Program-made: the position numbers and the translations under genes
Assembly (NCBI GenBank): GCA_019454045.1
Contig: SKCR01017766.1
Location: forward strand, 38,735-102,734
Direction of reading: 5' to 3'
Length of the DNA: 64,000 bases
Source: Zanthoxylum bungeanum
Lineage: Eukaryota > Streptophyta > Magnoliopsida > Sapindales > Rutaceae
The notes under the pieces: generated by a model
What the model was told of the DNA's origin: nothing
What the model saw: the letters and a program-made list of their open reading frames with translations, nothing else
The model's database searches: none
In this document: piece after piece, positions 1 through 64,000 of the stretch
Layout: each line of letters opens with the position of its first letter
Numbering within the stretch: the first letter of the stretch is position 1

Positions 1-1349
1 GAGCGCCATTCCTGGCTTGCTAATCCTCATTCCCGAGGTATTACTGATGTAATGGTTCATTCCCGAACCGTTACTGCATGAGAAAGGGTAGATTGGTTGC
101 CCCCAAGCTTGGTTTATCTTTTTATTCTTCGTTGCTTGCACTCGGCCGAAGTAGATCATTTGATGCGGTGTTCCGTACTGTTATACCATATTACTCTTTT
201 TTATGAGATAGTCCCAATAGTTGTACATATTATTGCCCTCAAAGGATGCTCAGTGTCGAAACCAGAGAGCCTTCAAAGTACTCGATGCAACTCAAATCCA
301 ACCGTTTGGATAAATGATCTGAACCAGACTCAAAGTGTGTGTGTGCCAAGGTTCTTTTACAACTTGATCCTTAAGTAAGCCAACTCGATAATTTTGTTTC
401 AAAGAATGGGATCAATGGGTCAAACCAACCTAGATGTCTTGATCATGCTCTGCAATTACTTCTTCGTACTCAATGTGATATGGTTTTCTTTTTCTTTTCT
501 TTCGTCTCTCTATTTTTTTCAACACACCTACCCTTTAAGGTAGCATTTCTCCTCATGGTGGTTCTAATACTCGCCCATGGGTAGCTTCACGCTTATCGGT
601 TATAGGTGGTTTATATTTTCTGCTTTAGAGACTTTTCTTTTGTACTTAACCATACCACATATCGTAACACAAGTAAGTCAGGATGGACATCTAAGCGAAC
701 GGTCATTCATCGATGCGAAATCTCTTCAACTAGTCACATTGTCGGTTATTCAGGCTTTCACTGCTAAGATCCTATAATTAAGTGCTCGCGAGTCTAGCTG
801 AGATCAACTACTCAAAATATCGGATGAGAGTACCTCTCGCACTTATCGTTTCTAAGGTTTCGCCCTAAAGCAAACAATTTCATCATCGAACTTATGCCTA
901 ACCATTAAGGACTTCTCTCTCCTTTTTTTTTCAACTCCACTGGAATTCTTCCTTTCAACTGCCGATAGTGTGGGCCTCGACCCTGAGATTCATTCCCGAA
1001 AACTACCGGTAATGTGGGCCTCGACCCTGGGATTCATTCCCGAAAACTGCTGGTAATGTGGGCCTCAACCCTGGGATTCATTCCCGAAAATTACTGGTAA
1101 TATGGGCCTCAACCCTAGGATTCATTCCCGAAAATGATGATAGTGCATTGCTGCTCCCGGCTTTCTTGTATTTACCGTTTTTTCCTTCTTTTCTTCGAAA
1201 CCTGCGAACACAAACAAAACAAAACAAAACAAGAAAATGCAAGTACGTTTCGTGTATGCATGCATGCATGCATGTGTTTTTCTGCTCCGCTGGTAGGTTA
1301 GGTTTTACCTACGTTCTCCCGGTGATTGCTCGGTCTCCTCTTCCTCAGG
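1..1349 (-). other. G1 3' untranslated region between integrase and 3' LTR
   Basis: No convincing coding sequence is visible here; short open frames look random. The stretch lies downstream of the G1 integrase stop and, as in other Ogre-like elements, carries tandem repeats. Positions 1-80 hold a few short diverged units built around CATTCCCGA; a cleaner 44-bp array lies at 964-1136. A short TGCA microsatellite occurs at about 1255-1274 and an AAAAC-type simple repeat at about 1208-1231. Confidence 0.6.
964..1136. repeat. 44-bp tandem repeat, about four units, in G1 3' region
   Basis: Four successive units start near 969, 1014, 1058 and 1102. Each contains GTGGGCCTCRACCCT followed by GATTCATTCCCGAAAA. 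Spacing is 44-45 bp and unit-to-unit identity is high, with a few C/T changes. Confidence 0.85.
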
Positions 1350-3026
1350 CAAAATATTACTTCAACCTATCCACGTTGATTGGCTCGATGAACTCATTTC
1401 CGTCTAAATCTGACATTCTCACTGCCCTGTTTCCCATCACTTTCTTGACTATGTAGGGTCATTTCCAGTTGGGTTCGAACTTTCCTCTCGGGTCCATCGA
1501 CGACGGCTTTGACTGTTTTGAGTACTAGATCACCTTCTCTAATCTTGGATGGCATACCTTTGTTGAATGCTCAGGCCAATCTCTTCTGATACAACTGCAT
1601 ATGGTGCAAGGACTTAATTCTCTTCTCATCTAACAATGTTAACTGTTCGAATCTCTGCGAGGCCCATTCTTGTTCAGGGAACTCTGCCTCTGCTAGTAAC
1701 CGCATTGACTGTATCTCAACTTCTAATGGTAATACTGCTTCCATTCCGTAGACCAAAGAATATTGTGTGGCTCCCGTTGCCGTTCTCACAGAAGTTCTGT
1801 ACCCCCACAAGGCGTACGAAAGTTTATCCGCCCAATCTTTGTAGCTCTCCGTCATTTTGGCTAGTATTTTCTTTATCGTCTTATTGGCTGCCTCGACTGC
1901 CCTATTTCTTGTGGCATGTAAGGTGACGACTTGTGATGTCCTATCCGTACTTCTGTACATTCTCGCTGGCAGTCTTCTCGGTTTCTAGTATGAAACTTCC
2001 GTTTGTCTCTGCTGATGTTGTTCGTGTGCTGATAGCTTCGCATGGGCATTTCAATGATCGCATTTCATGTTCGGGCTTCAGCGTTTGCGGCTTCATCCCT
2101 TTCGCCATTTCGACGTGCAGTGACTATGTTACGTGTGCCATTTGACTCGTTGTGACATCCACAGAAAGTTTCTCTCCGCATCTCTTTGATTTGGCTCTAT
2201 TCTGCTTCGCGTTGTTGGCTTCTGAGCGCTATTTCTGTGTGTCGCCTGTATGACAGCTTCATGCATGCCAGTTCGCGTTCATGTGTGCTACGTTGGTTTC
2301 TCTTGAAACTTAACTCCGTTGTCCGTTACTCGTGATGTGGAATTTCGTATCGGCATATGATGTTTCTGGGCTAGACATCGCCATGCTTTGCTTGTAACGT
2401 TACGAAGACTCGTTTCCACTTGCGAAAAGTAGTCTACCGCCACTACTATGAAACGATTCCATTTGACTTCGTGTGGTCGAATTTCTCTGAATCATGTCTT
2501 TCCCCATGCTGAAAAAGGCCACGGCTCCGATAGCCGTAGCAACGACTCCGTGTGCGGTAGAGGGTTAAGTTACCGGTGTGCTTGACAATCGTGACAATGC
2601 TTCAGCACTTCGGCAGTCAGCTTCCATGGTCGACCAGTAGAAACCTTCTCTTACTAGCTTGCGAGATAAGTTCAATCCGTTCATGTGTGGTCACAAACCC
2701 CGGCGTTACTTCTTGCCATCGCTTTCTTCTGAGCCTCTTCCTCTCGTAAACACTCTTCACTGGATGTCATTAGCATTGTCTCTGGTATATTCTCCCTTCA
2801 AAACTCACGTATTGGGAAGCAACTTCTGAAGGCGATCATGTCATTCCTACCAGCTTCTCTGGGAATTCCCGCGTTCTATGTATTGTTGAATATCATAGTA
2901 CCAAGATTTCATCGTCGCTTCTACTTCTAAGACTCTTTCTAGCTCGTAACTTGGGCCTGCTTGCTTCATCAACACTAGAGGTCTCATCACTAACTGCTCT
3001 GGATTTTCTCTCTCCCAAAGTTGCGC
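1350..3026 (-). pseudogene. G1 integrase (degenerate), C-terminal half of the pol polyprotein
   Basis: Read on the minus strand from 3026 down to about 1350. The first residues (QLWERENPEQLV) continue directly from the RNase H part at 12825, across the C1 insertion. Next come a linker, a zinc-binding remnant with CHDCQ near 2590, a core fragment with VAVDYF near 2440, and an open stretch at 1571-1960 with the integrase C-terminal region (YALWGYRTSVRTATGATQYS). A final chromodomain-free tail with LDGNEF ends near 1350. Normal role: strand transfer of retrotransposon cDNA into host DNA. The central third (about 1960-2850) is shattered by indels and stops, so no product is expected. Confidence 0.85.
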
Positions 3027-4948
3027 TGTTGGACAATTATGACCCATAGCATCACTATTTGTACAGAACATGGTGTTGTTGTTTGTGACAAAGGAAATTG
3101 CTCTTTTATCATTTGTAATTGGATTACCAAGATATATAAATGATAAAAGTCCATATGATTAGTTCCGATTAATAAGATATGAGACAATATTAATCCACTA
3201 AGGTTTAATCATTAAATATCCCTAGTCGTAGTATTATCGAGACTGGACATCGATAATGCGAATAGACTAGTATTGCACTTGTGCGCGTTGTGGGAGCATA
3301 ACAGCATAGTTCTCATATATTTAAGTATTGGATACTTATGCAAGTGTGATAGGAGGTTGTGTTTACCGATGGTACGGAACAGCTTCGCTCTGGATAGACC
3401 CCTCGGAATCCCATTGGTAGTATGACTATGTGTCTATGGGAGTCCGAATCAGGGTAGGTGTATTTGGTCTTAACCTGAGACTTGCATCGCTAATACTTGC
3501 GACAATCAATATACTTTGGTTTTGGTCGTCCAGGGCTTTACAGGTTCTGTGTACGCCTCTTCTGGGTATACTGAGAATCGTAGTGTATTGGGTGTGATGT
3601 CAAGATGGAAGTATCACTTCAGTCATATGGAGATGATGATCACGTAGGATACGGAACTAGTACTCTTTAGTACTGCAGTCATCGGGATAATATGACTAGG
3701 TCATGATTATCCGATTATAGAGACTAGTTACCAGAGATCCGATATATGCTTCGTACGGGAAGACACAATTCCAGCCCCAGGCCTAGCATGTGACATCGAT
3801 ACTGGATCGCAATACGCAATACTACGTATACTACGCCTGACATAGATTATATATTCCTAAAAGAATATTTCTGGAGAATTGGGTAGGCACGGTGCTTTGC
3901 TAGAAGCCAACCATGTCTTGTAAATCGGTAAAAACGTGGTACGGGGTACGCACGTATTCGGATAGTCCGATGACCGGATTTACTGCCAACATATCCAGGG
4001 ATCTCATGGGTCGCTTCCCGAAGATTCACCGATGACGTATGACTCGAACATAATTAATCTGGGATTAATTAGAAGAGAGAGAAAATTAATCTAGGATTAA
4101 TTACGGTGAGAATTTATCTGGGATAAAATTCAATTAATAGAGAGAGAACGATTAATTTGGAATTAATCGATTAAAATAATATATTCGATATATTAAATGA
4201 AATTAGATTTCATAACGGAATTAAAATTGGATTTTAATTCGGGCGAACGAATTAATTTAGAATTAATTCGCGAGCGACTTTAATAGTAATTTTGCTAGGC
4301 ATAATTATTTAATTAAATTTGATTTAATTACGTCGCAACGGAAAATTCGTTAATTCGGAATTAACGAACCCGAGCCCGGAATGTGTTTGCGGGCCCACTC
4401 GGATTTTGAATTAAAGTGGGGCCCACAAGTCACATCACAGTCAACTTTATCACCTTTTTTGGTTTAGAAGTTGGTAGAGATTTTTGGTAACTTGTCTTAC
4501 ACATTTTTGTTTGATTTGGGAAAGACATTTACCAACTTGACTTTTTGTAAATGGATTTTGTTTTTGAAATCAAATATACATTTAACAAATCAAAACACAA
4601 CTCTCTCCTCTCATTTTGTAAAAACCGAAACCTCTCCCTCTCTTTCTCTCATTGCCGAGACCTATGGTTCAGGGTTAAGATTTTTGTTCAAAAATCTTGC
4701 AATGCTAGCACATCAAAGGAGTCATACAAAGGTGTTAGGGAAACTACCCTTGAGTTTGGAATTCAAGAACAAGCTTGGAAGCTCAACATACATCAAAAGA
4801 GAAGCTTGGAGCAACTTCAATGGAGGCAAAAGTTTTGTTTGTCTACACATCCTTAGCCGATCAAAGTGAGTATTTTCCGCTACTTTACTTTGCGTATTCA
4901 CATGTTTTATGCTTAATTGATCTTGGTTTGACCTTAGAGAACCCAACA
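3027..4948 (+). repeat. C1 5' LTR
   Basis: 1922 bp, TGTTGG...CCAACA. It matches the 3' LTR at 10890-12824 throughout, with scattered substitutions and small indels (for example a 15-20 bp deletion near 3082). A candidate TATA element TATATAAA lies at about 3133-3140. A dense block of small hairpins is at 4051-4366. Confidence 0.95.
4051..4366. repeat. Array of short hairpins in C1 5' LTR
   Basis: About nine consecutive imperfect palindromes, each 13-21 bp with a 2-5 nt centre, for example ATTAATCTGGGATTAAT, TTTATCTGGGATAAA, GATTAATTTGGAATTAATC, GAAATTAGATTTC and GAATTAATTTAGAATTAATTC. The same array recurs at about 11932-12242, 23418-23640 and 31222-31520 in the other C1/C2 LTRs. Confidence 0.85.
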
Positions 4949-4949
4949 A

Positions 4950-4961
4950 TGGTATCAGAGC
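4950..4961 (+). other. C1 primer binding site (initiator tRNA-Met type)
   Basis: TGGTATCAGAGC starts one base after the LTR end. It is the standard plant copia sequence complementary to the 3' end of initiator tRNA-Met and primes minus-strand DNA synthesis. Confidence 0.95.
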
Positions 4962-7560
4962 CTAAATTAAGCATGAAATATTTTAGGGTTCTTAATCTTG
5001 AATTTGGGTATTTTTGATTTGAGCATGATTTGATCAAATTGTTTGTTTGAGTATGCTTTATATTGATAACTTAGAGTTATGCATGATCAATTTGATGAAA
5101 ATTAATTGGATTAATTTTCCCCAAAATTTGGCTTGGCCGAATATAAGGACCCTTGTAGCTCATGGTGATTTTTGATTTTAAGCCATTGGATGTGTTTAAA
5201 ATGCTTGGATATATTGATTTGTGATTTAATTGGATTGAAATCAAAATCGGATATAAAAATCCCTTATTGCCGTGAGCTAATGAAGCATGTTGGGATTGAT
5301 TTTGCTTCAATTATGTTGGACATGTTTGATTAAATTAAAGCATGATTAATTAGTGTAATTGGTGTTTTGGAAATATTAATTTAACTAATTAATTATGGCT
5401 AATACACTTTAATTAATTAATTGTGATATTTGGAATATTGTGATTAAATTAATTGGCTTAATTTGGAATTGGGCTAAAAATGTTGTATTTGGGCTTAATG
5501 GGCTTGGTTGGGCCAAGTTTGGTTTAGGATAATTGGTTGGATCCAATTGGGCCTAAAACCATTTCCATAAAGTCCAAATATGATAATTGGGCCTTTAAAT
5601 AATTAATTGGGCCTAATGGGCCAAATTAATTTTGTGGCAAAGGGTGATTCCTTATTGGGCTTTGGTTGCCAAAGTCCATGCCTTATAAATTAATTGAAAG
5701 CCCATTGGACTTTAATTAAATTGACATTGGATGTTAATTGGGCTTTGAGACCCATTAAGATTAGATTTAGAATCTAAGTCGCAAGGCACATTAAAAAGTG
5801 TAATTATTTAATTTGGAATTAAATAGAATTAGTATTGAATACAAATTAAATTGGATTTAATATTGTAGTTTGATATAATTCAAGAATTCGTACTTTGAGT
5901 ACTTATTCTTAAACGAGTTGGACTCGCGCAAATCAAATCGTTGTTTGAACATTGGATGGTCATTAATTAAAGATTAATTAATAATTAGATTGATTGATAA
6001 CATTTTGTGTGAATACATGGATGTGATGTATGAATAATGTATATCAGATGGATATTAGATGGGTGAGGGCAATTTTGGAAATTGTTGTAATAAATTTAGA
6101 ATTTATTAAATTGGACCTGCGTGTCCAGCCTATTACCTCTTTTCTCTTGTATTTCTCTTCTCACATATTCCCCTCAATGTAAATGAGGTTTCTTTAGAAG
6201 TGTTATGTAATTGGGTAGAAGTAAGAATAGTGCTAGCCGGGGAGAGGAAATGAGTGATTTGTTCTAGGAACTTTGTGAGATATCCATCCGCATATCATTA
6301 TTAATTTATTTACCGCGCCTTATTATGCTTTTAGAATGCATGCTTAAGGGTGTATGATGAGACCTAATCAAAGATAATTAATTGGTTGCCAATTACGCGA
6401 AAAACCCTCAACAAATATTAAGCGTTTTCCTTCCATTGAGTGATTCTCTCTCAAGATCCAAGATTGGCACTGGTTTGTTGGCCAAAGTCAAGACCTTTGT
6501 CCATCGCGGATGTGTTTGAATCATGAAGGCTTTGTTCCATATCGCATGTCTTGTCCAAGTTGTGATTTGTTGGCCAAAGTCAAGATCACTTCTTGTCCAT
6601 CGACATCGATTACGAAGCTTTCCAAAGTCAATGGGTCCCGCTTAACTGGAATCATTAAGCTTGTTGTGCCAAAGCCAAGGCTTAGTTGATTCAGAGGAAA
6701 AAGGTTAGGGAATATATTGGATATATTGGCATATATTAGATATATGTTTCGGACTTGGATGTCCACCTACTGGATCTAGGAATTGGATGAGATCCAATTG
6801 ATCTTAGAGATCTACCTAGTTAATATCATACAGCTTGTTGGCCAAAGTCAAGGTTGTGTGTTATTTAACGGGATCCTAGCCCACTAGGAAACTAGGTTTC
6901 CCGAGTACTCAACAGAGGGTTAGAGGCTCGCCGAAAAATAGTGGGAGGCAAGTATTAAATTTGCAATTTCGTTTAGATACTTGCCAATACGCGCTCATTT
7001 CATTTTCGTCATTAATTTATAAATATATTAGTTGGACTAATATTTAATTGTTGTTTTAATTTAACAGTTGGACTGTATTCAAACTACTTCATTTATAGTT
7101 GATTATATAATTGGATTATAGTAATCAATATATTTGAATTTAACCAATCAAATAGTAGTTGATTATATAGTTAGACTATAGTAATCATTATATTTGATTG
7201 TACCCGAAATCGTTGATTGGATAGTTGGACTATTGGAATCAAGATAACTGAAAGATTAGCGTTTAGAACATAATCCTGGGTGAAAAATCTTTTAAACGGC
7301 TTTAATTTTCAGATTGGGAATAGAACCTCAGGATAGTCCTGGGAACTGAGAAGTTATTCTATTTGATAGAGAAACATCTCGGGCCTAAGCCCGGAGTTGA
7401 GCAAATAGTGGAGCATGAGTTTTGGAAGACTCATGGTGATGATAACTTTAGTGCTCAATCCGTTATGCTTACCGCAATGACTCTTTAATTCTTCGTCAAA
7501 CTAAGGATTAGATCCTTATACCATGATGATGAAATTAAAGGATCTTCATAGATCTATTCT
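4962..7560 (+). other. C1 long untranslated leader, no recognisable gene
   Basis: About 2.6 kb between PBS and the first gag-like sequence, AT-rich and without a supported reading frame. It contains diverged repeats of GTTGGCCAAAGTCAAG (near 6478, 6570, 6838) and a block at about 7020-7260 of repeated AGTTGGACTAT and GATTATATA motifs. The same leader, with the same repeats, follows the 5' LTR of C2, so it is a family feature. Confidence 0.7.
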
Positions 7561-10500
7561 TAGATCTTAGAAGTACAAATTGCAAAAGAAGCTCTTTCGC
7601 TCGCGTATGTCAGAGGGTACATCTGTCGAGCACTAGGTGTCGCAGATGATTGCTGACATCGATCAGCTAGGTTAGCTGGGCATTACCTACGTGGCCGAGA
7701 CTACCAAAGATTTGATCTTATAGTCTCTACCCGAAAGCTGGGGCAGGTTCATTATGAACCAAGAGTAAACTCTTGGAGAGTTGATGGCTATGCTCAAGGA
7801 GGCAGAGCCAGAGCTTCTAAAAGGGGCAAAGGCAAAATCATCACAGTCTTCTGGGAAGACAAATGACATATCCCAAGATGTCTGCCTAAACTGTGGCAAA
7901 CGGGGTCACTGGAAGCGTGACTGCCGTATGGACAAGGCAGACATGAAGGAAGTGAAGGCGGGGCAAGGCTCCGGCTTCAAGTATGTTTGTCATAAACATG
8001 TTCACTATTAGTTTCAAAATTGGATTTTTGATACTAGATGTGGTACATAAATATGTACTGATGTGCAGAATCTGCTGATTAGCAGGAGACTGACTTCAGT
8101 TGAGATCTACCTGCGAGTCGAAAACGGGACGAGAGTCGCTGTTTTAACCGTAGAAACCTAAGTTTAGGAACTACCTTGGGTATGTACTTAAATTAGGAAA
8201 CTGTTATAATGTACCTAGTTTGACTAGAAACATTATCTCTATATCTAGTATATAACTCGTTGCGGGTATACCTTTATATTCTAGAACACTAAGTGTTTTA
8301 TTTATAAAGATGATATTGAGATAAACACATTAGATGTGAATAACAGTATTTATATTTTGAATATAAATGAATCTCAAACATATAACATGACAAACAAATA
8401 GCTCAAACTGAATTAATCAGATGAGACTTATTTGTGGCATTGTTGTCTGGGACACATTAACAAGACTCGTATATCCACACTTTCGAAGAGTGGGTACTAG
8501 GACGGATTTGATTCTAATTCAAATGATGTCTACGAATCTAGTTTATTAGGCAAAGTGCCTAAAACACCTTTTACTTGGTAAAAGTGCAAGTGCCACCGAT
8601 CTGTTAGCCCTCGTTCATAGTGACGTAAGTGGGCCCATGTCTAGCTAGGCTAGAGGTGGATATGAATACTTCGTAACCTTTACGGATGTGGCATCGCGTT
8701 ATGGTTATGTGTTTCTTTGAAACACAAATCGAAACTTTTGATAAATTCAAAGAGTTTCGACACGAAGTATAAAAACAGACCGGCAAAAGTATTAAAACAT
8801 CACGATTGGACCGTGGTGGAAATACTTAAGCAATAAGTTTCTCGATTATTTGAAAGAGTATAGTATTCTTTCACAGTGGACTCCTCCCGGAACACCTCAA
8901 TTTGACGGTGTGTCCGAACAGAGAACCGAACTTTGTTGGACATGGTAAGGTTAATGATGAGTCGCTCTGAGCTACCATTTTCCTTCTAGGGATACGCATT
9001 AAACAGTGCAATACTTATTTTGAATAAGGTTCCATGAAAATCTGTTAGACAGACTTCATATTAGATATGAACAGGAAAGAAACCGGGTTTTCTCATTCCT
9101 GAAGATTTGGGAATGCTGGGCATATGTTTGGATGATACCAAACTAGAACCCAAATCGGATAAGTGCCTAATTTGTAGGTTATCCTAGGGAAACCAAAGTA
9201 TAGTACTTATACAACTCACAAGAGAACAATGTAATTGTTGCTCTCCATGCGGTTTTCCTAAGAGGAATACCTATATGCAGTGGTAAGTGGGAGGAAAGTA
9301 AAACTCGATGAAAATCGGAGTAATACTGTTCCAGGCACCGATTCCTTAACGGAACACAAACAGTTCATCAGGGATGAAACTGTACCACAATCTTCAAATA
9401 CACAAGAACCGCGTAAGTCGGAGAGAGTCAGAAAACAACCTGGGAGGTATGGGTTTCTGATCTCACCTCATAAAGATGTCAATCTTATTGAGGAACACGA
9501 ACCGGCTACGTATGAGGAAGTGATACAAGGTATCGACTCCCTATTATGGCAAAGTGCCATGATGTCCGAAATGGATTCCATGTATACCAACCAAGTTTGG
9601 ACACTGGTTGATGTACCGGAAGGCATTGTGCCTATTGGTACTATATGAGTCTTCAAGGAAGACATACATGGATGGCAACATACAAACGTACAAAGCTAGG
9701 CTTGTAGCGAAAGGTATCGTCATCAACATTGTGTCGATTACGACGAAACCTTTTACTCGTTGCCATGATTAAATCCATTTGGATAATGCTTGCTAATGCT
9801 GCATGTTTCATTTATGAAATATGGCAGCTGAACGTCAAAACCGCTTTCCTTAAACGGAAACCTTTTGGAGGATGTTTACAACATCCTGACGGTTTTGTCG
9901 TACCAAAACATGCAAACAAGGTTTGCAAGTTAAATCGATCCATTTATGGATTGAAGCAAGCATTGCGTTCTTGGAACTAACGTTTTGATAAGATCATAAT
10001 GGTATATGATTTAATTCAAAACGAAAATGATTCTTGTGTATATAAGAAGGTTAGTGGGAGCGCACTGACAATGATTGTCCTATATAATGATGACATATCA
10101 TTTCTTGGAAATGACATTCCCATAATACAATCGGTGAAAGCTTGGCTTTCATGAAAATTCTCCATAGAATACTTGGGAGAGACAACCTTTATTCTAGGAA
10201 TAAGGATCTACTGGGATAGATCTAAAAGTTGGGCACTCTCCGAGAACTCGTACATTGAAAATATGTACGTGACCTGGTGTCTCATATGCTTTGAGCATAT
10301 GGAGTCACAATCAGGCCAATCCAAGTGATAGTCACTGGATTGATGTTAAGAACATCCTTAAGTATCTTAGATGAACTAAGGATGCTTTCTTAAGCTATGG
10401 AGAAGGAGAACTTGAAGTGACTGGGTTCACCGTTGCAAGTTTCCAAACCGACAAAAATGACTATAAGTCGTAATAAGGGTACTATATAGTTTGAATAACG

Positions 10501-10830
10501 GAACAGTGAGCTGGAAATCTTCCAAGCAAGATACTGTTGCCGAATAAACAACAAAAGCGGAATATTGCTGCAGCTGAGGCAGCAAAAGAAGCAATTTGGA
10601 TCTGTAAAATTCCTAATTAGATTAGGAGTAGTTCTGTTAGCAGCTGAGCTAGGCTACAACACAGGCTAAAGAATTAATGGTCTCATCAACGATCCAAGTA
10701 TATACTTCAACTATTTCATCTGATTCGTCGGATCATACATCGTGGCGATGTGATGATCGAATAAATCGCATCAGATGATAACCTTGCAAATCCGCTGACG
10801 AAAGTAGTTTCTCAGCAGAAGTTTGAGCGA
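7561..10830 (+). pseudogene. C1 gag-pol (degenerate copia polyprotein)
   Basis: Fragments of all copia domains appear in order but in changing frames. The Gag C-terminus carries the CCHC zinc knuckle CLNCGKRGHWKRDC at 7883-7924. A protease remnant (WIFDTRCGT) lies near 8020, a GAG-pre-integrase piece near 8440, and integrase fragments at about 8610-8950 (TPPGTPQFDGVSEQ). The integrase-RT hinge and early RT are at 9280-9648, RT at 9729-9980 (WQLNVKTAFL, LNRSIYGLKQA), and RNase H remnants at about 10300-10830. Stops and frameshifts occur in every domain and the N-terminal two thirds of Gag is missing or unrecognisable. Several lesions are shared with C2 (see findings). Confidence 0.85.
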
Positions 10831-10875
10831 CCCGTACATAGTTCAGGTGTAGGACACTTGAGTGATTGGCTATAG

Positions 10876-10889
10876 GCCAAGTGGGAGAT
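10876..10889 (+). other. C1 polypurine tract
   Basis: GCCAAGTGGGAGAT directly precedes the 3' LTR. This is the usual plant copia plus-strand primer; the equivalent sits before the C2 and C4 3' ends. Confidence 0.85.
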
Positions 10890-12824
10890 TGTTGGACAAT
10901 TATGACCCATAGCATCACTATTTGTACAGAACATGGTGTTGTTGTACAAATTAACTATGTGACAAAGGAAATTGCTCTTTTATCATTTGTAATTGGATTA
11001 CCAGATATATAAATGATAAAAGTCCATATGATTAGTTCCGGATTAATAAGATATGAGACAATATTAATCCACTAAGGTTTAATCATTAAATATCCCTAGT
11101 CGTAGTATTATCGAGACTGGACATCGATAATGCGGAATAGACTAGTATTGCACTTGTGCGCGTTGTGGGAGCATAACGACATAGTTCTCATATATTTAAG
11201 TATTGGATACTTATGCAAGTGTGATAGGAGGTTGTGTTTACCGATGGTACGGAAACAGCTTCGCTCTGGATAGACCCTCGGAATCCCATTGGTAGTATGA
11301 CTATGTGTCTATGGGAGTCCGAATCAGGGTAGGTGTATTTGGTCTTAACCTGAGACTTGCATCGCTAATACTTGCGACAATCAGTATACTTTGGTTTTGG
11401 TCGTCCAGGGCTTTAACAGGTTCTGTGTACGCCTCTTCTGGGTATACTGAGAATCGTAGTGTATTGGGTGTGATGTCAAGATGGAAGTATCACTTCAGTC
11501 ATATGGAGATGATGATCACGTAGGATACGGAACTAGTACTCTTAAGTACTGCAGTCATCGGGATAATATGACTAGGTCATGATTATCCGATTATAGAGAC
11601 TAGTTACCAGAGATCCGATATATGCTTCGTACGGGGCAGACACAATTCCAGCCCCAGGCCTAGCATGTGACATTCGATACTGGATCGCAATACGCAATAC
11701 TACGTATACTATGCCTGACATAGATTATATATTCCTAAAAGAATATTTCTAGAGAATTGGGTAGGCACGGTGCTTTGCTAGAAGCCAACCATGTCTTGTA
11801 AATCGATAAAAACGTGGTACGAGGTACGCACATATTCGGATAGTCCGATAACCGGATTTACTGCCAACATATCCAGAGATCTCATGGGTCACTTCCTGAA
11901 GATTCACCGATGACGTATGACTCGAACATAATTAATCTGGGATTAATTAGAAGAGAGAGAAAATTAATCTAGGATTAATTACGGCGTGAATTTATCTGGG
12001 ATAAAATTCAATTAATAGAGAGAACGATTAATTTGGAATTAATCGATTAAAATAATATATTCGATATATTAAATGAAATTAGATTTCATAACGGAATTGA
12101 AATTGGATTTTAATTCGGGTGAACGAGTTAATTTAGAATTAATTCGCGGTGACTTTAATAGTAATTTTGCTAGGCATAATTATTTAATTAAATTTGATTT
12201 AATTACGTCGCAACAGAAAATTCGTTAATTTGGAATTAACGAACCCGAGCCCGGAATGTGTTTGCGGGCCCACTCGGATTTTGAATTAAGTGGGGCCCAC
12301 AAGTCACATCACTAGTCACTTTATCACCTTTTGGTTGATAGAAGTTGGTAGAGATTTTGGTAACTTGTCTTGCACATTTTGTTGATTTGTGAAAGACATT
12401 TACCAACTTGACTTTTTTGTATGGATTTTGATTTTTGAAATCAAATATACATTTAACAAAATGGAAAACCAACTCACCCTCTCATTGTCGTAAGAACCGA
12501 AACCTCTCCCTCTCTTTCTCTCCAATTGCCGAGACCTAGGGTTATTGGTTGAAGATTTTTGATTCAAAAATCTTGCATGCTAGCACATTAAAGGAGTCAT
12601 ACAAAGGTGTTAGGGACACTAACCCTTGATTTTGGAATTCAAGAACATGCTTGGAAGCTCAACATACATCAAAGGAAAAGCTTGGAGCAACTTCAATGGA
12701 GGCAAAAGTTTTGTTGTCTACACATCCTTAGCCGATCAAAGTGAGTACTTTCCGCTACTTTACTTTGAATATTCACATGTTTTATTCTTAATGATCTTGG
12801 TTATTGTTCTTAGAGAACCCAACA
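10890..12824 (+). repeat. C1 3' LTR
   Basis: 1935 bp, begins TGTTGGACAATT and ends CCAACA, closely matching 3027-4948. It contains the TATATAAA motif about 110 bp in and the same hairpin block at about 11932-12242. The right flank resumes the minus-strand G1 RNase H coding sequence. Confidence 0.95.
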
Positions 12825-14450
12825 GCGGCCAGGGTGGCTAACGCATCTGCCATTTGGTTCTCTTCTCGTGGCAAGTGCTGAAATTTACAGTCGGGAATAG
12901 CTTGTGCCAGCTCATGAGATGAAATAGGTAGGGTCTCAACCGCTCCTCCTTCAACTCATATTCTCCTTGCATCTGTCGGACTACCAACATCGAGTCTCCA
13001 TAGACCTCTACGTTCTTAGCTCTCAAGGTTATCAGTGCTGTCAATCTGAAGGTGCATGCTTCATTACTCGGCCATGTTATTGGTTACTCCAAACGTTAGC
13101 CTCTTGGCCAAAGGCAGAGTTTCTCATTCGGGGGTTACTATCACGATTCCTATCCCGGCTCCTTTGTAATTCACCACTCTGTCGAAATACATCTTCCATC
13201 CTTGGACCATTATTGCCTGAATTTCATCGTCTGGGAATTCAAACTTGTATTGGTCTTCTTCTATGGGTTGTAATGCCAGGAACTCTGCTACGCGGCTCGC
13301 CCTTTGATTACTTTAGAAGTGAGATATTCAATATCACACTCCGTCAGCAATACCAATATATCTACCTAACTTCCCTACAAGCGAAGGTACCGAATGGAGA
13401 TACTTTAAGAGATTCTTCTTTGCTACTACTTGGATCTTGTAGGATTGGAAGTAATGACACAACTTTCTGGAAGCCCATACTACCGCCAAACAGATCTTCT
13501 CTACTTCTTGATAGCGGGCTTCATACGGAAGCATCTTCTTACTGAGGTAGTAGACTGCATGTTCCACCCCTGTCTCATCTGCTTGTACCATCATCGCCCC
13601 CAGCGCTTCGGGGTCTATGGCCAAATACAGCACTAAGGGTTTGCTCGGTCTTGGAGGTTTCAGGACGGGAGGTTTCACTAGGTATTCTTTGATTTTGTCA
13701 AAGGCTTATTGGCATTGTCCGTTCAACTTCACCGGCTGGTCTTTCCTCAACAATTTGAAGATGGCCTCGCAAACTAACATCAGCTTGGCGATGAATCGAC
13801 TAATGTACTGGATTTTCCCGAGGAAGGCTCTAACTTCTTTTTCCGTCTTCGGCGTGGACATTTCGGTAATCATTTCAATCTTATCAGGGTCCACTTCTAT
13901 TCCTCCCATTCCTACCGTATGTCCTAGCAGCTTTCCTGACGTTACCCCGAACACACACTTCTTGGGATTCAGTCGTAGGTTGTATTTATCGACTCTTTGA
14001 AGGAACTTCTCAAGCGCTTCAATATTTCCGCTTCTCATCTCCGACTTCACCATCATGTCATCCATGTATACTTCGATCTCCTTATACATCAAGTCATGGA
14101 ACAACGTAGTGTCCATCCGTTGATAAGTGGCTCCTGCGTTCTTGAGTCCAAACAGCATCACTTTGTAACAATACATGCCCCACTCAGTGACAAAAGCAAT
14201 CTTATGCTTGTTTTCTTCAGCAATAAGAACCTGATTATATCATGAGAACCCATTCACGAATGAGTACATGGCAGATAAATCCGCGCTATCAACCAGTACG
14301 TCTATATGGGGTAAAGGAAAATCATCATTTGGGCAAGCTTTGTTAAGGTCTCTATAGTCTATACACATTCTGACCTTCCCATCCTTCTTCGGCACCGGCA
14401 CAATGTTCGCTAACAACTCGGGGTACTTCACTACTTTTAGAAATCCCACG
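12825..14450 (-). pseudogene. G1 reverse transcriptase, RNase H and second RNase H
   Basis: Read on the minus strand. RT begins near 14450 (DYRDLNKACPNDDFPLPHID) and continues through 14176-13706 with the catalytic block YMDDMM (the usual YVDDM with V to M). The thumb/connection LLGHTVGMGGIEVDPDKI follows. RNase H at 13678-13334 carries LYLAIDPEALGAMMVQ and VYYLSKKML. The second, archaeal-type RNase H typical of Tat elements is at about 13044-12825 (VEVYGDSMLVVRQMQGEYEL, ADALATLA). Frame changes near 14240, 13700 and 13330-13040 show that it is dead. The frame continues into the integrase segment at 3026 once C1 is removed. Confidence 0.9.
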
Positions 14451-14451
14451 T

Positions 14452-16051
14452 CTATCTGCTTCTTAATTCTAATTCTTCTCTAACCTTTTCGGCACACTCA
14501 GGTCTCATCCTTCGGAGCTTCTGCTTTACCGGTCTCATGTTCGGATAAGTTGGTATTGCGTGTTGGGCGATACTTCTATCTACTCCGGGCATGTCCTTGT
14601 AGGACCAAGCGAATACCTTAGCATATTTGATTAACATTTCCTATAATTCCTTCTTTTATTCAGAGGTAACCTCACTCGCAATTAGAATTTCTTTGGGGCT
14701 TTCAGGCGTACCAAGGTTAAATGCGTTTGTTTTGGTTGAGTTAATGTCAAATATGCTCAAGTCGTGCAAGTTAGAAGGAAGAGATTCAGGCAAGTAAACG
14801 AAATGAATGTCTTTATTATTAGCGAATGCGGGAGTATAATCAAATAAATCAGGGAAATAAACGTCTTCGTCGTCTGCCACCTTGCCTTCCTCGGTCTCCT
14901 TGCTCTCCTCAAGCATCAGGCTCTCTAGCTGCATCAGCTCCTATTCCCACTTATCTTCCTCCTTTGCAACTTCTCCTGCTAGCGGCTCCTTGCCCATCAC
15001 GTCCTGGAAGATCTCAAATCCTGGTACCATGATCCTATTGACTTCCACTGGTTCAGGCTCTCCTTGGTACCCCATAGCCTTCACGAAGTATTCTGTCAGC
15101 TTCATCTATTTCTTCTTAGTCTTCGGTTTATCCTCATCGGACTTGTATCCCAATCCTCTTCTGGTGGTCTGCCTCTTGAAGTCCGGCAGTGCTCCTCCAA
15201 CACTCGAACTTGTGCCCGACTCGAACTTCATCTTCTCCATGATCCTAGCCACCTTAGGATCCACCCACTCCTCAAAGTTTGCCGCCACTTGGAACCTCGT
15301 GAAAGGTTGTATCTCCAAGGCGGCCACATCATTGTCTACCTCAGCTCTAAAGGTGACGATCTCCCCTCCATACGGAAACTTAATGACCTGATGTAAATTG
15401 GAGGGCACGCCCCCAAGCTTGTGAAACCATGGCCTCGCCAATAGTAAAGTAAAAGTGGCCGGGATATCAAGCACCGTGACCTCAACCTCATCCTCAATCT
15501 GACCGACTTTGACTACCGCAGCAAAGGTGCCCTCTACTCCCCGCTTACTATTATCATACGCCTTGATAGTCATGTTGGAGGCACTCAAATCTGTCGCCTT
15601 CAGACCCAGCCTCGACAAAATCTTCAAAAGCGCATACATTAATAGATGAGCCATCATCCACCATCACACAAGATGTCATTTTTCCCTTCACTTCCACTCT
15701 AATGAATAGTGGGCTATTGTGATCTCTTCCCTCCAACAGGAGTTCCTCCTCAGAGAAAGTTATCACCTGTAAAGCTACCTTCTGCACCGATCCTACGAAC
15801 ATTGTAGGGTTGGCATCCTCCGGTACCACTATCTTACTCAAAGCCTCCACCATGACATGTCTATGCTCTTGAGATGCACATAACAACTCCCAAATACTCA
15901 CTTGTGCTCGCGTCTTCTTCAACTGACGTAGCACTATATCTCCCTCAGTATTATCCACGTTCTCTGTCACTTCCCTACCTTCTGCCAACACTTCTTTACC
16001 TTTCTCCGCTACATCACCGTAAAAATGTCCACTGCACGTCATCCCATTCAC
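14452..16051 (-). pseudogene. G1 protease and protease-RT linker
   Basis: The minus-strand frame at 16051-15554 reads LRQLKKTRAQVSIWELL and then the aspartic protease active site VDDGSS (usually VDxGSS). It then shifts frame into 15657-15106, which carries VTVLDIPATFTLLLARPWF, the conserved Ogre protease/linker segment. A poorly conserved acidic linker follows (14934-14656), then 14637-14452 with FAWSYKDMPGVD just upstream of RT. Maturation of the polyprotein would be the normal role. Frameshifts at about 15600 and stops near 14650 make it non-functional. Confidence 0.85.
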
Positions 16052-16099
16052 CTTCTCTTCGTCACTGCTTGAGAAGTTCTCCCAGAAATTCTTCCCATG

Positions 16100-16720
16100 C
16101 TCCGTCTCATCTTCACTACTACTATCTCAAATCCTCATGCAAAAGGCTTGGCTGTCAAGATTTGGAGGACAATGCTTTCGGGTAGGCCGGAGCTAATCAT
16201 TTATGTGGGTGGTGGAACAGAGTGATAGTTAGGTAAGGGGTTTCTCTGTGTGTTGGGTTGTTTTTTTTCTGGGTCGGGTATTTTGTGGGAGTCGATGAGG
16301 TCTTGGATTTCATGCCTGAGGCGAGCGCAGTTGTCGGTATCATTGCCTTTTTGCTGGTGGTAGTTACAATAAAGGTTCATGTTGAGATACGGTGGTGGAA
16401 GATGTGGAAGTGGTTTGGCTTCTAAGGGTTTTAGGAGTCCCTATCTCTTCAACTTCTCAAGAACCTTAGACAAAGGCTTACCAAGGTTAGAAAATGCCTA
16501 TTTCTGATGGCGGCAACCTCAGCAGAAACGGGTTTGGCTCCCAACGGCCCCCAATGGTCCTCCTATTCAGGCCATAGAACTTCTTATTCTCAGCTTCTTC
16601 CTCCTCAATATCCATGACAATTTCCCTAAACTGTCGAATGGATTTCTCTATTGAAATTCCCCAGAGGGAGGGTGAAGCGAACTCTCTTAAATACCCTTAT
16701 CTCTTAGGCTCTTATCGCTT
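16100..16720 (-). pseudogene. G1 gag remnant
   Basis: On the minus strand around 16400-16290 the sequence encodes LYCNYHQQKGNDTDNC followed by ARLRHEIQDLIDS, the zinc-knuckle-like C-terminus of Ogre Gag. Around 16690-16530 it encodes IRQFREIVMDIEEEEAENK. Only about 0.6 kb of gag-like sequence remains between LTR and protease, far less than a normal Tat gag, so most of the N-terminal part has been deleted. Confidence 0.65.
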
Positions 16721-16953
16721 TGTGACAGGAATAAACAATAGATCCCCCAATTAGTCTATCACTTTAAATATACTTTAAGGTAGGCTTTGAGTAAATGATT
16801 ATCTAGATGTCTTCACAGCTTTTCCTTTTGGCTATAAAAAGGTAGTGAGTGAAGGAAGACACCAAATCATTATCTAACTCTAATAATACCACAAAGTTAA
16901 CTAAAGCAAAAATCACAAACATTACAAGATATTATTTCGGGGATGATTCTCTA
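16721..16953 (-). other. G1 leader between PBS and gag remnant
   Basis: Short AT-rich stretch with no supported frame; it corresponds to the untranslated leader of G1. Confidence 0.5.
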
Positions 16954-16971
16954 TCCCCAGTGGAGTCGCCA
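16954..16971 (-). other. G1 primer binding site
   Basis: On the minus strand TGGCGACTCCACTGGGGA begins three bases after the LTR end (16975). This is a common PBS of Ogre-like elements; I believe it pairs with a tRNA-Arg 3' end but cannot verify the tRNA here. Confidence 0.8.
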
Positions 16972-16974
16972 GAC

Positions 16975-19900
16975 TGTAGATGAGGTACAAAAGTGGATGA
17001 TGTTGTCTGGGCTCGCGGCCCGGTCGGGAGTACGAAGTAGCCCACGGGGGACTAAACTGGAGAAATAAAATGGAGTCGCCAACCAGTGTGAACTGGGAAT
17101 GATTTAAGGCCGCACTCACCCAAGTTGCAAGGGAATACCTCAAAACCGTTTGGTTTCAGAATGGTACCTTACTTATGCCAATTGTAATGAAAAGATTTAT
17201 GCAATAGTATAACCAAGTCTTATGTAATACATGCAAGATAATGTAATCAACACACAAGTTTGCACACCCATAACCATAAGTAAAAAAATTAAAGGCAAAG
17301 TGCATAATTCATAAACTTATTAAACAATGAAGCGCAATAATGTAATTAATAACAACTATAAAAACATTAATAAAAATGGATAATTAGGTACATAATGTAG
17401 AAGAAATGGCCAAAGAAGCAAACATGCATGAAATGTGATGAAAAGAAATCTGTTTACTGTATGTGCGTTCAGAAACACGTTCGAACGGTAAACAGAATAC
17501 ATGCGTTTTCTGTAGCATTTGGAAACATGTTCGAACAAAAGTGAGACAGAATGTGCACGTTCGTATAGCGTCCGAAAACACATTCGAACGGAAATGAGAC
17601 AGAATGCTCGCGTTCGTATATCATTCAGAAATATATTTGAACGGGATAAGACCTGATGCATGATAAAACAGAATACATGTGTGTTCGAGTAAACGTTCGA
17701 AAATGTGTTCGAACGGAAATGAGACAGAATGTTCGCGTTCGTATAGCGTTCGGAAACACGTTCGAACAGGATAAGACCTGATGCATGATAAAACATAATA
17801 CATGCGCGTTCGAGTAGTGTTTTAAAACGCGTTCGAACGGACTGAGGAAGAATGTATTCTTTCGTGTAACATTCGGAAACACGTTCGAACGAGATTACCA
17901 AAGTGGTATCTAAAAGACACAAACACATGTGTGAATGCTTCTCGAGCGGTACGTTGAGTTGTATCCCAAGTACAGACCACACTACCGTCCATTCGGATTC
18001 AGCTACATAATTTATGTTTGGGTTTCCATCCGATATACCGCAGAAGGCAACACTCAAGCACTAACGCAACAGGAATGTAAAGTGAAGAATGAAAACATAA
18101 CAACCAAAAAGAGGTAAATGACAAGATCGACAGAAGAAGGGCGCGGCAAAAATATGGTAAAGTTATCCTTTGGGCGTCTCCCTCAAATAGAGGACCTTTA
18201 ATCCAATATGATTAGCCCATGCGCACTAGATTATCAATGCATGAATAACAAATAAATAATATGGGACCTCATATATGCCCGATTGAACATATTTCGCATT
18301 CAATCGAGTGTACTTCGTCCGGCGCGGCAAAACATGTGGTAAAGGTAGCCTTTTGGCTTTTCCTTCGAATAGAGGACCTTTAATCCAACCTAGTTAGCAC
18401 ATGCGCATTAGATTAAAATGCATAAATAAATAAATGACACATATAAAATAAATAGCGGAACAATGAACACAAAAATGCCTAAGACATGATAAAAGAACCT
18501 GTCCAGAATGCCCGCGTTCGTGTAGCATTCAGAAACACGTTTGAACGGGGGCGAGGCAGAATACATGCGTTCGAGTAGCGTTCGGGAACGCGTTCGAATG
18601 GGATGATGAAAGTGGCATCTGTAATGCAATAAACACATGCATGAATGTTTCCCTAAGCGGTACGTGGAGTTGTATCCCAAGTACAGACCGCACTACCGTC
18701 CATTCGGATTCGGCAACAGAATTTATGTCTGGGTTTCCATCTGATATACCACGAGAGGCAACACTCAAGCTTTAACACAATGCAATCATGAAAATAGAGG
18801 TGAAGTATGATACTACATATAACAACACATAAACGAAGAGACAAACATGCAGAATGATAAAAAGCTAATAATATGAAATAAATGTACGATAAATAAATAA
18901 CGAAACGTTAAAGAAAGATGTGACCAAGAGTTTGGTCGTCTTTGATATAGGACCTCGCACACCCGATTGGACATATTTCATGTCCAACCGAGCGTGCCGC
19001 ATCCAAACTACAAAATAAAAAGTAATAAAGGGTGCCCTCAGGTCTTACCTTTTAAGTTGCTCCTCGGAAGTGTGTTACGTCTTCGCGGAAGGGTTAATGC
19101 TCTGTAACATTTCTGGTGTTCTGGTCTAATATTTTCCTTCGCTGTTCCACTATTTTCGCTGCTGTTTTCTCGGTCTTTCCTCGCTATTTTTAGCTGTTTT
19201 TTGCTGCTGTTTGGTGAGTGAATTTCGGTGATATAGGAGACTGGTTTTTGGGTGATTTTGGCTCACGGTTTTGGTGATTTTAGGCTGCTATTTTAGGGTA
19301 TTTTTGGGACGGGTTTCGGGTGTAGGGCTGTAGTGTATGAGGCTATTTTCGGTGGTGTAGGGCTGCAGTTTAGGGGCTATTTTCGGTGGTGTGAGGCTTC
19401 TATTTTAGGGGGTGTTTTCGATGGTTGATGGATTACTGGTTGTTGTTCATGTGACGCATGTTTGTTTGGCTTATTGTTTACCGAGAGAGAGTGTGTGGTG
19501 TGTGTTCTAGGGTATTTTTTTGTGATGAGCTAAGAAGGATTAGGGTTGGTTTATGTCCCTTTTTATAATGATGAGTTAGGGTTTCTAGGTAAGGAATGAA
19601 ATCATGCAAATATAGGATGTGTTTAATTAAATTATTTAGGGAAATAAATTTGTGTAATTTTGGTGTGGGATATCTTTAATTTGGAAGGTGATTGGATTTG
19701 ATTAGATTTAAATCTTTGGTAATTAGGAAGGTGATTTATTTAATTTAGGAATGGGATTTGATTTGATTTAGACATGTGTTTAATGTGTTTTGAATATTTT
19801 GGATGGGATTTGGTGGGCCTTGGGCGTGTGGGTTGGTTCTTTGGTGGGCTTGGTGTGGGTTTTGGGGGGTTTTGGGCCGAGGCCAATAGTTAAAACAGGG

Positions 19901-20059
19901 ATTAATCGAGCAAACCCGAGGCTAAACAAATGATTTAAATCTGAGGATGTACTTATTTTTGAATTTTCCCTTCCGACGTCCGTTTCTCGCAACTTATCGG
20001 GTAATGCCTCCAAACGAGGCTCATCATCGGGCTTTCATGCAAAAATGCAAGTGTCTACA
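16975..20059 (-). repeat. G1 5' LTR (3.1 kb)
   Basis: On the plus strand it begins TGTAGATGAGG and ends GTCTACA (terminal inverted repeat TGTAGA/TCTACA). The PBS abuts one end and C3 RNase H sequence the other. It is 3085 bp, and its ends align with the solo LTR at 51430-54496 in the opposite orientation. Internal modules are repeated: about ten copies of a TTCGAAC-centred palindrome between 17450 and 18600, two copies of a block with GGCGCGGCAAAA (18140, 18317), and two copies of a block with CATTCGGATTC (17991, 18700). Confidence 0.93.
17450..17900. repeat. Subrepeats with TTCGAAC palindromes in G1 LTR
   Basis: Eight units of roughly 55-65 bp, each centred on ACGTTCGAACGG or a close variant (17478, 17530, 17583, 17636, 17704, 17759, 17829, 17881). 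They are separated by ATGAGACAGAATG-type spacers. Two more diverged units occur at about 18538 and 18588. Confidence 0.85.
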
Positions 20060-22358
20060 CGTGGTGAATTTTCTTTTGTCAAAATCTTCTGTAAAATCTG
20101 AATCTATGTAGCCCCTGACAATTAATTCTGATCCTCCATAACATAATGCAACATCTGAGGTTCCTTTGAAATATCTAAGGATCCTCTTAACAGTATTCCA
20201 ATGCCCTCTACCTGGATTCACCATAAAAAGGCTAACTGTTCTCACTGCTTGTGCAATGTCTGGTCTTATACAAGTCATGGCGTACATTAAGCTTCCCATT
20301 GCTAATGCATACGACACTCGAGACATCTCATTCCTCTCAGCTTCATTGATAGGACATATAAAAGAGGATAACTTGAAATTAACAGGAAGTGAGGTAAAAA
20401 TTGGCTTACAATCTTCCATGTCGAACCAATGTAAGATTTTCTTCAAATAATTTTTCTAAGAAAGCCAAATCTTCTTGTTATTTCTGTCTCGGTGTATTTA
20501 CATCACTGGAATCTTTTTTACTGGTCCCAGATCATTCATGTCAAACTTTCTAGCTAACTATTCCTTTAATTCTTGGACTCGATCTTTTCTAGGGTCAGCT
20601 ACTAACATGTCATCCACATACACAGTAAAATAATAGTCATTATTTCCAAACCTCTTATAATATGTACAATGGTCTGAACTGAGTCTGTTGTACCCAAGGC
20701 AATAATGAAGGAATCAAATCTCTTATACCGCCAACATCTCTCGGAACCTGTTTGAGACCATATAGAGATTTGTTCAACCTCCAAACCAAGTTCTCAGTGC
20801 CTATTTCACAACAAAACTTCTAGTTGGAGCATATAATTTCTTCTTCAAGTTCTCCATTAAGAAATGCAGTTTTTACATCCAATTGTTCCAGATGCAGGTC
20901 AAAAGTAGCACACATAGCCAGGACTACTCTGACTGTTGTAAGTCGAACCACAGGAGAAAATATCTCGTTGAAATCAATCCATTCTTTCTGAGCATATCCT
21001 TTCACAACCAATCTTGCACGATACCATTCGACTTGATCATTGCTATCTCGTTTGATCTTATAGACCCATTTATTACCAATGGTTTTTCTTCCACATGGTA
21101 ATGGTACTAGATCTAATGTATTGTTTCTGTGCAAAGCTTCTATTTCTTCTTGTATTGCTACCATCCACAAAGATATATATTTACATATTTTGTAGCTTAA
21201 TGGAAAGTTGATGGCTTTCCGTCCTCTGTTAGAAGACAATATGCAATGTTACTCTCTGTATCATACTCAGAGTGCCAACTCAGAGGTCTTATCTCTCTAG
21301 TTGATCGACGAACTTCAAAAGCTTCAAACTCAATTGGTTCTGGTACCTCATGCTCCGATGCTGCTTCAGAAGAATCTGATTTTTCTTATTTTGAATTATT
21401 TTCAACCAGTACTGTTGTAGTCTATGTACTTTCTTTTGAAGTGCTATCATTTCCATCTTTCTACTAGTTTTTCTTCTACAAATATCACATCCCTGCTGAT
21501 GATGATCTTGTGGGTAGTGGGATCCCACAAGCGATACCCTTTTACTCCATCAGCATAACCTAAGAAAATATATTTTCTAGATTTTGGATCTAGCTTTGTT
21601 CTTCTTAAGCGTTGTACATCATGTATACATGACAACAAAAAATGTGAAGAGATGAGTAATCAACTATCTTTCCGCTCCATATCTCCATCGGTGTCTTCAA
21701 ATCATTGGCAGTTGATGGAGATCTATTTACAACATAATATGTTATATGAACTTCTTCTGCCCAAAGTACTTTGGTAGACTAGTTATTATGAGCATATCTC
21801 TTACTCTTTCCAGCAGCGTTCTATTCATCTCTTCTGCCACACACAATTTTGTTGAGGAGTGTATGTTGTAGTATTTTGCCTTTTGATGCCTTCTTACTGA
21901 CAATATGCATCAAAATCCTTATTGGAATATTCTCCTCAATTATCTGTCCTTAAACACTTGATTCTCCTTCCAGTTTCAACTTTCAATTTTTACTTTGAAA
22001 TTTTTAAAAACTGACATCACATCTGACTTGTTTTTGTTCGGGTACACTCAACATCTTCTAGAAGAAGTTGTCAATAAATGATACAAAATATTTTTTTCTT
22101 TCCCCCAGAGATTGAACCGGTGCTTCCCAAACATCAAAGTGAATCAACTCTAAAATGGTTTTACTCCGAGTACTTGACTTGCTGAATTTTAATCTATTTT
22201 GCTTACTTGTAACACAATGCTCACAAAACGGTAGACTAACCGCTTTCAAGCCTGGGAGTAGATTTTTATTGACGAGAATCTTCATTCCTTGTTCTGACAT
22301 ATGGCGTAGTTTCTGATTCCACAACATAGAAGCTTCCTCTCCATAATCCAGTGATGCT
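20060..22358 (-). pseudogene. C3 pol, 3' part: integrase, RT and RNase H (Tnt1/Tork-like copia)
   Basis: Minus-strand reading. The GAG-pre-integrase domain is at 22358-22058 (LWNQKLRHMSEQGMKILV, CEHCVTSKQNR), with degenerate integrase core to 21650 and integrase C-terminus at 21638-21447 (FLGYADGVKGYRLWDP). RT begins at 21239-20820 (NKWVYKIKRD, LEQLDVKTAFLNGELEEE) and continues degenerate to about 20600. RNase H at 20446-20065 carries SVAYALAMGSLMYAM-like and YIDSDFTEDFDKRKFTT segments. It is cut at 20060 by insertion of G1 and at 22358 by C2. Across C2 the frame joins exactly (ATTSVA at 32228, then SLDYGEE at 22358) once one TSD copy is removed. Confidence 0.9.
22354..22358. repeat. C2 target-site duplication, left copy (ATGCT)
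   Basis: ATGCT precedes the C2 5' LTR; the identical ATGCT follows the 3' LTR at 32223-32227. Confidence 0.95.
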
Positions 22359-24377
22359 TGTTGGACAATTATGACCCATAGCATCACTATTTGTACAGAT
22401 CACGGTGTTGTTGTACAAATTAACTATGTGACAAAGGAGATTGCACTCTTATCATTTGTCATTAGATCACCTCGATATATAAATGATGAGAGGTCCTTAT
22501 GATTTGTTCCTGGATTGAGAATGATATGAGACAGTATCAATCCATAAAGGATAAATCATTAAACGTCCCTAGTCAGAGCATTATCGAGATTGGACATCGA
22601 TGAATGCGTAAAAGACTAGTATTACATTTATGCGCGTTGTGAGGGCACAACGACATAGTTCTCATATATTGGGTATAGGATACTCATACAAGTGTAATAG
22701 GAGGTTGTGTTTCACCGATGGTACAGGAAACAGCTTCGCTATGGATAGACCCCCTCAGAATTCCATTGGTAGTATGACTACGTGTCTATGGAAGTCCGAA
22801 ATCAGGGTAGGTGTATTTGGTCTTAACTTGAGACTTGCACCACTAATGCATACGATAATCAATATACTTTGGTTGAGGTCGTCCAGGGCTTTAACCGGTT
22901 CCTGTGTACGCCAATTCTGGGTATATCGAGAATCGTAGTGTGTTGGGTGTGATGTCAAGATGGAAGTGTCACTCCAGTCATATGGAGTTGATGATCGCAC
23001 AGGGATACAGAACTGGCTCTTTATATAAGGTTGCAACCGTCGGGATAATATGACTTGGTCATGATTATCCGATTTTAAAGAGACTAGTTGCTCGTTATCC
23101 GATATATACATCGTACGGGGCAGACATTGTACCAGCCCCATGTCTTGCATGTGATCATCTGACACTGGACAGAAATACACAATACTACGGTATACTACGC
23201 TTGATATAGATCCTTATTCCTGTAAGGATATTTCCGGAGAATTGGGTAGGCATGGCGCTTTGCTATAGGCCAACCTTTTCTTGTAAATCGGTATAAACGT
23301 AGTACGAGGTAATTACGTGTTCGGATAGTCCGACGACCGAATTTACTGCCAACATATCCGGGGATCTCATGGGTCGCTTCCCAAAGATTCACCGATGACG
23401 TATAACTCGCACTCTTAATTAATCTGGGATTAATTAGATGAGAGAGAAAATTAATCTGGGATTAATTGCAGAGATATTTTATCTGGGATAAAATATCATT
23501 TAAAGAGAGAGAACGATTAATTTGGAATTAATCGGTAAATTGATATATTTGATATATTAAATGAAATTAGATTTCGACTCGGAATTAAAATTATATTTTA
23601 ATTCGGGCGAACGAATTAATTTAGAATTAATTCGTTAGCGACATGAATAGTGACTTCGCTAGGCGTAATCATTTAATTACGTCGCAACAGAAATTTGCGA
23701 GCGCATTCGCATTTCGAATTCGAGTGCGGAAAATCAAATCAAGCGTCAAATCGCTAGTCGCAACTAGCGTCACATCATTCGTCAATCAAGTGATGGATGT
23801 CTTTCACTTTGAGTGATTGACGCAAGTCACTATTCACTGATTGATGGAAGTTGATGTGAGTTGAGTGATGTGTGTGGTTGGCATTTGTGGGCATTAATTG
23901 CCTTGACTTTTGGAACCAAATTTGTGTATTTGATTTTAGAAATCAAATACCAAAAACACTTAACACATTTTTCATCATCTCTCCTCTCTTTTCCCTCTTC
24001 TCTCCTCACGTTTTTTCTTCTTGATAAGGCAGTGAACTGCCGAGTTTGATGAAGAAAAAAGGGAAGCAAGAGTTGGATTTTTGTGGCAAAAATCGCAAGT
24101 GCTAGCACACTACGAGATATGCGAAGGTGATAGGGAAGTTCACCCATGAGCCGGGAATTGTTCGACGAGGCTTGGAGCTTCATTTCTCAGCTCAAAATCT
24201 GAAAATGGTGGAGCAAGGGACTGCACTGTTTTGGCGTGAACAAGAGGAGCAAAATCAATTTTGTTTGTTGCCGATTCGTCTCAACCGATCGATGTGAGTA
24301 TTCCGCTACCTCCATTGATTTATTCACATGTTATTTTCATGCTTATATGATCTTGGGACATAAATTAGAAACCAACA
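22359..24377 (+). repeat. C2 5' LTR
   Basis: 2019 bp, TGTTGG...CCAACA. Candidate TATA motif at about 22475; hairpin block at about 23418-23640. It lacks a segment present in the right LTR near 31497-31550. Confidence 0.95.
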
Positions 24378-24378
24378 A

Positions 24379-24391
24379 TGGCATCAAGAGC
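24379..24391 (+). other. C2 primer binding site, mutated
   Basis: TGGCATCAAGAGC, clearly derived from TGGTATCAGAGC by one substitution and one inserted A. Complementarity to initiator tRNA-Met is reduced, so this copy would prime poorly. Confidence 0.8.
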
Positions 24392-27050
24392 CTAGGTTTG
24401 AGCATGAAAATTTTAGGGCTTAAAATTGGGTAAAATGAATTTGAGCATGATTTTATGAAATTGGATGATTGAGTATGCTTAAATGTTATTGAATTAAGTA
24501 TTGATTAGATCAATTTGATGAAATTATGTTTGGAACAAATTTCCCCAATTTTGTCTCCTTGGCCGAATGGTATAAGCCCTAGGGAGTCTTGGAATTTTAT
24601 TTTTTGGACATTGGATGTGTTGGAAATCATTCGGGATGAGGATTTAATGTCGATTGTGGATTAATTGGATTGAAACCGAATTGGACAAAAAATCACTCCC
24701 TTGGCCGAGACTTGAAGAAGTTTGAATGGGTTTGATTTTTCATCAAAGTATGTTGGACATGTGTTGATGTAAATTAGCATGATTAATCAGGCTAATTGAT
24801 GTTTTAGAAATGTTAATTGGGTCATTAATTATGTTGAACACTTTATGTAATTAAATTGGAAATTTGGAATTTGGTAATTTAATTATTTGGGCCTAATTTT
24901 GGAAATTGGACTTGTAATGTTGTAAATGGGCTTATTGGGCTTTGTTGTACAAAGTTGGGTTAAGGCAAATTGGATTGGATCCAATTGGGCCCAAAACCGC
25001 TTCCATAAAGCCCAAATGCGACTTAATGGACCTTTGTAATTTAATTGGGCCTAATGGGCCAAAATTAATTTTGGGCTTATGGGGTAACTCCCGGATTGGA
25101 TTTTGGTTATTCGGTTTGACCCGAGTTGACCAAAAGTCCACGCCTCAAGAAATTAATTAAAAACCCATTGGACTTTAATTAAATTGACGTTGGACGTTAA
25201 ACGGGCTTTGAGACCTGTAACGATTAAATTTGGAATTTAAGTCGTAAAAGTTCATAAATAAAGTGTGACATTTGATTTGGAATTAAATAAAGAATTAGAA
25301 TTAAATTCATGTTAAATTGGATTTAATTATGTAGTTTAATTTAATTCAAGAATTCATACTTTAAGTACTTATTCGTAAAACGAGTTTGACTCGAGCAAAA
25401 TCAAATCGTTGTTTGAACATTGGATGATCACTAATTATCAGATTAATTAATTTGATTAGATTGATTGATAACATGTTTGTGTGAATACATGGTTGCGATG
25501 CATGAATAATGTATATCGGATGGATATTAGATGGGTGGGACAATTTTAGAAATTGTTGTAATAAATTTGATTTATTAATTGGACCTGCGTGTCCAGCCTT
25601 ATTACCTCCTATTCTTTGTATTCTCTTCTCACCTATTCCCCTCAATGTAAATGAGGTTTCTTTAGAAGTGTAGTGTAACGGGTAGAAGCAGATATTTGTG
25701 CTAGCAGGAGAGAGAAATGGAGAGATTTGATCTAGGATCAATGTGTAAAGTATCCATCCGTATATCATTATTATTTATCATATACGCTTTATTATGTGTT
25801 TAGAATGCATGTTTAAGGGTGTATGATGATGAGACCTTAACAAAGATAATAAATTGGTTGCCAATTTGCACACGAAAAACCCTCGCTCAATATTAAGCAT
25901 TTTTCCTTCCATTGAGTGATTCTCACTCAAGATCTAAGACGGCATTGGTTTGTTGGCCAAAGTCAAGGCCTTTGTCTGTCGAAGATGTGTTTGAATCACA
26001 AGGCTTTGTTACAAGTTAGTGTCTTGTCCAAGTTGTGGTTTGTTGGCCAAAGTCAATACCACTTCTTGTCCATCGACATTGATTACGAAGCTTTCTATGG
26101 TCAATGGGTCGCGCTTGACTGGGATCACTAGTTTGTTGTGCCAAAGCCAAGGCTTAGTTGATTCAGAGGAAAAAGTTAGGTAATACATTTGATGTATTGG
26201 CATATATAAGATATATGTTTAGGACTTAGATGTCCCCCTACCGGATCTAGGAATTGGATTGGATCCAATCGATCTTAGAGATCTACCTAGTTAATTATCA
26301 TACAATTTGATGGCCAAAGTCAAGATTGTGTGATATTTCACGGGATCCTAGCCCACTAGGAAACACGGTTTCCCGAGTACTCGACAGAGTGTTGGAGGCT
26401 CGCCGAAAAATAGTGGGAGGCAAGAATTGAATTTGCAATATTCGTTCAATTACTCGCCATACGCGCTCAAATAATATCATTCGTCAAACGTATTAAATGT
26501 TAGTTGGACTAATATTTAAATTGTTGTTTTAATATATAGTTGGACTATATTCAAACAATTCATTTATATTAGATTATATAATTGGATTATAATAATCAAT
26601 ATATTTGATTTAATTAATTATAGTTGATTAAAATAGTTGGACTATAATAATCATTATATTTAATAGTACCGAAATCGTTGATTAATAGTTGAACTATTAG
26701 AATCAAGATATAAAGTTGAAAGATTGACATTTAATACATAATCCTAGGGAAAATATTTTAAATGGTTTAATTTTTTTTTCAAATTGGGAATTAATTTTCA
26801 GGATGGTCTTGGAAAATTATAAGTTATTTTATTTGATAAAATAATAAATTAAGCCTAATGCCCGGAGTTAAGCAAATAGTAGAGCATAATCTTTGGAAGA
26901 TTTATGTGATGACAACTTAAGTGCTTAATCCATTATACTTACCACAGTAGACTCCTTAAATTCTGAATCAGAACTAAGGATTAGATCCTTAAAGTATGAT
27001 GAATAAATTGAAGGATCTTCATAAATCTATGTTTAGATTTTAGAAGGATT
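24392..27050 (+). other. C2 long untranslated leader
   Basis: AT-rich, no supported frame. Collinear with the C1 leader, including the GTTGGCCAAAGTCAA repeats near 25950 and 26040 and the AGTTGGACTAT block near 26500-26700. Confidence 0.7.
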
Positions 27051-30000
27051 AAATTGCAATTATTAATTCTTTGAGAATTAATGACTATTCTCGAGGAGAT
27101 AAAGTCAAACTTTGCAATTAGACAAGTAGCGCAAGGAGCATCATACTTCGATATTCTAGAAACCCAAGGCTTGGCCAAAGGCTTCTGGAGTGTTGAAAAG
27201 GGCAAATGCAATATCATTATAATCTTCTGGGAAAATAAAGGACATATCCCAAAATGTCTGCTAATTGTGGCAAACGGGATCGCGGAAGCGTGACTGCCGT
27301 TTGGACATAACAGACATGAAGGAATAGAAGACGGGCAAGGCTCTGACTTCGAATACATATTTGTCATAAATATATTCACTACTAGTATTAAAATTGGATT
27401 TTAGATACTTAGTGTGATATAAATATATATTGATGTTCAGAATCTGTTTTGAACAGGATATTGACTTCAATAGAGATTTATCTGCGAATTGGAAACGGGA
27501 TGAAAGTCGCTGTTTTAACCGTAGATACCTAGATTTAGGAACTACCTTCGGGTGTGTACCTAAATTTGGAAACTGTTATAATGTAACTAGTTTGACTAGA
27601 AACATTATCTCTATATCAGTGTTTAACCCACTGTGGGTGAACCTTTATATTCTAGAACACTAAAGTGTTTCATTATATAAAGATGATATTGAGATAAACA
27701 GATTAGATGTGAATAACAGCATTTATATTTTGAATATAAATAAATCTCGAATATATAACATGACAAATAAATAGCTCAACTGATTTGATCAGATGAAACT
27801 AATTGTGGCATTGTAGTCTGGGACACAATTAAACAAGAATCGTATATCCGCACTTTTGAAGAGTGGGTACTCGGACTAATTTGATTCTATTCAAATAAAG
27901 TCTACGAATCTAGTTTATTGGGCAAAGTGCCTGAAACACTATTTACTTGGTAAAAGTGTAAATACCACCGATCTGTAAGCCCTAGTTCATAGTGAAGCAA
28001 GTGGGCCCATGCCTAGCTAGGCTAGAGGTGGATATGAATATTTCGTGACCTATACGGATGTGGCATCGCGTTATGGTTATGTGTTTCTTTTGAAGAACAC
28101 AAATCGAAAACTCTTATAGTTTCGACACGAAATAGACAAACAGATCGGCTAAAGTATTATACCGTCACGGTAAGACCGTAATGGAAAATACTTAAGCAAT
28201 AAGTTTCTAATATACTTGAAAGAGTATAATATTCTTTCAAAGAGGACTCCTCCCAAAACACGTCATTCTGACGGTGTGTCCGAACGGATTAACCGAATTA
28301 TGTTAGACATGATAAGGCTAATCATGAGTCGCTCTGAGCTACCATTTCCTTCAATGGATAAGCATTAACAGTTCAATAACTTATTTAGAATAAGGTTCCA
28401 TTAATATCTGATTGACAGATATCATATTAGATATGAACAGGAAAGAAACCAGGTTTCTCATTCCTGAATATTTGGGTATGCTGGGCATATGTTTGGATGA
28501 TACCAAACTAGAACCCAAATTGGATAAGTGCCAAATGAAGGTTATCTTAAGGATACCATAAGTATTGTACTTATACATCTCACAAGAGAACAATTAGATT
28601 GTTGCTCACCATGCGGTTTTCCTAAGATGAATACCGATATGCAGTGGTAAGTGGGAGGATAGTGAAACTCGATGAAAATCGGAGTAATACTATTCCAGGC
28701 ATAGATCCTAATGGAACACAAATAGTTCATCAATGATGTAACTATACCATAATCTTCGAATATACACAAGAACCGCGTAATCGGAGAGAGTCAGAAAATA
28801 AACCTGGGGTATGGGTTTCTGATCTCACCTCGTAAAGATGTAAATCTTTTGAGGTATACCAACTGACTACGCATGAGGTAGTGATACAAGGTATCGACTC
28901 CCTATTATGACAAAGTGTCATGAATCCGAAATGGATTCTATGTAAATCAACAAGTTTGGATACTAGTTGATGTACCGCATGGCATTGTGCCTATTGGTGC
29001 TATATAAGTCTTCAAGGAAGACATACATTGATGGCAACGTACCAACGTATAAATCTAGGCTTTTAGCGGAAAGGTATCGCTATCAACATTATGTTGATTT
29101 CGATTCAACCTTTTACCTGTTGCCACAGTGAATCCATTTGGATAATGCTTGCTTATGCTGCATGTTTCATTTATGAAATATGGCAGCTGGAACGGGAAAA
29201 TCGCTTTAATGAAAAGGAAACCTTTTGGAGGATGTTTACAACATCCTGTCGATTTTGTCGTACATTAACTAGCAAACAAGGTTTGCGGGTTAATCGATCC
29301 ATGTTTGGATTAAAGCAAACAAGGGTTCTAAGAATTATTGTTTTGATGTAATCATAATGGAGTATGATTTAATTCAAAATGAAATGATTCTTGTGTATAT
29401 AAGGAGGTTAGTGGGAGCGCACTGACAATAAATGTCCTAAATAAATAATGATAAACTATGTCATTTCTTGGAAATGATAATCCCAATAAATAATCGGCGA
29501 AAGCTTGGCTTTCGAGAAAACTCTCCGTGGAATCGTACATTGAAAATGTACATAACCTGGTGTCTCATACGCTTTGAGCATATGATTCACAAACAGGCCA
29601 ATCCGAGTGATAGTCACTGGATTAATGTTAAGAACATCCGTTAGTATCTTGGAGAACTAAGGATGTTGTCTTAAACTATGGACATGGAGAACTTGAAGTG
29701 ACTGGGATCACTGTTGCAAGTTTCCTAACCGATATAGATGACTGTAAGTCACAAACGGTACTACACAGTTTGAATAACGGTACAATAAGCTGGAAATCTT
29801 CTAAGCAAGATACTGTTACTGAATAAACAACAAATGCGGATAATTGCTGTAGCTGAGGCAGCAATAGAAGCCATTTGGGTCGATAATAAATCTAATTAGA
29901 TTAGATATAGTTTTGTTAGCAGCTGAGCTAGGAGTCAGCACAGGCTAAAGAATTAATGGTCTCATCAACGATCCAGATACATACTTCGATATTCATCTGA

Positions 30001-30070
30001 TTCGTTTGGATCATACATCGTGGCGATGTGATGATCGACTAAATCGCGTCAGACGATAATCATGCAAATC
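27051..30070 (+). pseudogene. C2 gag-pol (highly degenerate)
   Basis: Collinear with C1 7561-10830 but more damaged. The Gag zinc knuckle region lies at about 27250-27300 (ANCGKRDRGS in one frame, with the CCHC spacing broken). Integrase remnants are near 27800-28340, the hinge near 28800-28950, and RT remnants at about 29100-29350 (IWIMLAYAACFIYEIWQLE, VNRSMFGLKQT). RNase H remnants follow at 29560-30060. No open frame exceeds about 90 codons. It shares specific inactivating changes with C1. Confidence 0.8.
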
Positions 30071-30150
30071 CGCTGATGAAAGTTCTTTATCAGCAATTTG
30101 AGCCAACCGTACATAGTTCGGGTGTTAAACATTTGAGTGACTGACTATAG

Positions 30151-30164
30151 GCCAAGTGGGAGAT
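30151..30164 (+). other. C2 polypurine tract
   Basis: GCCAAGTGGGAGAT immediately before the 3' LTR, identical to the C1 tract. Confidence 0.85.
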
Positions 30165-32222
30165 TGTTGGACAATTATGACCCATAGCATCACTATTTGT
30201 ACAGATCACGGTGTTGTTGTACAAATTAACTATGTGACAAAGGAGATTGCACTATTATCATTTGTGATTAGATCACCTCGATATATAAATGATGAGAGGT
30301 CCTTATGATTTGTTCCTGGATTGAGAATGATATGAGACAGTATCAATCCATAAAGGATAAATCATTAAACGTCCCTAGTCAGAGCATTATCGAGATTGGA
30401 CATCGATGAATGTGTAAAAGACTAGTATTACAATTGTGCGTGTTGTGAGGGCACAACGGCATAGTTCTCATATATTTGGGTATAGGATACTCATGCAAGT
30501 GTAATATGAGGTTGTGTTTCACCGATGGTACGGGAAACAGCTTCGCTCTGGATAGACCCCCTCAGAATTCCATTGGTAGTATGACTACGTGTCTATGGAA
30601 GTCCGAAATCAGGGTAGGTGTATTTGGTCTTAACCTGAGACTTGCACCGCTAATGCATACGACAATCAATATACTTTGGTTGAGGTCGTCCATGGCTTTA
30701 ACCGGTTCCTGTGTACGCCAATTCTGGGTATATCGAGAATCGTAGTGTGTTGGGTGTGATGTCAAGATGGAAGTTTCACTCCAGTCATATGGAGTTGATG
30801 ATCGTGCAGGGATACAGAACTGGCTCTCTATATAAGGTTGCAACCGTCGGGATAATATGACTTGGTCATGATTATCCGATTTTAAAGAGACTAGTTGCTC
30901 GTTATCCGATATATGCATCGTACGGGGCAGACACTGTACCAGCCCCAGGCCTTGCATGTGATCATCTGACACTGGACAGAAATACGCAGTACTACGGTAT
31001 ACTACGCTTGATATAGATCCTTATGCCTGTAAGGATATTTCCGGAGAATTGGGTAGGCATGGCGCTTTGCTAGAGGCCAACATTGTCTTGTAAATCGGTA
31101 TAAACGTAATACGAGGTACTTACGTGTTCGGATAGTCCGACGACCGAATTTATTGCCAACATATCCGGGGATCTCATGGGTCGCTTCCCAAAGATTCACC
31201 GATGACGTATAACTCGCACTCTTAATTAATCTGGGATTAATTAGATGAGAGAGAAAATTAATCTGGGATTAATTGCGGAGATATTTTATCTAGGATAAAA
31301 TATCATTTAAAGAGAGAGAACGATTAATTTGGAATTAATCAGTAAATTGATATATTTGATATATTAAATGAAATTAGATTTCAACGCGGAATTAAAATTA
31401 GATTTTAATTCGGGCGAACGAATTAATTTAGAATTAATTCGTTAGCGACGTGAATAGTGACTTCGCTAGGCGTAATCATTTAATTACGTCGCAACGGAAA
31501 GTTCGTTAATTTGGAATTAGCGAACCCGAGCCCGAGATTATTTGCGAGCGCATTCGCATTTCGAATTCGAGTGCGGAAAATCAAATCAAGCGTCAAATCG
31601 CTAGTCGCAACTAGCGTCACATCATTCGTCAATCAAGTGATGGATGTCTTTCACTTTGAGTGATTGACGCAAGTCATTATTCACTGATTGATGGAAGTTG
31701 ATGTGAGTTGAGTGATGTGTGTGGTTGGCATTTTTGGGCATTAATTGCCTTGACTTTTGGAACCAAATTTGTGTATTTGATTTTAGAAATCAAATACCAA
31801 AAACACTTAACACATTTTTCATCATCTCTCCTCTCTTTTCCTCTTCTCTCCTCACGTTTTTTCTTCTTGATAAGGCATTAAACTGCCGAGTTTGATGAAG
31901 AAAAAAAGGAAGCAAGAGTTGGATTTTGTGGCAAAAATCGCAAGCGCTAGCACACTACGAGATATGCGAAGGTGATAGGGAAGTTCACCCATGAGCCGGG
32001 AATCGTTCGACGAGGCTTGGAGCTTCATTTCTCAGCTCAAAATCTGAAAATGGTGGAGCAAGGGACTGCACTGTTTTGGCGTGAACAAGAGGAGCAAAAT
32101 CAATTTTGTTTGTTGCTGATTCGTCTCAACCGATCGATGTGAGTATTCCGCTACCTCCATTGATGTATTCACATGTTATTTTCATGCTTATATGATCTTG
32201 GGACCTAAATTAGAAACCAACA
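30165..32222 (+). repeat. C2 3' LTR
   Basis: 2058 bp, begins TGTTGGACAATT and ends CCAACA. Followed by the TSD ATGCT and then minus-strand C3 coding sequence. Confidence 0.95.
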
Positions 32223-32227
32223 ATGCT
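32223..32227. repeat. C2 target-site duplication, right copy (ATGCT)
   Basis: Matches 22354-22358 exactly. Confidence 0.95.
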
Positions 32228-33450
32228 ACCGATGTTGTTGCTTTCTGAATCGAGTCTCCCAATAGCATATACAAGTTTGCTGAGTCCTTTTCAGCTTTCA
32301 AGACAGTAAGTGTTCATTTCACCATCTTTAATACCTCGTTTAAAATAACGGTATTCTATCCGAGGTCATCTAACTGTCCAACTGACAGAAGATTTTTCTT
32401 CATTCCCACATCATGTCAAACATCTTGTACAGTGCGGATAGTACCATCGTACATCTTTATTTTGATGGCTCCAATCCCAGTAATTTTCAAGACATGATCA
32501 TTGCCTAGACAGGTTCATAATGACATAACCATTCTCTCTTGAGGTCATGTGCCATGTTGCTACGGAATCAACCAACCATGCATCACTTAGTTGTTTTCTA
32601 CTATCATTCGACACCATTGCTACTTCACTGTAAAGTGCGCCACTATCTTCAGAAGTACTTGCAACACATCCCTGAGTTTTTGTTGCAACAATAACTTTTT
32701 CTGTACCATTCTTCATATTCCAACAATCTTTCTTGACGTGTCATTTCTTGCCACAATTGTAGCATTTAACATCTTCTTACTTTTTGATTTTGATCTGTCA
32801 TGGTTTTGACTCCCACTTGAGCCACGATCCATTGATCTCCCTCTTGTCATTGCCAATGGTTCTACTTGTTGCGAACTAGATGATATGTATTCCTTATTTT
32901 TACGCCTAGATTCTTCTTCCAGAGCAGCAGCTGTAACTTTGTCAAAGACTAGATTACTAGTGACAATATTACTTGTCAAGTTGATGATAAGTTGATCATA
33001 CGAATCAGACAGACTTTGAAGTAGAATCTCCGCAAGTTCATTTGTTGATATACTATAATCCAACACAGTGAATTGGGAAAATAGTGTATTCAAGTTGTTG
33101 ATGTGATCCGTCATGGATGTGGACTCACTCATTCGAATAGTGTAAAGTCTCATCTTTAAGAAGATTTTACTGTGTAGTGACTTGACCTCGTATAATTTGG
33201 TAAGTGCATCCCAAATCTCTTTTGCAGTCCTCTTCTCTGCAACACTGGATAACACAGAATCTGCTAAGGCTATAAGCAAGTTGGCTATAGCATTGTCATC
33301 CATATCCTTCCATTTTTCATCAGTCATTCCATTTTATCTCTCTCCAATTGCCGCCAAGAAATTGTCTTTTCTCAAGATTGCTTTTATTTTAAGTTTCCAT
33401 AAGGAAAAGTTGCTCCCGTTGAACTTCTCAATTACGAACTTTCCTGCCAT
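32228..33450 (-). pseudogene. C3 gag and protease (Tnt1/Tork-like copia, 5' part)
   Basis: Minus-strand start codon at 33450-33448 (MAGKFVIEKFNGSNF), a typical Tnt1/Tork Gag beginning. After a frame disruption near 33340 the Gag body is open at 33327-32713 (KWKDMDDNAIANLLIALADS, LLQSLSDSYDQLIINL). The zinc knuckle near 32750 has lost its glycine (CYNCGKK then stop, HVKKDC). Protease at 32716-32498 has DAWLVDSVATWHMTSREN, where the catalytic D-S-G is D-S-V. The frame continues to 32228 (LGDSIQKATTSVA) and into 22358 across C2. Confidence 0.9.
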
Positions 33451-33503
33451 GTTTCTGATGACGATCAGCTTCTCACTTGAGTCGGCTTTTTACTACTTCA
33501 CCG

Positions 33504-33622
33504 TGAATAGTACCGTATATGTGAATAGTACCATATACGTGAATAATAATGTATACATGAATAGTACCGTATATGTGAATAGTACTATACCATATATGTG
33601 AATAGTTTCTGTGAATAGTAAC
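33504..33622. repeat. Short tandem repeats in C3 leader
   Basis: About six copies of an 18-20 bp unit GTGAATAGTACCGTATAT with variants, between the Gag start and the PBS of C3. The motif TGAATAGT recurs at regular spacing. Confidence 0.8.
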
Positions 33623-33634
33623 CCTGAACCTGAA

Positions 33635-33646
33635 GCGCTGATACCA
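33635..33646 (-). other. C3 primer binding site
   Basis: On the minus strand TGGTATCAGCGC, one base from the LTR end. It is the initiator tRNA-Met type with one or two changes. Confidence 0.85.
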
Positions 33647-33647
33647 C

Positions 33648-34185
33648 TGTTAGAGGATCATAGGCTGAAGCTGGCACGCAAATAAAGTGAAATTGAGAAT
33701 TATCGATCGCTAGTTTAGGAGGCGTTGCCTACCATATAACAATACAATAATAATAATGAGGCTTAGCCTACCATAAATATTAACAATAAAATAAATCAAT
33801 GAGACAAAGATTTAACGTGGTAAAATCCTCAATGTGAGGGAAACATCCACGGGCAAAAGTAGAAGGATTTCACTATAGTGGAAAGAATTTTACAACCTCT
33901 CTCTAAACAGAAGGAGTGAACTATCTCACACTCTCTTAGAATAGGAGAACTACAACTCTCTCACAAACTCTTAAGTAGAAACTATATTTTCTCTCTTAGA
34001 ATACATGAGATTTGGTTGAGAATGAGATGAAAGAAATGATGAAATGAAACCTCTATTTATAGGCATGAGATTCATTGTACAAATAGTGAATTATAATATT
34101 TTATTATTTTTAAGTATGTGGGACCACCCATATATTTTATTTATTTTTTCTTAATCATTTCACCGAAAGGTGTAAAAGATTAACA
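33648..34185 (-). repeat. C3 5' LTR
   Basis: Plus-strand reading begins TGTTAGAGG beside the PBS and most plausibly ends GATTAACA at 34185 (terminal TGTTA/TAACA), giving 538 bp. The outer boundary is inferred from these ends because the other LTR is outside the window. A minus-strand TATA box CTATAAATAG lies at 34053-34062. Confidence 0.75.
34053..34062 (-). promoter_or_regulatory. TATA box of C3 5' LTR
   Basis: CTATAAATAG on the minus strand, about 125 bp inside the LTR, in the usual promoter position of Tnt1-like elements. Confidence 0.7.
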
Positions 34186-34189
34186 TATT

Positions 34190-34469
34190 TGCATTCCTGA
34201 TTACTTATTGGCTTGGGCTTCCTTAGATTAATTTTGTCTCGTTTTGTTTTGTTTTGTTTTGTTATGGTTTGAGTTTTTGTATAATTTTTGTCTGTAATGT
34301 GGCTTTACATGTCAAGTCTCGCTCTTTCTTATTCTGAACTTTGCCTGTGTTTTGATTTTCTTTTCTTTCTTTCTTCTTTGCTGTTCTTAAGTCTCACTTC
34401 TCGTGAGCCCTGTTTATCCTTAATAATAATACTTATTCCCTCCTTGTCAAAAAAAAAAAAAAAAAAAAA
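34190..34469 (+). mobile_element. Possible 5'-truncated LINE tail with poly(A)
   Basis: About 260 bp of T-rich 3'UTR-like sequence (TTTTG repeats at about 34239-34260), ending CCTTGTC plus 21 A residues (34449-34469). A 3' end followed directly by a genomic poly(A) run is typical of LINE or other retroposed transcripts. No flanking duplication or coding motif was found, so the class is uncertain. Confidence 0.35.
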
Positions 34470-34499
34470 CTCTGCACCCTTGAACTAAATATTGCATTC

Positions 34500-34638
34500 A
34501 AATTCCTTTTCGAGAGCATGGATTCCTATAACTTTGTTACCCTTTTGAGCCTTGAATCTGCTTAAACAACTCCAATACAGTGGCTGAAGAAAGTGCAGGC
34601 CATAAGAGAAATTGAATATCGGTTTTGCATTGGTTCAT
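34500..34638 (-). pseudogene. Fragment of a plant matrix metalloproteinase, propeptide start
   Basis: On the minus strand a frame from an ATG at 34638 reaches LELFKQIQGSKG before a stop. The nucleotides (ACTTTGTTACCCTTTTGAGC on the plus strand) closely match the propeptide start of the MMP pseudogene at about 60930-60990, where the peptide is FFKQFQGAQKGDKV. Only about 140 bp is preserved. It suggests a second member of an MMP cluster, on the same strand. Confidence 0.5.
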
Positions 34639-34782
34639 GTTGCTAAAAGTTGTTAAGAACTAAAAAAAGAGGGTTTACATTTGAAGTAATTTTTGGTGAT
34701 GAATCCCGATTTTAAGTTAAAAAATACAAAATTATTCAATTCAGAATAATTTTTCATTTCAAATCTGTAATCGAGACTAAAA
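34639..34782. other. Short intergenic flank left of G2
   Basis: AT-rich sequence upstream of the MMP fragment start. Nothing else recognised. Confidence 0.5.
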
Positions 34783-34787
34783 CAGAA
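34783..34787. repeat. G2 target-site duplication, left copy (CAGAA)
   Basis: CAGAA flanks the 5' LTR; the identical copy is 59536-59540. Confidence 0.95.
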
Positions 34788-35527
34788 TGTTGATGGTGTT
34801 TTCAGGCACTATAACATTTAAGACAGCACGACGATGACATAAGGGTAATTCCCTGACTGGTTGAGATCATATAGCCGAACCGACCATAACATGTGAAGAC
34901 CGACCACTTTGGTTCGGATGACCGAGCACTATAAGGTCGGCAGAAACACTCTCAGCATAAAAGATTGTCATGACCGACCTCATGAAGACCGACCAGACAG
35001 TGAGTCGTGTTCAAGGTGACGACACCCTATTCTTGCGGATAAGGTAAAACGGATTATCCTACTCTCACAAGGAAATGAAGTCAGAATCCGAGAAGGAATA
35101 AGAAAAGAGAAGAGAATCGGACTAGGAACCCTTACAATGAAAGAAAACTAAAGATCAACTAGGATTTCTTGTGCAAATAGGAGTCTGATTTCTGTGTTAT
35201 TATAAATAGGAGGGCATAGTATGTGTAAAAGGGATCATCATCAAAAAATTAGTGATCAGAATCATCAAGCTCTGATTTGTAAAAGCACAAAAAGATCTGA
35301 GAAACGTATTGAAGTAATAAAAAGTAGCATCCTGTTTCTGCCCGTGGACGTAGGTCGGACCAAGATCCGCCGAACCACGTTAAATCTCTTTGTCGATTGG
35401 TGTGTTTATCTGTCTCTCGCTAAATTTGCTTTTGGTCCCCCATAACCAAACAAATTCACTATTGAAGGAGGATTTTCTCGGAGGTAAAATTCTCGTATTA
35501 CCCTGAGACCAAAATCCACCGTCAACA
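34788..35527 (+). repeat. G2 5' LTR
   Basis: 740 bp, TGTTGATGG...GTCAACA. TATA box TATAAATAG at 35201-35209 implies a transcription start near 35235. Confidence 0.97.
35201..35209 (+). promoter_or_regulatory. TATA box of G2 LTR
   Basis: TATAAATAG, conserved in the 3' LTR near 59211. Confidence 0.75.
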
Positions 35528-35529
35528 GT

Positions 35530-35547
35530 TGGCGCCGTCTGTGGGGA
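35530..35547 (+). other. G2 primer binding site
   Basis: TGGCGCCGTCTGTGGGGA starts two bases after the LTR. It is common in Tat elements and resembles the tRNA-Asp 3' end, although the match is imperfect past the first nine bases. Confidence 0.85.
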
Positions 35548-35579
35548 ACTTAACAAAAAGCAACTCGCGTAGTGAGACA

Positions 35580-37059
35580 ATGGCGGAAGACGGAAACCAC
35601 CAACCATCAGGGAGCTCGGCTGAAGACTGGATGGAAAAGATTGAGGAGAACCTTAGGAAAGAAAGGGAGGAAAGCCAAACTCTGCTAAAAACCATAGTAG
35701 ACCGGTTGGAAAGGATAGAAGGGGCACACAATGGAAAATTCGAGGCCGGGACTAGCCGACGAAGGAACGACATAGCAGAAGGAAAAATAATTGTCGATAC
35801 AAGTGAGGACGACAGACCCCGGAGGAGGGATCCTTACAGGGTAAGATCTGTAGTGGTTCAGGAAGATTCCCAGACCGAGGACACATGGGAGGAGAAGATG
35901 ACAAATCGTCACCAGACTCCTCCTACGATAGCCCTCACAACACCCGGAGAAGAGAAAAGAAAATAATGAAAAAGTACGAGAAGATACCGACCCCGAGAAG
36001 CACCATTCCCGAGATAGCAGAAAGAAAAGAAACCACATGGGGCGGCATGGAACCAAAGACAGCACCATGAAATCTTGGTTACGGGAGGAGCTGGTCAAAT
36101 GGGGAGTATACCCCAATGCAGACAGAGGGGATGCCCAGGACGGCAAAGATGAGTCCCCCCTCACAGAAGAAATAAAGTCAGAGAAATTCCCAAAAAGATT
36201 CAGCATGCCGACCATGACACCATACAAGGGCCATACCGATCCCAAAACCCACATTGAAGGTTTCGTCCTACTAATGGAGGTGCAAGGGGTAACAGGGGAC
36301 TCCATCTGCAAAGTGTTCCCCCTAACTCTGTCCGGACCGGCCATTCTATGGTATAGAAGCCTAGCCCCAAGGAGCATCAGCAGCTTCGCACAACTGAGAA
36401 AGTCATTCATACGACACTTCAAGGGGGCTTGTGTCCCCAGAAAGACAATTGGAGAACTAAGGCTTATGAAACAAGGAGACGATGAACCTCTGAAGATATT
36501 TATTGAAAGATACCATAATATGGTACTCGAAGTCGGAGGGTATGAATCCCCCGAGGCCCTGGAAAGCTTGAAGGGAGCCTTGAGGGTCGGAAGGCTATGG
36601 ACCCATCTAAGGATCCAAGACACCCCGGACTACGCCACCGCTCTGGAGGTGGCCCGAAAATTTGTTTTGTTAGAGAACGAAGAGAAAGTATCCCGAAAAG
36701 GGAACACCATCAGAGAAAGAACCGCAAGGGAGGGTGCCCCCCGCCGAACAGAAAGAGAATCCAGAAAACCACCCCCGAAGCACAAAGAATTCAAGCCACT
36801 GCACCGGGACAATCAAGAGAGAAGGGCGCCGACCCAAGTAAACCATGTGGTCGGGGAAGATGCATACATTCCCCTAAAGAAACCACTAGGGCAAATTGTC
36901 ATGGAGATCCAGGGGAAAGGCCTCTTAGTAGAACCCGACCAAAGGAGATTCCCCCCGGACAAAAGGAACCAAAAGGCTTATTGTATACACCACAACTCCA
37001 AAGGACATGCAACAGACAGATGTAAAGATATGCGAGAACAAATGGAAGATCTAGCATGA
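35580..37059 (+). pseudogene. G2 gag
   Basis: Starts MAEDGNHQPSGSSAEDW at the first ATG after the PBS. The first segment (to about 35966) is acidic with a coiled-coil stretch (EENLRKEREESQTLLKTIVD). The frame shifts between 35900 and 36037; the retrotransposon Gag domain then runs in one frame to 37059 (SGPAILWYRSLAPRSISSF, FKGACVPRKTIGEL, LKIFIERYHNMVLEV) and ends with the basic nucleocapsid-like part and YCIHHNSKGHATDRC. An in-frame TGA at 37057-37059 separates it from pol; the frame otherwise continues unbroken. Role: structural protein of the virus-like particle. Inactivated by the frameshift and the stop. Confidence 0.9.
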
Positions 37060-39250
37060 AACGGGTATCTAAACAAATACATTGACCACGAGGTCATGAC
37101 AGCCAGACAAAGAGCACGTGGTCGCCAAATCAATATCATCGCAGAAGGAAGAACACTGGCCGAAAACTCTAACCGGTCATGGAAAGATTACAGCAGAACC
37201 CGAGGACCAGATGTCTTAGAAACAAAGCAGGTCACAGGGCTACAGGGAGGCCGATCGGTACCAATAATGTTCACTGATGAGGATACCCGAGGAGTAAGTT
37301 TCCCTCATGACGATGCATTGATAATCAAGGCAGTCATCAGCGGGTCAGAGGTAGACAGAATCCTAGTGGACCCCGGGAGCGCGGTTGACATAATTTCCAG
37401 AGAAGCACTGGACGACCTAGGGGTAGAATATGCAACCCTGACCAACGATAGCACTCCCTTATACGGTTTCGGAGGATCAGCCGTCATCCCACTAGGAAGA
37501 ATACAGTTGGCAATAACTGTCGGGACACATCCTCGGACCCGGACGATCATGACAGACTTCACTGTAGTAGACTGCATGAGCAGTTACCAGGCCATCGTCG
37601 GGCGACCCTTCATGATGAAAATAAAAGCCGTGATGTCCTGCTACCACCTGAAACTGAAATTCCCCACTCGGGAGGGGATTGGAATTGTGTGCGGAAGCCA
37701 GAAAACAGCTCGCAGCTGCTTCGCAACTCTCTTACAAGAAACTATTTGCATCACAGAAGACAACCGAAAACGACAAAGGAACCAGGGAGAAGAAGAAGAA
37801 GACAGAAGCCCAGGCGCCTGGCCAAACAAAAATGCCCGACTCGCTGCAGCTGAGGAAACCGAGGAGATAGAACTTTACGGGACAGGAAAAAGTATAAAGA
37901 TAGGGGGAGGCCTGAGCGAGTCCATACGACAAGATCTTCTAGAATGCCTGAAGGGATACCCGGACGTCTTTGCCTGGGGATACAATGACATGCCGGGGAT
38001 CGACCCGAAATTCATCAATCACCGCCTAGCAGTAGACTCATCTCGCAAGCCGGTCAGGCAAAAGAGAATGAACTTCAATCAAGAGAGGAGTAAAGTAATG
38101 GCAGCCGAGGTCGAGAAGCTACTAAAGGCGGGTCTCATCAGGGAAGCAAGGTACCCGGATTGGGTATCAAACGTGGTATTGGTCAGGAAGAACAATGGCA
38201 AGTGGCGAATGTGTGTCGATTTCACCGACTTAAACAAGGCGTGCCCAAAGGACAGCTTTCCTTTGCCAAACATAGATCAGCTAGTAGACACCACAGCCTG
38301 TCAAGGCTTACTGAGCTTCATGGATGCTTTCTCCGGATACAACCAGGTCAAAATGTGCCCGGCAGACGAAGAGAAGACAACCTTCATCACAGATCAGGGG
38401 CTTTACTGCTATAAAGTGATGCCCTTCGGGCTAAAAAACGCTGGGGCAACTTTCCAAAAGTTGGTAAACAAAGTTTTCAAACCACTCATCGGCATTACAA
38501 TGCTGGTTTATGTCGATGACATGATAACAATGTCAAAAGAACCAAACAACCACATGGACGACCTAAAAAGGACCTTCGAGCTTCTAAGAAAACACAACCT
38601 GAAGCTCAATCCGGAAAAATGTACCTTCGGGGTAGCTTCAGGGAAGTTTTTAGGCTACATGGTAAGTGCCCGAGGAATTGAAGCAAACCCACAGAAGATC
38701 CAGGCAATACTGGCCCTAAAATCTCCCAAAACAGTAAAAGAAGTACAGAGTCTGACCGGTAGAGTGGCCGCGCTCAACCGGTTCATATCACGAGCAACTG
38801 ACAAATGCCACCATTTCTTCAAAGTAATCCAAAAAGCAAAAAAGGATGTCGACTGGACGATAGAGTGCGAAGAAGCCTTCCAGCAGTTGAAACAGTATCT
38901 GGTGCAGCCCCCACTCCTGGCTAAACCACTCCCAGGTGAAACATTATACCTATATCTGGCTGTTTCAGACCGAGCAGTGAGTTCAGTACTGATACAGGAA
39001 ACCGACAAGATCCATAAGCCTGTCTACTATATCAGCAAAGCCCTCTTAGACGCTGAAACCCGGTATCCAGTACACGAACTAGTCGCCCTTTCACTAGTTA
39101 CGGCAGCTCGAAAATTACGGCCTTACTTCCAGGCCCATCCTATCCGGGTATACACAGGCCACCCCCTAAAACAAATTCTGCAGCGGCCAGAGGTTTCCGG
39201 CAGATTAGTAAAGTGGTCGGTAGAACTAAGTGAACATGACATCGCCTATC
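37060..39250 (+). pseudogene. G2 protease, reverse transcriptase and RNase H (5' part of pol)
   Basis: One long open frame (37096-39250) directly follows gag. The protease active site is VDPGSAVDII (usual VDxGSS). The RT has NNGKWRMCVDFTDLNKACPK, FMDAFSGYNQVKM, and the catalytic YVDDM at 38509-38523. RNase H has LYLAVSDRAVSSVLIQE, PVYYISKALL and VKWSVELSEHDIAY. The frame is cut by C4 at 39250 and resumes at 48490 with LPRAAVKGQALADFVAE. Before the C4 insertion this part would have been nearly intact. Confidence 0.95.
39246..39250. repeat. C4 target-site duplication, left copy (CTATC)
   Basis: CTATC immediately precedes TGTAGGGG. An identical CTATC follows the right end of C4 at 48485-48489, and removing one copy restores the G2 RNase H frame. 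Confidence 0.95.
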
Positions 39251-39722
39251 TGTAGGGGTTATTTAGGGGGTGAATCCGGTAACGCAGCGGAAGCGGTGAA
39301 AATCCGATTTTCAGATTTCAAAACTTTTTCTCGGATTAATTAAATAAACTTATTTATTTAATATTCCCAATAGTCAAATTAGGCACCAAATGGTGCTCTC
39401 GGCTTTGTGAGGAATAATGGGGATTTTGGTTGCTTTGGTGTTTTGATGTTTTGAACATCATAAGTTCATCCTAGAAATGATTTAGAATCATTCAAAATTG
39501 ATTGGATCAATTTCGGACTAAAACGGGCAAAAAACCAAAGCAATGGTATTTCGGTAAATTCACTTAAAATTGTTTTATTGAATTTATTTTCATAATTTGA
39601 TTATTGGAATATTAAATAAATAAGTTTATTTAATTAATCCGAGAAAAAGTTTTGAAATCTGAAAATCGAATTTTCACCGCTTCCGCTGCGTTACCGGATT
39701 CACCCCCTAAATAACCCCTACA
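39251..39722 (+). repeat. C4 5' terminal hairpin (472 bp, in place of 5' LTR)
   Basis: Outer arms 39251-39381 and 39593-39722 are inverted copies of each other (about 130 bp, about 97% identical by eye), separated by 211 bp. Inside the spacer is a further short inverted match (TTGCTTTGGTGTTTTG near 39451 against CAAAAAACCAAAGCAA near 39528). The right end CCCCTACA is three bases from the PBS. Confidence 0.95.
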
Positions 39723-39725
39723 AAA

Positions 39726-39737
39726 TGGTATCAGAGC
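39726..39737 (+). other. C4 primer binding site (initiator tRNA-Met type)
   Basis: TGGTATCAGAGC, perfect copia consensus. Confidence 0.95.
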
Positions 39738-40482
39738 GAGTCTGATTCTAGGCCACCTATAATGATTAGCCTTCATTGAATCAATGTTTAATCATGTTTT
39801 CTTGACTTTGTGCATGCTTATTAGGATCTAAACTGGTTAGATTTAGGGTGTATGACACTTAGCGGAAAATCCCTAATAATAAGGTTTAAATGTAATTATG
39901 TAATTGATGCATGTTATATGGTCCGTCTTGTCAATACGGTTTATGAATATCTCTTTGTGACTACATCTGAGATCGTGCCTCTGCTGTGAGGATGTAGCCG
40001 ATAAAGATTTATTTATACCGGATGTATATCAGATACTAGATAAATTCAAGCGAAAGCGGAATTCTGAACGTGCCCTAGCTGTCAGGATTACGTAAGTAAC
40101 TTGAGTTTATCATTGGCGAGTTTAACTTTGGTACGTCTCCTTGTGGGCCTGCCTTCGCAGCGACAACGAGAAACGGCCAGGACCGGTACTTAGGAGTCAT
40201 TAGTGAATGATTGACAAATGAGTTGTCTACCTGATGAATATACGTAGGCGAGACCGTGCCTCTGCTGTGAGCCGAAATATATTCACGGGATCCACTTTTC
40301 ACTATTAGAATTTAATTTAATTATTAAATATTTGTATTCTGTTTTGGGATTACAGTATTGCATGATTTAGTGGGAGGGGCATATTAGATTAAAAATCCAT
40401 GATCTAGTTTATGCTTATGATATTATATGAAACTGCTTAATTTCTGCTAACCGTTTTTCGTGATCTATATGATAGATTGGCG
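39738..40482 (+). other. C4 untranslated leader
   Basis: About 0.75 kb without a supported frame. The phrase CGTGCCTCTGCTGTGAG occurs twice, at about 39974 and 40255, giving a diverged direct repeat about 280 bp apart. Confidence 0.65.
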
Positions 40483-43400
40483 ATGGCGGGACAATCCACA
40501 ATTCAGTTTACGCGTATGCTTGATGCGAACAAACTAAAAGGCGCTGAGAACTTTGCAGACTGGGAATTGGATTTGAGGATTGTCCTCGATTCCGAAAAGC
40601 TGGGTTATGTTCTTGAGGGTCCGTTGCCCCTTGCAGTGGGTGCGGATGCTTCGGAGGAGGAACGCCAAGTTTTTGAAACTTGGAAGGATGATGATTTAAG
40701 GGTTAAATCATACATCCTTAGTTCACTGTCTCCGAAACTCAAGCAACAGTATTATGGTATGTTAGATTCCTATAGTATGATGACGCGATTAAGACAATCG
40801 TTTGAGAACCAGGAACAAGTTATTGTTCACAAAGTCGCCATGGAACTGTTCCATGCGCGTCTGGATGAGGGGCAGAGTGTCAGCCCACATGTTCTTCAGA
40901 TGATCGATTTGATCGATCAATTGAGGCAACATAATCTCATCTTGAATGACATTCTTGGTAGGAGTGTCATTCTTGGTTCACTGCCAGCTTCATTTCGCCA
41001 GTTCGTGATGTACTTCAACATGCACGGGACTGTCTGTATCTACCAGGAGCTACATAGGATGTTGCTCACGGCAGAAGAGGACCTTAAGAAGCGAGTACCG
41101 ACTAGCCCTCCTAGAACTACTTCTCTTTCGGCTTCTTCCCAAGGATGGTCCAAGGGAAAGAATAAGAAAGGCAAGAAGAAGAAGAAGGCTTTTGGTCCTC
41201 AACAACAGACGAAGATTGCAAAGCCCAAAAGGGCTTCTGAAGACAAATGCCACCACTGCAGCAAAGTTGGGCACTGGAAAAGGAACTGTCCTGATTACAT
41301 TGCCCAAGTGAGGAGAGACAGAGCTTCTACATCAGGTACTTTAATTTTTCCAGTTATTGATTTATCTTTGGCTTGTGAAGCCGTTACATCCAGCTGGATT
41401 TTAGATTCTGCTTGTCCCATTCACATTTGCAATTCGTTGCAGGTGCTGGAGGAAAGTAGGAAACTGAAGCCTGGAGAGATGCAGTTGCGATTCGGGAGTG
41501 GAGACTCTTTGGATGCAGTTGCAGTGGGAGTATGCGAGATCTCATTACCGAATGGGACACTTTTGTTATATGACTGTCATTTTGTACCGGGATGTGTCGC
41601 TAATATTATATCACTTTTTGTATTAGATACAGAAGGCTATTGTATTAATATTAAGAATAGTTCTTTGTATTTATATGATAAAAATAATATTCAGATCCTT
41701 AATTGTCCAAACCAGCATGGTCATTATACATTGCAAACTTCAAAAGATATATTAAGTACTGGAGTTAATAAACGTAGTTTACCTGTAATAAATAATACTG
41801 AACTTTGGCATATGAGACTTGGTCACATTGGCGTTAAACGCCTTACCCAATTGGTTAGGAATGGTTTGATATCAGATCTTACCATTGAATCCTATCCAAC
41901 TTGTGAATCCTGTATTCAGGGTAAGATGACCAAAGCCCCATTTTCTGGTGTTGGACACCGTGCCACTAACTTACTGGAACTCGTACATTCTGATGTATGT
42001 GGTCCACTAAGTCAAACTGCTCACAGTGGTTATTCGTACTTCGTTACCTTTATCGATGATTTATCACGGTAATGTTATGTGTATTTGATGCAACATAAAT
42101 CGGAAACCTTTGAAAAGTTCAAAGAGTTCCGAAATGAAGTAGAAAAACAAACTGGTAAATATATTAAATGCCTTCGATCAGATCGAGGCGGTGAATATAT
42201 GAGTGGTGAGTTCATGGATTATATGAAGGAGAATGGGATTCTCGCTCAATATACTCCTCCAGGTACACCACAGCACAATGGTGTATCTGAAAAGAGAAAT
42301 CGGACTTTATTGGATATGGTCCGATCGATGTTGAGTTTCACAGATTTGCCCTATTACTTATGGGGCTACTGTCACTTAACAGCCGCACATCTTTTGAATA
42401 AGATTCCTTCAAAGGCTGTTCCTACGACACCGTATCAGATATGGTTCGGTAAGAGACCAAATCTTAATTATATTAAGGTTTGGGGTTGTCCTGCCTATGT
42501 CAGGGTAACTCAGCAAAGTAAGCTTTCGCCTCGAGGGCAAAAGTTTAGGTTTGTTGGATATCCCTCGAACACGAGGGGATATCTGTTCTATGATACCGAG
42601 CATCGAAATGTGTTCGTAGCTCGCTTCGCAAAATTTCTAGAAGTAGAATTTTTGTCAGAAGGTGGTGATCATAGACAGGTTGAGCTTGATGAAGTCCAAC
42701 CTGAAAACAACGAACCAACGGAGGAACCTGAAGTTCAAGTAGATGAAGGACCTTCAACACACACACTCCGTAGGTCGGAAAGGGTATCTAGACCTCCTGA
42801 ACACTTGTATTTGATACAAGAAAAGAGTCTGGATGTTCTCTTAGTTGAAGAGACAGATCCTTTTTACCTATAGAGAATCGATGTTGGACATCGACTCCGT
42901 GAAATGGCAAAGTGCCATGAAATCCGAGATAGACTCAATGCATGAAAATCAAGTTTGGGACTTGATTCCGCTTCCCGAAGGAATTGTTCCTATCGGTTGT
43001 AAATGGGTTTACAAGAGGAAGCGCGGGCCTGACGGTAAGGTTGAAACTTACAAGGCCCGACTGGTAGCAAAAGGTTACACGCAGCGACCTGGCTTCGACT
43101 ACGATGAAACTTTTTCCCCGGTAGCAATGCTTAAGTCTATCCGGATTTTGCTTTCTATAGCTGCGTATCATGACTACGAGATTTGGCAAATGGATGTCAA
43201 AACGGCTTTTCTAAATGGATTTCTTGATGAAGAAATCTATATGGAACAGCCGGAAGGTTTCACATCCAGCGAAACCTCGGGTATGGTATGTAAGCTTAAG
43301 AAGTCCATTTATGGACTTAAACAAGCTTCACGAAGTTGGAATCTTCGATTCGATGAGATTATTAGATCGTCTGGTTTTCTCAAGAATTCGGAAGAATCCT

Positions 43401-44427
43401 GTGTGTATCAGAAGGCCAGTGGGAGCATGGTCGTATTTTTAGTCCTATATGTTGATGACATCCTAATCATTGGGAATGATTTAGGAATGTTGCAAAGCGT
43501 CAAAGCGTACCTCTGTAAGAATTTCTCATGAGGACCTGGGAGAAGCTTCCTATGTTTTAGGGATAAAACTCTATAGAGATAGACAAAGGAGGCTGATTGG
43601 GTTATCCTAATCAACGTACATAGATAAGATCTTGGAACGGTATAGCTTTGGTAACTGTAAGACAGCAAACATACCGTTCAGACATGGGATTCATCATTCT
43701 AAGAAGATGTGTCCACAAACAGAAGATGAGAAGGTTAGAATGTCTAACCAACCTTATGCTTCATTTTGGGTAGCATAATGTATGCCATGTTATGTACGAG
43801 GCCTGATATCAGTTTCGCTGTTAGCGTAACTAGTCGATATCAGTCCAATCCAGGTAATGACCATTGGATGGCCATTAAACATATCCTAAAGTATCTTAAG
43901 GTACTAAGGATAAGTTAATAATATATGGAGGAAACGAACTGCAGGTTAATGGGTATACAGACTCCGATTTCCAATCAGATCCCGATGATAGAAAGTCTAC
44001 ATCTGGATTTGTCTTTACCCTTAACGGAGGTGCAGTTTGTTGGAAGAGTTCCAAACAGGGATCGACAGCTGATTCCACCACTAAGGCGGAATATATTGCA
44101 GCTTCTGAAGCTGCAAAAGAGGCTGTGTGGATAAAGAACTTTATCACAGAATTGGGAGTTGTCCCAAGTATCGAGAATGCGATTCCGTTATACTGTGATA
44201 ATACTGGAGCCATTGCGCAAGCAAAGGAACCGAGGGCGGATCAGAAGTCGAAGCATGTGGAACGTAAGTACCACATCATTCGAGAGATCGTGTCGCGAGG
44301 GGATATTGTCGTGTGCAAGGTACCGAGTGAAGATAATGTAGCAGACCCGCTGACGAAGGCCATACCTCCGAAGTTGTTTGATAAAACGTGGAGTCCATGG
44401 GTATTAGATACAATCGATTGGCACTAG
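40483..44427 (+). pseudogene. C4 gag-pol polyprotein, recently inactivated
   Basis: The first ATG is 40483 (MAGQSTIQFTRMLDANKLKG). Gag runs to the CCHC knuckle CHHCSKVGHWKRNC at 41248-41289. Protease has WILDSACPIH (D-S-A instead of D-S-G). GAG-pre-integrase (LWHMRLGHIGVKRL, CESCIQGK) and integrase (HSDVCGPL, SDRGGEY, GVSEKRNRTLLD) follow. RT is at about 42890-43531 (WQMDVKTAFLNGFLDEEIYM, YVDDILIIGND) and RNase H ends with ERKYHIIREIVSRGDIVV and ADPLTKA at 44427. Damage is light: an in-frame TAA at 42070-42072 in integrase, a one-base T-run change near 42862, and several frame breaks between 43531 and 43930. Otherwise it is full length (about 1300 codons). Confidence 0.93.
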
Positions 44428-44429
44428 AG

Positions 44430-44443
44430 CAAGTGGGAGATTT
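44430..44443 (+). other. C4 polypurine tract
   Basis: CAAGTGGGAGATTT directly before TGTTGGGG; the same tract type as C1 and C2. Confidence 0.85.
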
Positions 44444-47400
44444 TGTTGGGGTTGGTGCTCAGAGCGCCAATTCCCGGTTGTATTTCTGTTAAATACTTCT
44501 GTAAAACATTATTATTATGAATAATATATGCAGTTTCTATAATATAATCTATATTTCTATATGGTAAAGACGTAATGACCCGAGAATGATTAGTCATGAT
44601 ACAGTTGCAAAAGCGTCGCAACGGACATTGAGAAGTATCATGACGTTGTCATTCTCAGACAGTTCCTGGTCAAGGTTTACACTACTTGGTCAGTATAGTA
44701 AACCCGTTGAGACCGGTACATGTCGTATACTGGAATATATGATTCCAATGGTTTCTCAATGAACCATTAGTCTTGGAGACTAGTATAGACGTGTAGGTGT
44801 TTAGCGGATAAACACTGAACGACTCACCGAAGATTCTTAATGGATGGTACACCAGCGTCAATAAGAATCTTCTTGGGTTGAGTAGCACTTGTGATTCTTA
44901 GACTTGAGATGCCATTGTGGGCACATGAGACATCTTCTACATTAGACGGCAGTCACGTCACCGATCTATTTAGATCAGACCTCCGCCTGTTCGTTGGGTG
45001 TAGATAGATCCTCAGGGTGTCCCATGTGTATCAAGATAGGATCCGTCAGTTCTGTGTACCAGAGCATAGGTAGTCCATATGATTAGCAATCAGATAAAAC
45101 CATGGGCCCGTGGTAAAGTTTAGAAGCTAGTTCTAAACATTCTTTTTGAGATTGCTAATAGAATAGTCGACTGGATAATCCCGATAGAGATTTGACGTTT
45201 ACATCTATATCTCTGGGATTTATCCGGATACATGTGACGGAGGAATTATACATTTGCCATGACCTCGACCTGTATGGTTCAGCGAGATTATTCGTGATCG
45301 TCATAATCTACGGGTGGATAGATTATGGACACGAAATTAGATTTTGTGACGGATATGCCTGAACCTAGAGAGTCTCAATAATGAAACATACTCGTTGAGC
45401 ACTAGAGCAACATAAATAAATAATATTGATATTATTAAAGTCGTTTAATGGTTAAACGCAAGATACATGCTAAAGAGACTAGATAGTCATTTCCTTAATT
45501 ATTGTGTATTTACATTTAATACTTGATTAATTTAAATACACATTAATTAATAGTCAAAATGAGTTATTTGACTTATTTCCTAAATGAATATATGTTTTTA
45601 ATATTTAATGTAAATATTATACATATATTTAATATATTTGTATTTGATTAATTAATTAATTATTTAATTGTTAAATGATTAAATTAATTAAAATATAAAT
45701 ATCTTACATTAGGATATTTAAAGTAAATGACATTAGTTGCATTTGTTGACCAAAATAAATATCTAATAAAGTAGTTTATAAGATATTTGTGCAAGTTGAA
45801 TAATGATAATTGAAATGAAATTGAAATTACAATTTCTTGCATTTGGTATATGCAATTCGGCAAGGCATATTTTTGCCTTAATATAAATTGTTTTCATTTT
45901 CATTTCATTAAGTTAACCTAATACACTTTACAAGAAACACCATTAAAGAAAACAAAGAAAGCAAGTGAAGGAGAAAAGGAAAAACTTAAAGAAAAGCTGG
46001 ATTTTGTAAGTTTTTCAAACTTACTATTAGAAAGGAATTTGTTCCTTAGGATCTAGGCAACATCTTGTGATGTTCTTAAGTTATTATTTTCATTATTTCT
46101 TGTGTTTTTGATGATGGAAATTTGGTTGAAAGTGTTGAGCATGTGTAATGAAGAAATGTTGTAACTATTGTAGTTATAAACATTCTTTTAAGGTTTTTGA
46201 AACCATGTTGCTAATCTAGAGTTATTGACCCACTCTTAAATGACCTAGATTTGATCTTGAGTTGTTCATTGTGTTGAGACTTGGATTGGATGGAAGAATG
46301 ATGATTGAAGTAATTGATTTAATGTATTTGGTCTAATTTGTCCAATTTGAGGAAATTGAAAAATTAGGGTTTTTAACCTATTCCAAATTGGGGGTTTTCA
46401 TATATGTTGAGCATTTGGGTGTGTATATGATGCATGCAAAGTTTCATGTTGAACTTATTTATACACACCAAAATGCTCAACATGAAACTTTGCATGCATC
46501 ATATACACACCAAAATGCTCAACATATATGAAAACCCCCAAATTTGGAATAGGTTAAAAACCCTAATTTTTCAATTTCCTAAATTGGACAAATTAGACCA
46601 AATACATTAAATCAATTACTTCAATCATCATTCTTCCATCCAATCCAAGTCTCAACACAATGAAACAACTCAAGATCAAATCTAGGTCTTTAAGAGTGGG
46701 TCAATAACTCTAGATTAGCAACATGGTTTCAAAAACCTTAAAAGAATGTTTATAACTACAATAGTTACAACATTTCTCATTACACATGCTCAACACTTTC
46801 AACCAAATTTCCATCATCAAAAACACAAGAAATAATGAAAATAATCACTTAAGAACATCACAAGATGTTGCCTAGATCCTAAGGAACAAATTCCTTTCTA
46901 ATAGTAAGTTTGAAAACTTACAAAATCCAAGCTTTTCTTTAAGTTTTCCTTTTCTCCTTCACTTGCTTTCTTTGTTTTCTTTAATGGTGTTTCTTGTAAA
47001 GTGTATTAGGTTAACTTAATGAAATGAAAATGAAAACAATTTTATTAAGGCAAAAATATGCTTGGCCGAAATTGCATATACCAAATGCAAGAAATTGTAA
47101 TTTCAATTTCATTTCAATTATCATTATATCAACTTGCACAAATATCTTATAAACTACTTTATTAGATATTTATTTTGGTCAACAAATGCAACTAATGTCA
47201 TTTACTTTAAATATCCTAATGTAAGATATTTATATTTTAATTAATTTAATCATTTAACAATTAAATAATTAATTAATTAATCAAATACAAATATATTAAA
47301 TATATGTATAATATTTACATTAAATATTAAAAACATATATTCATTTAGGAAATAAGTCAAATAACTCATTTTGACTATTAATTAATGTGTATTTAAATTA

Positions 47401-48484
47401 ATCAAGTATTAAATGTAAATACACAATAATTAAGGAAATGACTATCTAGTCTCTTTAGCATGTATCTTGCGTTTAACCATTAAACGACTTTATAAATAAT
47501 CAATATTATTTATTTATGTTGCTCTAGTGCTCAACGAGTATGTTCATTATTGAGACTCTCTAGGTTCAGGCATATCCGTCACAAAATCTAATTTCGTGTC
47601 CATAATCTATCCACCCGTAGATTATGACGATCACGATAATCTCGCTGAACCATACAGGTCGAGGTCATGGCAAATGTATAATTCCTCCGTCACATGTATC
47701 CGGATAAATCCCAGAGATATAGATGTAAAGTCAAATCTCTATCGGGATTATCCAGTCGACTATTCTATTAGCAATCTCAAAAAGAATGTTTAGAACTAGC
47801 TTCTAAACTTTACCACGGGCCCATGGTTTTATCTGATTGCTAATCATATGGACTACCTATGCTCTGGTACACAGAACTGACGGATCCTATCTTGATACAC
47901 ATAGGACACCCTGAGGATCTATCTACACCCAACGAACAGGCGGAGGTCTGATCTAAATAGATCGGTGACGTGACTGCCGTCTAATGTAGAAGATGTCTCA
48001 TGTGCCCACAATGGCATCTCAAGTCTAAGAATCACAAGTGCTACTCAACCCAAGAAGATTCTTATTGACGCTGGTGTACCATCCATTAAGAATCTTCGGT
48101 GAGTCGTTCAGTGTTTATCCGCTATAAACACCTACACGTCTATACTAGTCTCCAAGACTAATGGTTCATTGAGAAACCATGGGAATCATATATTCCAGTA
48201 TACGACATGTACCGGTCTCAACGGGTTTACTATACTGACCAAGTAGTGTAAACCTTGACCAGGAACTGTCTGAGAATGACAACGTCATGATACTTCTCAA
48301 TGTCCGTTGCGACGCTTTTGCAACTGTATCATGACTAATCATTCTCGGGTCATTACGTCTTTACCATATAGAAATATAGATTATATTATAGAAACTGCAT
48401 ATATTATTCATAATAATAATGTTTTACAGAAGTATTTAACAGAAATACAACCGGGAATTGGCGCTCTGAGCACCAACCCCAACA
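44444..48484 (+). repeat. C4 3' terminal 4-kb palindrome (in place of 3' LTR)
   Basis: Left arm 44444-46452 (2009 bp) and right arm 46477-48484 (2008 bp) are reverse complements with only scattered differences, about 98-99% identical in the parts compared by eye. A 24-bp centre (46453-46476) separates them. It begins TGTTGGGGTTGGTGCTC and ends GAGCACCAACCCCAACA. No coding sequence is supported in it. Confidence 0.96.
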
Positions 48485-48489
48485 CTATC
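48485..48489. repeat. C4 target-site duplication, right copy (CTATC)
   Basis: Matches 39246-39250; G2 coding sequence resumes immediately. Confidence 0.95.
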
Positions 48490-50294
48490 TCCCAAGAGCA
48501 GCAGTAAAGGGACAAGCCTTGGCAGATTTTGTCGCCGAATGTACCGACCCCCATACCCTGGCTATAGACGAGGACAAATGGGAAATGTCCATAGACGGTT
48601 CGGCCAGCACACAAGGCAATGGGGCGGGAGTCTTCCTAAAAAGCGACAAAGGAGAAGAAATCCTACTCGCCCTGAAATTCGCTTTCATAGCAACCAACAA
48701 TGAAGCAGATTATGAAGCAATACTGGGTGGTTTGAGACTATGCACGGTGCTAGGGATCCAAAATGTGGTAGTAAGGAGTGACTCGCAGTTAGCCGTTCAG
48801 CAACTAAAAGGAGCATTTCAAGCAAAAGAGCCTGGTATGATGGCCTACCTGACCGAAGTACGAAAGCTAACAGGGAAGATGGGAGATGTAAGCTTCGAAC
48901 AAATCCCCCGAGAAGACAATTGTGAGGCAGACTCCCTGGCACGGCTCGCCTCTTCAACAAAAGCCGAACACCCCAGGATAATCCCCTTGATTTACATCCG
49001 GGAAAAAAGCGTAGGAGAATCTAAAGTGGAAATTCTGGATAAAGAAAGCCAAGTATCATGGATGCAACCCATCAGAAAATACTTGGAAACGGGAGAAACA
49101 CCAGAGGACAAAACAGAGGCCAGAAAGTTAAGGTACAAAAGCACCAAATTCTCCCTAATTGACGGGGTACTTTACCGACAGGGTTACTCAGTCCCCCTCT
49201 TAAGATGTCTTGCCGAAGAAGAGGCAAATTATGTGCTCAGAGAGATACATACGGGCATCTGCTGAAGCCACGCCGGAGGTCGTTCAATTGCTTTCAAAGC
49301 CTTAAGACAAGGTTTTTACTGGCCGACCATGCACCAGGACGGCATAGAAGTGGCCCGCAGGTGCGAAGGGTGTCAGAAAAATGCAAACCTCCACCACCAA
49401 CTAGCAGAACAGTTGACCACGCTACTCAGTCCCTGGCCGTTCGCCCAGTGGGGACTGGACATCATTGGACCAATGCCACAAGGGAAAGGACAGGCGAAGT
49501 ATACCATCGTGGCCATAGACTATTTCACCAAATGGGTGGAGGCAGAGCCATTATCCACCATAACGGAGAAAAGAGCCACTGAATTCCTGAGGAAAAATAT
49601 CGTCTGCCGGTTCGGGATTCCCCGAGCCATCATCACAGACAACGGGAAGCAATTTGACAGTAAAGGTTTCAGAAAACTCTGCGAGGACCTCCACATTGCC
49701 CTAAGATTTGCCACACCAGCCCATCCCAAATCAAACGGCCAAGTCGAGGCGACGAACAAGGCCATCAAGGCCAACCTCAAAGCTCGGCTTGGATCCAGCA
49801 AAGGCCTATGGGTCGAGGAACTGCCAGAGGTACTATGGGCGCACCGGACAACCTATAAAGACTCCACGGGAGAAACCCCGTTTTCCTTAGCATATGGATA
49901 TGAAGCTGTCATCCCGGCAGAGATCGGAGTAGCCTCCCATAGGGTTCAGCACTACGAGAGTAAACAGAATGAAGGACTTATCAGAAACCACCTCGACCTG
50001 ATCGAAGAAAAGAGAGAGAGGTCGGCCATGAAAACGGAAATCTACCAACAAAGGATGGCCCGTTTCTACAATAAAAGAATTCGGACACGCACCTTCATCC
50101 CAGGCGACCTAGTGCTAAGAAAGGTCACCCTAAATACTCGAAAGCCAGAGGAGGGCTCCCTGGGAGCCAAATGGGAAGGGCCCTACAAGGTGGTAAAAGT
50201 GGTGAAACCGGGAGTGTACATCCTAGAGCGACTGGACGGCACAAGATTAAAAAAGCCTTGGAACGCTGAGATGTTGAGGAAATACTTCCAGTAA
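48490..50294 (+). pseudogene. G2 archaeal-type RNase H and integrase (3' part of pol)
   Basis: Continuation of the frame broken at 39250. The second RNase H (about 48580-48960) has the acidic motifs SIDGSAST, NNEADYEAILGGLR, VVRSDSQLAVQQLKG and CEADSLARLAS, matching the archaeal-type RNase H acquired by Tat elements. An in-frame TGA at 49263-49265 interrupts the integrase zinc-binding region (REIHTG, then SHAGG, then CEGCQ). The integrase core keeps all catalytic positions: VAIDYF, ITDNG and QVEATNK. The C-terminal domain (FIPGDLVLRKVTLNTRK, GAKWEGPYKV) ends MLRKYFQ at 50294. Nearly intact apart from the TGA. Confidence 0.93.
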
Positions 50295-50667
50295 ACTTTC
50301 CCTTCCTCCTATCTGTTTACAGCAAAAAGGACAGGGATCCAAATACATAAAGCCTCTCTCAGAATAACCCACAGAGAGTTGTAAGAAGGGCAGTATGTCC
50401 CCGAGCATGAAAAAAAAAAAACTTTTCTTTTTTCCAAGCACTCTCAAATAAAAACCATATTAAAAAAAAAAAAAAAACTCGGGGACATGCTCACGACAAC
50501 GATCCAAAACTGAAAAAACCCAAAATTCGCAACCATCCGACCACGGATACCACCACAAAAATGCACAGTCACACCAGAATCATCCGACTCCATACAAAAA
50601 AAAAGGGGCACAGAGAGCATAGATCTTTGAGAAGCACAACATAAGGAGGAACATACCCTTAATGTTT
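50295..50667 (+). other. G2 spacer after integrase
   Basis: No gene. It contains two poly(A) runs (about 50411-50422 and 50462-50476) around CTCGGGGACATG-like sequence, leading into the tandem array. Confidence 0.6.
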
Positions 50668-51060
50668 CATTAATCGGCTCGGGGCTGGATTACGTTCCGC
50701 CGAGGCCTCTTCATTAGTCGGCTCGGGGCTGGATTACGTTCCGCCGAGGCCTCTTCATTAGTCGGCTCGGGGTTGGATTACGTTCCGCCGAGGCCTCTTC
50801 ATTAGTCGGCTCGGGGCTGGATTACGTTCCGCCGAGGCCTCTTCATTAGTCGGCTCGGGGTTGGATTACGTTCCGCCGAGGCCTCTTCATTAGTCGGCTC
50901 GGGGCTGGATTACGTTCCGCCGAGGCCTCTTCATTAGTCGGCTCGGGGCTGGATTACGTTCCGCCGAGGCCTCTTCATTAGTCGGCTCGGGGTTGGATTT
51001 CGTTCCGCCGAGGCCTCTTCATTAGTCAGCTCGGGGCTGGATTACGTTCCACCGAGTCAA
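50668..51060 (+). repeat. 44-bp tandem array A in G2 3' region
   Basis: Nine units with an exact 44-bp period (starts 50668, 50712, 50756 and so on to 51020). The core is CGGCTCGGGGYTGGATTACG then TTCCGCCGAGGCC. Units are almost identical (C/T at one position); the last one is diverged and passes into an 86-bp type unit. Each unit can pair GGCTCGG with CCGAGGCC. Confidence 0.95.
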
Positions 51061-51132
51061 TACTCATTGGACTGGGGACGGGATATTCCCCCAGAACCAA
51101 GTATCTCTCTTGGCTCGGGTCCTCAGGGACAT

Positions 51133-51429
51133 ACTCGATGCATAGGATCCATGAGAAGCATAGCACGGGGAGGGATGATACCCCTGTGGCGATTGCATAC
51201 TCCAGTGTTACCGAACATGAGGAGGAACATGCCCTTAATGTGTCGAACACCCCATATTTGATCCTCACGTACCCGATGTAATGGATCCGTGGGAAAGCAT
51301 AGCACGGGGGATAATGATGCCCCCGTGACGATTGCTAGCTCCAGTGTTACCGGGCCTAAGGAGGAATATGCCTTTGGTATCCCGGACACTCTTTGATCCA
51401 TTCATCATCCGGATCCGCGAGAGACACAG
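51133..51429 (+). repeat. 140-bp tandem repeat in G2 3' region, interrupted by the solo LTR
   Basis: Two full units of about 140 bp with AGCATAGCACGGGG at 51156 and 51296. A third unit is cut by the solo LTR, and its remainder starts with GCACGGGGATGCGTTATGCC at 54501. Confidence 0.85.
51425..51429. repeat. Solo LTR target-site duplication, left copy (CACAG)
   Basis: CACAG at 51425-51429 and again at 54497-54501. Confidence 0.9.
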
Positions 51430-54400
51430 TGTAGGCACTGCATTTTTATTAACTTGATTTTTTGCATGTGAAACCCGATGATGAGTCTCATTTGGAGGCA
51501 CTACCTTTTGAGTCACGAAAGCCGCGGGAAACGGATATCGGAAGGGGAAATTCAGGATAAACAAGCTCACTGTCTTCGTTAGTGTTGCGTTCGTTATTTC
51601 GTTCGAACGGTAAACAGATTTCGGGCGTTCGTGTCACGTTCGAGGAAGCGTTCGGACGGTGTCGGTAATTCTGGTTTTGCTGCTAGCCTCACACCCCAGC
51701 CCATTTAGCTCCCCAAAGCCCATAAAACACATCCCAAATTAAATAAATAAATATTAATTTAATCATTAAACATTAAATAAAATATTTAAAACATTTACCA
51801 AACTTAAACTAAAATCATGCCTAATTTAAATATTTTGAATATATTATATACCTAAATTAAAAAGATGATATACCTAATTAAAATCAATCATAACAAATTA
51901 AAAATATTGACTTCCTAATCTAACAAATTAAATGCCTAATCCTAACCAATCAAATATATTGTATTCCTAATCTAGCCAAGACATGTCCCCCAATCAAATC
52001 CATTGCTTTCCTTACCTAGCACTAAGTCATATCCTTATTGAATGCACCAAATCCCTTCCTTGTGAGACAAGGTGAACCCCTAACCCTTCTCTATATAAAC
52101 AACCCCTAACCAAAGCCATTCTTCTCCTTCAGACAACCTAAGTCACGCCCAAGCCCTAGAAACACACCAAGACTCACGGCCAAAGCAAGAAATCAAAACA
52201 TAATATTTTCTCTCCATCTCATCCCCTTTAGCGTGAACCCCATCTCCCTTGCACCCCCTCCATAGCCGAATTTCTGTAGCCAACACATCCCCCCATACAG
52301 CCCTTACAACCACTAAAACACCCCCTAACAAACACTCAAAAACAGCCCCTGAATTACCTTAAAACAGCAGCCCAAATCCTTAAAAAACAGTAACATAAAA
52401 ACTGCATAGATAATCTTAAAAATAATAACATACAACTGCACTAAGAACCTACACAAACTTGGAATAGTTCATTGAAAACGTTAAAACAGGTGGCCCGTGC
52501 AGTGAGCAGCAAGACAGAGACCGAATAGGAGCAGAACGGAGTTCGAACCACAAGCAAAACAGCAAAGCAGTGAGCTAGGACGCTGAACCAGTGAACCAGA
52601 AAAGTTGCGGAGCTTTACCCCTTCCGATCTTCGTGAAACGCGAGTCCGAGAGACGGCTTAGAAGGTTAGACCTGAGGGTACTTTTCACACCCATCTCTAC
52701 GTGATTTTGTTGTTGTTTATTTTGGATTATATATTTTACTTATTCGTTGAATTCTGTTTATGTATGATGTGTGTTGTGGGTATGGGATGAATGAGAAATG
52801 TGTTAACTCTCGCGGTATATCGGATGGAAACCCGGACATAAATTTCATAGCCGATTCCGAATGGACGGTAATATGATCTGTACTCGGGACACAACTCCAC
52901 GTACCGCTTGAGTAAACGGCACTATCTTTTGCCTTGTGTTGCTTTGGTTTGTTTATTTTTCGTCACTTGAATGCTGTATGTTGTTTATTTATGCATGATT
53001 CAATCAAGCGCATGGGCTTAGTGAGTTAGTCCAAAGGTCCTCTATTTGAGAGACGAAGAGCCGAAAAGGCCACCTTTGTGACACTACTTCGCCGCGCCGG
53101 TTGATGTGTGTTCGGTTGGATGCGAGATACGTTCAATCGGGCATACTTAGTTTGATATTATTGATTTTATCTTTTATGCATGGTTCAATCAAGCGCATGG
53201 GCTTAGTAAGTGGAATGAAAAATCCCTTATGGGGAGGGGTTAAAACCCTTTACCACGATGCTTTGCCGCGCCGGTTGATGTGTGTTCGGATTGGATGTAA
53301 GATGTGTTCAATCGGGCATACTTGGTTTTGATATGATTGGCTCTATTTTTGTATGTGTGATGTGATGCGCATGGGCTTAGTATGTTGGTCTAAAGGTCCT
53401 CTCTTTGAGAGACCAAGAGCCCCCAAAAGGCCACCTTTACGGCAGTACTTCGCCGCGCCCATTTATTTTGTTGTTTATGTATTGCGTCCCATTTCATGCA
53501 TCAGGTCTGTTCCCGTTCGAACGCGTTTACGAACGCAACTCGAACGTGCATACATTTTGCCTTATCATGCATCAGGTCTCATTTCTGTTCGAACGTGTTA
53601 ACAAACGCCATACGAACGTGAGCATTCTGTTTCATTTCCGTTCGAACGCGTTAACAAACGCTATACGAACGTGAGCATTCTGTTTCATTTCCGTTCGAAC
53701 GCGTTTACGAACGCTACACGAACGCGAACACACTGAACTGAGACATATTCATCACATGCCACGCATAATTGTTTCTTAGGTGATTTTTATGGAACCACAC
53801 ATAGTCATTCTTATCTTTGTGCACATAATAATGAAAAGCATGTTTATTCCATTAGTTGCGTCGTTTGCCTTAGTCTTGATTTAACGCATTTCGATTCATA
53901 TGCTTATGCCATGATGACTTTGGAGTATTATTTCTTGTGATATATCGGATGGAAACCCAGACATAAATTCCGTAGCCGATTCCGAATGGACGGTAATGCG
54001 GTCTGTACTTGGGATACAATTCTACGTATCACTTGGAAGAGTGCTCACGAGTATGCTTGTGCGGATATTATGTATGCTTGTGTTTTCATGAATATGATAT
54101 GCTGAATGAAGTTGTATGTTCATTGTTACTTTGAGGTATTTTGTTAGACATGTGTTATTAGATATGAGATATATGCGAAATGTATGTATGAGTGTTATTT
54201 TGTACCCATGAATATAGAAGCATGATATTTTTAGGAAAAAATGTTACTTAAGCCTGATTAAATTATTATGTAAATCCTTTCATTACAAATGGCATAAGTA
54301 AGGGACCATTCCAAACCCAACGGTTTGAGGTCTTCCCTTGCGAGGGGTGAGTGCGGCCTTAAATCTCATTTTCCCGGTTCACACCGGGTGGCGACTCCAT

Positions 54401-54496
54401 TACTCTCCGGTTTAGTCCCACGTGGCTACTTCGTACTCCCAACTAGGCCGCGAGCCTAGGACAACATGCGTCGCCCAGATTTTCTGTGTTCCCACA
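51430..54496 (+). mobile_element. Solo LTR of the G1 (Ogre-like) family
   Basis: 3067 bp, begins TGTAGGCACTGC and ends TTCCCACA, flanked by CACAG duplications. Its start matches the G1 LTR start on the opposite strand (GATGATGAGYCTC and TTTGGAGGCA in both). Its end matches the other G1 LTR end (GAGTGCGGCCTTAAATC, GGCGACTCCATT, CTACTTCGTACTCCC). Internal modules: three copies of a block of about 180 bp with CGCATGGGCTTAGT (53010, 53195, 53370), two copies of a block with CCGATTCCGAATGGACGG (52852, 53973), and five TTCGAACG modules. No internal element sequence is present, so it is the product of LTR-LTR recombination. Confidence 0.93.
53500..53740. repeat. TTCGAACG subrepeats in the solo LTR
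   Basis: Four units (53512, 53588, 53639, 53691) of about 52-75 bp with GTTCGAACGYGTT and a following ACGAACGTGAGCATTCTG. They are the counterpart of the array in the G1 LTR but with fewer copies; one further unit lies at 51597. Confidence 0.85.
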
Positions 54497-54902
54497 CACA
54501 GCACGGGGATGCGTTATGCCCCTGTGGCGTGTGCCTGCTCCAGCGTGGTAAGGAGGAGCCCTCATACAATACACAGGCTCCCCAGTGAACCGACGTGTAG
54601 AGGATGTGCCCTTACCATTCAAACGCTCTTCTGATCCGAATCCTGGTTCGCCGGGACACTGAATTGAAAGATTCAGAATTGTGTTTTGGAGACCTCGGGC
54701 AGGACGCTGCTTTGAGACATCCATGTTGTTATTTTTTTGCAAAAGACGTTTTTTATTTTTGGGATAGGTGCTAAGTCACCCCCGCCTTTCATTTTCCAGA
54801 AACTTGTTTTCGTTTTCCGCCGGTCTGGTAGGGGGACGCCCGTGCCAGATTCGGTAAGGCTTCGAAGGTTGATTCATTTCCCTTCAGTGGAAGTCCCAGG
54901 GG
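54497..54902 (+). other. G2 3' region between solo LTR and array C
   Basis: Remainder of the third 140-bp unit (to about 54650), then unique sequence without a supported gene. Confidence 0.6.
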
Positions 54903-55126
54903 TTAGTCGGCTCGGGGCCGAATTTTGTTCCGCCGAGGCCATTTGATTAATCGGCTCGGGGCTGGATTTCGTTCCGCCGAGGCCACTTGGTTATTCAGCT
55001 CGGGGCCGGATTTTGTTCCGCCGAGGCCATTTGATTAATCGGCTCGGGGCTGGATTTCGTTCCGCCGAGGCCATTTGATTAATCGGCTCAGGGCTGGATT
55101 TCGTTCCGCCGAGGCCACTTGGTTAT
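54903..55126 (+). repeat. 44-bp tandem array C in G2 3' region
   Basis: Five units of 44 bp with TCGGCTCGGGGCYGGATTTYG then TTCCGCCGAGGCCA. They are the same family as array A but have ATTTGATTAA or ACTTGGTTAT spacers. Confidence 0.92.
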
Positions 55127-55385
55127 TCAGCTCGGGGTCGGGTTACGTCCCACCGAGTCAAGCTCCTTTAGGTTTGGGGAGGTAACATTCCCCCAGAACC
55201 CAAGTCTTTCACTCAGCTCGGGGTCGGGTTACGTCCCACCGAGTCAAGCTCCTTTAGGTTTGGGGAGGTAACATTCCCCCAGAACCCAAGTCTTTCACTC
55301 AGCTCGGGGTCGGGGTACGTCCCACCGAGTCAGCTCTTTGGACTGGGGACATAACATTTCCCCGGGTCCAAGTGCCTCACTCAGC
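55127..55385 (+). repeat. 86-bp tandem array D in G2 3' region
   Basis: Three units of about 86 bp containing CAGCTCGGGGTCGGG, TACGTCCCACCGAGTCA and AACATTCCCCCAGAACCCAAG. The head of each unit is a variant of the 44-bp unit, so D looks like a higher-order derivative; one similar unit sits at 51020-51115. Confidence 0.9.
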
Positions 55386-55590
55386 TCGGGGTCAGGACAT
55401 GCCCCTCCGGCTCATATTGACCCCTGAAAGGGTCTCAAAGAGTTCGAAAAAACAGGAAGCATAGAGAAAAAGGAGAAAGAGATAAGGACACATGAAAATA
55501 TATATATATAGATGTGCATATACAGCTTAATGTTATTACAAAAAGTAAAGTATACACAGGGCCCCCGTCGGGTTACCCTTTCTCATTCAG
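55386..55590. other. G2 spacer between array D and antisense gene end
   Basis: No gene seen. A TATATATATAGATG simple repeat lies at about 55498-55512. Confidence 0.5.
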
Positions 55591-58400
55591 CCCGCACAGG
55601 GGCAGGAATTTCTTCCTCAACTGGCTCAGATGGCGGGAGGACTGGCTCGATCTCAGGAGGAGGAACAGCTGCTTCATCCTCGGCAGCATGGGAGACCTCT
55701 ACTTCAGGGACGGGAGGAGGGATCTCAAGACAGACCTCGCGGGGGCTGGAACATCAGGTCGTTCTTCTTGGGGAGCCCCGGAATCCGGAACCACCGAGAT
55801 CGGGTCAGGATCCATCACCTCCTCGGAAGGAGGAGGGATCCACTTCCGAACTCCTCCTCAGAAATATCCCCCTTGCAAAAACTGATGGCCGCATAAATAG
55901 GGTCCATGTTCAGACTTGGCAGCACCATCGGTATCAGATCAGCACAATCACCGACCCCCTCAAGGCGGATGGCCTCCTTCTCGGCCTCGAGATCGGCCTC
56001 TCTCTCCCCAAGCTCGGTTCTTTCCTCTCGAGGTCATCCCGGGCCTGCGCCATTTGTTCTTCATTGGCCTTCAATTTGGTTTCAACACTGGCCACATTCG
56101 CCTTCAAAACGCCAATCTCAGATTGGGCAGCTTTCAAATCCTCCCGGGCAGTGTCGGCAAGCTTTCGCTCCAGCGCAGTAGCAGCCTTAAGAGCCTTATT
56201 AATTTTGAAGTTCTCATGGCAGTCGACTCAAGGTTCTGTATCACCTCCTCCCGATCAGCCAATTTAGCCTCCACTTCTGTAAGGCGATTCTGAAGTCTCT
56301 GGGCCTGACCACCCTCGGACAACAGCTCAAAGAGAGGTCCTTATTTTTCGCCATGAGGTAAGTAGCCTGCATAAAAAAACAAAGAAAGTCAAGATATGAG
56401 ATGAAGAAGACCGGGAACCGAAATCAGAAAAAAGAAGGAATAGAACTACCTTGCCATTTGAGAGCTCATCTCGGTCACCACAGCTTCGGGCGAGATATCC
56501 TCATATCTCAAAACCTCCCCCGGGGGAATCACCTCGGCCAATTCATTGAAAGCCGGCACTAAATGGGAAGTAGCCTCCCGGATGCCTTCCCCCAAATCAT
56601 CCACCCCGAGGATTACAGAACCCTTTTGCTTCTTGGAGGAGCCCACAGATGATTTTTTCCCATGGCGGACATCTTTCTTCTTGCCCGGGACAGGCTCCTC
56701 CTCCTCCAACTCAGCCTCCTCGGCCCCAAATTGACGCCTCCTTTTCCGTAAAGGCTTCGGCGGACTGATGAGACGAGCAGACCCCGATGACTGCACACCA
56801 GGAGAAGATAGACCCCGAGCAGCCGACTGAACTCTCCCTTGAGACGCCCTCTCAGCCCCAGCAGGATCAGGTTGTGCCCGGGAAGTTCCAGTTTCCGCAT
56901 GACCGACCTTCTTCATAGTACCGGCCAACTTCTCAAGAAACTTTGGCCTCTTCGACATACCTACAAAAAAGGAGGAAAATGAAATCAGAACCCAAGCATA
57001 TAACAAAGACGTCAAGCACATGATAAACAAAAACAGCCGGCAGACATCTACCTATCCGACCCGAGACCTCCGGAGGGACGGTCCGAGTAAGACCCGACTC
57101 AACAAAGGCCGCATCATTGACCAACTTCCTCCAGTGGGCAGCATACCCCCGAGCCCAATGTACCCGCCTCCGAACCTGACGAGAACCTTGGGAGCATCTC
57201 GCCAACAAGCTGGGAGGAACCAGAGAAGTTAGAAACCTAAGAGCCCAAGAACGGGAATAAAAAAAAGAAGGGGTATTAAACTCATAACCTCCCGCCCTGA
57301 AGATGTCCGAACCGAGACGTCCTCCTCAAACAATCTCAGAACCCGACCCCAATCCCCAGTAGCCCAGAACCAAAGATCCTTGAAATCTTGTTAGAATCGG
57401 GGAGTTTCTGGACAAGGTTGGACGAGCTATCATAAGCAGAGAGGTAATACTAACCGTAGTGAGTCTTTGGGTTAGACTTCAACGATACAACCTCTTCACC
57501 TCTTCCAAAGAAGGTACACCTAAACCTGCCCGGTGCGAAACCACGTATATGCCGGCCAGCCTCCAGCTATTTAAGCTCAATTGGCAAGGGGCAATCTCCA
57601 TCTCGGCCAGCATCCAAGCAAAATAACGTTGCATCGGCAGCCGTAGCCCACACTCAAAAAAAGCAGGAAGAAGCGTCACCGAGCCCTCATCAGGCTGACT
57701 AGCACGATCCATCGGGCCGGGAACTTCAAGGGCAATATCTATTGGGATGTCATATCGTTGCCGCAACAGCGCCAGATCATCCTCAGTTATTTTAGAGGGG
57801 CGGTTCATATCCAGAGCCGACGATCCAAGTTCACCGGGCTCTGGGTCCTTCCGAGGAACCCTCTGATGGTAGGAGTCTTGTTCGATCTCAGAAGGAGTAG
57901 GGGTAGTATCAAGGACTTCTACACTAGGTGCCCCCGAGCCCGAGGAGAGCTCCTCAGCAGGGGGAGTTGAGATCTTAACAGGCTTTTCAAGGGAGGAACC
58001 GCTGTCAGACATCCCTAACACCCAGAAAAACAAAGAAGGAAGGGGAAGTCAGTCTATGGCTAAAAGAAACTACTCACGGTCTCCATGTTAGCTAAACATG
58101 TGGTCTCTAAGGTGCCCTAAAGCAGAACCCAGCAAACCATAAATCTTTTACTAGCAAAACACAGATTCGTAGAACACAAAAAAAAGAGAAGAGACCGTTC
58201 AGAGGACTTACTTGTTCTTCTCAGAAAGAGCAGGAGGTTGTGCAGTACGGTTATACCCGTTCCTTATGTTCACATCAAAGAAAAAGAAAAAGCCCACGGT
58301 TGAACTTCGAGAGCTCGGAGTTAGACGAATCACGGAGATGTTTTCAGAAAAGAAGGAGAAATTGCCGAAAAAGATGGAACAGTGAAAGCCTCGCCTTCTT
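55590..58400 (-). pseudogene. G2 antisense accessory gene (Transposase_28-like domain plus coiled coil), apparently spliced
   Basis: Runs opposite to gag-pol between the arrays and the 3' LTR. Start codon at 58012 (MSDSGSSLEKPVK). Residues about 100-180 (LLPAFFECGLRLPMQRYFAW, SLNSWRLAGIYVV) resemble the putative gypsy-type transposon domain PF04195 found in antisense genes of plant Tat elements. A basic nuclear-type segment follows (MSKRPKFLEKLAG, KPLRKRRRQFG), then a long coiled coil (LTEVEAKLADREEVIQNLE, VASVETKLKANEEQMAQARD). Candidate introns: 58211-58015 (GTAAGT...TTAG, in the 5' UTR), 57051-56961 (GTAGAT...TGTAG, joining GRI to GMSKRP in frame) and 56449-56367 (GTAGTT...ATGCAG). Frameshifts near 57478, 57390 and 56330 and a stop near 57460 indicate decay. 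The molecular role of these proteins is unknown. Confidence 0.75.
58206..58211 (-). promoter_or_regulatory. Candidate 5' splice site in antisense gene leader
   Basis: GTAAGT on the minus strand, with a matching pyrimidine-rich acceptor TTTTTCTGGGTGTTAG ending at 58015, three bases before the ATG. A TATA-like ACTATAAGAAGG lies upstream at about 58395-58406. Confidence 0.55.
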
Positions 58401-58406
58401 ATAGTC

Positions 58407-58794
58407 ATGACAAAGACACTCGTGACCGTTGGATCTAAAGAAGAACCCGATGAACGCCAGGTGTCAACTGCAAAAGAGGTCTCCCAAGTTTGAAACAGAC
58501 GGCTGAGATCAGCCCACTGTGGAAGACGCCTCTTCACGGTCGATTCACCCCCTTTTTGGCGGGAACCTGGCGGATGTTTGACAATGTCGAACTTAGAAAA
58601 AACCCTAAAATTGATTTGACAGGCATTTAAGCGGACGTGACTGTTGCGTGTCTCAAGACAAAGCGCTTGAAAAGAGGCAACAAAGCATTTCTCGACCCCG
58701 GACCGACCTCCAACGTAGCAAAAAGAAACACCATCTTTATGTAGTTCCCGGCACCAACTTGCACACTTGTTGGAACCGAGAACTAGGGGACAGA
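58407..58794. other. G2 region between antisense promoter and 3' LTR
   Basis: No gene supported; the open frames here look accidental. It ends in the purine-rich AACTAGGGGACAGA just before the LTR, the likely polypurine tract. Confidence 0.55.
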
Positions 58795-59535
58795 TGTTGA
58801 TGGTGTTTTCAGGCACTATAACATTTAAGACAGCACGACGAGGACAGAAAGGTAATTCCCTGACTGGTTGAGATCATATAGCCGAACCGACCATAACATG
58901 TGAAGACCGACCACTTTGGTTCGGATGACCGAGCACTATAAGGTCGGCAGAAACACTCTCAGCATAAAAGATTGTCATGACCGACCTCATGAAGACCGAC
59001 CAGACAGCGAGTCGTGTTCAAGATGACGACACCCTATTCTTGCGGATAAGGTAAAACAGATTATCCTACTCTCACAAGGAAATGAAGTCAGAATCCGAGA
59101 AGGAATAAGAAAAGAGAAGGGAGAATCGGACTAGGAATCCTTACAAGGAAAGAAAACTAAAGATCAACTAGGATTTCTTGTGCAAATAGGAGTCTGATTT
59201 CTGTGTGTTATTATAAATAGAGGGCATAGTATGTGTGTAAAAGGGATCATCATCACAAAATTAGTGATCAGAATCATCAAGCTCTGATTTGTAAAAGCAC
59301 AAAAAGATCAAAGAAAGTATTGAAGTAATAAAAAGTAGCATCCTGTTCTGCCCGTGGACGTAGGTCGGACCAAGATCCGCCGAACCACGTTAAATCTCTT
59401 GTCGATTGGTGTGTTTATCTGTCTCTCGCTAATTTGCTTTTGGTCCCCCATAACCAAACAAATTCACTATTAAATGAGGATTTTCTCGGAGGTAAAATTC
59501 CCGTATTACCCTGAGACCAAAATCCACCGTCAACA
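58795..59535 (+). repeat. G2 3' LTR
   Basis: 741 bp, TGTTGATGG...GTCAACA, about 97% identical to 34788-35527. Followed by the TSD CAGAA. Confidence 0.97.
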
Positions 59536-59540
59536 CAGAA
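59536..59540. repeat. G2 target-site duplication, right copy (CAGAA)
   Basis: Matches 34783-34787. Confidence 0.95.
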
Positions 59541-60160
59541 TTAGCAATTCTAGCCCGTCTTAAGCGACTATCATCTCTCTTTGCGAATATTGTGAGTATA
59601 ATTTTTATCCATTTTAAAGAAGAGTTTTGAGTTAGATTTGAACGCGAAGGGTCCTGACAGAGGCATCGAGCTGGCCAAGGATAGTTCCTAAGGGATTCAA
59701 ATTAGAGTTGATTTTCTAATTTTTGATGGTTAATTCTACGCGTTGTGGTTGTTATTATTATTATTACTGTTTAATCAAAATATTCTTTGATATCGTTAAA
59801 TATTTTTGATTAATGTAAACGAAAGGAATTTGAAAAAATTCACCCCGATAGAATTCGAACTTTGATAATTTTTAAAATTGACTGTTATATAAATTTTTAT
59901 CTATTAATGACTGTTAAATAAATTTTTATCTACTAATTACTCATAAAAATTTATAAAAAGATTATTACCTCATCCAAAATTTATAATTTATATACCAATA
60001 ATGTAATTAATAATAATATCCCAATAATTTATTCAATACATAATAACATGAAACATATATATCAAATATCAATAATTCTGGTACAGATGGAGATTAATTG
60101 GTATAATTAGTTACCATTAATTTAATATTTTATTGGCTTAGAATGCTTATGATAATGGAC
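59541..60160. other. Intergenic flank between G2 and MMP pseudogene
   Basis: AT-rich; a short ATT microsatellite lies at about 59751-59766. No gene recognised. Confidence 0.5.
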
Positions 60161-60164
60161 GTGA

Positions 60165-61079
60165 CACCACCAATTAGGTGCCATATAAAGTCTTCATTCC
60201 TTGATATCATCATCATTCAATTCCTTGGTGCTTCCGGTGCTATAGACGGCCACATAATAGCTGCTTCAACAGAGCTATGAGCAAGCCTAACACATGGCCA
60301 AGCTCATGCAAAGCCACAGTCCTAATGTCCATGGCCCCTTGAAGTCCACCTAACACCCAATTCTCATCCGCATCGAAATGTAATTTCCCATCTGTCGGCG
60401 AAAAAGCGTGAGCCACTACCCCCATGGCGTGGCCGTCGAAAGGTTTCCCGTCGCCGTGCTCACCACGCTCAAAACTGATCCTGACATCAGCTTTGACAAA
60501 ATCATCCGACGCTTCGAATGTGAAAGGTGCGTAGTTGCTCCACTGCTGAAGGGATACTGCAACTGGTTCATGAGCTTCAGCCCGAGTTCCAGGCTTAAAT
60601 GCATAAGTTATGGTTTTTTTGTCTAATGGCCATCTCGGGGATCCATTAAAAAAAGCATAATGACTTTTAAAAGGATCAGAAGTGCCACCGTTCATTCTTG
60701 TTGTCCCATTTATGATATCAGGACATCCACAACGTGGCTTCGCCATTGTTGATACTGTTTTGAGATCCAGGGTTCCGGTGGCATTCAGGTTGAAGTTTAT
60801 TTGGTATTTTTTGATGGCTGATACTAATTCTTCATCAAAATAGTCATTGTGGGGACTTTGAAGGGTTATTGTTTTGATTTATGTAGCCAAATCTTTGGAG
60901 ATATTTTTCAGTTCATTGAGTTGTTTCACTTTGTCACCCTTTTGAGCTCCCTGAAACTGCTTAAAAAAACTCTATTGGCGATGGTTTTGTTTTGTTGTTG
61001 AAGCTGAATCAACCGCATGCACTAAAAGAATTTGAAGGAGAAAGAAATAAATAAATGCATGGAGTCGAGAGCTTTTCAT
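60165..61079 (-). pseudogene. Plant matrix metalloproteinase (MMP, M10A) pseudogene
   Basis: Single-exon layout typical of plant MMPs, read from 61079. The start MKSSRLHAFIYFF begins a signal peptide (hydrophobic FIYFFLLQILLVHA). The propeptide contains FFKQFQGAQKGDKV and a cysteine switch PRCGCPD near 60730 (family consensus PRCGxPD). The catalytic domain has LDKKTITYAF, DADENWVLG and the zinc-binding helix HELGHVLGL at 60308-60282. The third histidine (HSSVE) is reached only after a one-base frame change near 60280, and the end (NDDDIK) after another. A stop follows HRQ near 60975 and further frame changes lie near 60890-60860. Functional MMPs are secreted or membrane-anchored zinc endopeptidases acting on extracellular proteins; this copy is dead. 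Confidence 0.88.
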
Positions 61080-62333
61080 GGTTTTATTTTTTTGATGATG
61101 TGAAGTTGCTTAATTTTCCCTGTGAAGGCATATTTTTATAATCTTTCTCATGGGCAGTATTAAAAATTATTATATAATAATTATTACAAGCAAAAATAGA
61201 TAGGATAAAGTGTATCCCATGTTGTGAAATCTACCAACTACAGTAACTTATTAAATACTAAGGATTTGGATCCAATCCTAGAGTCGATAGTGTACTCAAT
61301 TTAGATTATATATGATTAAGATTTTAACTTTTATCACATTGGCTAAACCCAATGTTTGCTGTCGTTTATGATTAAATAAATTATTATATTTAAATTTTAA
61401 GGCTTGTACTTTACTTACTTGTAGGATTTTCTTCTACATGAGAATTTTGGTGAAATTTACTTCACTTTTAAAAGTAAAAATCAAGTCTTATAGTTTCCAG
61501 CTTATTATTATTGTAAAAAATATAATTTAGAATTGAAATAAAATTTATTCCACCATTTGTTTTTTTAATCAAATTTTATTTTTTTATTATGAAAATAGTC
61601 CATGGACTTATTAAAATCCAACGAAATATTGGTAAACAAATTACTTAAAATATGTGATAGTCTTAAGGAATTAAAAAAAGTCCATGAATTTAGTAGAATT
61701 CATAGATTATAAAAAAAAATGAAACAATCAATTAAATCCTAAATACCTCCTACAGTTAAGAAATTAAATTTTTATATCTACTGCTAGACAATAATTTTAT
61801 AATAATAGACAATTAATATCTAATTACATATAAGGGAAATTATCTCCTATTCACTTGAAAATTATCTAATAATCGAAAAAAAACCACAAAATTCAGAAAA
61901 AATATCATTTACGCACCCAAAGTATTAAAAATGATCAATTACCATAAAAAATTTAAGAAATTGTATCATCTATTCATCCGAATTTAATAAATGTTCAAAA
62001 AAACACCAAGTTTTTTAAAAACTTTGACTGGTAAATGTGTATTTTAAAGAATTATGGGTGTACACATATAAATTTCTTAAAATTGAGTATTTTTTCGAAA
62101 ATCAGATAACTTTCGAATACATCGATGATAATTTCCTTACATATAATTACTCATTCAATAATTACATACAATAATTTATTAAAATATAAAACTCAGTCAT
62201 ATTACTAATATTAATTAACTGTGAATATTAACATTTAACAACACGATTTCAATAGTTGATAGATAGGTGGTCATTAATCAATATTTACATATTGATTTGC
62301 TTATTATCTAATTCTAACCAAGGAAAAAGTGTA
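61080..62333. other. AT-rich intergenic DNA
   Basis: Very AT-rich with many A and T runs; no gene, tRNA or recognisable element. It includes the likely upstream region of the MMP pseudogene. Confidence 0.5.
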
Positions 62334-62341
62334 AAAAATAC
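62334..62341. repeat. hAT element target-site duplication, left copy (AAAAATAC)
   Basis: The 8-bp AAAAATAC is repeated exactly at 63114-63121. Confidence 0.9.
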
Positions 62342-63113
62342 TAGGGGTGGGTAAAAAAACCGACCGAACCGAACCAAACCGCAAACCGAACCAAACCGGA
62401 CCGAATTTACGGTTTTTTTTTCTAACGGTTCGGTTTGCGGTTCGGATTGGCCCACCCCAAACGGTTTACGGTTCGGTTCAGGAGCTAATCCGAACCGCAC
62501 CTGTTAAACCGAACCGAACCGTTATATTTAAAAAATTATATATTTTTAAAAAATTAAATTGTATTTTTCTTTTAATTTTATTAGTATGTTAATATTTTTA
62601 TTCTTAAATTTGTTGTTAATATATTTATTTATTAATACTTTTGTTCTTCAATTTATTTGTTAATACTTTTATTCTTAAATTTTTGTTTTATGGTAGCATC
62701 ATTATTCTTGAAAGTAAGATGTTGGATTTGTTTCTTAATTAGAATGATGGTAGCATTATTATTCGAGGTATTTTTAAAAAATACAAGAATTAATTGTGCC
62801 TCATTTTTCAATCCTTTATGGAGTGCATGTGTTCCCTGGAGTCACAGCTTACACCCTAGCACTTCATACTATTTGTTTAATAGACTAGTTTTTTTTTTTT
62901 TTTTTTCACTTAAGTGGATAAAAATTTGTTTTAAATATAATAATCCGTAAACCGAACCGAACCAATCCGTAAACCGCTGGTTTAAAAAATTTTCAATCCG
63001 AACCAAACCGTTATTGAATGGTTTGGTTTGAGAGGTAAAAAATCCGAACCGTAAAATATGGTTTGGTTCGGTTTTTAGCAAAAACCGAACCAAACCGAAC
63101 CGCGCCCACCCTA
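62342..63113. mobile_element. Non-autonomous hAT-type DNA transposon (772 bp)
   Basis: Begins TAGGGGTGGGT and ends CGCCCACCCTA, the terminal motif of many plant hAT elements, with an exact 8-bp TSD, the hAT length. Both subterminal regions are packed with CGAACCGAACC / GGTTCGGTTTGG motifs (about 62360-62520 and 62940-63105). These form long inverted subterminal repeats and are possible transposase binding sites. The AT-rich centre has no transposase. Confidence 0.88.
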
Positions 63114-63283
63114 AAAAATACCTATCATCTATTACTTCTTGAAATCACGTTATACGCACGTGTGTGTATATATAATGAGATTTTAATAAGGGATTTCTCG
63201 ATTCATTAAATTAATGATCACATTACCAACATAGAAAAATAGAAAAACACATGAGATGAGAATAATAGGGAAATAATCTACAA

Positions 63284-63490
63284 ATCATTTAAGGAATCCT
63301 AAGAATCTTAGAAAATTAAGCAATCTGCAAATATACCCATTTAAGAAATCCTAGGAAGATTAGTAAAGTAATCAAAAAATTTACGCTATTTAAGAATCTT
63401 ACAAAAAATTGGATTAGGAAAGCAATCTACAATATCTACGTCTAACATTTAAGGAATCCTGAGAAGATTAGCAAAACAACTACAATTAAG
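63284..63490. repeat. Degenerate tandem repeat of about 50-60 bp
   Basis: Four diverged copies starting ATTTAAGGAATCCT or variants, near 63284, 63341, 63389 and 63449, each followed by AAGATTAG-like sequence. Confidence 0.6.
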
Positions 63491-64000
63491 GTATTGACAG
63501 CTGTTTTTCATTATAAGGACAATAATTTTCCCTCGAATAAATCTCCCTTAACAGTGAATTTATTTAGTAAGTGGGAGCCACAGAAACTTGCAGAAGAAAA
63601 TCACACAGAGTTAAGAGTGGCTCCTACCTACTTCCACGAGAAAAGAATTTATTGCATTTTTATTACTGCTCGGGGTCCAGAACTTACCCGAGCTACAATG
63701 GGGAATGAACTCACAAAGTGATGACAAATATCGAGTCTACCACGCCAGGTACAGTCCTCTCTCTATCATTAGTTCTTAAGCTTTTACATTTTTACAACTC
63801 GTGAGATGTAAAAATTACTAACCCTTTAATCGAAGACTTCAACCCTTTTATATATGCTTCTATATTCACTATTTCACCGTCTCTGACATCATCTTATGTC
63901 ATTTTTCCATCATTATAGCCACAACTCTCCTCAAATACCCTTAAATGGGCCAACTAAATCCACTCATTTCACTGTTACTCTGCACCGGCCTATGGCGGCT
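63491..64000. other. Right-edge region, nothing recognised
   Basis: A 75-codon open frame (63494-63721) has no recognisable motif and I do not call it a gene. A 9-bp hairpin ATTTTTACA/TGTAAAAAT lies at 63788-63815. Confidence 0.4.

What the first reader, a model, noticed from the sequence alone, without database searches (positions are those of the whole stretch)
39251..48484. Copia element whose LTRs have become two different palindromes, best explained by inversion of its entire interior
Seen directly: one unit with a perfect CTATC duplication and a clean repair of the interrupted G2 frame. Its left end is an inverted repeat of the U5-type end (TGTAGGGG...CCCCTACA) and its right end an inverted repeat of the U3-type end (TGTTGGGG...CCCCAACA). 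A normal element would carry the same LTR, TGTTGGGG...CCCCTACA, at both ends. The inner ends beside PBS and polypurine tract are normal; the outer ends are swapped and reversed. Inference: the element inserted in minus orientation, so its outer ends were TGTAGGGG and CCCCAACA. The segment from inside one LTR to inside the other then flipped, which produces exactly this arrangement. The two spacers (211 and 24 bp) should be equal under the simplest model, so loss of sequence at a breakpoint must be added. I know of no named class of elements with this structure.
Basis: partly seen in the sequence, partly recalled or inferred. Interest (0 to 1): 0.92.

Follow-up and report, generated by a model that had tools for sequence, protein, structure and literature searches.

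The report
Retrotransposon flipped inside its own ends
A Copia retrotransposon copy in a 4-billion-base, likely plant, genome still sits in its clean 5-base target duplication but has a different palindrome at each end, most likely because faulty DNA-break repair flipped its whole interior between its two long terminal repeats.

Summary
The 9,234-bp unit (39251-48484) sits in a CTATC duplication inside a Gypsy element; four fetched Gypsy copies show the empty site. Its left end is a U5 palindrome, its right end a 4-kb U3 palindrome. The host genome (3.96 Gb) could be searched. Of 44 other LTR places examined, 41 read colinearly (one LTR of about 2.4 kb holds every piece, including the left 'spacer'), one is scrambled and two are uninformative. 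Five of six siblings checked have two direct LTRs and perfect 5-bp duplications; the sixth partner was not reached. So palindromic ends are not the family's normal ends. The pieces fit inversion of the interior of a minus-oriented copy. The left joint lies on an 8-bp shared word (TCAAATTA). The right joint carries a 24-bp filler, 17 bp of it copied from next door. Both right arms stop at the same LTR base, which would explain the unequal spacers if a larger palindrome lost its centre symmetrically. Each junction occurs only here among the 40 places scored per search. I favour two LTR breaks repaired by microhomology-mediated joining (0.72). Rivals: strand switching during reverse transcription, circle capture by a solo LTR, assembly error. 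A one-off rearrangement, not a new class.

The parts
39246..39250 (.). Target-site duplication CTATC, left copy
   Evidence: Sequence; four Gypsy copies without the insertion have it once
39251..39381 (-). Left outer arm: U5 end of the LTR in reverse, L017 LTR positions 2281-2410
   Evidence: the host boundary at 39250/39251 is seen
39374..39381 (.). Left joint on the shared 8-bp word TCAAATTA
   Evidence: run length at random inverted joints
39382..39722 (+). Left inner LTR piece, L017 LTR positions 2069-2410, in direct orientation; includes the so-called spacer
39726..39737 (+). Primer binding site TGGTATCAGAGC (motif recalled)
   Evidence: Sequence; siblings have the same stretch directly after U5
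40483..44424 (+). Copia interior: gag, pre-integrase, integrase remnant, RVT_2; broken into several open frames
44431..44443 (+). Polypurine-type tract AAGTGGGAGATTT next to the U3 start (label recalled)
   Evidence: Sequence
44444..46452 (+). Right inner arm: LTR from the U3 start to L017 position 2014
46453..46476 (.). 24-bp filler at the palindrome centre; its last 17 bp plus TCAACAT repeat 46502-46525 exactly
   Evidence: (family D3); the centre as a whole is unique among 40 scored places
46477..48484 (-). Right outer arm: the same LTR stretch in reverse, ending at the U3 start
45882..45925 (+). Predicted promoter: TATAAAT and the invariant AACCTAATACA about 30 bases on, pointing to the palindrome centre
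   Evidence: AACCTAATACA in 19 of 19 rows; promoter role inferred
47002..47012 (-). Mirror copy of AACCTAATACA in the outer arm; its TATA stretch lacks one base in this assembly
48485..48489 (.). Target-site duplication CTATC, right copy

Best explanation
This is one Copia copy that was likely inserted as a normal element in the minus orientation and whose whole interior was then likely inverted in place by microhomology-mediated repair of two DNA breaks, one in each LTR. Shown: the outer ends are the two ends of one minus-oriented element, still in its CTATC duplication; the inner ends beside PBS and polypurine tract are those of the plus orientation; all four pieces come from one 2.4-kb LTR; the left joint sits on TCAAATTA, present at both parental sites; the right joint has a filler copied from 42 bases away. 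Inferred: the breaks fell in the 3' part of the LTRs, where siblings carry two small adjoining hairpins (TGACCAAATGGTCA, GCACCAAATGGTGC). The left joint cost little or nothing. The right joint would at first have been a palindrome with arms of about 2,068 and a spacer of about 212 bp, equal to the left spacer; its centre was then lost, about 54 bp from each arm plus the spacer, and refilled with 24 templated bases. The symmetric endpoint would point to processing of a hairpin or cruciform tip. One-step loss during the original repair is also possible.
For: Sibling LTRs colinear at 41 of 44 places; paired direct LTRs with 5-bp duplications in five of six. The two right arms are each other's nearest relatives: 8 mismatches between them, against 22-24 to the closest other LTRs found, L060 and L061, and 34-41 to L017 and L012, as expected of the two LTRs of one insertion. 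Eight-bp word at the left joint; runs of 6 or more arise at 0.3-0.4% of random inverted joints, 8 or more at about 0.05%. Exact 24-bp local copy at the right joint, absent from the 17 siblings aligned. Both right arms end at the same LTR base in 17 of 17 sibling alignments. Each junction found only here among 40 scored places. Fold-back synthesis at microhomologies giving short templated inverted insertions is documented in yeast (PMC11724301, abstract and Discussion read).
Against: No intact allele of this insertion was found: one search scored 40 of 1,970 candidates and only the window spans flank and element; the matching right-flank search did not complete. Nothing dates the flip relative to the insertion. 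Two breaks at nearly matching LTR positions is a coincidence that needs local fragility, itself an inference. The six siblings that show TCAAATTA were picked as best matches to the junction; other siblings differ there (L017 reads TCAATTTG). The other 7 filler bases have only a weak source: shuffles reach a match as long in 8%.
Confidence: 0.72

Rival explanations
1. The palindromes were made during reverse transcription: the growing minus strand switched inside the 5' LTR onto minus strong-stop DNA and the plus strand inside the 3' LTR onto plus strong-stop DNA, so that each new end ran to an exact LTR terminus, and the integrase then inserted this abnormal cDNA.
For: Strong-stop DNAs begin exactly at the U5 and U3 ends (recalled), so both outer termini and the 5-bp duplication follow without a chromosomal break; microhomology joints also suit a strand-switching polymerase.
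Against: It needs two separate switches in one cDNA, whose positions would be independent; yet the left inner piece starts only about 54 bases beyond where both right arms stop in a 2,410-bp LTR, which inversion requires and independent switches would give in roughly 2% of cases (my estimate).
Confidence: 0.1
2. The element had shrunk to a minus-oriented solo LTR; a one-LTR circle, or a copy of another element, was then captured in the reverse orientation at a break in that LTR.
For: The map is identical: an interrupted minus LTR around an LTR-interior-LTR piece opened near the same position. Re-insertion of extrachromosomal inverted DNA is mentioned as a published proposal in PMC11724301 (Discussion read).
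Against: Outer and inner LTR pieces are closer to each other (8 mismatches) than to any of the 21 other LTRs that I aligned to them over this stretch (best 22), so the captured copy would have to be this element's own interior or an unsampled very close relative; only 40 of 10,535 candidates were scored.
Confidence: 0.11
3. The arrangement is an assembly error.
For: The contig has many one-base indels at bases conserved in siblings, so it is probably a long-read assembly with residual errors; such palindromes are hard to assemble and reads were not available.
Against: LTRs are direct repeats, so repeat confusion within one element cannot flip its interior; a palindromic read artefact would copy one flank rather than keep two different flanks with one duplication; the joints carry repair-type microhomology and a templated filler.
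Confidence: 0.06

Closest known systems
Ty1/copia LTR retrotransposon (the family's own normal copies, e.g. L012, L016, L024, L029, L031)
   Same: Same LTR sequence, PBS and PPT sides, 5-bp target duplication, Copia RT and gag.
   Different: Normal copies carry the same LTR twice in direct orientation; this copy has two different palindromes and swapped outer ends.
Fold-back and templated inverted insertions at double-strand breaks (PMC11724301, yeast; abstract and Discussion read)
   Same: Inverted joints on microhomology and short locally templated fillers.
   Different: There mostly 5-34 bp; here a piece of more than 4.7 kb is inverted between two LTRs.
Mu killer of maize (PMC3440606; abstract and passages seen)
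   Same: A rearranged element with a long inverted duplication of its own family's sequence that could yield hairpin RNA.
   Different: Mu killer derives from a DNA transposon and silencing was shown genetically; here no expression or silencing is known.
DIRS-1 retrotransposons (PMC5633606; passages seen)
   Same: Termini in inverted rather than direct relation.
   Different: DIRS-1 has inverted LTRs as its normal state and a tyrosine recombinase; here each end is its own palindrome and the siblings are ordinary Copia.

Membership tests
Ty1/copia LTR retrotransposon | Copia-type proteins | tested here: met
   Retrotran_gag_2, gag_pre-integrs, Pol_BBD, SH3_retrovirus, RVT_2 above cut-off; rve_3 below its cut-off
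Ty1/copia LTR retrotransposon | Short target-site duplication | tested here: met
   CTATC, with the empty site in four of four copies fetched
Ty1/copia LTR retrotransposon | Two identical LTRs in direct orientation | tested here: not met
   Two palindromes instead; met in five of six siblings checked. So it is filed as a rearranged derivative of a Copia family, not as a regular member
DIRS-like retrotransposon | Inverted repeats shared between the two ends, and tyrosine recombinase | tested here: not met
   The two ends are different palindromes; no recombinase among the Pfam matches of the four interior ORFs scanned
Mu killer-like silencing locus | Long inverted duplication of family sequence | tested here: met
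   Arms of about 2,008 bp around a 24-bp centre
Mu killer-like silencing locus | Hairpin RNA, siRNAs and silencing in trans | not testable with these tools
   No RNA data; only predicted promoter signals
New structural class with palindromic ends | Many siblings with the same palindromic ends | tested here: not met
   Both centres only here among 40 scored places each; 41 of 44 other LTR places colinear. Scored places are a small part of 1,500-10,500 first-look candidates

The most novel reading that the evidence does not exclude
The flip has turned one retrotransposon copy into a self-made silencer of its own family: each arm of the 4-kb palindrome carries the LTR promoter pointing at the centre, so transcripts fold into hairpin RNA matching more than a thousand related LTRs, a Mu killer born from an LTR retrotransposon.
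Probability: 0.1. Interest if true: 0.8.

Novelty: new variant of a known kind. Interest (0 to 1): 0.5.

Why it matters
Known fates of an LTR retrotransposon are solo-LTR formation, truncation and nesting. This copy shows another: the interior can flip between the LTRs and leave a structure that annotation tools searching for direct LTR pairs (as LTRharvest does, PMC2253517, passages seen) would be expected to miss. The joints record how the repair went, and the result is a 4-kb near-perfect palindrome inside a family with many copies, a possible source of hairpin RNA and of further breakage. If such flips are found elsewhere, they give a dated natural record of end-joining in plants.

Tried and rejected
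Palindromic ends as the family's normal ends: rejected for the sampled copies. The left spacer as foreign DNA: rejected, it is LTR. A chance match of the first 7 filler bases to reverse U5 looked like a second template, but shuffles reach it in 8%, so I do not count it. Autointegration (an LTR end attacking its own DNA) was considered and set aside by reasoning: it would leave an LTR terminus joined inside the element, and both termini here are on the outside; no call tests this. Searches that found nothing: the LTR word in genome contigs and viral contigs, plasmids, the RT in viral contigs. Genome contigs gave three distant Copia-like RT loci in a cyanobacterial bin, of no use here. Literature: searches listed no paper that I recognised as describing an LTR retrotransposon with its interior inverted between its LTRs; I checked passages of PMC9055855, PMC3053390, PMC2603318 and PMC7251063 and they concern other inversions or none. 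The library is open-access only, so absence there is weak.
Full report
Where it lies. The window is part of contig C16683 of a 3.96-Gb assembly in 51,709 contigs. The 120 listed protein relatives of the first interior ORF (178 passed the cut-off) bear plant names wherever an organism is named, e.g. Hibiscus, Trifolium, Mikania, Tanacetum, so the host is likely a plant. The unit interrupts the RNase H region of a Gypsy element whose own LTRs are at 34782-35527 and 58790-59535, 96.5% identical. Uninterrupted Gypsy copies show the empty site: 32 of the 40 scored places match the left flank alone, 7 match only the U5 side, and only the window spans both; four of the 32 were fetched and read straight through a single CTATC with 137-140 of 141 bases identical.

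Anatomy. Reading left to right: CTATC; reverse U5 end (39251-39381); LTR in direct orientation to its U5 end (39382-39722); PBS; Copia interior in several open frames; polypurine-type tract; LTR from U3 start (44444-46452); 24-bp filler; the same LTR stretch in reverse to the U3 start (46477-48484); CTATC. PBS, PPT, U3 and U5 are labels by recalled motifs and position.

What a normal copy looks like. One search found 39 other LTR places (42 matches, less the window's two arms and one short extra match; 40 of 10,535 first-look candidates scored). I looked at 20 with about 4 kb on each side and at the 3' part of the other 19, and later at five more. Of these 44, 41 are colinear, U3 arm then about 50-60 bp then the left 'spacer' then the U5 end, all in one orientation; some have small deletions (L013, L021, L050, L051, L058). 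One, L014, is scrambled (below). Two are uninformative (L056 at a contig end, L057 without a U3 part). The 17 LTRs measured whole are 2,380-2,416 bp long (L013, L014 and L021 were left out of this set). For six copies I fetched the expected place of the partner LTR: five have it in direct orientation, with perfect 5-bp duplications AACGA, GAGGA, AATGC, ACAGT, CATAT and lengths of 8,634-9,546 bp; for the sixth (L030) the stretch fetched did not reach it.

Fit to inversion. In L017 coordinates (LTR of 2,410 bp) the left outer arm is 2281-2410 in reverse, the left inner piece 2069-2410, and both right arms are 1-2014. A minus-oriented element with one LTR cut at about 2068/2069 and the other at about 2280/2281, and its interior flipped, gives exactly these pieces, except that 2015-2280 is missing from one right arm and 2015-2068 from the other. 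The left joint reads AATAG-TCAAATTA-GGCACC. The parental sites read AATAA-TCAAATTA-TG (outer, six of six copies printed) and AATGG-TCAAATTA-GG (inner, six of six close copies fetched because they matched the junction best). Other copies differ at the inner site, e.g. TCAATTTG in L017 and TCAAATCA in L060. In random inverted joints within L017 a shared run of 6 or more occurs in 0.29% (0.44% in the 3' part) and of 8 or more in about 0.05%. The right joint has ACTTATT plus TATACACACCAAAATGC; the latter with the next TCAACAT is an exact copy of 46502-46525 and none of the 17 aligned siblings has it there.

Unequal spacers. The simplest inversion makes both spacers equal, here about 212 bp; the left one is 211. 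Both right arms stop at the same LTR base in all 17 sibling alignments. I therefore infer a second step, or a second half of the same step: the right palindrome, arms of about 2,068 bp around 212 bp, lost its centre symmetrically (about 54 bp of each arm) and was closed with templated filler. Symmetric loss would point to a hairpin or cruciform tip. This is inference; a one-step loss that happened to stop at the same base, favoured by the ATGTTGA repeat used by the filler, is not excluded.

One insertion, two LTRs. The right arms differ by 8 mismatches; the closest other LTRs found differ by 22-24 (L060, L061). So outer and inner pieces most likely descend from the two LTRs of one insertion. 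One-base gaps (17 columns) often hit bases conserved in all 17 siblings and fall on both arms alike (8 and 8), so assembly errors are likely and any date is rough; 8 mismatches in 2,001 bases would mean a few hundred thousand years at plant rates that I recall.

Not a class. With the right centre as query, only the window matches across both arms; the other scored places match one arm at a time (40 of 2,607 candidates scored). With the left junction, the other 39 matches cover only the inner side (40 of 1,501 scored). Exact-word searches for the junctions did not complete. These searches catch the same joints only; differently placed flips in the unscored copies are not excluded.

A hint of a fragile spot. 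L014 is a solo LTR with duplication GTATG whose 3' part is LTR 1 to about 1950, then reverse 2106-2039, then reverse 2406-2362, then direct 2382-2408 (L027 coordinates): an independent case of inverted joints, with a small U5 fold-back at its end. L061 has lost the stretch between the CCAAATGGT repeats of the two small hairpins. The stretch around LTR 2010-2110 may thus break often, but three cases are no test.

What it may do. TATAAAT (45882) and, about 30 bases on, AACCTAATACA, invariant in 19 of 19 rows, look like the LTR promoter and start. In the palindrome both arms would aim it at the centre; the predicted transcript would fold into a hairpin with a stem of roughly 0.5 kb. Against: the outer arm's TATA stretch lacks a base in this assembly, and no RNA was examined. 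Mu killer shows that such an inverted duplication can silence a family (PMC3440606, abstract and passages).

Verdict. It is a single rearranged copy of an ordinary family: a new variant of a known kind.

Noticed in passing
L014 3987-6075: Solo LTR of the same family with duplication GTATG whose 3' part holds two inverted LTR pieces and a U5 fold-back: an independent rearrangement at nearly the same LTR stretch.
   Followed up: partly
L061 2000-2120: Deletion between the CCAAATGGT repeats of two adjoining small hairpins (TGACCAAATGGTCA, GCACCAAATGGTGC), close to the window's break positions.
   Followed up: no
window 3027-12824 and 22358-32225: Two other Copia-like elements with long direct LTRs (about 95% and 97-98% identical), about 85% alike to each other; normal structure.
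   Followed up: no
window 50582-51192 and 54815-55393: Related 44-bp tandem repeats in two blocks inside the host Gypsy element.
   Followed up: no
window 17000-18780 and 52800-54467: Diverged inverted matches (about 77-87%) between two distant parts of the window.
   Followed up: no
L019 186-3962, L020 6394-7137, L026 6318-6725: Copies of this family lie directly against related elements in the opposite orientation, as if they often insert into one another.
   Followed up: no
L009, L010, L011: Contigs filed under a cyanobacterial (Trichormus) metagenome bin encode Copia-like reverse transcriptases (40-45% identity), probably eukaryotic contamination.
   Followed up: no
window 44444-48484: One-base indels at bases conserved in all 17 siblings occur evenly on both arms; residual long-read assembly errors are likely and would also affect reading frames in this contig.
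   Followed up: partly
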